A DNA stretch of 36,366 nt from Ignavibacteriota bacterium (GCA_016219595.1 JACRLY010000034.1:1-36366); one strand, 5' to 3'; positions 1 to 36,366 are shown, numbered from the stretch's first letter. Numbers and translations are program-made. The notes: generated by a model from the letters alone, not told the origin.

Positions 1-792
1 GATGCTTTCAAACCCGCTTATGACCAGATTATCCAAGGTCTCAGCGGTGTAATGGCTATCAACGGCGATGAGAGATTGAATCCGCTTCGTGCCGGCTTTC
101 CATTGTGCGACACAGTAGGTGGATTGAATGCCGCATTCGCAATAATGGCTGCACTGTATCATAGAGAGAAAACCGGTGAAGGTCAGTTCATTGACATTGC
201 TTTGCTCGATTCGATTATGCCGATGATGGGTTGGGTAGCAGCTAATCTTATGATAGGAGGACAAGAACCACAGCTACTCGGCAATGACAATTTCACTGCC
301 GCACCATCGGGCACATTCAAAACTAAAGACGGTTACATAAACATAGCCGCAAACAAGCAGGAGCAATGGGAATCAGTAACAGATTTATTGGGTGTACCTG
401 AATTGAAAGAAGACATTCGATTCAAAGAACGCGATGCACGAAAGAAAAACCGTTTTGCACTGACTCCTTATCTTGAAGAAAAACTTGTTTTGAATACCAC
501 AGAAAATTGGGTAAACTTACTCAATGAACATGATGTTCCTTCCGGGGCAATTCTTTCACTTGAAGATGCACTGACACAAGCACAAGTGGAGTACAGGAAT
601 ACTTTCAGCACACAAACCATCAAAGGAATAGGCGATGTAAGGCTGTTCAACCTGACTGCGAAGTTCGAGAAAACACCCGGCAATGTAACATCACCACCGC
701 CGCTGCTTTCAGAGCATACTAATGAAATATTATCTCAGTTCGGTTATACAAATGAAGAGTTAGCAGAATTAAGGAAAGAAGGGGTGATATAG
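1..792 (+). CDS. Class III (CaiB/BaiF-type) CoA-transferase, 5' truncated by window
   Basis: The frame is open from base 1, so the N-terminal part lies outside the window. Family III CoA-transferases move CoA between acyl donors and carboxylic acid acceptors in the cytoplasm. The family signature is visible: a Y-D-x-x-I-Q-G-L-S-G-V-M segment at 19-57, then P-L-C-D-T-V-G-G with Asp at 109-111. That Asp aligns with the acyl-anhydride-forming aspartate of formyl-CoA transferase. H-x-x-x-x-T-G-E-G-Q and an A-L-L-D-S helix follow, as usual. The C-terminal half has the typical small lobe, including the E-H-D-V-P-S-G-A-I segment before the final helices. An internal ATG at 52 would drop the conserved YD segment and is not the start. 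The acyl substrate cannot be assigned from sequence, and related names (succinyl-CoA:mesaconate, formyl-CoA, racemase) are equally possible. The gene is followed by a stem-loop at 800-822. Confidence 0.9.
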   Translation, partial: DAFKPAYDQIIQGLSGVMAINGDERLNPLRAGFPLCDTVGGLNAAFAIMAALYHREKTGEGQFIDIALLDSIMPMMGWVAANLMIGGQEPQLLGNDNFTAAPSGTFKTKDGYINIAANKQEQWESVTDLLGVPELKEDIRFKERDARKKNRFALTPYLEEKLVLNTTENWVNLLNEHDVPSGAILSLEDALTQAQVEYRNTFSTQTIKGIGDVRLFNLTAKFEKTPGNVTSPPPLLSEHTNEILSQFGYTNEELAELRKEGVI

Positions 793-799
793 ATAAATC

Positions 800-822
800 C
801 TGACAGGAGTTATTCCTGTCAG
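800..822 (+). terminator. Stem-loop after CoA-transferase gene
   Basis: CTGACAGG (800-807) and CCTGTCAG (815-822) form a perfect 8-bp stem with loop AGTTATT, 8 bases after the stop codon. No T-run follows on either strand, so it is a weak intrinsic terminator at best. It may instead be an mRNA 3'-end stabilising hairpin. Confidence 0.4.
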
Positions 823-1000
823 AAATAGTAAAAAGATGATAGAAAAAAGAAAATATAAATGAAGAATAGTAAAATAGTACACGATTAAAAATTACAGAAC
901 GGAAGTTCGAGTTTAGTGCTAAAATAATAAAAATTGCAGTACATTTTTTTATGGCAAAACGCAATAGAAAACGATAACATCTCGATTAATTTTATTATAT

Positions 1001-1008
1001 TATATTTG
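1001..1008 (+). promoter_or_regulatory. Possible -7 box for the lipoprotein array
   Basis: TATATTTG matches the Bacteroidota -7 consensus TAnnTTTG and lies 61 bases before the first lipoprotein ATG. No TTTG is seen at -33. In DNA this AT-rich a few chance matches are expected, so the call rests on position. Confidence 0.3.
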
Positions 1009-1069
1009 CTATTTTCTATTTACTTTTATCTATTTTAAATATGTATAACATTGAATATTTATAAATTTT

Positions 1070-1789
1070 ATGAGATATTATATATACATTTTGTTTTATA
1101 TCGTTGCATTATTTTTTATTTCCTGCAACAGCACTACATCGCCGACTGATTTCGGTTTTATGTCCGATTATTATCCAACCTCAATAGGAAGCTGGTGGAA
1201 GTATGAGAACTGGGTGCTCGATTCAAATGGAACTCGAACAAAAATGATTTCGATTGATTCAATTGTTGTAGAAGATACATTATACTTCCAGGGTAAGAAT
1301 GCATTTACTATAGCCACATATAGCAAACGCGGCGACACTGTAATCAAATTCACAAATTATATTGCTTTGGAAAACAGTAAAATATATGCTTACCTCAATC
1401 TCACATATTCAGACGGATATTCTGTTCCCTGGGTAAAATTTGCCGACTTGTCATCAAATAACTGGATTATTGTTGAGAAAAATATAATCAGGGATACATT
1501 AAGTATAAGAACTGAATTTTATGAGAAAATCAGTTGTTCCAAAGGCGGAATTGTTGACTTTAATTTTAAAAATCAGGTCTTAAAAACACAGGAATTTATT
1601 ACTGATTACATTCAGAGAACACAGACTGTTACTCCCAATGAAACAACCGGGACAGATATGGAAAGCATAAATCAGGATTTATATTGCAAGGGAGTTGGTC
1701 TAGTTCACAGCAATTACATGATGCTCAAAAATGTCGGTTTTGAGCGGCAGGGTTATGAAACAACCTTGATTGACTATTATATAAAATAA
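1070..1789 (+). CDS. Lipoprotein of a five-member tandem family, copy 1
   Basis: The 239-residue product has a hydrophobic signal sequence ending in a lipobox (F-F-I-S-C, Cys near residue 19), so it should be lipidated and sent to the envelope. The mature protein begins with an Asn/Ser/Thr-rich linker and then the family signature, here Y-Y-P-T-S-I-G-S-W-W-K-Y-E near residues 34-46. It ends in T-T-L-I-D-Y-Y-I-K. P-L-x-x-G-x-x-W-x-Y starts are common in secreted FCB proteins of unknown function, and no catalytic motif is visible. It is the most divergent of the first four copies: it lacks the acidic residues that follow the lipid Cys in copies 2-5, and 117 bp separate it from copy 2, against about 26 bp between later copies. 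No Shine-Dalgarno sequence is evident before the ATG. Confidence 0.8.
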   Translation: MRYYIYILFYIVALFFISCNSTTSPTDFGFMSDYYPTSIGSWWKYENWVLDSNGTRTKMISIDSIVVEDTLYFQGKNAFTIATYSKRGDTVIKFTNYIALENSKIYAYLNLTYSDGYSVPWVKFADLSSNNWIIVEKNIIRDTLSIRTEFYEKISCSKGGIVDFNFKNQVLKTQEFITDYIQRTQTVTPNETTGTDMESINQDLYCKGVGLVHSNYMMLKNVGFERQGYETTLIDYYIK

Positions 1790-1814
1790 AATATTGACTT
1801 TGACATCTTATAAT

Positions 1815-1835
1815 ATATTCTTTTTATAAGAATAT
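1815..1835. other. AT-rich hairpin between lipoprotein copies 1 and 2
   Basis: ATATTCTT (1815-1822) and AAGAATAT (1828-1835) pair perfectly around a TTTAT loop. It could end the copy 1 transcript or belong to the copy 2 leader. It is AT-only apart from one base pair, so thermodynamically weak. Confidence 0.3.
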
Positions 1836-1906
1836 TTGACCAGAGTACACAGCGCGAAAATTCGAAATAATTGTAAAATAAATATAGATTTTTCGAGGGT
1901 GTGATT

Positions 1907-2623
1907 ATGAAAATGATTACAAAATTTTTGATTGTATTATTATTTCTATTTTTTCTTTTTTCCTGTTCTGAGGATAATACCACAAATCCTCAGCAATCAG
2001 AAACAATGGAAGATTACATGCCACTCACAATCGGCTCCTGGTGGAAATATGAATATTATGATGTTGACCTTAACGGAAATAGATTAAAAAAATATTCATT
2101 TATGCTAACTGTAACAGGAACAAAATTATTTGTAGGAAAACAATCGAAAATTATCACATTTACTATAATTGATTCAAACATTTCAATCAATCAATACAAT
2201 TATGCAATTGAAGATGATAAACTATTAATTTGTTATACATATCCTGAATACATTAAAAGATATGGTTGGTTTACAGAAGCTGATTTAAATAAAGAAGAAT
2301 GGACTATAATTGATACTACTGAATACTCAGATTCAATTGATTACCCTTATAAAACACATGAGTTTTGGACTATCAGAAAAGGCGGATATAAGGATTTTGT
2401 TATTAAAGATAAAACAATAAAGTCATTTGGATTTATTTCTGAACATTCTTACTCTCATACTCATTTCAATACACCTTCAGACAAAGATACCTTAAATTAC
2501 ATTATTGAAAATTGGTATGGTAACGGTGTAGGATTTATTTATAGTTTTTCAAAAGTAATATGGCATCCAAATTCAGGTCAGATGTATAATGAAACCATTT
2601 TAGTAGATTACGAAATAAAATAA
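1907..2623 (+). CDS. Lipoprotein of the tandem family, copy 2
   Basis: This is a predicted 238-residue lipoprotein. A GTG two codons upstream (1901) is in frame, but ATG at 1907 is chosen because GAGGG at 1895-1899 is correctly spaced and all sister copies start M-K-(M/L). The signal sequence ends L-F-S-C, followed by Ser-Glu-Asp-Asn. The signature D-Y-M-P-L-T-I-G-S-W-W-K-Y-E and the C-terminal E-T-I-L-V-D-Y-E-I-K are shared with copies 3 and 4. A central block (F-W-T-I-R-K-G-G-x-K-D-F, then F-G-F-I-S-E) recurs in the other copies too. The product is probably anchored in the outer membrane and its function is unknown. The stop region plus the 26-bp spacer to the next gene is itself repeated after copies 3 and 4, so the array grew by tandem duplication. 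Confidence 0.85.
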   Translation: MKMITKFLIVLLFLFFLFSCSEDNTTNPQQSETMEDYMPLTIGSWWKYEYYDVDLNGNRLKKYSFMLTVTGTKLFVGKQSKIITFTIIDSNISINQYNYAIEDDKLLICYTYPEYIKRYGWFTEADLNKEEWTIIDTTEYSDSIDYPYKTHEFWTIRKGGYKDFVIKDKTIKSFGFISEHSYSHTHFNTPSDKDTLNYIIENWYGNGVGFIYSFSKVIWHPNSGQMYNETILVDYEIK

Positions 2624-2658
2624 ATTATATAAATTTCTCAGGTGCAAAAATGAAATTG
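2606..2658 (+). repeat. Array junction repeat (copies at 2606, 3358, 4117)
   Basis: The end of each lipoprotein gene, the spacer, and the start of the next gene form a repeat of about 53 bp found at 2606-2658, 3358-3411 and 4117-4169. Each contains GATTACGAAATAAAATAA, then TATAAATTT(C/A)TCAGGTGCAA and ATGAAATTG, with only a few substitutions and small indels. It carries the stop codon, the Shine-Dalgarno sequence and the start codon. It is the likely site of unequal crossing-over in the array. Confidence 0.8.
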
Positions 2659-3375
2659 ATTTTAAAATTTTGGATTGTAATATTTACCATAATTTATCTT
2701 TTATCATGTACAAAAGATAATACTACAACTCCCCAAGATACAGAAACAATGTCTGATTACATGCCTCTCACTATCGGCTCCTGGTGGAAATATGAACAGT
2801 ATGATGTTGATGATTTTGGTACAAGATATAATAAAATGATTTATACATTAACTGTCACAGAAACAAAAATAGTTTCAGGTAAATTAGGATTTGTAATTTC
2901 TGCTAAATCTGAAAATTCTGATTCAACACACGAATTATATTATCATATTGAAGGTGAGGAATTATTTATTTTTGAAGAAGAAATAGCTGAGGAATATGGA
3001 GGTTGGCTTATTTTTGCTGATTTAAACAACAACCTGTGGACATTAAAAGATACTACTGAAATCTCAGATTCTGTAGGAATACATAGTGAATCATACACCA
3101 ATTGGACAATTAAAAAAGGTGGACAAAAAGATTTTCAATTAAATGGCAGGACAATTCAATCGCAAGAATTTATTTCAGAACTAATTTGGATAATAACTGA
3201 TATTAAGGAAAGCGTTTCAGATGTTGATACACTCAAATTTATTGGTCATACTTGGTATGGTAAAGGTGTTGGTATGATTCATAGAATTAATAGTGAAATA
3301 TTTACTCATAAAGATAATCCTTGGCCTAATAAAGAGGAGAAAGAAACAATTTTAATTGATTACGAAATAAAATAA
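2650..3375 (+). CDS. Lipoprotein of the tandem family, copy 3
   Basis: The 241-residue predicted lipoprotein has lipobox L-L-S-C followed by Thr-Lys-Asp-Asn. It starts at ATG 2650 behind CAGGTG (2639-2644), a good Shine-Dalgarno match also found before copies 4 and 5. The signature D-Y-M-P-L-T-I-G-S-W-W-K-Y-E lies about 35 residues in. The conserved centre is W-T-I-K-K-G-G-Q-K-D-F followed by Q-E-F-I-S-E, and the end is E-T-I-L-I-D-Y-E-I-K. The middle of the protein differs much more from its neighbours than the two ends do. That fits a common scaffold with a diversified central region. It is 26 bp from copy 2 and 27 bp from copy 4, so it is probably co-transcribed with both. Function unknown. 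Confidence 0.85.
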   Translation: MKLILKFWIVIFTIIYLLSCTKDNTTTPQDTETMSDYMPLTIGSWWKYEQYDVDDFGTRYNKMIYTLTVTETKIVSGKLGFVISAKSENSDSTHELYYHIEGEELFIFEEEIAEEYGGWLIFADLNNNLWTLKDTTEISDSVGIHSESYTNWTIKKGGQKDFQLNGRTIQSQEFISELIWIITDIKESVSDVDTLKFIGHTWYGKGVGMIHRINSEIFTHKDNPWPNKEEKETILIDYEIK

Positions 3376-3402
3376 ATTATATATAAATTTCTCAGGTGCA
3401 AA

Positions 3403-4134
3403 ATGAAATTGTCATTTAAATTTTCGTTTGTTATTTTTTTCTTATTATTTGTTTTATCATGTTCTAAAGACAACACTACCGATCCTCAAAGTACAGAAAC
3501 TATGGCTGATTACATGCCACTCACAATCGGCTCCTGGTGGAAATATGAGGGATATGAAATAGATAATTTTGGTAACAGGTATAATAAAAGCACATTCATT
3601 TTAACTATTACAGGAATAAAATATTTCGATGGAAAGAATACTTTTGTCTTAACCGGGCAAAAAGATAATACAGATTCAATTAAAGAATTTGGATACTGTG
3701 CTATTGAAGATGAAAAATTATTATTATACATCACAACTGAAGCAGCTAAGGGTATAGGTTGGTTGGTTTGGGTAGATTTTAAATCAGATTCAATTATTTT
3801 GAAAGATACAACCTATATTACTGATTCAGGGGGTGATATCATAGAAAATCATGATATGGTAACATTAAAAAAAGGTATGAAAAAAGATTTTACAGTAAAA
3901 AATAAAATTATTCAGGCTCAGGAATTTATTTCTGAAGGGATTTATATAACGAAAAAAACAAAGGATGGAATTGATTACTTTGATTCCACTATTTCAACTA
4001 ATCATAATTGGTTTGGGAAAAATGTCGGATATATTTATGGTACATCAACCTTTAAAATGTCAGGTTCAAATTATCCTTGGCCTTATTTTCAGCATAATAC
4101 AGAAACAATTTTAATTGATTACGAAATAAAATAA
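3403..4134 (+). CDS. Lipoprotein of the tandem family, copy 4
   Basis: The 243-residue predicted lipoprotein has lipobox V-L-S-C followed by Ser-Lys-Asp-Asn. The DNA coding for the M-P-L-T-I-G-S-W-W-K-Y segment (from about 3513) is nearly identical to that in copies 2 and 3, including third positions, which indicates recent duplication or gene conversion there. The first seven codons (M-K-L-S-F-K-F) match copy 5 closely. The centre again has V-T-L-K-K-G-M-K-K-D-F and A-Q-E-F-I-S-E, and the protein ends E-T-I-L-I-D-Y-E-I-K. CAGGTG precedes the ATG. It is likely an envelope lipoprotein of unknown role, co-transcribed with copies 2, 3 and 5. Confidence 0.85.
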   Translation: MKLSFKFSFVIFFLLFVLSCSKDNTTDPQSTETMADYMPLTIGSWWKYEGYEIDNFGNRYNKSTFILTITGIKYFDGKNTFVLTGQKDNTDSIKEFGYCAIEDEKLLLYITTEAAKGIGWLVWVDFKSDSIILKDTTYITDSGGDIIENHDMVTLKKGMKKDFTVKNKIIQAQEFISEGIYITKKTKDGIDYFDSTISTNHNWFGKNVGYIYGTSTFKMSGSNYPWPYFQHNTETILIDYEIK

Positions 4135-4160
4135 ATTATATAAATTTATCAGGTGCAATA

Positions 4161-4859
4161 ATGAAATTGTCATTTAAATTATCGTTTGTTATTTTTATCT
4201 TATTATTTGTATTTGCTTGTACAAAGGACAACATTATAAATACTTCAGAAACAAACCAAATTTATGAATACTTTCCTATTAGTAAAGACTCCTGGTGGAT
4301 ATATAATAAAATTTTTAAGGATAAAGACAACAATATTAAAAGTGATACATTTTTTACCAGTATCCAATACATTGATACTCTGGATGATGAAATAATAATT
4401 GGATTCAATTTAGTGAAAAATTCAACTGAAGTTGAATATATGAGTTATTCAATTACAGAATCAAAATTATTTAGTTATATTTTTCTATTTTATGGTGAAA
4501 TATTAATTGCTGATTTTAATACTAAAGAGAAAATTATATGCAAAGATAGTGTATCCGGTTATAACTCACCATCGGATACTTATTATAAGCAATTTCTCGA
4601 AATTACAAAGGAAGACAAAATTAATTATAATATTAAAAATAGAATAGTAAGTGCAGAGGTATTTAAAATTATGTTAAATTATTTTGATGATAATATTATT
4701 AGTAATAAATATACTCAATTAACCGATATTTATTATTTTAGTTTTGTTAAAAATATTGGAATAATAAACAAAACACACATTTTTAAATTTTCGGATAATA
4801 ATAATATAGTATTCAATGATACAAATGTTTATAACCTTATAGATTATGAAATAAAATAA
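4161..4859 (+). CDS. Lipoprotein of the tandem family, copy 5 (diverged)
   Basis: The 232-residue predicted lipoprotein has lipobox V-F-A-C followed by Thr-Lys-Asp-Asn. Its signal sequence is almost the same as in copy 4, and the leader CAGGTG plus flanking bases are shared. The mature part has drifted: the signature reads Y-F-P-I-S-K-D-S-W-W-I-Y and the end reads N-L-I-D-Y-E-I-K. The coding sequence is even richer in A and T than its neighbours, with many Asn, Ile and Lys codons. It is intact, with no frameshift or internal stop. It closes the array: a T-rich stretch (about 4861-4875) without a strong hairpin follows, and then the palindrome cluster. Function unknown. Confidence 0.8.
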   Translation: MKLSFKLSFVIFILLFVFACTKDNIINTSETNQIYEYFPISKDSWWIYNKIFKDKDNNIKSDTFFTSIQYIDTLDDEIIIGFNLVKNSTEVEYMSYSITESKLFSYIFLFYGEILIADFNTKEKIICKDSVSGYNSPSDTYYKQFLEITKEDKINYNIKNRIVSAEVFKIMLNYFDDNIISNKYTQLTDIYYFSFVKNIGIINKTHIFKFSDNNNIVFNDTNVYNLIDYEIK

Positions 4860-4908
4860 ATTATTTTATTTTTTTAACCTTATATAATCCGTTTTAACCT
4901 TAGTAACA

Positions 4909-4924
4909 GGGATAGACATATCCC
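4909..4924. repeat. Hairpin GGGATA-GACA-TATCCC
   Basis: Perfect 6-bp arms around a 4-base loop. It is the first of four palindromes in the spacer and no T-run follows. Confidence 0.45.
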
Positions 4925-4994
4925 ACCCGACCTTATTACATTATAAAAATAAAATTATGATAAATAATAATCGTTCCTTATTTTTTGAATAGCC

Positions 4995-5010
4995 CCTATC
5001 TTCAGATAGG
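4995..5010. repeat. Hairpin CCTATC-TTCA-GATAGG
   Basis: Perfect 6-bp arms (7 if the outer loop bases pair) around TTCA. Similar in size to the hairpin at 4909. Confidence 0.45.
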
Positions 5011-5024
5011 ATGGATTATTGATA

Positions 5025-5077
5025 AACCACCCCTCAAATCCCCTCCTTAATTAAGGAGGGGAAAGAAAGGGGAGGTT
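5025..5077. repeat. Nested palindrome, REP/MITE-like
   Basis: The core is a 22-bp perfect palindrome at 5040-5061 (CCCCTCCTTAA followed by its reverse complement). Outer arms AACCACCCC (5025-5033) and GGGGAGGTT (5069-5077) pair with one mismatch. The nested structure and high GC in an AT-rich spacer resemble repetitive extragenic palindromes. Genome-wide copies cannot be tested here. Confidence 0.55.
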
Positions 5078-5092
5078 AGAGAATATACATAT

Positions 5093-5112
5093 CCACGACA
5101 TGAAAGTCGTGG
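5093..5112. repeat. Hairpin CCACGAC-ATGAAA-GTCGTGG
   Basis: Perfect 7-bp arms around a 6-base loop, about 48 bp before the polX start. It may be an interspersed palindrome or part of the polX leader. Confidence 0.5.
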
Positions 5113-5159
5113 CTATTCATTCATAAAACTTCTTATTGTATTATAGAAATTATTTCATT

Positions 5160-6824
5160 ATGCCAGATAAAAAATTAGTAAAAATACTCAATAACATTTC
5201 AATACTACTTGAAATCAAGGGAGAGAATCCCTTCAAGTCACGTGCCTATTCAAATGCCGCTGAGATTATTAGAGAAAACCAGATTGATATCGAAAAAGAA
5301 GTTCAGGGTGGTACTCTTGGCAACATAAAAGGATTCGGTGAAGCATTAGTCAAAAAGCTGACTGAATATGTTGAGACAGGAAAAATTACTTATTATGAAA
5401 AACTCATTTCCGAAATTCCTGAATCGCTTGTTGACATCACGAAAATCAACACAATGGGTCCCAAAAAAACAAAGCTTGTTTATGAACAACTCGGTGTGAA
5501 AAATATTAACGAACTTGAAAGTGCTTGTCTGACCGGTTCATTATCAAAAGTGAAAGGATTCACGGAAAAATCAATCGAAATCATTCAAAACAGCATTGCA
5601 CACAAAAAAGCATCTAAAGGACTTTTTCTTCAAAACTCTGTAATTGAATATGCAGAAAATTTGCTTGGAAAACTCAAATCTGATTCTGATATAATTGATG
5701 CTGAAATTAGCGGCTCATACAGGAGATTTGCAGAAACGATAACAGAATTGAATATTGTCGTATCTACGAAATCGCCTGAAAATGTCACCAAAAAATTCAG
5801 AACAATATTATTTGCTGACCAAATAGGTAATCAATTAAAATTATCAACAAATGAAAATATTCCGGTTACAATTGATTTTGTTAAGCCGGAAGAATATATT
5901 TTCAAACTTCATCTGTCAACAGGTTCTAAAGAATATATTACTTCATTCAATGAATTATTAAAAGAAAAGAATGTTGTTACCAATTTTAATTCGGAAGAAG
6001 AGTTGTACAATTCTCTCGGCATTAAATATGTTCCTCCTGAACTGCGAGAATGCAATACAGCTCTTGAAAAAGCAAAGCAATTCAAAATTCCAAAATTAAT
6101 AGAAAATTCTGATTTGAAAGGAATGTTGCACGTTCATTCCAACTGGAGTGATGGCAAAAATACTATTCTCGAAATGGCACTCAAAGCAAAAGAACTTGGA
6201 TTTGAGTACATCGCTATGTGCGACCACAGCCGTAGTGCCGGTTACACGAACGGACTTTCAATCGAAAGAGTTCAGGCACAGCACGAAGAAATTGACAAGC
6301 TAAATTCAGAGAATCACGAAATAAAAATTCTTAAAGGAATAGAATCGGATATATTAACTGATGGTTCACTCGATTATCCTGAAGATGTTTTGGAGAAATT
6401 CGATATAGTTGTTGTATCCGTTCATTCTTTATTCAATATGTCCAAATCACTGATGACAAAACGCATCATTGCAGCATTAGCAAGTCCATATACAACTATA
6501 CTCGGACATCCGACAGGACGGCTGTTGACCTCGAGACTTCCTTATGAAGTCGACATCAAAGAAATAATTGATGCCGCCGCAGATTATGGAAAAATAATAG
6601 AAATCAATGCTAATCCTTACCGTCTTGACCTTTCGTGGGATAATGTGATTTATGCAAAAGAGAAGGGAGTAAAAATCGCAATTAATCCTGATTCACATAA
6701 AACCACAACACTCGAAGATGTATTCATAGGTGTAAAGGTTGCACGGAAAGGTTGGCTCGAAGCAAAAGATGTGGTGAATTGCCTCACTTATGATAAATTT
6801 ATGAAAGAGGTAGTGAAAAAATGA
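5160..6824 (+). CDS. polX: PolX-type protein: DNA polymerase X fold plus PHP nuclease, with altered polymerase metal site
   Basis: The 554-residue protein has the bacterial PolX layout: an N-terminal 8-kDa-like and helix-hairpin-helix region (G-N-I-K-G-F-G near residue 53; a second hairpin near 105), a palm region, and a C-terminal PHP domain from about residue 320. Bacterial PolX fills short gaps in base excision repair, and its PHP domain supplies 3'-5' exonuclease and AP-endonuclease activity. The PHP metal ligands look intact: H324-x-H326, C-D-H-S, I-E-S-D, V-S-V-H-S, L-G-H-P and N-P-D-S-H. The palm has G-S-Y-R-R (185-189), but the D-x-D expected seven residues further on is E196-L-N198. 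The third carboxylate is present (D239 in T-I-D-F). Polymerase activity is therefore doubtful while nuclease activity is likely. ATG 5160 is preferred to an in-frame TTG at 5136. A diverged copy of its 3' end lies at 7550-7660. Confidence 0.88.
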   Translation: MPDKKLVKILNNISILLEIKGENPFKSRAYSNAAEIIRENQIDIEKEVQGGTLGNIKGFGEALVKKLTEYVETGKITYYEKLISEIPESLVDITKINTMGPKKTKLVYEQLGVKNINELESACLTGSLSKVKGFTEKSIEIIQNSIAHKKASKGLFLQNSVIEYAENLLGKLKSDSDIIDAEISGSYRRFAETITELNIVVSTKSPENVTKKFRTILFADQIGNQLKLSTNENIPVTIDFVKPEEYIFKLHLSTGSKEYITSFNELLKEKNVVTNFNSEEELYNSLGIKYVPPELRECNTALEKAKQFKIPKLIENSDLKGMLHVHSNWSDGKNTILEMALKAKELGFEYIAMCDHSRSAGYTNGLSIERVQAQHEEIDKLNSENHEIKILKGIESDILTDGSLDYPEDVLEKFDIVVVSVHSLFNMSKSLMTKRIIAALASPYTTILGHPTGRLLTSRLPYEVDIKEIIDAAADYGKIIEINANPYRLDLSWDNVIYAKEKGVKIAINPDSHKTTTLEDVFIGVKVARKGWLEAKDVVNCLTYDKFMKEVVKK

Positions 6825-6862
6825 TAATTTCAAATACTATAAAATTTTCTTAAATTTGAACA

Positions 6863-7153
6863 ATGGATTCAGGCTATAATATATTGGAGAAGATAAAAGA
6901 ACTTAAGCCATTTCTATGTTCTGAATATTCAGTAAAAGAAATTGGATTATTCGGCTCCTATTCTGATAACACTTATCATGATGAAAGTGATATTGACATA
7001 CTTGTAGAATTAGAAAAACCTATCGGATGGAAATTCCTATCATTAGAAATATATCTCGAAAAAATATTTGGAAAAAAAATTGATTTAATAACCAAGGATG
7101 CTTTAAAAGAACCTATCAAAGATTTAATCCTTCAACAAGTAAGGTATGTGTAA
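6863..7153 (+). CDS. mntA: MntA-type minimal nucleotidyltransferase antitoxin
   Basis: The 96-residue protein has the minimal nucleotidyltransferase signature G31-S-(x10)-D43-x-D45 and a later acidic residue in K-K-I-D-L-I-T. In MntA-HepT (HEPN/MNT) toxin-antitoxin systems this enzyme transfers AMP to a tyrosine of the HEPN toxin and so neutralises it. All expected catalytic positions are present, so the enzyme should be active. The stop codon is directly followed by the start of the HEPN partner with no spacer, the usual operon order and spacing. The pair lies between the polX gene and a remnant of a second polX 3' end, which indicates arrival or rearrangement by recombination. Confidence 0.92.
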   Translation: MDSGYNILEKIKELKPFLCSEYSVKEIGLFGSYSDNTYHDESDIDILVELEKPIGWKFLSLEIYLEKIFGKKIDLITKDALKEPIKDLILQQVRYV

Positions 7154-7528
7154 TTGAAAAAAGATAAACGTAATTATAAAATGTACCTCAAGGACATTCA
7201 GCTTTCAATGGAAAGAATTGCTGAATATATAAAAGATTATAATTATATTAGATTCAGACAGGATTTTAAAACAAGCGATGCGGTCACTAGAAATTTTGAG
7301 ATTATTGGCGAAGCATCGAAACAAATTCCTGATGACATAAAAGAAAAATATAGTTATATTCCTTGGCTTGAAATGTATTATCTCAGAAACAAAATAACCC
7401 ATGAATATTTTGGTATTGATTATGCGTTACTATGGGATATTGCTTCCAATTATTTACCGAATAATAAAAAACAGATTGATGAAATCATTAAGCAAGAATA
7501 TATAATTGATGACTCCCTTTTCAAATAA
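7154..7528 (+). CDS. hepT: HepT-type HEPN RNase toxin (DUF86)
   Basis: The 124-residue all-alpha HEPN protein has the diagnostic R-x4-H-x-Y motif at R78-N-K-I-T-H83-E-Y85, followed by F-G-I-D-Y as in DUF86 proteins. A-V-x-R-N-x-E-I-I-G-E-A near residues 43-54 is another family hallmark. HepT proteins are ribonucleases, and Tyr85 is the position modified by MntA in characterised pairs. The start taken is TTG at 7154, adjoining the mntA stop, because M-K-K-D-x-x-x-Y-x-x-Y-L-x-D-I matches the usual family N-terminus. ATG at 7181 would lose nine residues. No frameshift or motif loss is visible, so toxin and antitoxin both look functional. Possible roles are stress tolerance, phage defence or stabilisation of the segment. 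Confidence 0.92.
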   Translation: MKKDKRNYKMYLKDIQLSMERIAEYIKDYNYIRFRQDFKTSDAVTRNFEIIGEASKQIPDDIKEKYSYIPWLEMYYLRNKITHEYFGIDYALLWDIASNYLPNNKKQIDEIIKQEYIIDDSLFK

Positions 7529-7549
7529 TTTCTAATCCTTAAATATATT

Positions 7550-7660
7550 TACATCGGTGTAAAGGTTGCACGTAAGGGCTGGTTAGAAGCAAAAGATGTG
7601 GTGAATTGCCACACTTATGATAAATTTATGAAAGAGGTATGTAAAAGTATAAATAAGTAG
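7550..7660 (+). pseudogene. Remnant of a second polX 3' end
   Basis: Bases 7550-7639 align without gaps to 6723-6812 of polX, with 8 mismatches in 90 by hand count. The reading frame stays open and ends at TAG 7658-7660. Most differences are synonymous (for example ATA/ATC, CGG/CGT, GGT/GGC), and the peptide I-G-V-K-V-A-R-K-G-W-L-E-A-K-D-V-V-N-C is unchanged. So the two copies diverged under protein-level selection before this one lost its 5' part. It has no start or upstream domains and is not a gene now. Confidence 0.85.
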
Positions 7661-7684
7661 AGGCAATTCATGAATTGCCCCTAC
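7657..7684. repeat. 28-bp near-perfect palindrome between convergent genes
   Basis: GTAGAGGCAATTCA and TGAATTGCCCCTAC are inverted copies with one mismatch. The centre GGCAATTCATGAATTGCC is perfect. It overlaps the stop of the polX remnant and lies 30 bases from the 3' end of the malic enzyme gene. It may be a bidirectional terminator without T-runs or an interspersed palindrome. Confidence 0.6.
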
Positions 7685-7713
7685 AAAATTATAATTATTT
7701 TCAAAATGCAAAA

Positions 7714-9981
7714 TTATTTATTATTGCTCTTCCTCTGTGCATCCACGACAGCAATAGCAACCATATCGAGAATTTCCTTGACTTCGCAGCCACGCTGAAG
7801 AACATGAACTGATTTGCTCAATCCTCTCAGAACAGGACCTATCGCATTTGCTCCGCCGATTCTCATAAGAAGTTTATAAGCAATATTACCGGATGTCAAC
7901 CCCGGGAAAATCAAAACATTTGCCCCACCCTTCAAAACACTAAATGGATAATCTTCATTGATGATATCAGGCATAACGGCTGTGTCAGCCTGCATTTCAC
8001 CGTCAACGATAAAATCAGGCTTGCGTTCTCTAATCAGCTTTAGTGCATTTACCATTTTGGTTGGTATAGTTCCTCTTTCAGAACCAAAGTTACTGTAAGA
8101 TAACAAAGCTACCTGGGGTTTTATGTCGAAATGCTTGACAAATGCCGCCGCCTGGAATGTTATATCAGCCAATGCTTCTGCATCAGGTTCGATATTGACT
8201 GTAGTATCTGCTAAAAAGTACGTGTTCTTTTTTGTTGAAAGAATATATAGCCCTGATACTACATTATATCTCGGGTCTCTGCCTATTATTTCGAGTGCTG
8301 GCTTAATTGTTTCGGGATAATGCGAAGTCAATCCAGAAATCATTCCGTCAGCATCACCGAGATGAACCATCATCGCACCGAAATAATTCTTATTTGTCAA
8401 TAGCCGTTTGGTAGCTTCATTTTTAGTAGTTCCTTTCCGGTGACGAAGTTTGTGGAATTCATCAATGTAAGAATCAAGTTTTTTGAAAGATTTAGGATTT
8501 ATTATCTGAATACCTTCTATATCGTAGCCGTTTTCTTTTGCAACGGCAGCAATTCGTTCTTCGTTTCCAAGCAAAATTGGCGTGGCAATTTGCTCATCAT
8601 GGCTCAACTGTGCAGCCTTGATGATTTTCGTTTCCTCTCCTTCGGGGAAAACAATCGTTTTCTTCGCTGTACGGGCTTTGCTGTATATCGGTGTCATAAT
8701 TCTTTCTGCTCTTCCCATCCTGATATCGAGTTGTCGCCTGTACTCATCAAAATCATCAATAGGTTTCAAAGCAACACCTGTGTCCATTGCCGCTTTGGCA
8801 ACAGCAGGAGCTACCCAAGTCAATACTCTTGGGTCAAATGGTTTGGGTATGATATAGTCTCTTCCGAATGACATTTCTTTACCTGCATATGCCCTTTTAA
8901 CAACATCAGGCACTTCCTCCCTTGCAAGCTTTGCAAGTGCATAAGAAGCAGCTTTTTTCATATCTTCGTTGATTGCTGTAGCCCTTACATCGAGGGCACC
9001 TCTGAAAATAAATGGGAATCCGAGGACATTGTTCACCTGGTTTGGATAATCGGAACGTCCTGTTGCTATTATGACATCTTTGCGTGCATCGGTTGCATCT
9101 TCGAAAGTAATTTCCGGGTCAGGATTAGCCATCGCAAAAATGATAGGGTTCTTTGCCATTGATTTTACCATTTCCTTAGTAACGCAATTCCCTTTGGAGA
9201 GTCCTACGAACACATCTGCTCCTTTGAGTGCATCTTCAAGTGTCCGTCTATCAGTTTCAACGGCAAACTCATCTTTGAATTCATTCATCCCTTTTGTCCT
9301 GCCCTTGTAAATTACACCTGTAGAATCGCAAAGCAAAACATTTTCTTTTTTCAATCCGAGACTTATGTGGAATTTAGAGCAGGCGATGCCTGAAGCACCG
9401 GCACCATTATAAACAACTTTCACTTCACTCATCTTTTTTCCTGCAAGTTCCACGGCATTCATCAATGCTGCACCGCTTATGATTGCTGTTCCATGCTGGT
9501 CATCGTGGAACACCGGGATTTTCATAGTTTTCTTTAATGCTTCTTCTATGTAAAAACATTCAGGTCCTTTTATGTCTTCGAGATTTATCCCGCCGAAAGT
9601 CGGCTCAAGAACCTGGCAAACCCTGATAACTTCGTCTACATCTTTCGAATTCAATTCAATATCAAAAACGTCAATATCGGCAAATGCCTTGAACAAAACT
9701 CCCTTGCCTTCCATCACCGGCTTGCCGGCTTCAGGTCCTATGTCTCCCAATCCGAGAACTGCAGTTCCGTTGGAAATTACGGCAACGAGATTGCCTTTCG
9801 CTGTGTACTCGTAAACTGTGCTGACGTCCTTTTCGATTTCGCGGCAGGGCTCTGCCACTCCAGGTGTATATGCCAGTGATAAATCTCTTTGAGTAATACA
9901 TGGTTTAGTAATAACAACTTCGATTTTGCCCTTGCGACCTGAACTGTGGTATTCGAGGGCATCTTCCTTTCTAATCTTCAT
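7714..9981 (-). CDS. maeB: NADP-dependent malic enzyme fused to phosphate acetyltransferase-like domain
   Basis: The 755-residue protein has the MaeB architecture. Residues about 1-160 are the malic enzyme N-terminal domain with Tyr38 in [11 protein letters not shown] and the catalytic Lys region G-K-G-V-L-F-K. Residues 160-400 are the NAD(P)-binding domain, with metal-site H-D-D-Q-H-G-T and dinucleotide-binding G-A-G-A-S-G. Residues about 430-750 resemble phosphotransacetylase. The enzyme decarboxylates malate oxidatively to pyruvate, giving NAD(P)H. In studied MaeB proteins the C-terminal domain is regulatory (acetyl-CoA response) and lacks transferase activity; that is family knowledge, not tested here. 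The ATG at 9981 has GGTGA just upstream. Length is normal for the fusion. The gene is convergent with mntA-hepT and divergent from the kinase gene, and a -7-like box lies at 10036-10043. Confidence 0.95.
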
Positions 9982-10035
9982 CTGTTCACCCTATCTGAAT
10001 TTTGTTAATGGTTCTTTATGTTCTCAAAAAAGAAA

Positions 10036-10043
10036 CAAATTTA
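10036..10043 (-). promoter_or_regulatory. Possible -7 box of maeB
   Basis: On the minus strand the sequence is TAAATTTG, matching TAnnTTTG, 55 bases upstream of the maeB ATG. No convincing -33 TTTG is present, so the assignment is tentative. Confidence 0.3.
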
Positions 10044-10092
10044 ACAATAAATTGAGTCATAATAAAGGTGTGTAATTTAGGTGTTGCTAAAA

Positions 10093-10127
10093 TTAGCTGT
10101 TTAGCCGTTAGCTTTTTAGCAGTTAGC
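10093..10127. repeat. TTAGC tandem repeat
   Basis: TTAGC occurs at 10093, 10101, 10108, 10116 and 10123, with alternating 8- and 7-bp steps. This equals a 15-bp unit (TTAGC-N3-TTAGC-N2) repeated a little over twice. Non-coding; function unknown. Confidence 0.6.
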
Positions 10128-10140
10128 ATTTGAATAGTAC

Positions 10141-10188
10141 ACGGATGAAACTGAATCTGCTGATTTTCTTAAATCAGTGTTCATCCGT
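10141..10188. repeat. Long imperfect stem-loop
   Basis: Outer arms ACGGATGAA (10141-10149) and TTCATCCGT (10180-10188) pair perfectly. Inner arms CTGATTT (10160-10166) and AAATCAG (10171-10177) pair around TCTT. An asymmetric internal loop separates them. It resembles an interspersed palindromic element more than a terminator, since it lies between divergent genes. Confidence 0.5.
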
Positions 10189-10347
10189 TGTATTTGTGTT
10201 ATCAGTATGCTATAATTTAATAGTTTATAAATCTTTTAAATTTATCATTTATAAATAAGTAACAATTTCATAAATATCCTTGTTAATTTCCCGGTTTATT
10301 ACTCTAATATTCAAAATTTTAGTATATTGGTTCGGGTGAATAAGTGA

Positions 10348-12432
10348 ATGAAAAATAAATTTAAAATAAGAACCGATGGTTGGAAAAATAATAAGAGCCT
10401 GAGTGATATCGGTATTATTATTTTAATTGCCATTATTACAGTTTTACTTATTTATATACTCGAAGATTTTCAGCATCTTGGACAAAGCCTCAAAATTCTA
10501 AGTGATTACCAATTGACAGTAACATTCATTTTACTGGTAGTTATATCGATTTCACTTGTTGTGTTTTCTGTCAGGCGATGGCGTGAAACCAATTTAGAAA
10601 TAATCGAAAGAAAAGCTGCAGACAGCCGTATGCAAAGAAGTCGTGCCCAGCTTGTTGCAGTTCTCGATGGTGTCCCCGACATGATTGTCCAGGTCGATAC
10701 CAATAACCGGATTTTATGGGCAAATAAGGAGGCTTTGAGTAAAAATACAGATGCAATAGGACTGAGCTTTGACATGGCTTTTTCAGTAGTAGGCGAATCT
10801 TTCATGGATAATTATTGTACATGGGCTATGGAATCCGGGAAGATAGAAAAAGGTATAAAATATCTTCCTGCAATGTATGGTGTCGAAGGTGAAAGTTATT
10901 GGGAAGGTATAGCCGTTCCTTTAAAAGGAAATGACGGGAAAATTTTCGGAGCTATTGCCATAGCAAGGGATGTAAGCGAAAGAATGAGAATCGAACACAC
11001 TTACAACCTGCTCGCTTCAATAGTCGAATCAACCGATTTTGCGATTTATGGAATTACATACAATGGCACTATTTTAACCTGGAATAACGGTGCTGAAAAA
11101 ACCTATGGGTATAAAGCCTCTGAAATTGTCAGTAAATCGATTTCGGTTCTTGTTCCGCTGGATTACCGTAACGAATTGATGAGAACCATAGACAAAGTCA
11201 TAAGAAAACAGACTGTCGAAAGGCTTGAATCCGAAAGAATCAGGAAGGATGGAAAAATAATTTATGTATCTATTTCAATATGTCCTTTTGTCGATGCAAC
11301 CGGAATGAATATCGGTGTTTCGGCAATAGAAAGGGATATAACCGAATCGAAAATGGCTGAAGAGGCAATAAAGGAAAGCGAAGAAAAGTTCAGAACACTC
11401 GTTACCACAGCACCAGACGGCATTGTATTAACCGACAGTAACGGTAGAATAGTGGAAGTGAATATGGCATTCACCCAGATTCTGGGATTCAACAGGGCTG
11501 AAATGCTGGGTGAAACACTGCCGAAATTCCTTCCGGATAATGAAAGCAGGGCAAGGGCAATTGAAGTACTGAGAAGAATCAGCAAAGAGGATAGAATAAT
11601 TACCGGTGAGTTTGAAGTATTTGCCAAAGACGGGACGACTATTCCTGTTGATGTTTCTGTATCTCCGTTAAAAGATGAGAAGATGAACTTTTCCGGAATG
11701 ATTGCGATTGTGCGTGATGTCAGCGCCCGTAAAAATTACGAAAATGAACTTCGAAATTCTCGGGAGCAACTTAGGAATCTTGCTATTCACCTTCAAACAG
11801 CTCGTGAAGATGAAAAGAAAAGAATAGCATTCGAAATTCATGATGAATTAGGTTATGCTCTAACAGCACTTAAACTTGACCTTGCATGGCTATCAAAAAA
11901 AATGAATGTAAAAGACACTATACTTGGTAAAAAAAGCAAGGAAATGTCAGAACTGATTGAGACTACAATTAAAAAAGTGCGTTCGATTTCAACACAGTTG
12001 AGACCTTCAATACTTGACCACTTTGGACTCGAAGCCGCCATCGAATGGCAGGCTAATGAGTTTCAGAAAAGAACCGCCATCAGGTGTAAACTCAATCTTG
12101 AAACAGCAGAATTTGTTTTTAACGATACTTATTCCACTGCAATTTTCAGAATTTTCCAGGAAACGCTGACTAATGTTGCACGCCATGCAAAGGCTACAAG
12201 GGTCGACATTAACTTATACCAAAATGAAGATGAAGTCGTCTTAAAGGTTTGTGACAATGGTATTGGAATTCCAAAAGAACAGTTGGAAAATCATAAATCA
12301 ATGGGTTTAATCAGCATTAAAGAAAGAGCAAGTTTTTTAGGTGGCACTGTTGATATTATCGGCGAAGAAGGAGCCGGAACTACAGTAACAGTGAAAATAC
12401 CTGCATTAAAGATGGAGGGAGCTAATGATTAG
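10348..12432 (+). CDS. Membrane PAS-domain sensor histidine kinase (NarL-partner HisKA_3 type)
   Basis: The 694-residue kinase has two membrane segments (about residues 21-38 and 52-72) with only a short loop between them, so sensing is probably cytoplasmic. Three PAS domains follow (about 97-210, 220-335, 345-465; the last two end in the typical R-D-x-(T/S) linkers). Next come a HisKA_3 dimerisation domain with phospho-acceptor His498 in E-I-H-D-E-L-G and a HATPase with N-V-A-R-H-A, D-N-G-I-G and G-A-G-T-T boxes. It should autophosphorylate and pass phosphate to the response regulator whose start overlaps its end by 8 bp. The ligand is not deducible; PAS domains often bind haem, flavin or small metabolites, but no diagnostic residue is evident. 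The target may include the divergent maeB gene; that is a guess from position. Confidence 0.93.
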   Translation: MKNKFKIRTDGWKNNKSLSDIGIIILIAIITVLLIYILEDFQHLGQSLKILSDYQLTVTFILLVVISISLVVFSVRRWRETNLEIIERKAADSRMQRSRAQLVAVLDGVPDMIVQVDTNNRILWANKEALSKNTDAIGLSFDMAFSVVGESFMDNYCTWAMESGKIEKGIKYLPAMYGVEGESYWEGIAVPLKGNDGKIFGAIAIARDVSERMRIEHTYNLLASIVESTDFAIYGITYNGTILTWNNGAEKTYGYKASEIVSKSISVLVPLDYRNELMRTIDKVIRKQTVERLESERIRKDGKIIYVSISICPFVDATGMNIGVSAIERDITESKMAEEAIKESEEKFRTLVTTAPDGIVLTDSNGRIVEVNMAFTQILGFNRAEMLGETLPKFLPDNESRARAIEVLRRISKEDRIITGEFEVFAKDGTTIPVDVSVSPLKDEKMNFSGMIAIVRDVSARKNYENELRNSREQLRNLAIHLQTAREDEKKRIAFEIHDELGYALTALKLDLAWLSKKMNVKDTILGKKSKEMSELIETTIKKVRSISTQLRPSILDHFGLEAAIEWQANEFQKRTAIRCKLNLETAEFVFNDTYSTAIFRIFQETLTNVARHAKATRVDINLYQNEDEVVLKVCDNGIGIPKEQLENHKSMGLISIKERASFLGGTVDIIGEEGAGTTVTVKIPALKMEGAND

Positions 12433-13057
12433 AATAATTATTGCAGATGACCATTCGGTCGTTCGTAGAGGATTAAAACAGATATTCGATGAAACTCACG
12501 ACCTTCATGTCGTTGATGAAGCAAGTTCGGGAAATGAGCTTTTAGATAAAATCAGGCATAACAAATACGATGTTGTTATTTTAGACATTTCTATGCCCGG
12601 CAAAGATGGACTCGATACGCTTAAGGAATTAAAATATCTTCAACCGGACCTTCCTGTCCTGGTTTTCACAGTTTTTCCCGAGGAGCAGTATGCTGTCAGG
12701 ATTCTTAAGGCAGGTGCCGCAGGTTACCTGAATAAAGAAAGCGAACCGGAAGAAATGCTCGATGCAATCCGAAAAGTTTCACAGGGACGTAAATACATAT
12801 CACCCGGCTTGGCTGAACTGCTCGCCTCCAATCTCGATACCAGCGGTGAAACACCTATTCATGATTCCTTGTCCGACAGGGAATTCCAGGTCATGTGCAT
12901 GATTGCATCCGGCAAAACCATTTCGGATATTGCTAAGGAGCTTTCTCTCAGCATCAATACTATCAGCACATACAGAATCAGGATTCTCGAAAAACTAAAT
13001 CTGAAGAACAACGCTGAAATCACACATTATGCTCTGAAAAACAGGCTTGTTGAATAA
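12425..13057 (+). CDS. NarL/FixJ-family response regulator
   Basis: The 210-residue protein has a receiver domain (1-120) followed by a LuxR-type helix-turn-helix. The acidic pocket is D8-D9, the phospho-acceptor is D54 (V-I-L-D54-I-S-M-P-G), and the switch residues are T82 and K104. The DNA-binding domain begins near S-D-R-E-F-Q-V-M, with the recognition segment I-S-D-I-A-K-E-L-S-L-S-I-N-T-I-S-T-Y. All key residues are present. The start ATG lies inside the last codons of the kinase gene, so the two are translationally coupled and form one two-component pair. Confidence 0.96.
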   Translation: MIRIIIADDHSVVRRGLKQIFDETHDLHVVDEASSGNELLDKIRHNKYDVVILDISMPGKDGLDTLKELKYLQPDLPVLVFTVFPEEQYAVRILKAGAAGYLNKESEPEEMLDAIRKVSQGRKYISPGLAELLASNLDTSGETPIHDSLSDREFQVMCMIASGKTISDIAKELSLSINTISTYRIRILEKLNLKNNAEITHYALKNRLVE

Positions 13058-13208
13058 TGTTAAAATTTTTTTCGGCATCGATTAAATTTTCAATATAAAA
13101 ATTTACAATTAAAATTTCTCTGAGACTGGAAAAAGAAAAAAAAGGTTTCACAAAGTTTCACTGAGTTTATCACAGAGTTTCTCAGAGTATTAATTAAAAT
13201 AAAATTCA

Positions 13209-13258
13209 ACTAACGACTAACGATTAATTACTTCGGTCTTCCGGCTTCCAGCTTCCGA
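13209..13258. repeat. Two short heptamer tandem repeats
   Basis: ACTAACG occurs twice in tandem (13209-13222). CTTCCGG, CTTCCAG and CTTCCGA follow as three tandem heptamers (13238-13258). They lie in the convergent spacer between the response regulator and the propeller gene, next to a GTTTCAC/GTTTATCAC/GTTTCTC-rich stretch (13145-13190). Confidence 0.5.
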
Positions 13259-13276
13259 CTTTTTCCAATTCCTAAT

Positions 13277-14548
13277 TCACTCCACAAAAACCAGTGGAAA
13301 CGTTTGCACAAACTCATTTATATTTATTTTTACATAATAATAGCCCTGTGGCAGCTTTTCGCAATTTATATTTTTCTCGTTTGTGCCTTCGGTGCTTTGC
13401 AGGGCTTGGCTTAAAACACAGTTGCCAAGCAAATCGAAAATGCTTAGTTGCACTGTTGTTTCAATTGGTGAATGAAACTTCAATCTGAATTCATCCGAAG
13501 CAGGATTGGGTTCGATTTTAATTTCATTTTTTTGTTCTTGCTCTTTTACGTCAGTAATACCAAGGTCACTCAGCTTTGCTCTATATATTCCATAATTATC
13601 AACTCCTGCAAAAATATAATCGCCATTTATTATTAATAGATCAACTTCTAAAGACGGTAATCCTGAATTTTTGGGAGTCCAACTAACTCCGTTATCAGTG
13701 GATAAATAAACTCCACCCCCATAACTACACAATATAATATTATTTCCTCTTATAATTATAGTAGAAATATTATAATCTTCAAAACCAATATTTTTCCAAT
13801 TGTCTCCATTATCTGTAGATTGAAATAGCCCAAAATAAGTTCCTGCATAAATAATATTTTCATTTACTTCTAATGATAAAACTTCAATATTTCCCAATCC
13901 ATTATTTTTTACTAACCAATTTTCACCATTATCAGAGGTCATATATACACCATACCTTGCACCTGCAAAAATATTATGACCGATATTTGTTATTGAATAA
14001 ACACTATTAAATGAATCTATTTGAAATAAGCCATTATTCCTAGGAATCCAATTATCTCCATTATCTGTAGATAAATAAACTCCAATATTAGTTCCGGCAA
14101 AAATATTATTACCAACAAATTTTAAAGAAAAAATATCTGGAATATATGAAGTATCACCGTTTGCATAGTAAGGTAATCCATTACTCTTTTGTACCCAATT
14201 TTCTCCCTCATCTGTTGAAAGATATACACCTAAACGTATTGAACCGGCAAAAATATTATTACCATTTATTGCTAATGATAAAATTGCCGATTCTCTCTTT
14301 TTACTTAAACCTTTATTTTTTAAAGTCCAGCTATCTCCATTGTTTGTTGTCATAAATAAACTTCCAGAAATACCTAATGGACCACTAGAAATACCAGTAT
14401 AAGTATTATTACCATTTATTGCAAAGCACCAAACAGCATCTTTACTAAAAATTCCATTATTACATTCAGACCACTGAGCAAATATAAGTGTAATGTTAGT
14501 AAAAGTGAAAATAAGACAAGAAACAAGAATTGTTATATGATTAGCCAT
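13277..14548 (-). CDS. Secreted BNR-repeat propeller with T9SS sorting domain
   Basis: The 423-residue protein has a signal peptide (residues about 1-24, ending F-A-Q) and six sialidase/BNR-like repeats of the form (S/T)-(T/S)-(D/N)-x-G-x-(N/S)-W, each followed by N-x-G-L. They are alternated with N-I-F-A-G or I-Y-A-G strands, as in photosystem II stability factor-like and sortilin-type propellers. The last 80 residues, from I-E-P-N-P-A-S-D-E-F, form a type A T9SS sorting domain (L-S-I-F-D-L-L-G-N, G-Y-Y-Y-V-K). It should therefore be exported through the Sec system and the outer membrane and be anchored or released at the surface. No catalytic Asp/Tyr/Arg set of a true sialidase is recognisable, so a binding or structural role is more likely. 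It shares repeat style with the N-terminal part of the giant protein at 17768. Confidence 0.88.
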   Translation of the reverse strand: MANHITILVSCLIFTFTNITLIFAQWSECNNGIFSKDAVWCFAINGNNTYTGISSGPLGISGSLFMTTNNGDSWTLKNKGLSKKRESAILSLAINGNNIFAGSIRLGVYLSTDEGENWVQKSNGLPYYANGDTSYIPDIFSLKFVGNNIFAGTNIGVYLSTDNGDNWIPRNNGLFQIDSFNSVYSITNIGHNIFAGARYGVYMTSDNGENWLVKNNGLGNIEVLSLEVNENIIYAGTYFGLFQSTDNGDNWKNIGFEDYNISTIIIRGNNIILCSYGGGVYLSTDNGVSWTPKNSGLPSLEVDLLIINGDYIFAGVDNYGIYRAKLSDLGITDVKEQEQKNEIKIEPNPASDEFRLKFHSPIETTVQLSIFDLLGNCVLSQALQSTEGTNEKNINCEKLPQGYYYVKININEFVQTFPLVFVE

Positions 14549-14714
14549 GATATACCATATTGTAATTTATTTTTACGATTAATTATCGTATTTTAGTTAG
14601 ATTGACTTCAATCTCTGCGTCGCCGCAATTGCTTTGCATTATGCATTCGTCTAATCTATTTAGAATATCAATTCTTTCTAATGTAAGATGTATTTTAATG
14701 TGCCTTCTTTTTAA

Positions 14715-14746
14715 CAAATCTAATATTTAAAACTATAAATGTCAAG
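14715..14746 (-). promoter_or_regulatory. Candidate promoter for the BNR propeller gene
   Basis: On the minus strand CTTG (14746-14743) is followed after 20 bp by TAGATTTG (14722-14715), a full match to TAnnTTTG with TTG at -33. It lies 167 bases upstream of the ATG at 14548, giving a long leader. Confidence 0.35.
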
Positions 14747-14794
14747 TAATATTTTAATTAATAAAAATATTAAAATAAAATATAACGTAAAAAA

Positions 14795-14858
14795 TGTAGT
14801 AGGAATACTACAATATTCAACTTTAAAATTCTACATCAAAATCATAATAAATGCTATA
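14795..14858 (+). promoter_or_regulatory. 23-bp-spaced CTAYA box array with TGTAG dyad (copy A)
   Basis: TGTAGTA and TACTACA form a perfect dyad at 14795-14812 with spacer GGAA. From there CTACA starts at 14808 and 14831, and CTATA at 14854: two exact 23-bp steps. The same arrangement, with one more unit, occurs on the opposite strand at 23130-23043. About two helical turns between boxes fits repeated binding of one regulator on one DNA face. The regulator is unknown. Confidence 0.55.
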
Positions 14859-14926
14859 AATATTCTTTGTTTTCAATCGTTAATTTGTACTGTTACTGCA
14901 CTTAGATGTGCTAATATATTTATCTG

Positions 14927-14990
14927 AAGGATGCCTGGAAATTTTAATATTATAAACGAACCTTCATAGTACACCAGGTATCCTTTTTTT
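14927..14990 (+). ncRNA. Candidate small RNA or attenuator hairpin (copy A)
   Basis: AAGGATGCCTGG (14927-14938) pairs with CCAGGTATCCTT (14974-14985) through 12 bp including one G-U. A 35-base AT-rich loop separates the arms, and seven T (14984-14990) end the element like an intrinsic terminator. A -7-like box TATATTTA (14915-14922, one mismatch) would place the RNA start at the hairpin. The stem sequence GATGCCTGG/CCAGG-AT recurs at 22881-22953. It could be a free small RNA or a leader of the LCP-like gene 93 bases further on. Confidence 0.45.
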
Positions 14991-15082
14991 ATTTTATAAC
15001 CATTAGTCGAATTGGAATAGTAATTGCAATATTATTAAACGTAAATTTTGATAGTTTTCACTTGTTTAATAATATTGTATTT

Positions 15083-16303
15083 ATGATTACATTTAAGAAA
15101 TTAATTATTGTAATTTCAATTTCAATCATCTTTATTATATGTCTTGGTTACGTAATTAAAGAAATTACAGATAGTTATAGCAATAACTCGAGACCAGAAA
15201 AAACTGAAATCCTTAATAATACCACACACTCAGACAGTTTGTCGCTTATTGAAATTGAAAAGTTATTTTCTTTCATGGAGGATAGGTGTATCGATACCAT
15301 ATCGACTGATGTAATTAATATAATAGTAACAGGATTAGATACCCGGATGGGCAGCGGCTGTGAACATGCCGATGCCAATCACTTGATACGAATTTTCCCT
15401 GATTCGGGGAAAATGGAGATTATATCAATACCTCGTGGAACTTACGTTAAAGCAGGTTACAAAGACACATCGGGATTGAATTACCTGGCTAATATCAGGG
15501 CTGGCAAAGGCAGAGAACGCTATATGAACGAAATTGCCAAAATATGCAGTATACCTAAAGTTGATTATTATATCGAGTTTGGTTTTTCCCAGGCAATAGG
15601 TTTGCTCGGTATACTTGGTTTCAAAAATAATGCAGTCCAAACTCTTCGGCTGCTTCGCTCCCGCCAGGCTTTCGGTTTGGGTGATTACCAGCGTTCATTC
15701 AACCAGGGGGAATTCATCAGGCAGATGCTTCTCAGTAAATACAAATCTATAACGAACTTACCGGCTGATATTGCTATAAGAGCAGGATTGATCCTTGTTA
15801 ACACTGACTTATCTTATTCAGCAGTCAGAAGTATAATTGATAGATTGAATAAATCCGGCTTCCCAAAATCGGATTCAGTCATCACTCATTTCCTTAAACC
15901 AAAAATGAATTATGATTTCCATAATTTTGATTTTCTCAGCAAAACTTCACGCGATTCCCTTTACCTGATTGTAATGAGAACAGCAAAGAATCTCGAAATT
16001 GATGACGGGGGAAGGAATAATAATGGGAGAATCAACAGGAGGGTATTAAAAAATCTGAATTCAGCTATAAAAAGAGCTGAGAACGATTCCCTGAAATTTC
16101 CAAAACTTGTAATTAATAATCTTGAAAGAATTTTTGAGCAGAGAACATGGTATCAAATTACGGATACAAACTTAAGATATGAATTGATGTTCAAAATTTG
16201 TAAGTATTTAAAATCGGCATACGAAAAGACAAATCAACCTGCTAAAGCTAATTCAGTAAATAAGGTTTTAATCATAGAAGAATACATAAAAAATAAATAT
16301 TAA
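15083..16303 (+). CDS. LCP-like (LytR-CpsA-Psr) membrane-anchored protein, atypical active site
   Basis: The 406-residue protein has one N-terminal membrane segment (about 6-24) and a periplasmic part. ATG 15083 is taken rather than an in-frame TTG at 15062, because it starts right before the membrane segment. An LCP domain is recognisable: N-I-I-V-T-G-L-D-T-R near residue 79, A-D-A-N-H-L-I-R-I, I-I-S-I-P-R-G-T-Y-V (R118, G119), and later L-R-S-R-Q-x(5)-G-D-Y-Q-R-S-F-N-Q-x-x-F-I-R-Q-M-L. LCP enzymes transfer undecaprenyl-phosphate-linked glycopolymers to wall or protein acceptors. Two usual positions differ: R-S-D-T reads H-A-D-A, and I-P-R-D reads I-P-R-G. So the fold is clear but the activity uncertain. 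The C-terminal 130 residues are helical and unlike known LCP tails. The next gene starts about 100 bp on. Confidence 0.75.
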   Translation: MITFKKLIIVISISIIFIICLGYVIKEITDSYSNNSRPEKTEILNNTTHSDSLSLIEIEKLFSFMEDRCIDTISTDVINIIVTGLDTRMGSGCEHADANHLIRIFPDSGKMEIISIPRGTYVKAGYKDTSGLNYLANIRAGKGRERYMNEIAKICSIPKVDYYIEFGFSQAIGLLGILGFKNNAVQTLRLLRSRQAFGLGDYQRSFNQGEFIRQMLLSKYKSITNLPADIAIRAGLILVNTDLSYSAVRSIIDRLNKSGFPKSDSVITHFLKPKMNYDFHNFDFLSKTSRDSLYLIVMRTAKNLEIDDGGRNNNGRINRRVLKNLNSAIKRAENDSLKFPKLVINNLERIFEQRTWYQITDTNLRYELMFKICKYLKSAYEKTNQPAKANSVNKVLIIEEYIKNKY

Positions 16304-16404
16304 TTACAATTGACTATAAAATTTTCAAATTAAAAATTGACCTCTTTGTCTTTTTAGACTCAAAACATTATATTGCTTATTATTATATATAATAGGTGTA
16401 CAAA

Positions 16405-16725
16405 ATGCAATTTATTAAACTTGATGAAACAGAAGAAAAGGAGCTAATCCCGGGTTATCATGTTAAATTTGTTAATTCGGATACAATGACATTTGCACAC
16501 TGGAGAATAGAGAAGTCGGCAGAATTTCCCGAACACTCTCACCCGAATGAACAGGTAATAAATATGATTTCCGGTGAATTTATAATCAAAATTGGAAATA
16601 CCGAACAATTGCTGGGCAAAAATGATGTATTTATTATTCCTGCGGGAATTCCTCATTCAGGCAAGGCAGTCTCAGAATGCAGGACGATTGATGTATTCTA
16701 TCCTAAAAGGGAAGAATACAAATGA
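16405..16725 (+). CDS. Small single-domain cupin
   Basis: This 106-residue cupin carries motif 1 as E-H-S-H-P-N-E-Q-V-(x)-G-E-F and motif 2 as P-A-G-I-P-H-S-G. His, His, Glu and the second-motif His form a normal metal site. ATG 16405 is chosen because AGGTG at 16394-16398 is well spaced; a GTG at 16396 falls inside that Shine-Dalgarno sequence. Such small cupins occur as sugar or small-molecule isomerases, dioxygenases or sensors, and the substrate cannot be told. The stop overlaps the next gene by 4 bp (ATGA), so the two are translationally coupled. Confidence 0.85.
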   Translation: MQFIKLDETEEKELIPGYHVKFVNSDTMTFAHWRIEKSAEFPEHSHPNEQVINMISGEFIIKIGNTEQLLGKNDVFIIPAGIPHSGKAVSECRTIDVFYPKREEYK

Positions 16726-17312
16726 AATTACTTAAATTATTATTTTTCCCGATAATATCCCTTATCTTCTTTTCCCCATTAATTTCGAGGGATGCATCTC
16801 TTGACTCATTGATTACTCATATTAAATCAAATTTCACAAAATCATATAATATTGAACAATCGGGTACAGGCAAAGTAGCTATGCTGGAATACTCAGCTTC
16901 AGTTTTCAGAAAAATTGCAGCAGATTATTCCTCAGAAGAATATTGCTATAAAAGTAAAAAAATCGGTCATGTACCGAAAATCGGCAAATACTATAAAAGA
17001 ATAGCACTTGGAATCTATGATTTCAAAACAAATGATGATGTTCAAAAGGCATTGAATTCATTTCTCGAAGGACACGAAGTTATTCCCCAGAAGTTTTTCA
17101 GCGAAGGAAAACACTCAGCACTGTCAGCTCCGTTTCTGATAATAATCAAAGGAAATACACTATTCTTTTTCTATGCAAAATGCGAAGATATTCCAAAAAA
17201 GACAGATTGGGACAAAATCACCGATACATTCATAAATATTTGCAAAAGCCATTACCCCGCTTGTGAAGTAATCCGTTGTTATTGCTCCGGTCCGGATTTC
17301 CTAATCAGATGA
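16722..17312 (+). CDS. Secreted protein of unknown function
   Basis: The 196-residue protein has a signal peptide (about residues 1-22, ending P-L-I-S-R-D) and no lipobox. I do not recognise the family. The mature part is mixed alpha/beta and Lys-rich, with Cys in E-Y-C-Y-K, A-K-C-E-D, N-I-C-K-S, P-A-C-E-V and R-C-Y-C-S. Six cysteines in an exported protein suggest disulfides. A segment reading F-L-I-I-I-K-G-N-T-L-F-F-F-Y-A resembles a strand-turn-strand core. It overlaps the cupin gene by 4 bp, so the cupin and this protein probably act together. It ends about 90 bp before rpmG, which has its own promoter. Confidence 0.7.
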   Translation: MKLLKLLFFPIISLIFFSPLISRDASLDSLITHIKSNFTKSYNIEQSGTGKVAMLEYSASVFRKIAADYSSEEYCYKSKKIGHVPKIGKYYKRIALGIYDFKTNDDVQKALNSFLEGHEVIPQKFFSEGKHSALSAPFLIIIKGNTLFFFYAKCEDIPKKTDWDKITDTFINICKSHYPACEVIRCYCSGPDFLIR

Positions 17313-17340
17313 TAAGTTCTCCCCTCCCCCCTAAAATTTA

Positions 17341-17372
17341 TTTGCTATTTCCCCAAATAACCCTTAATTTTG
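17341..17372 (+). promoter_or_regulatory. rpmG promoter of Bacteroidota type
   Basis: TTTG (17341-17344) and TAATTTTG (17365-17372) are separated by 20 bp and match the -33 TTTG and -7 TAnnTTTG elements. The ATG lies 32 bases beyond the -7 box, giving a short leader with AGGA. This is the best promoter match in the window. Confidence 0.5.
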
Positions 17373-17403
17373 TAATCTTATTTATTTGAAAGGAATATAA
17401 AAG

Positions 17404-17583
17404 ATGGCAAAAAAAGAAGCGCGTCAGATAGTAATACTCGAGTGTACGGAAGCCAAAAAGGAAGGTAAACCGGCATCCCGCTATTCTACAACAAAGAATA
17501 AGCACAACACACCCGACAGGCTCGAGATGATGAAGTACAATCCCTTCCTCCGCCGCCACACATTACACAAAGAAGTAAAATAA
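17404..17583 (+). CDS. rpmG: Ribosomal protein L33, zinc-free form
   Basis: The 59-residue protein begins [15 protein letters not shown] and ends [10 protein letters not shown], with [11 protein letters not shown] and M-M-K-Y-N-P between. This is the normal length and pattern for 50S subunit protein L33. Only one Cys (C14) is present; the two C-x-x-C pairs of the zinc-binding form are absent, so this is the C-minus form. Start ATG 17404 follows AAAGGA at 17389-17394. A promoter lies upstream (17341-17372) and a strong terminator downstream (17608-17638), so the gene is a single-gene transcript. It is not next to secE-nusG or rpmB, with which L33 is often found. An overlapping antisense frame (17338-17559) is spurious. 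Confidence 0.95.
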
Positions 17584-17607
17584 CTGCTGAATATATTTGA
17601 AAATTTT

Positions 17608-17638
17608 AAGGATTAAGCATTGCTTAATCCTTTTTTTT
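17608..17638 (+). terminator. Intrinsic terminator of rpmG
   Basis: AAGGATTAAGC (17608-17618) pairs perfectly with GCTTAATCCTT around loop ATT, and a run of T follows directly (to 17638). This is a textbook Rho-independent terminator, 25 bases after the stop codon. Confidence 0.92.
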
Positions 17639-17767
17639 GTTTACGATATAAACTATTAACCATAGTATCAAAATAAACTTTGTTTTTTCTGAGACTTTTT
17701 GTCGTTTCATGTGTCATTGTAAATATAATTGTAACAATTTTTGAATATTTGCATTTTCATAGCTTAT

Positions 17768-20700
17768 ATGAAAAATATTTTATTATTATTTCTGCTTTTA
17801 TACACACATTTAAATCTATATTCAGATTATATAAGTTTCAGAGCCTTGAAAGGTGAAGGTATAGGATATGTATTTTCTATTGTTGAAAATGAGCAAGGTT
17901 ATTTATTCGTTAATTCTGATAAAATTGGTATTGTACGTTCAACTGATAATGGTAAAACCTGGGTCCATTTTGATAATGGATTACCTGAAAACTCTGTCTA
18001 TAAAATAATTGTTGGCTTCGATGGTAAAATTATTGTTAGTACTGTTGGAGCCGGTTTATACACTTCAACTGACAATGGAATATCCTGGTCACAGCTCAAA
18101 AATGAATTATCAGACCAATATATTACTGAATTTCTTGTCCATAAAACAGGGTATTATTTTGCAGGAAGCTATTATGATTCTGTTGGTTTAAGACGTTCAA
18201 CAAATCAGGGTTTGAGCTGGGAAAAAATCGATTCGACATTCAAATCTATTTATATTAGCGGATTAATTTCAAATTCAAATGGTGATTTATTTACAGTAGT
18301 TAATCCCGGAAAGATTTTCCGCTCTTCAGATTTGGGCGATTCATGGGCATTGATACAAAATGACAGTACAAATATAAAAATTACAGCTATTTGTCATGCA
18401 TTAAATAACGACATAATTGTCGGCACTGATAAAAGAGGAACTTATTTAATCAGATTCGGTTCCGATAAAATGGTAATACTGAATAATGATTTGAAAGACA
18501 AGGAATTGATTACTATTAATGTTGATTCAACAGGAAATATTTATGCTGGATTGCAGGATGGAATTTATCTTTTGGATAAAGATTATGGTAAATGGTCAAA
18601 AATATATGATTCAATTACGGTTAATGAAATGTATATTAGTCCCCGGAATGAGAAACTCATAGGTTCCCGGGGCAAGTTATCTTTATATGATGAAATAGAA
18701 AAAAAATGGAAAAATTTAAATAACACAATTTTTCTTAATAATAAAAAGGTTTCATCAATTTTACCAAAGAAGAATGGACAACTTGTTATTGGTACTCAAA
18801 ATGACGGTTTATTTTTTCTTCAGTCTGAAAATAATATTGTAGAAAAGCGAGACAGCGGATTAGCTTCAGGTAAAGTTGATGTTTTATTTGAAAGAAATGC
18901 AAATGAAATATTTGCTTATATTGATAGTATAGGTATATATTATTCCGATGATACATGCCATAATTGGAAACTGTTCAATAAAGGATTAGAAAATCATATC
19001 GTAAAAACTTTTCTTTCGCTCAATAACGGTGATTTGCTGACATCAACCAATGACGGCATTTTTATTAATCATCAGGATGATTCTGTTTGGAATGAGTCGA
19101 GCAGTGGTCTTACCGATAAAAATATAAATTGTATGTTATTAATTGAGGATAATCAAATTTTAGCCGGTTCAGAATATGGTAAGGTTTACAAAAGTGATAA
19201 TAATGGAACGTCATGGATAGAGACGGGAACTTTACCAAAAAATAATAAACCTGCGACAAGTTTGGTTGTTAATTCAAAAGGAATAATTTTTGCAGGTACT
19301 TCCGGCTATGGTATATACCGTTCAAATGATAACGGTGTTACTTGGAAGAAAGTTAATTTTGGTATTAGCGATTACACAATTAACTCACTTATTGTTACAA
19401 AAGACGATGATTTATTAGCAGCTACCCCATCTGTAATATTTTATTCCAGCATCGATGGAGATTATTGGATTCGAAATGATAATGAAAATATAAATCCATT
19501 TGTATATCATAATGGGAAAATATATGCAGGCAGCAAGTACAATGAATTAATTGTTTGTGATAGTATAGTTAGAACCATCAACCAATCAAAGGGCGGATGG
19601 GTAAATAAGAATAGATATCTCGAACAAACACTAAAAGTAGGTGATATAACTTATATTAAATATTCAAATGATGGAAAATCTTTATATACTTTCGGTGTAG
19701 ATACTATTTTCAGGAAATGGGATGTAGAGACAGGTAATGTATTAGAGGAATATCCGCTTAATAATTATTATGAGATAACCGACATTGACTTTGATGAAAA
19801 TAGTAATTTGTTAGCTATTGCCAATTCAACATGGTATTATAGTAAAATAGAAATTTATGATATTTCTAAAGATTCAGTATTATTTATAATTGAGCCCGGG
19901 GATGATTATTCCCCTCCTATACAAGGTTACTCAACTCCAAAAGTAGCTTTTGATATTATAAATAATAAAATATATACAGGAGTCGCTGTTCATCGTACAT
20001 GGGGAGGAGACGGTGGCGTTGATGGAAAAATTGATTCCTGGGACTTGCAAACAGGAAGTCATATAAAAGAATATAGTGAATTGGATTATGCACCTTATTG
20101 GTTGATATTTTCACCTGACCATAATAATTTATTCTATTCCGGATATCATGATTTTTATTTTAGTGAAGGGCATGGAGGAGAAGAATATCATTATTATAAA
20201 TCCTACGTTATCAATTCAATTGACAGTGCTTATGAATTAAATAGCAGAATTCGACAATTAGCAGTCAGCCCTAATCAAAAGTATTTTGCAGCTTCAACCG
20301 ATAGCTCTAATGAAATTATTCTTTATGATTATAACACTAATAATGTCATAAGAAGCTGGTCGAACGGAAGAAGTTATTATTGCCCGGTTTCGCTAGTATT
20401 TTCAAAAAACGAAAAATTTTTAGTCTCAAGTTCGGCTGTGTCGGGGGAATCAAGATTTATTGATAATGAGGCAAAGAATTATTTAAGAATATGGCAGGTA
20501 GAAACAGGCCAACTTTTAGATTCAATTGAATTTCCTGATTATCAATATTTAATTTTGGCTGCAAGTCCTGATTCATTATCAATAGCTGCCGCAACTTCAG
20601 TTGGATATATACCTGGTATGGATGGATTAATAAGAATTATTAATCCAAAAATCATAACACAAAAACTCAAATCATTTTTCGTTGTTGATTCAAATGCAAA

Positions 20701-22477
20701 GTTAAAAGGCAGTACAATTCATTTCAGAGATTCATCGATCGGAAACCTGGTTTCATGGTATTGGGACTTTGGTGACGGTTCGACGAGTACAGAACAAAAT
20801 CCGTCACATCTGTACGCCGATACAGGCAGCTATGATATTACATTTATTTGCACGGATGGGACAAATACAGATACATTATATAAAAAGGAATACATACATA
20901 TAACATCCCCATTGATAGCAGATTTTGATGCTTCGCCTACGACAGGTGTTTACCCGTTGACTGTTAAATTTATAAATAAATCTATCGGTATTCCAAAGTA
21001 TTTCGAATGGTCCTATAATGCTAATATTATCAGTTCAGACACAAATCCTGAATATATATTTGAGGGATATGGGAATTATATTATTAAGATGGTTATATCA
21101 GACGGGTATTTCTGCGATTCAACTTTAAAAGAAGTAAATGTACTTAGAGAACAATTCAAAAATCCGGTATTTTTTGAAAAATATTATTATAATAACATAC
21201 ATGATGTTGGGTATAAAGTTATTGAATGTAAAGAAGGTGGATTTACAATATCCGGCATCTGCACAACATATTCAGGTTCAATTGATGATATTGTATATGA
21301 ATATAATTCCGAAATATACCATACAGATAATGATGGTAATTTTTTATGGTTAAAGAATATTCTATATGGTGAAAAAGTTACTCAATTATATGATGGTTGT
21401 TATCTACTTTTAGGTCAAAAGTATAATCAATATAATATAAATTATGATTATAATTTCATGATTAAAACTTCTCCAAATGGCGATTCATTATGGTCTAAAT
21501 CAATTGAAAATCCTGATAGTTCTTATGCAATGGATATAACTTCAGTTAGTGATGGATTTTTATTAATTGGCAGCAGTTCTAATGGTGATAGCAGTACATT
21601 CATCACTAAATATGAAAATAATGGTAATATAAAATGGACAAAAAAATTTCCCGGTAATGGTGGTAAGATTTTAGGTCCATACGATGATGGATATCTGATT
21701 GTTACTATTTCAGATAAAACAATTATTAACATAATCAAAACTGATACAGATTTTAACACAGAATGGATAAGTTCAACTTCTGAATTCAAAGGGCATTACA
21801 TTTATGATTACACATTAATGAACAATGGGAATATTATTTTTTCCGGTTCCGATGAAAATCGAATTGCCAGGTATATTTTAATGTTGGATACAAGTTGTTC
21901 AGTAATGTGGAATAAGAATATATTATTCTATTGTAATTCAATTACAAAGTTAGACGATACATTATTTGCAGCAATCTGCAATGATTATAAGAAGATGGGA
22001 ATTGTAATATTCGATAACTATGGAAATGTAAAAAAAGAAATTAATTTTGCAGGGCGAGAAGGAAGTTTCGAATATATAGATGTAACAAAGAATAAAGAAT
22101 TAATATTAACCGGCACAGCTAAAGGAAGTACTGGAATAGAAAATATATATTTTGTAAAAACCTTGCCTTATGATATATTATTGTCTATTAATGATAATAC
22201 AGAATATAAATCAGATTCATCATTGTATGTATATCCAAATCCTGCAGATAAGCAATTCACAGTGAGTTTTTACCTTGATTATGATACTAATGTCAAAATT
22301 AAATTATTCAATGCATATGGTGCTGAAATCGGGGAGCTACTTAATGATTACCTTATAAAAGGTAATCATGGAATTATTTATCAGTCAGATTTCCTGGAAT
22401 TATCGTCTGGAATCTATTTTATTCAGTTGATAGAAAACGGAAAATCAATAGTAACAAAATTAATTTTAACTAGATAG
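17768..22477 (+). CDS. Giant secreted propeller / WD40-like / PKD protein with T9SS sorting domain
   Basis: The 1569-residue protein starts at ATG 17768 (M-K-N-I-L-L-L-F-L-L-L); an in-frame TTG at 17741 would only add a polar leader before the signal peptide. Domains in order: BNR/sortilin-like repeats with S-T-D-N-G-K-T-W type motifs (about 25-610); a WD40-like propeller (about 625-960; Y-S-N-D-G-K-S-L-Y, R-K-W-D-V-E-T-G and L-R-I-W-Q-V-E-T-G); two PKD domains (about 980-1120; W-Y-W-D-F-G-D-G-S); another repeat region with G-G-F-T-I-S-G and D-G-F-L-L-I-G strands (about 1125-1470); and a T9SS type A sorting domain from V-Y-P-N-P-A-D-K-Q-F. It should be exported to the cell surface. No enzyme active site is visible, so adhesion or binding is likely. 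It stands alone between the rpmG terminator and a convergent gene. Confidence 0.9.
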   Translation: MKNILLLFLLLYTHLNLYSDYISFRALKGEGIGYVFSIVENEQGYLFVNSDKIGIVRSTDNGKTWVHFDNGLPENSVYKIIVGFDGKIIVSTVGAGLYTSTDNGISWSQLKNELSDQYITEFLVHKTGYYFAGSYYDSVGLRRSTNQGLSWEKIDSTFKSIYISGLISNSNGDLFTVVNPGKIFRSSDLGDSWALIQNDSTNIKITAICHALNNDIIVGTDKRGTYLIRFGSDKMVILNNDLKDKELITINVDSTGNIYAGLQDGIYLLDKDYGKWSKIYDSITVNEMYISPRNEKLIGSRGKLSLYDEIEKKWKNLNNTIFLNNKKVSSILPKKNGQLVIGTQNDGLFFLQSENNIVEKRDSGLASGKVDVLFERNANEIFAYIDSIGIYYSDDTCHNWKLFNKGLENHIVKTFLSLNNGDLLTSTNDGIFINHQDDSVWNESSSGLTDKNINCMLLIEDNQILAGSEYGKVYKSDNNGTSWIETGTLPKNNKPATSLVVNSKGIIFAGTSGYGIYRSNDNGVTWKKVNFGISDYTINSLIVTKDDDLLAATPSVIFYSSIDGDYWIRNDNENINPFVYHNGKIYAGSKYNELIVCDSIVRTINQSKGGWVNKNRYLEQTLKVGDITYIKYSNDGKSLYTFGVDTIFRKWDVETGNVLEEYPLNNYYEITDIDFDENSNLLAIANSTWYYSKIEIYDISKDSVLFIIEPGDDYSPPIQGYSTPKVAFDIINNKIYTGVAVHRTWGGDGGVDGKIDSWDLQTGSHIKEYSELDYAPYWLIFSPDHNNLFYSGYHDFYFSEGHGGEEYHYYKSYVINSIDSAYELNSRIRQLAVSPNQKYFAASTDSSNEIILYDYNTNNVIRSWSNGRSYYCPVSLVFSKNEKFLVSSSAVSGESRFIDNEAKNYLRIWQVETGQLLDSIEFPDYQYLILAASPDSLSIAAATSVGYIPGMDGLIRIINPKIITQKLKSFFVVDSNAKLKGSTIHFRDSSIGNLVSWYWDFGDGSTSTEQNPSHLYADTGSYDITFICTDGTNTDTLYKKEYIHITSPLIADFDASPTTGVYPLTVKFINKSIGIPKYFEWSYNANIISSDTNPEYIFEGYGNYIIKMVISDGYFCDSTLKEVNVLREQFKNPVFFEKYYYNNIHDVGYKVIECKEGGFTISGICTTYSGSIDDIVYEYNSEIYHTDNDGNFLWLKNILYGEKVTQLYDGCYLLLGQKYNQYNINYDYNFMIKTSPNGDSLWSKSIENPDSSYAMDITSVSDGFLLIGSSSNGDSSTFITKYENNGNIKWTKKFPGNGGKILGPYDDGYLIVTISDKTIINIIKTDTDFNTEWISSTSEFKGHYIYDYTLMNNGNIIFSGSDENRIARYILMLDTSCSVMWNKNILFYCNSITKLDDTLFAAICNDYKKMGIVIFDNYGNVKKEINFAGREGSFEYIDVTKNKELILTGTAKGSTGIENIYFVKTLPYDILLSINDNTEYKSDSSLYVYPNPADKQFTVSFYLDYDTNVKIKLFNAYGAEIGELLNDYLIKGNHGIIYQSDFLELSSGIYFIQLIENGKSIVTKLILTR

Positions 22478-22486
22478 TTTAATAAT

Positions 22487-22521
22487 AAAAAAAGGGGCTT
22501 TACCCTGTGGTAAAGCCCCTT
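22487..22521 (-). terminator. Strong hairpin terminator between convergent genes
   Basis: AAGGGGCTTTACC (22492-22504) pairs perfectly with GGTAAAGCCCCTT (22509-22521) around CTGT. On the minus strand the stem is followed by seven T (22493-22487), so it is an intrinsic terminator for the small minus-strand gene ending at 22555. On the plus strand it sits 14 bases after the giant gene and can act as a weaker terminator. Confidence 0.9.
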
Positions 22522-22554
22522 ATAACTAACTCATATCAAAACAATTATTGGGAA

Positions 22555-22845
22555 TTATGAATTTGTAACAAGCAATTTCTTCTTTGGCGTCAAAATCGTA
22601 AGAAAGCTGTCTAAGAATTTATAATCCAGTACTTCCCTGCTTTCTTTTGTATTTTTCTTCACCGTTTCTTTTTTGCCATAGCTCATCGCAAAGCTTTCGC
22701 TCGAAATTGGTGCCAAATACGAAATTTCCTGGCTGTTTTTATTTGAATTGTCATCTTTACTTTCTGCATTGACTTTTATTTTGCTGAATGCAAAGGATGC
22801 GTATTCAAATTCATTTATATATGTATAATCATCAAATATTCTCAT
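22555..22845 (-). CDS. Small protein of unknown function
   Basis: This is a 96-residue soluble, charged protein without signal peptide or membrane segment. It has an aromatic N-terminal part (D-D-Y-T-Y-I-N-E-F-E-Y), a Ser/Asn/Lys-rich middle and a hydrophobic C-terminal stretch (F-L-D-S-F-L-T-I-L-T). I do not recognise a family. The case for a real gene is AGAGGA ending 6 bases before the ATG, a strong terminator just downstream, and an upstream region with a -7 box (22961-22968) and a hairpin leader. That upstream region has the same plan as the one before the LCP-like gene at 15083, so the two may answer to the same regulator. Confidence 0.6.
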   Translation of the reverse strand: MRIFDDYTYINEFEYASFAFSKIKVNAESKDDNSNKNSQEISYLAPISSESFAMSYGKKETVKKNTKESREVLDYKFLDSFLTILTPKKKLLVTNS

Positions 22846-22871
22846 CTTTTTCCTCTAATGTTTTTTCCTTT

Positions 22872-22954
22872 TAAAATAAAATGCCTGGAATTTGGGGTTA
22901 GGTTATTTATATGATCTGTTAATCAAGGGTTTTTGAGGACAATCCCAGGCATCT
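22872..22954 (-). ncRNA. Candidate small RNA or leader hairpin (copy B)
   Basis: On the minus strand ATGCCTGGGATT pairs with AATTCCAGGCAT (12 bp, one G-U; extendable by about two pairs). The loop is about 48 bases and contains C-rich patches (GTCCTC, ACCTAACCCC) that could pair with Shine-Dalgarno-like purines. TTTTATTTT follows the stem. TACTTTTG at 22968-22961, a perfect TAnnTTTG box, would start the RNA at about 22954, just where the stem begins. The ATG of the 96-residue gene is 35 bases past the core stem, so a leader role is also possible. Confidence 0.45.
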
Positions 22955-22960
22955 AAATTT

Positions 22961-22968
22961 CAAAAGTA
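22961..22968 (-). promoter_or_regulatory. -7 box before hairpin copy B
   Basis: The minus strand reads TACTTTTG, a full match to TAnnTTTG and identical to the box at 28313-28320. The predicted RNA start about 7 bases on coincides with the foot of the hairpin. No clear -33 element is seen. Confidence 0.4.
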
Positions 22969-23042
22969 CAATTCAATTATTAATCACATAGAAAATTGTA
23001 TAATTTTCTAAATCTAAATAACGAATTAATTCAAAAAAAGAT

Positions 23043-23130
23043 TATAGTTATAAATGTGATTTTTTTGTAGAAAATTTAAGAAATATTTTGTAGAATATTT
23101 TGTTTCAAATATGTAGCAATTTCTACTACA
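23043..23130 (-). promoter_or_regulatory. 23-bp-spaced CTAYA box array with TGTAG dyad (copy B)
   Basis: On the minus strand TGTAG (from 23130) is followed by CTACA starting at 23116, 23093 and 23070, and CTATA at 23047: three exact 23-bp steps. The order TGTAG, CTACA repeats, final CTATA is the same as in copy A at 14795-14858, with one extra unit. Flanking bases are also similar (for example AAATTTTCTACA here, AAAATTCTACA in copy A). Confidence 0.55.
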
Positions 23131-23266
23131 ATTTATTATTTTTCAGTTATTTATGTATTTGAATAATGTGGTTTCAGGATAATAAAATCAATTATGTTTT
23201 TCCTTTTTTTTATAGAAATCAGAAAATAAGACCTTAAAAGTCCAATATCCTGTAATTCTTTTATTA

Positions 23267-25909
23267 TCAATTAATTAAAATTTTACCTGTTACACAAGTA
23301 CTATTTATATATATAAAGTAAAAATATATGCCGGGTTCAACTTTCGAACAATCTAATAAAGATGGATTAAAATTTATTTTTTTATTTAATATTTTTCTGC
23401 CGTTCATATCGAATAGCATAAACTTTGACGCCATAATATTTTTATTTGTACTTACATAAATTTTATTATTTCCAGAATATTCAACTTTTACCAAATCACC
23501 TGCTGATTCTTTGACATCATCAGGCTTCCTTGTAATAAAATACCATGTTTCCGACCAATTACTCGAATCACCCGAATTCAATGCTTTCACATGCCAGTAA
23601 TAAATTGTATTATAATTCAAATCTTTATATAATATTTTAGTTGAATCAATGTTGTTTGCTGAAACAATAAATGATAAAAAATCAGGATATGTTGACAATT
23701 CGACATTATAACTCAAAGCATTTTCAACCGGCTGCCAAATTAATTCACCGTTTAATGGCACATCTTCGGAAAATATTACAGGTGATAATAGTTTTGGAGA
23801 ATCGAGTTCCTTTTTATCTTCAATAATAAAAGTATTAGTGTCAGACCAATTGCTTTTATTATCAAAATTCAATGCCCTGACCCTCCAGTAATAAACACTG
23901 TCATAATCGAGTTTGTCGGAGCTGAATATTGTATCAGTTATTCCTGTTTCATCAACAATACTCGAATCAAAATCTGTTATCTTTGATATATTTATCCTGT
24001 AATAAGTAGCTCCGGCAATTGAATCCCATCTGAAAATCCCTCTTTTCGAAAAACCGGATTCATTGTTGATTGGGCTTATTAATTTCGGAGTCATCAGACG
24101 GGTTGTAAAATTCCAGGGGTCAGACCAATTACTCTCATTAATTCCATAAACTGATTTCAGCCTCCAGTAATAGGTCGTATTATTATTTAAACCGCTTAAC
24201 CTGAATGTTGTATCAGATATTATTAAAGTATCGATTAGATTTACTGTAAAATTATTATTTCCACACAACTGCATTTGGTAAGCACTTGCATCAGGCACAG
24301 CTCTCCAAACCAAATCTCCTGCTATTGGAATTTTTTTGGAATTATCAGCAGGTGATATTAGAATTGGATTTTGGAAAACCTGGGGTTCTGCCAAAATAAA
24401 TTCTCCGAATGAATTAATACTTGCCTCGAGTGTCCCTTGTGACTGATTGTAAATGGTTGTCAATTCTGAAAAATTTCCACTGCCTTCCTGCTGTCTCCAA
24501 AATATTTTATATTTCCCGGGTGAATCGAGACTGTCAATCCCGGATAATTTGAAAATGATTTTTCCTTCAAAATCATCTACACCATTATTATTTATTACCC
24601 ATCTTTGACTGTATGTTTTCAAAGGTGTAACGTCACTATAAGATAAGTTATGAGGAGCATAATAATGTCTTTCTATAGACACATAACCCGCACCTCTCAT
24701 GTCTTGAGCATTGATAATTATTGATGTATTATTTTCTGAATCGTTAAAATCGAAAATTCCGGGATTTTGTATCAGCATAAGTTTAGATGCCATATTAATA
24801 GGATATCTTAAGGTCTGGTATGACTCGAAATTCCTGACTTCCATTGCCCTTGTTCCATCAGGTCTTGCTTCAATCAAAGTCATTTGCTGATTATTTGTAC
24901 CCCATCCAATAATTGTATTTCCATTTGGAAGTCTCTGAACACTTCCCTGTGACATTGAAAACACTTCAGGAAAATACCTGTATTCCCAAACCTTTCGAAT
25001 AGTTTTATTGATTTCATCCAATTCATATTCTACGGCTCTTGAGTATTTCTGAGGTTTTAAATTGCCATTATCAAACATCAGGAGATTACCGTTCTGAAGT
25101 TTATGAACTGAGTGCTGGTGCGAAAATCCCCAAAAGCCATTAACAGTATCGTTTAAAAATGTGAATTGATTATTCCTGCATTTCTTACCGCCAAGCCTCC
25201 AGATTATTTCACCGGTTTGCTTATTTATTTTAGTAATTTCATCCATATTCCTGTTTGAAATTATCAAATTGCCGTCTGTATCAATATCAATAAAATTTGT
25301 ATGAACCCATGAAATAAGCTGTTGAGTAAGGTCAATTTCATCTGTCGCATCAGTAACATTAAAATGTTCCGATGTGTGCCATTCCCAAACTACATTTTTA
25401 TCTGCATCCTGTTCCTGCAAGGCGTATGACATCAGGGTAGCAGACTGTTTGCCTCCGGGTGATACAGCACTCATATCCACAGTATCATATTCAATTCCTA
25501 ACAATAAAGCATGCCCGTTATTTAAAAGTTTGAAATCATGAAAATCAGTTTCAAGACCATTCTTACATGAAAAGCTATCGACTAAATTTAATTTATTGTC
25601 AATCAGATAAAATTTCTGATTCGCAAAATATGAGAATAACCCGTTTGGCTGATGGCTGAGAGTTCTTGCTGTTACTAATCCCTCGAGTCTCTTTTTATAT
25701 GCAGTAAGTCCTGAATTGTCAATTATTGATAGATAACCGGACTGGTAAGAATCTAATAATATATATCCTGGTGCAGGATTGTCAAGTGCTGTCATAACCA
25801 ATGGATTCCCCGGCTGAGCTTGAGAATTTATCAGGAAAATAAAAAATAAAAAAACAACTATCGTCAGTTTAATTTTTACTAAACTTCTTTGATTCCTACT
25901 ATGATACAT
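23267..25909 (-). CDS. Arylsulfotransferase-like secreted protein, paralog 1 (three FN3-like repeats, T9SS)
   Basis: The 880-residue protein has a signal peptide (ending S-Q-A-Q near residue 32) and an ASST-type propeller (about 35-390). Family motifs are T-D-F-H-D-F, W-V-H-T-N, I-T-K-I-N-K-Q-T-G-E-I-I-W-R-L-G-G, G-F-S-H-Q-H-S-V (261-268), L-M-F-D-N-G-N, S-R-A-V-E-Y and Q-R-L-P-N-G-N-T. E-R-H-Y-Y-A-P-H-N follows in a linking domain. ASST enzymes move sulfate between phenolic compounds through a sulfo-histidine; all the His motifs common to the array are present, though the nucleophile cannot be singled out by eye. Three fibronectin-III-like repeats (about 513-795; N-W-S-D/E-x-W-x-F) and a T9SS tail follow. 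It starts 10 bp after paralog 2 ends, so the two are co-transcribed. Closest to paralog 3. Confidence 0.85.
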   Translation of the reverse strand: MYHSRNQRSLVKIKLTIVVFLFFIFLINSQAQPGNPLVMTALDNPAPGYILLDSYQSGYLSIIDNSGLTAYKKRLEGLVTARTLSHQPNGLFSYFANQKFYLIDNKLNLVDSFSCKNGLETDFHDFKLLNNGHALLLGIEYDTVDMSAVSPGGKQSATLMSYALQEQDADKNVVWEWHTSEHFNVTDATDEIDLTQQLISWVHTNFIDIDTDGNLIISNRNMDEITKINKQTGEIIWRLGGKKCRNNQFTFLNDTVNGFWGFSHQHSVHKLQNGNLLMFDNGNLKPQKYSRAVEYELDEINKTIRKVWEYRYFPEVFSMSQGSVQRLPNGNTIIGWGTNNQQMTLIEARPDGTRAMEVRNFESYQTLRYPINMASKLMLIQNPGIFDFNDSENNTSIIINAQDMRGAGYVSIERHYYAPHNLSYSDVTPLKTYSQRWVINNNGVDDFEGKIIFKLSGIDSLDSPGKYKIFWRQQEGSGNFSELTTIYNQSQGTLEASINSFGEFILAEPQVFQNPILISPADNSKKIPIAGDLVWRAVPDASAYQMQLCGNNNFTVNLIDTLIISDTTFRLSGLNNNTTYYWRLKSVYGINESNWSDPWNFTTRLMTPKLISPINNESGFSKRGIFRWDSIAGATYYRINISKITDFDSSIVDETGITDTIFSSDKLDYDSVYYWRVRALNFDNKSNWSDTNTFIIEDKKELDSPKLLSPVIFSEDVPLNGELIWQPVENALSYNVELSTYPDFLSFIVSANNIDSTKILYKDLNYNTIYYWHVKALNSGDSSNWSETWYFITRKPDDVKESAGDLVKVEYSGNNKIYVSTNKNIMASKFMLFDMNGRKILNKKINFNPSLLDCSKVEPGIYFYFIYINSTCVTGKILIN

Positions 25910-25919
25910 TTTCTATACA

Positions 25920-28274
25920 TTATCTGATAATTATAAATTTACCCTGGTTAAATTTCCCATCGGTAATGAATGTATAGAAGTATATTCCATTTAAAAATTG
26001 TCTTGAATTTATAAAAATTGAATGTTCCCCGGAGTCATAATTTTTACTTTCTGAAAAAGCAACATTGCTGCCAAAATAATCATATATTGATAATGAAATT
26101 TGCTCTGACTTTTCTAATGAAAACCTGAATGACAATATGTCAGCATATATATTTTCAATTATAATATGGTGGTTTTGTTCTGAGTTTTCTACAGATGAAA
26201 TAGCCTCAGTTGTAAAATTCCAAATATCTGACCAGGGACTAAATGCTATTTCATTTTGAGAGCTGACATGCCAATAATAAACTGTATTATTCTCCAGATT
26301 ATTGTAATATAAGTTTGGTGTTTTGAGATGGATTCTTTTAAGAGTAATCTGCTGAAAATCGGGGTCAAGTGCAACCTCAATATTAAAATACTTTGCACCA
26401 TCAACAGTGTTCCATTTCAAATTGCCTGTAACCGGTACTTCAACAGACCCTGAAGCAGGCAATATTAAAACAGGAGCCTCAAGTTCCTGGCGTGGAATTG
26501 TTGTAAAAGTTCTGACTTCGGACCACTGACTTTCTAAAGTATCAATAAATGCTTTTACCCGCCAAAAATATTTGGTGTCATAATCAAGATTACTGCATAT
26601 AATATTAAATGATTCGATGATGCTTGTATCATTAGCTAATTTTGAAAATGAAGCATCCTCGGACAATTGCAGCCTGTACATATTTGCGTTAATTACCGGG
26701 TTCCAATTAAAAGTTGTACTTGTCTCCATATTTTTAGCATTGTTTTCGGGATGAGTTAACATTGGAGTTCCAACCTTTGGTGTCATGCATAAAATAAATT
26801 CACCGAAACCCCTGATTTCAGATTGAAGGCTATTTGAGACTGAATCATATAAGGTTTCTAACGGAAAAAATGTTCCTGAACCTTCTGCCTGTCTTGCATA
26901 AATAACAGTTTCGGCAGGATTTAATTTTCCTATTTCCGATAAGTCAAATTTAATTATTCCATAGAAATCAGTAATATTATAATTATTGATTACCCATCTG
27001 TTCGGATAAATTTCTTTATCTGCAAAATTAAACAGTGTAATATTATGCGGCTTATATGAATGTCTTTCAACTGATACATATCCCGTATCATTTGTTGAAA
27101 GTACATCGATTGAAATACCTGTTTTGCTATTGTTATCATTAAAATCATAAATACCCGAATTCTTAACAAGCAAAGTCTGAGACTGCATTTTATAAACTAA
27201 TCTCTTAACTCTATAACTAACAAAATTGAATATCTCCATTGCCTTACTATTATCAGGGTGAAGTTCAGTCATTGTCAACCACCTGTTATTAGTGCCCCAA
27301 CCAATCAGAGTGTTCCCGTTTGGAAGCCTTTGCACATTTCCCATAGCTGAAGAGTAGGTATCGGGAAATGAACGATACTGCCATACTCTTTTTGCAGTCT
27401 TTTCCACTTCATTAAGTTCATATTCAACTGCTCTCGAAAATGGAAAAGGTCTTGAATTGCCATTGTCAAATAATAACAGGTTGCCGTTTGGTAATCTTGA
27501 CACTGAATGTTGGTGAGAAAATCCGAAAAATCCCCAAATTGTATCATTAACAAATCTGAATTGATTGTTCTTGCATTTAGAACCTCCCAACCTCCAAATA
27601 ATTTCACCGGTCTTCCTGTTAATTTTTGTTATCTCGTCGAGAAACCTTGATGATAGCAAAAGATTACTGTCCAAATCAATTGCTATTGAATTAGAATGTG
27701 TCAAATCAAATCCTGTGCTCTTCAAATCATTTTCATTAATCTGGTCTGTTAATTTTATATGGTCAAACGAATTCCATTCGAATACAACATTTTTATTCTC
27801 ATCCAATTCCTGGATTACATTACCGACAACAGTTGCATCTTTTTTTCCTCCTTCAACTACTGCACTCATGTCAATCACTCTTGTATCAAGCCCAAGCATT
27901 ATAGCATGCCCGTTCGGCAGCAATATGAATTCATGATAATCTGTTACATATTTCCCTTTGCATTGAAAACTATCTATTATTATTTTGCCTGTATCAAGGA
28001 CATAAAATTTTTGATTTGAAAAAAATGTTAGAAAGCCGTTTGACTGCAATTGAACATTAGTATATGTAAAAAAGTTATTATAATTTTTAATAGTAACCGT
28101 TTGTCCTGAATTGTCAATCAAATTCAAATTGCCAGGCAGATAACTATCTAATGCCAGGTAACCTGGCGAAGGATTATTCAATGTAGTTACATACAATGAA
28201 AAAGGATCTACTGCAAATAGATTCAAATTAAATATAATACTAAAATATATAATAAGCTGAAATACCGTTCTCAT
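25920..28274 (-). CDS. Arylsulfotransferase-like secreted protein, paralog 2 (two FN3-like repeats, T9SS)
   Basis: The 784-residue protein has a signal peptide (about 1-21), an ASST-type propeller, two fibronectin-III-like repeats (about 503-686) and a T9SS sorting domain. Shared motifs: T-D-Y-H-E-F in place of D-F-H-D-F, L-T-H-S-N-S, W-R-L-G-G-S-K-C, G-F-S-H-Q-H-S-V (251-258), L-F-D-N-G-N-S-R, Q-R-L-P-N-G-N-T and E-R-H-S-Y-K-P-H-N. The tail reads S-L-S-I-Y-D-Y-F-G-S and G-I-Y-F-Y-T-F. It is the most distinct of the five visible propellers. It is preceded by a 148-bp spacer with TACTTTTG at 28313-28320, and followed after 10 bp by paralog 1; these two form a likely transcription unit. Confidence 0.85.
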   Translation of the reverse strand: MRTVFQLIIYFSIIFNLNLFAVDPFSLYVTTLNNPSPGYLALDSYLPGNLNLIDNSGQTVTIKNYNNFFTYTNVQLQSNGFLTFFSNQKFYVLDTGKIIIDSFQCKGKYVTDYHEFILLPNGHAIMLGLDTRVIDMSAVVEGGKKDATVVGNVIQELDENKNVVFEWNSFDHIKLTDQINENDLKSTGFDLTHSNSIAIDLDSNLLLSSRFLDEITKINRKTGEIIWRLGGSKCKNNQFRFVNDTIWGFFGFSHQHSVSRLPNGNLLLFDNGNSRPFPFSRAVEYELNEVEKTAKRVWQYRSFPDTYSSAMGNVQRLPNGNTLIGWGTNNRWLTMTELHPDNSKAMEIFNFVSYRVKRLVYKMQSQTLLVKNSGIYDFNDNNSKTGISIDVLSTNDTGYVSVERHSYKPHNITLFNFADKEIYPNRWVINNYNITDFYGIIKFDLSEIGKLNPAETVIYARQAEGSGTFFPLETLYDSVSNSLQSEIRGFGEFILCMTPKVGTPMLTHPENNAKNMETSTTFNWNPVINANMYRLQLSEDASFSKLANDTSIIESFNIICSNLDYDTKYFWRVKAFIDTLESQWSEVRTFTTIPRQELEAPVLILPASGSVEVPVTGNLKWNTVDGAKYFNIEVALDPDFQQITLKRIHLKTPNLYYNNLENNTVYYWHVSSQNEIAFSPWSDIWNFTTEAISSVENSEQNHHIIIENIYADILSFRFSLEKSEQISLSIYDYFGSNVAFSESKNYDSGEHSIFINSRQFLNGIYFYTFITDGKFNQGKFIIIR

Positions 28275-28312
28275 AGCATTCTCTCTATAATTAAAAAGAT
28301 TAACAGGTTTTG

Positions 28313-28320
28313 CAAAAGTA
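28313..28320 (-). promoter_or_regulatory. Candidate -7 box for the paralog 2-1 unit
   Basis: The minus strand reads TACTTTTG, matching TAnnTTTG, 39 bases upstream of the paralog 2 start. GAGAG lies shortly before the ATG as a possible ribosome site. No clear -33 box is seen. Confidence 0.4.
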
Positions 28321-28422
28321 TATTATGATAAATAAAATTCCTAATTATTTTTATTAATATAGAAATGCACAGTATAATTAATATTTTATCGAATTATTTT
28401 ATTTTACATTAATAAAATAATT

Positions 28423-31062
28423 TTATTCAAATAAGAACTTACCATAATGAAGTCTGTCTGCAGTAATTATCCGGTAAAAATAAATACCTTTCTCAATAAT
28501 ACCGGGATTAATCCTTATTATTGAAGATCCTTTATTTGATTTATTTTGATTATATGAATATACTCTATTTCCTCTCAAATCAAATAAGTTAAAAATTAAT
28601 CGATTTGATTCTTCTTCAGAATCTATAAGGAGTGTTATACCATCACTTAAATTATTAATTATCATTATTTTATCACTTTCATCCCTAATAATCACATTTT
28701 CATAAATTAGAGTTGTGAAGTTCCATGTCTCAGACCAGGGACTAATACCATTAGAATTTACTGCAGCTACATGCCAGTAATAATTTGTATAATATTCCAG
28801 GCTATCGTAATCTAATTGAGTTGAATCAATTTCTTCAGCATTTATAATGTTAGCGAGGAAATCCGGATATAATGATAATTCCAATTTATATTTCTCTGCA
28901 CCAGCTACAGAATCCCATTTAAAATTTCCTGAAACAGGTACCTCGGATTTATTTTTTTCCGGAGAAATCAATAATGGACTATTAAGTGATTTCTTTTTCT
29001 CAGTAATAAAATGATTTGTATCCGACCAATTACTTTCATTATCGAAATTCATTGCTTTCACCCGCCAATAATAATTATTGGCGTAATCCATGATTGAAGT
29101 ACGGTAGTTAGTATCTGTAATTCCTGTTTCATCTACAATAATCGAATCAAATTCACTTGTTTTCGATATATTAATTTTATAATAAGATGCACCTGATGTT
29201 GAATGCCACTCAAAATCACCCTGTAAATTAAAATCTATTGAATTATTTAGTGGCTTAACAAGAACAGGTGAAGCAAGAATAGTTGTGAAATTCCATGTCG
29301 AAGTCCACTCACTCGTGTTATTTCCATAAACCGATTGCAGTCTCCAGTAATATAATTTGTTATTGTCAAATCCATCAAAACTGAATAATGTATCAATAAT
29401 ATTTGTATCAATAAGATTAGAAGAAAAATTCGAATTTTCAGAAATCTGTAATTTATAGGAATCCGATCCATTGATTTTCCCCCAAACAATATTTATTGAA
29501 AGTGGATTTTTCTTTGAACCGTTATTCGGAGAAACCGGTACGGGTATCTCATATAAAGGTGGTTCTGCAATAATAAATTCTCCGAAAGAAGTAATTTCAG
29601 CTTCAATCGTGCCTGAGGATTGGTTATAGTTTGATGGAAGCTTAATAAAACTGCCGCTTCCTTCATGTTGACGCCAAAATATATTATATTTATCGGGAGA
29701 TTCAAGACTGTCAATTTCAGAGATTAAAAAACTTATTTTAGCCGATAAATTGGAAATACCTTTATTATTGATCACCCATCTGTTCGGATACCAGCTTATG
29801 GGTGTTACATCTGAAAATTGAATATTATGAGGCTCATAATAATGTCTTTCTACAGAAACAAATCCATTACCTGTTTTTGATTTAATATTTAAGGATATTG
29901 CTGTTTTATTTGCTGAATCGGAAAAAGAATAAATTCCTATATTTTGTATCATTAGTAATTTGGAATCCATTTTTACTGGATAACGCATTGCAAGATATGC
30001 GTCAAAATCCCTGACTTCCATAGCCCTGCTTCCATCAGGGAATACTTCCGTCAATGTCATTTGCTGATTATTTGTACCCCAGCCAATCATTGTGTTACCA
30101 TTTGGGAGTCTTTGGACACTTCCCTGAAACATAGTATAAGTTTCAGGAAAAGAATGATATTCCCATACTCTAGTGATTGTTTTATTCACTTCATCTAATT
30201 CATATTCTACTGCTCTCGAATGTTGAATTGGTTTTTGATTGCCGTTGTCAAACATAAGCAAATTTCCGTTGCTTAATCTATGAACCGAGTGCTGGTGCGA
30301 GAATCCCCAAAAATTATTAACAGTGTCATTTAAGAAATTGAATTGATTATTTTTGGATGCTTTTCCACCAAGCCGCCAAATAATATCACCTGTTACTTTA
30401 TTTATTTTAGTTATCTCATCCATGTTACGGTTTGAAATTACTATATTCCCGTCATAATCTAATTCTATCCAATTTGTATGAGTCCAAGGTATTACATCCC
30501 ATGTCAAATCTATATCCGATGTAACATCTGAAATCTGGAAATGTTCCGACGATTTCCATTCCCACACTACATTTTTGCTTTCATCCTGTTCCTGGATTAC
30601 CGAAGAATTTAGTATGGCGTTTGGCTTTCCCCCGGGAATAATTGCACTCATGTCGACTGTGTCATGTTTAATGCCGATTAAAAAAGCATGCCCGTCCGGA
30701 GTTAATTTGAAATCGTGAAAATCGGTGTCACAACCATTTTTTACTTCAAAACTGTCAGTTATTACAAAGTTATAATCTGTTATATAAAACTTGTTCCCGG
30801 AAAAATAGGACACTTTCCCATTCGGCTGTAATTCAAGTGTTATTGAAGTTTGAGATTTATTCAATTTTTTTCTATAAACAATTTGTCCTGAATTATCTAC
30901 ATAACCGAGGTAATCAAGAAAGTAGGATTGCAGAAATATATAACCGGGTGAAGGATTATCGAGTGTCACAACATTAATATCAGTTTGTGAAAATGCTGTG
31001 AAACTTTGATTTAAAATAAGAAAAATTATTAAAATATATAATTTAAAAAAGAAAGTGCGCAT
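28423..31062 (-). CDS. Arylsulfotransferase-like secreted protein, paralog 3 (three FN3-like repeats, T9SS)
   Basis: The 879-residue protein is taken from ATG 31062, one base after the stop of paralog 4; an in-frame TTG at 31074 lies inside paralog 4 and would only add K-I-K. It has a signal peptide (ending A-F-S-Q), an ASST-type propeller with T-D-F-H-D-F, W-T-H-T-N, W-R-L-G-G, G-F-S-H-Q-H-S-V (253-260), S-R-A-V-E-Y, Q-R-L-P-N-G-N-T and E-R-H-Y-Y-E-P-H-N, three fibronectin-III-like repeats (about 506-786) and a T9SS tail. It differs from the other paralogs in lacking the Cys after W-R-L-G-G-K (A-S-K-N-N-Q instead of x-C-K-N-N-Q), and its other propeller Cys is shifted (N-G-C-D-T). Any disulfide joining those two positions in paralogs 1, 2 and 5 is therefore absent or different here. 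Confidence 0.85.
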   Translation of the reverse strand: MRTFFFKLYILIIFLILNQSFTAFSQTDINVVTLDNPSPGYIFLQSYFLDYLGYVDNSGQIVYRKKLNKSQTSITLELQPNGKVSYFSGNKFYITDYNFVITDSFEVKNGCDTDFHDFKLTPDGHAFLIGIKHDTVDMSAIIPGGKPNAILNSSVIQEQDESKNVVWEWKSSEHFQISDVTSDIDLTWDVIPWTHTNWIELDYDGNIVISNRNMDEITKINKVTGDIIWRLGGKASKNNQFNFLNDTVNNFWGFSHQHSVHRLSNGNLLMFDNGNQKPIQHSRAVEYELDEVNKTITRVWEYHSFPETYTMFQGSVQRLPNGNTMIGWGTNNQQMTLTEVFPDGSRAMEVRDFDAYLAMRYPVKMDSKLLMIQNIGIYSFSDSANKTAISLNIKSKTGNGFVSVERHYYEPHNIQFSDVTPISWYPNRWVINNKGISNLSAKISFLISEIDSLESPDKYNIFWRQHEGSGSFIKLPSNYNQSSGTIEAEITSFGEFIIAEPPLYEIPVPVSPNNGSKKNPLSINIVWGKINGSDSYKLQISENSNFSSNLIDTNIIDTLFSFDGFDNNKLYYWRLQSVYGNNTSEWTSTWNFTTILASPVLVKPLNNSIDFNLQGDFEWHSTSGASYYKINISKTSEFDSIIVDETGITDTNYRTSIMDYANNYYWRVKAMNFDNESNWSDTNHFITEKKKSLNSPLLISPEKNKSEVPVSGNFKWDSVAGAEKYKLELSLYPDFLANIINAEEIDSTQLDYDSLEYYTNYYWHVAAVNSNGISPWSETWNFTTLIYENVIIRDESDKIMIINNLSDGITLLIDSEEESNRLIFNLFDLRGNRVYSYNQNKSNKGSSIIRINPGIIEKGIYFYRIITADRLHYGKFLFE

Positions 31063-31063
31063 T

Positions 31064-33418
31064 TTAATTTTCAATAATAAATTTTCCGGATAATAATTGG
31101 TTACCTATTAATAATTTATAAACATAAAGACCGGTAGAATGACTTTGTATATTAAAATTAATTGTAATTTTATTACTGTTATCAGAAATTCCTTTTGAGT
31201 ATGAAATTAGTTCCCCAATCATATCATATATATTCAACTGATATGAACCAGTGAAATTTTTATATGAACTGAATGTCAATATTCCATCTTCATTGGAAAT
31301 TTCAATTCCATTTTTTTGTTCGGATAAATCAACAGATTGAAATTTATCGGTAACAAACATCCATGATGGCGACCACCCGCTTTCATTTTCATTATTCAAT
31401 GACTCCACCCTCCAGTAATGAGGTCTTTCGGGAATTAATCCATTATAATCCAGAGAGGATTCACTTATATAATAACGTTTTAATACCGGCAATGAAAGTT
31501 CGGGGTCAAGGTATACTTCAACATTGTAGTATAATGCACCTGGAACATTTTCCCATTTGAATGAACCGTCCAAAGGAACTAGAGTATCCCTGTCCTGAGG
31601 ATATATAGGTAATGGATATGACAATATATCTTTCGTTCTCGTTGTAAAACTAAAAACCTTTGACCAGGGACTTTGTTCATTATTATTAAATGCCTTTACC
31701 CGCCAATAGTATGTAGTGTTAAAATCCAGATTCAGGTCTAACCAGGTAGTTGTCATATTCGTTGAATCAATAATCTGATTGGAAAAATCAGGATAATAAG
31801 ACAACTGGAATCTGTAACTTGTTGATACTGACATCGTCTGCCACATTAACGTAAATCCAGTTTCAATGTTATTCTCGCCGTTAGGAGGGAATAAAGCAAT
31901 AGGAGCCAATACAGTTGGAACAATTCCTATTATAAACTCGCCTGAACCTTTTATGTCCGCTTCAAAACATTTTTCAGTTTTATTATACCTGGTATCCAGC
32001 TGAGAAAAATTACCTTTTCCTTCATATTCCCTGCAAAAAATAAAATAATTATTTTCACTTATTGCAGTATCGTGGTCTACATAAATCCTTATCGTAGCCT
32101 CAAAATCTGAAATACCATTCCTTTGCAATACCCATCTCTTTTCACCTGTAATTGGCTGAAAAGGATTAGATAATTCAAAACTTAGATTGTGAGGTTTGTA
32201 AAAATGTTCTTCAACACCTACATAACCATTACCTTCAACCTTATTAAATATTATTTTTACTTCCGTTTTATTAGTATCATTTGAAAAATCGTATAAGCCG
32301 GGTTTATCGACATACCGAAGCACAGAGTGAGCCATTAAGAAATTTCTGTAAATCGAATAATTTTGATAGCCGATAATTTCCATCGCTTTAGTGCCATCAG
32401 GTTTTACTTCGGTTGCAGTCATGTTTCTTGTGTTTATTCCCCAGCAAATCAATGTATTCCCGTTTGCAAGCCTTTGAACATTTCCCATTGCTGATGATTT
32501 GATTTCAGGAAATGGTGAATACTCCCAAATTTTTTCAATTGTTTTATTTTGTTCGTCAATCTTATATTCAACTGCCCTCGAATATTCTTTTGGCTTAAGA
32601 TTGCCATTATCAAACATAAGAATATTCCCGTTTGACAACCTGACTACGGAATGCTGATGGGAAAATCCCCAGAATCCATCTATTGTATCATTTAAAAAAC
32701 GGAACTGGTTATTCTTACATTCTTTTCCTCCGAGTCTCCACATTATTTCCCCTGTCTGCCTGTTTATTTTTGTTATCTCATCAAGTATCCTCGATGAAAT
32801 AATTATATTACCGTCAGTATCATAAAATACTGAATTCATATGACAAGCTATAAATGAAGGCTGCTTTATATCAATTTCAGAGGTTACATCTGTAAATTTA
32901 AAATGGTCAAATGAACTCCATTGAAATACTACATTTTTATTTTTGTCAAGTTCCTGCACCACATTCCCGAAAACTAACGCATTTGGATTGCCCCCGGTAA
33001 TGACCTTACTCATATCGACAAATCTTGTTTCTCTTCCAATCAATACTGCATTTCCATTAGGAATAAGTGCAAAATCATGAAAATCACCCTCGAAATCCCC
33101 GACAAGGCTAAAACTATCTACTACAACTAAGTCTCTGTTCATTATATAATATTTATTTCCGGAAAAAAAGCTCAGAAATCCGTTTGTTTCCATATTTAAG
33201 TTGAATAATGCATCAAACTTTTCAAGTGATTTATAGTATACAGGTTCTCCGGCATTATCAATCATATAAAACTGACCAGAAAGATGGGGTGTCATAAATA
33301 AATATCCTATTGAAGGATTATCCTGGTAGGTTACTTCAAAAGGTTTTAACTCTATTGAAAACAAATTCAAATGGAAGCATGCTACTATTACAATTACAAT
33401 AATTAAAAAAAATTTCAT
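31064..33418 (-). CDS. Arylsulfotransferase-like secreted protein, paralog 4 (two FN3-like repeats, T9SS)
   Basis: The 784-residue protein has a signal peptide (about 1-21), an ASST-type propeller, two fibronectin-III-like repeats (about 503-691) and a T9SS tail ending G-K-F-I-I-E-N. Motifs: G-D-F-H-D-F, A-C-H-M-N-S, W-R-L-G-G-K-E-C, G-F-S-H-Q-H-S-V (251-258), S-R-A-V-E-Y, Q-R-L-A-N-G-N-T and E-E-H-F-Y-K-P-H-N. Its propeller is closest to paralog 5, sharing C-H-M-N-S-V-F-Y-D-T-D-G and V-V-Q/V-I-Q-E-(L/I)-D. Its stop is one base from the start of paralog 3, so those two genes are tightly coupled. A 139-bp spacer separates it from paralog 5; no strong promoter match was found there. Confidence 0.85.
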   Translation of the reverse strand: MKFFLIIVIVIVACFHLNLFSIELKPFEVTYQDNPSIGYLFMTPHLSGQFYMIDNAGEPVYYKSLEKFDALFNLNMETNGFLSFFSGNKYYIMNRDLVVVDSFSLVGDFEGDFHDFALIPNGNAVLIGRETRFVDMSKVITGGNPNALVFGNVVQELDKNKNVVFQWSSFDHFKFTDVTSEIDIKQPSFIACHMNSVFYDTDGNIIISSRILDEITKINRQTGEIMWRLGGKECKNNQFRFLNDTIDGFWGFSHQHSVVRLSNGNILMFDNGNLKPKEYSRAVEYKIDEQNKTIEKIWEYSPFPEIKSSAMGNVQRLANGNTLICWGINTRNMTATEVKPDGTKAMEIIGYQNYSIYRNFLMAHSVLRYVDKPGLYDFSNDTNKTEVKIIFNKVEGNGYVGVEEHFYKPHNLSFELSNPFQPITGEKRWVLQRNGISDFEATIRIYVDHDTAISENNYFIFCREYEGKGNFSQLDTRYNKTEKCFEADIKGSGEFIIGIVPTVLAPIALFPPNGENNIETGFTLMWQTMSVSTSYRFQLSYYPDFSNQIIDSTNMTTTWLDLNLDFNTTYYWRVKAFNNNEQSPWSKVFSFTTRTKDILSYPLPIYPQDRDTLVPLDGSFKWENVPGALYYNVEVYLDPELSLPVLKRYYISESSLDYNGLIPERPHYWRVESLNNENESGWSPSWMFVTDKFQSVDLSEQKNGIEISNEDGILTFSSYKNFTGSYQLNIYDMIGELISYSKGISDNSNKITINFNIQSHSTGLYVYKLLIGNQLLSGKFIIEN

Positions 33419-33557
33419 CTCAAGATACCGCTAAAATTATCACATCCTCTTTATCAAATCACATATTCTTTTTTTCCCTTATTAAATCGGTAATGTCATT
33501 TAACTAAATTTCATTACATAATTAATACCTATATTTTATCATAAGGAATATTTTTCC

Positions 33558-35609
33558 CTAATTTTCAATATATAATTTACCAAATTCGATTTTATCAGCA
33601 AGGATTATCCTGTAGAAATAAATACCGCAGTAAAAATCCTTAATATTCAATTCAAATTCATTATTGTTATCATTAAAATTCCGGATTAAACCGGTAACAG
33701 GATTTCCCAAAATATCATAAAGAGAGAAATTTATTCTTCCGCTAATATTTCTCTTAAATAATAATTTATTCCCCATCTGTGTAATCGTCAGCATCAATCC
33801 CTCATCATTATAATTAATTCCGGATTCGGGTGATGTGGTAAATGTATTTGTTTTCGACCAGGTACTTTGTTTATCTTCGTTAAATGCTTTAATTCTCCAA
33901 TAATATTTAGTATTATAGTCAAGATTTAGATTGAATGTTGTGTCTGCAATATTCGATGAATCAACAATGATATTAAAAAAATCATGATTATCAGAAACCT
34001 GGAGCCTGTAATATGAAGAAATCGAAACAGGTTCCCACACAAATTTACATTGCACGGTAACTTCAACAGCACTGTCCGGTGGATTAATGCAAACAGGTGC
34101 TGATACTACCGGTACAAATCCAATTATAAATTCACCTGAATTATTAATTTCAGCTTCAAAACATTTTTCATTAATATTGTAAATAGTTTCTAATCTTTCA
34201 AATTTTCCGCTTCCTTCAACGGCTCTTCCGTATATATGATATTCATCAGCAGAGTATGAACTGTCATAATTAATATTAAACTTTATTGTTGCGGAGAAAT
34301 CACTGATTCCGTTTCTTGAAATTACCCATCTTTTCATACCGGTTTCCGGTATTGAATCATCTGTGAATTCCAAATTATGCGGAGGATAAAAGTGTTCCTC
34401 AGCAGAAATGTTCCCTGAGCCGGTAAAATTTTTAACCTGTAATTTTATACCTGTAATATTAGTGTCTTTATCAAAAATATAAATACCCTGATTTTCAATG
34501 TTCAAGGTAACAGCATGCATTTTATAAATATTTTTATAAGCAGCATAACTTTGGGACGGAAATCCTTTAATCTCTAATGTTTTTGAGCCATCTGGTCTGA
34601 CTTCAGTGGCAATCAAACTTTTACCGTTAGCTCCCCAACCTATAAAAGTGTTCCCGTTAGGAAGTCTCTGTGCATTACCGGTTGCCATTGAAAATACTTT
34701 TGTTGTATCAAAAAATTCCCAGACTTTCTCAATTGTTTTGTTAGTTTCGTCAATCCTGTATTCAACTGCTCTCGAGTATGGCTGAGGTTTCAGATTTCCA
34801 TTATCAAACATAAACAAATTGCCATTTGCCAACCTTGCAACGGAATGCTGATGTGAAAATCCATAAAAATCATCAATGGTATCATTCAGGAATTGAAATT
34901 GGTTGTTTTTACACATTTTTCCACCCAACCTCCAAATAATTTCACCGGTCAACTTATTTATTTTTGTAATTTCATCAAGAACCCGGCTCGAGAATATTAT
35001 ATTGCCATCAGTATCATAGAATACAGAATTCATATGGCATGAAATAATAGTCGGTTGCAAAATGTTAATGTCCGGAGTAACATCTGTAATATCAAAATGG
35101 TCTAAAGATTTCCATTCAAAAACAACATTTTTATTCTCATCAATTTCCTGTATTACATTTCCAAAAACCACCGCGTTAGTATTCCCTCCGGGAACTTTCT
35201 GGCTCATATCCACAAACCTTCTTTCACCTCCAATAAGTACAGCATGTCCGTTTGGAAATAGTGTGAAATCATGGAAATCCGTATCATAATTATTTTTGCA
35301 TCTGATACTATCGAGTATTTCTTCACTGTCGTTCATTATGAAATATTTAATAGCTGAAAAATAACTTATTAATCCGATTGGTTCTACGTTTAGATTTATA
35401 AAGTTATTCATACCACCCAGATTTTTTACATAAATAGGATACCCCGGATTATCAACAAGGTAAAATGTTCCGGGTGGAGTTGGTGTTAAAAACAAATAAC
35501 CCGGAGCAGGATTATCCATAATTGACACATTTAATTTCTCCGGGTCAACGGCATTAAGTTGTAAATGAAATGTCACAAACAAAAATGTTATTAGTATTAT
35601 TCTACTCAT
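33558..35609 (-). CDS. Arylsulfotransferase-like secreted protein, paralog 5 (one FN3-like repeat, T9SS)
   Basis: The 683-residue protein is taken from ATG 35609; an in-frame TTG two codons earlier is less likely. It has a signal peptide (ending Q-L-N-A near residue 20), an ASST-type propeller with T-D-F-H-D-F, S-C-H-M-N-S, W-R-L-G-G-K-M-C, G-F-S-H-Q-H-S-V (250-257), S-R-A-V-E-Y, Q-R-L-P-N-G-N-T and E-E-H-F-Y-P-P-H-N, a single fibronectin-III-like repeat (about 500-591) and a T9SS tail (F-S-L-Y-D-I-L-G-N, G-K-L-Y-I-E-N). It is about 100 residues shorter than paralogs 2 and 4 because one repeat is absent. It lies 72 bp after paralog 6, probably in the same transcription unit. Confidence 0.85.
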   Translation of the reverse strand: MSRIILITFLFVTFHLQLNAVDPEKLNVSIMDNPAPGYLFLTPTPPGTFYLVDNPGYPIYVKNLGGMNNFINLNVEPIGLISYFSAIKYFIMNDSEEILDSIRCKNNYDTDFHDFTLFPNGHAVLIGGERRFVDMSQKVPGGNTNAVVFGNVIQEIDENKNVVFEWKSLDHFDITDVTPDINILQPTIISCHMNSVFYDTDGNIIFSSRVLDEITKINKLTGEIIWRLGGKMCKNNQFQFLNDTIDDFYGFSHQHSVARLANGNLFMFDNGNLKPQPYSRAVEYRIDETNKTIEKVWEFFDTTKVFSMATGNAQRLPNGNTFIGWGANGKSLIATEVRPDGSKTLEIKGFPSQSYAAYKNIYKMHAVTLNIENQGIYIFDKDTNITGIKLQVKNFTGSGNISAEEHFYPPHNLEFTDDSIPETGMKRWVISRNGISDFSATIKFNINYDSSYSADEYHIYGRAVEGSGKFERLETIYNINEKCFEAEINNSGEFIIGFVPVVSAPVCINPPDSAVEVTVQCKFVWEPVSISSYYRLQVSDNHDFFNIIVDSSNIADTTFNLNLDYNTKYYWRIKAFNEDKQSTWSKTNTFTTSPESGINYNDEGLMLTITQMGNKLLFKRNISGRINFSLYDILGNPVTGLIRNFNDNNNEFELNIKDFYCGIYFYRIILADKIEFGKLYIEN

Positions 35610-35681
35610 TGTCAATTATCCATTTATTATAAATTTATCTTTTTCTAATGATATTATTGATTCAAATTAATTCAATAAATA

Positions 35682-36366
35682 TTATTTCCCTATATATAAT
35701 TTGCCGTACTTTTCATTTCCGGCTAAACTGATTTTATAGAAATATACACCATAATTCATATCATTGCAAAATATGCCGGGCAAATTACCTGTCCCGGGAT
35801 TTACATAATTTTCATCTTTCACAATATTGCCAATTAAATCATATATTTGAAATTTAATACTCCCGGTATTGTAATTCAATTTAATTTGTAAATAATCATT
35901 TTCCTGTTGAATCGTAAAATCCTGGTCGTTATCCTCAGCAACTTGATTTGCGTCCTTTGTAATGAACTTATTGATATTTGACCAATTGCTTTGAGAACTC
36001 CCTGTTTGAGCTTTCACATGCCAATAATATTCAGTTCCATTTCTTAAGACCAATTCGAGATGATTATCCGTGATGTTTGACGAATCAATTAATAAATCCG
36101 AAAAATCGGAATTGTAAGAAAGTTGAAATCTGAAAAATGCATTTGATGATAATCCCTGCCATAAGAAATTAGTATTAATATCAATATTACTGGAATTATC
36201 TGTCGGAAAAATTGCAGTCGGAGCTTCAAGTAATTCTATTGTTCCTATAATAAATTCCCCCGGTCCTGAAATTTTTCCTTTAATTGTATTTGTCTCTTTA
36301 TCATAATAAGTTTCCAATGGATAAAAATCTCCTGTCGCTTCCATTGACCTGAAAAATATTATTTTA
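35682..36366 (-). CDS. Arylsulfotransferase-like secreted protein, paralog 6, C-terminal part only
   Basis: The frame runs off the window end without a start, so this is the 3' end of a longer gene. The visible 228 residues begin R-S-M-E-A-T-G-D-F-Y-P-L-E, which aligns with R-A-V-E-G-S-G-K-F-E-R-L-E of paralog 5 in the linking domain. One fibronectin-III-like repeat follows (A-P-T-A-I-F-P to F-I-T-K-D), then a T9SS sorting domain (K-F-Q-I-Y-D-L-I-G-N, G-V-Y-F-Y-K-I, G-K-L-Y-I-G-K). An internal Met at 36344 is not the start. The propeller itself is not in the window, but its presence is expected from the homology. Confidence 0.8.
   Translation of the reverse strand, partial: KIIFFRSMEATGDFYPLETYYDKETNTIKGKISGPGEFIIGTIELLEAPTAIFPTDNSSNIDINTNFLWQGLSSNAFFRFQLSYNSDFSDLLIDSSNITDNHLELVLRNGTEYYWHVKAQTGSSQSNWSNINKFITKDANQVAEDNDQDFTIQQENDYLQIKLNYNTGSIKFQIYDLIGNIVKDENYVNPGTGNLPGIFCNDMNYGVYFYKISLAGNEKYGKLYIGK

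Follow-up and report, generated by a model that had tools for sequence, protein, structure and literature searches.

A gene cluster joining sulfate activation, a ketosynthase and arrayed secreted arylsulfotransferases suggests a two-step sulfation relay at the bacterial cell surface

Which sulfate donor could serve a whole array of secreted arylsulfotransferases (ASSTs), and what would they sulfate? According to a 2026 review, the natural acceptors of most ASSTs were unidentified, their natural substrates were not known and their physiological role was poorly understood (PMC13426309). This question was raised by an Ignavibacteriota draft genome of 3.4 Mb. The window, that is, the whole stretch of 36,366 nucleotides that was analysed, covered positions 1-36366 of an 80,667-base contig (C111). 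A preliminary description of it proposed at least six ASST-like genes, encoding T9SS cargo, which would act on many phenolic or sulfated substrates.

The five complete ASST open reading frames and the sixth one cut by the window edge were found as described, but the array was longer. When the contig was followed further in order to count the copies, three ASSTs (copies 6, 7 and 8) reached past the window. The resulting eight PF05935 genes, located at C111:23267-45560 and all on the minus strand, represented every PF05935 match in a search of the whole genome. Moreover, the array was interrupted by three non-ASST genes with mutual gaps of only 7-13 bases. Thus, the eight ASSTs and this three-gene cassette apparently formed a co-directional cluster of 11 genes, listed here with two nearby features.

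22492-22521, minus strand: terminator-like hairpin, 13 pairs followed by a T tract, about 0.75 kb downstream of ASST copy 1
23267-25909, minus strand: ASST copy 1, 880 aa; propeller ASST domain, fn3-like repeats and T9SS tail; 5/5 AssT catalytic residues
25920-28274, minus strand: ASST copy 2, 784 aa; 5/5 catalytic residues
28423-31074, minus strand: ASST copy 3, 883 aa; 5/5 catalytic residues
31064-33418, minus strand: ASST copy 4, 784 aa; H114, H193, N195, R210 and H256
33558-35615, minus strand: ASST copy 5, 685 aa; structure modelled, Cpz4 as top structural match
35682-36366, minus strand: ASST copy 6, C-terminal part (fn3, T9SS tail); the gene runs on to contig position 37796 and contains a short assembly run of N
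C111:37921-38457, minus strand: APS kinase, between ASST copies 6 and 7, beyond the window
C111:38465-39544, minus strand: PAPS-dependent sulfotransferase, between ASST copies 6 and 7, beyond the window
C111:39558-40526, minus strand: KAS III-type ketosynthase, between ASST copies 6 and 7, beyond the window
C111:40590-43130 (= L021:7591-10131), minus strand: ASST copy 7, beyond the window
C111:43170-45560 (= L021:10171-12561), minus strand: ASST copy 8, beyond the window
L021:16738-18393, plus strand: TlpA/ResA-like thioredoxin-domain protein, about 4 kb past the array

The last of these genes qualified the earlier remark that no Dsb-type partner was nearby: a thioredoxin-domain gene did exist in the vicinity, and nothing tied it to the ASSTs.

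The profile search placed the array well past the cut-off in the family that had been suggested for it. All eight genes matched PF05935 (54-134 bits, cut-off 24.2), and copies 1-5 did so with E-values of 2e-34 to 7e-38 (120-131 bits, gathering score 24.2) while also matching PF14269, fn3-like repeats and the T9SS C-terminal domain. The latter match was mostly weak in copies 1-5 (Pfam Por_Secre_tail, 18-24 bits, cut-off 27); TIGR04183 exceeded its cut-off in copies 1-3, 7 and 8, and stayed below it in copies 4-6. The sorting domains, weak in several copies, together with the presence in the genome of the T9SS translocon gene sprA supported the proposed role as T9SS cargo.

A structural model of copy 5 (built from 11 sequences, mean pLDDT 82) had its best solved match in the Cpz4 crystal structures 9kf6 and 9kf4 (Z 38.2 over 325 residues, 2.3 A, 29% identity), followed by E. 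coli AssT (Z about 32) and then by non-transferase propellers (Z 20 and below). Hence, the top matches were ASSTs, as the preliminary description had anticipated. By sequence too, Cpz4 was the nearest solved ASST (2e-22 versus 7e-6 for AssT), this being a choice between two since the solved ASST structures are of two kinds.

The catalytic positions were placed by aligning a 25-ASST profile with the E. coli AssT of known structure, whose catalytic residues are His252, His356, Asn358, Arg374 and His436 (PMC13426309). All five were unchanged in copies 1-6, although the mean column identity of the alignment was only 31%; in copy 4, for instance, H114, H193, N195, R210 and H256 corresponded to them in this order. 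The position of AssT Thr501 was not conserved and was occupied by M, Q or T. In copy 7, Asn358 was replaced by Ser and Arg374 by Val. Copy 8 had lost four of the five residues, with Asn, Asn, Ala and Asn at the positions of His252, His356, Arg374 and His436. It therefore appeared as a natural pseudoenzyme inside the array, and its Asn at the His436 position corresponded to the H436N substitution with which E. coli AssT has been crystallised. Among its orthologues, the one in relative G002 also lacked His436 and the one in G003 retained it.

Thus, the array comprised six canonical enzymes, one variant (copy 7) and one probably non-catalytic member (copy 8). With catalytic residues altered or lost in two of eight copies, the expansion was not simply one of eight active transferases. 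The His motifs and the active site described earlier as conserved were present in all five complete copies and in copy 6, but not as such in copies 7 and 8. One of these motifs, E-(R/E)-H-x-x-x-P-H-N, occurred in the copies, but it contained no known AssT catalytic residue, and the second ASST class did not share it.

The three genes inserted between copies 6 and 7 pointed to a possible donor. No APS kinase besides this one (TIGR00455, 221 bits, cut-off 138.7) was detected in the genome, and an ATP sulfurylase was encoded elsewhere, on contig C27. The sulfotransferase belonged to PF13469 and had invariant PRSGTT (PAPS-loop) and RDP...S motifs. A hydrophobic stretch near its N-terminus, present in 9/9 orthologues, suggests that its substrate is membrane-near and lipid-like.

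The third gene encoded a ketosynthase of the KAS III type (PF08541/PF08545). Its fold model was poor (pLDDT 63, three sequences), so the fold search was only supporting and sequence evidence was used instead. Of the 62 PDB sequences matched, the top ones were MxnB (3e-53) and CorB (5e-51), with FabH at 3e-43 and weaker. The enzyme formed a clade with MxnB and CorB to the exclusion of FabH (support 100/99 and 100/100), and had in common with them the Cys-His-Asn triad (C107, H250, N279) as well as the motifs CLSF, PEDN and GNC. It was not the housekeeping FabH, which was encoded separately on contig C30 and fell in a different clade. It was not PpyS/OleA-like either, as the catalytic Glu was missing (Ile82 here, Val94 in MxnB, which likewise lacks the PpyS-type Glu). 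MxnB joins two beta-ketoacyl chains into an alpha-pyrone ring (PMC5724707). Unlike MxnB and CorB, with which it shared about 33% identity, the cassette ketosynthase stood alone, without a modular polyketide synthase, and had Ala311 in place of MxnB Ser324. A sister group of MxnB/CorB-like KAS III enzymes from another Bacteroidota family (f29, L112-L130; one per matching genome, relatives at about 250 bits) was closer to MxnB than the cassette enzyme and lacked this sulfotransferase. Clade membership therefore did not fix the product of the ketosynthase, which would most likely be a 4-hydroxy-alpha-pyrone or a similar lipid.

The association of these genes extended beyond a single genome. In our set of relatives, many of which (as in the other comparisons) were metagenome bins, the ketosynthase and the sulfotransferase occurred side by side in the same five genomes, our own included. 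Two of them (G002 and G003) had the same order of ASST8, ASST7, ketosynthase, sulfotransferase, APS kinase and ASST array. In G007 (L064:5648-16741), the run comprised the ketosynthase, the sulfotransferase, CysD, a CysN-CysC fusion, a four-gene ABC transporter (three members checked) and an ASST; this transporter was of the phosphate type, with a PF12849 binding protein, and was possibly recruited for sulfate uptake. In G015, the contig ended just upstream of the ketosynthase, and this locus was excluded from the count of ASST linkage. A scan of genome contigs revealed the cassette in a KSB1 bacterium, located beside an ASST and followed by DUF1302, MMPL, LolA-like, ATP sulfurylase and APS kinase genes. 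Furthermore, a search of the KSB1 phylum with the ketosynthase profile retrieved three new genomes. These loci were found blind, since the ketosynthase alone was the query, and in 3/3 the sulfotransferase adjoined it and an ASST adjoined the pair; two of them had 3 to 5 ASSTs each. In total, the sulfotransferase adjoined the ketosynthase in 9/9 genomes and an ASST was in the same gene run at 8/8 testable loci from two phyla. We roughly estimated the chance of an ASST lying within a few kilobases at well below 1% per locus, using a density taken from another phylum (about 110 ASST matches in 60 genomes).

The idea that the cassette was common in its phylum was rejected: among 395 sampled genomes of the phylum, the sulfotransferase was present in our genome only, and the cassette was therefore rare. 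It may have been transferred between phyla. In G010 (L066:2-2344), a 482-aa ASST-like open reading frame adjoined a PAPS sulfotransferase of lower similarity (38% identity), and the contig ended there.

The ASSTs themselves showed two patterns with regard to the cassette. First, copies 1-6 and their counterparts formed one clade (16 rows, SH-aLRT 99) that was confined to cassette-bearing genomes; G001, from the same genus, had a single ASST and no cassette, possibly owing to an assembly gap. Second, the cassette-linked ASST lacked the Arg374 equivalent at 8/8 loci in both phyla (L021:7591-10131, L064, L062, L088, L090, L106, L107 and L108) and kept His252, His356 and His436. The Arg374 position was occupied by Val, Val, Val and Ala in one phylum and by Leu, Leu, Leu and Val in the other. 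The equivalent Arg was kept by Cpz4 and by nearly all other ASSTs, and was Pro in the cassette-less relative G020. Judged by these residues, the cassette ASST is a distinct variant, and it might be fitted to the donor made by the cassette.

A two-step sulfation of this kind has been described in caprazamycin biosynthesis of Streptomyces, which involves the PAPS sulfotransferase Cpz8, the ASST Cpz4 and a type III polyketide synthase (Tang 2013, as cited in PMC4257720 and PMC6731281). According to the same papers, Cpz4 takes sulfate from a PAPS-sulfated triketide pyrone. Both clusters combined a PAPS-dependent sulfotransferase with an ASST, and they corresponded step for step: an enzyme for a polyketide-type enol carrier (its product being inferred here), a PAPS enzyme and an ASST. 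In addition, copies 1-6 had the same five catalytic residues as Cpz4. The new features in comparison to the caprazamycin relay are the surface location of the ASSTs as T9SS cargo, their arrays, the spread over two phyla and the carrier enzyme, an MxnB/CorB-like KAS III ketosynthase rather than the type III polyketide synthase of those accounts. The cluster also had an APS kinase and no antibiotic genes, and belonged to other phyla. We located no literature on sulfated alkylpyrone donors and no article for PDB entry 9KF4.

With PAPS formation, a PAPS-dependent sulfotransferase and a ketosynthase resembling pyrone synthases encoded within it, the array indicated a self-made donor. The many phenolic or sulfated substrates from outside, as initially envisaged, were accordingly not supported. 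We consider it probable, with some reserve, that the locus encodes a two-step relay at the cell surface in which a self-made sulfated enol or pyrone carrier feeds the secreted ASSTs. The more specific form, in which a small-molecule sulfate carrier made by the KAS III-type ketosynthase and the PAPS sulfotransferase is exported to T9SS-secreted surface ASSTs in both phyla, seems to us evenly balanced between right and wrong. The relay was based on gene content, gene order, conservation, catalytic residues and clade membership as read from the sequence; the carrier structure (the ketosynthase product), its export and the acceptors were added by inference.

In such a relay, the APS kinase would provide PAPS in the cytoplasm, where the MxnB/CorB-like ketosynthase would condense acyl chains to give a small ring compound with an enol group. 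The PAPS-dependent sulfotransferase would sulfate the enol hydroxyl, giving an activated donor resembling an aryl sulfate. This donor would then exit the cell; a lipid exporter of the MMPL/LolA kind was located in the cluster of one relative, and no exporter was seen adjoining the array in the present genome. Outside, the ASSTs delivered by the T9SS would take the sulfuryl group on the His436 equivalent and hand it to acceptors, and the six canonical copies, with their differing fn3 domains, could serve different acceptors. Copy 7 would be the cassette-linked variant, and copy 8 would probably serve as a non-catalytic partner. If this is true, it would explain how extracellular targets are sulfated though PAPS remains inside the cell, and the caprazamycin relay would reach beyond antibiotic production to general chemistry on the surface of Gram-negative bacteria. 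A conserved cluster that joins sulfate activation, carrier making and ASSTs thus points to a likely donor, and such ASST-donor pairs could be offered for PAPS-free sulfation in biotechnology.

Alternatively, the secreted ASSTs could use environmental aryl sulfates, such as phenol sulfates of plant, humic or animal origin, as was proposed for the periplasmic AssT; the ketosynthase-sulfotransferase pair would then make an unrelated sulfated lipid and share the operon by chance. AssT and other known ASSTs do accept simple aryl sulfates (PMC13426309). Moreover, ASSTs occurred in pairs or arrays in many relatives in which neither the cassette nor an APS kinase was detected (e.g., G012, G019, G021 and G027), so these ASSTs can work without the cassette and need another source of donor. 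On the other hand, chance sharing sat poorly with the pair and an ASST being in one run at every testable locus of two phyla, three of them found blind, and with the restriction of the copies 1-6 expansion to cassette-bearing genomes. We therefore regard scavenging as unlikely. E. coli AssT, which functions with DsbL/DsbI, resembled the array members in fold and in the catalytic residues except Thr501. However, it is a single periplasmic enzyme without donor-making genes and was less similar to them than Cpz4, and the array lacked a dedicated Dsb pair.

Somewhat more doubtful still was the possibility that the end product of the cassette is a sulfated signal or antibiotic, with the cassette-linked ASST adding or moving the sulfate and the other copies acting on variants. 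Cpz4 is a direct parallel as a tailoring enzyme in caprazamycin, and KAS III-type pyrone synthases give rise to signals and antibiotics (PMC4578411). Likewise, the adp cluster, which makes sulfated alkylresorcinols (adipostatins), resembled the present one in keeping a polyketide enzyme, a PAPS sulfotransferase and its own PAPS genes together (available part of PMC12135136). It differed in the kind of polyketide synthase and in sulfating an end product, and no ASST was among the genes described in that part. Against this possibility, the T9SS tails implied that the ASSTs act outside, after the compound has left the cell, and the cluster had no further biosynthetic, tailoring or resistance genes. 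Finally, the propellers could be adhesins or other surface binding proteins that have taken over the ASST fold and transfer little or no sulfate. The fn3 domains, the T9SS tails and the residues lost in copy 8 (and two in copy 7) could be cited for this reading, but it was very improbable, given the unchanged active site of copies 1-6 in an otherwise divergent ASST alignment and the constant linkage of the cassette to sulfate-activating genes.

For the surface relay that we favour, transcription of the 11 genes as a single operon was assumed from their strand and spacing. The hairpin at 22492-22521 is a possible 3' end of the array transcript by its consensus match, in a promoter and terminator scan that was not above chance (four terminator-like hairpins found versus 5.2 expected in shuffles).

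The window also contained features apart from the array. Consecutive small lipoprotein-like genes of one family, sharing the YMPLTIGSWWKYE motif, occupied positions 1070-4859 and represented another tandem expansion; one member tested matched no Pfam family. At 6863-7528, a short nucleotidyltransferase-like open reading frame lay immediately before a HepT-like ribonuclease gene (PF01934, E 8e-25), and this pair looks like an MNT-HepT toxin-antitoxin system.
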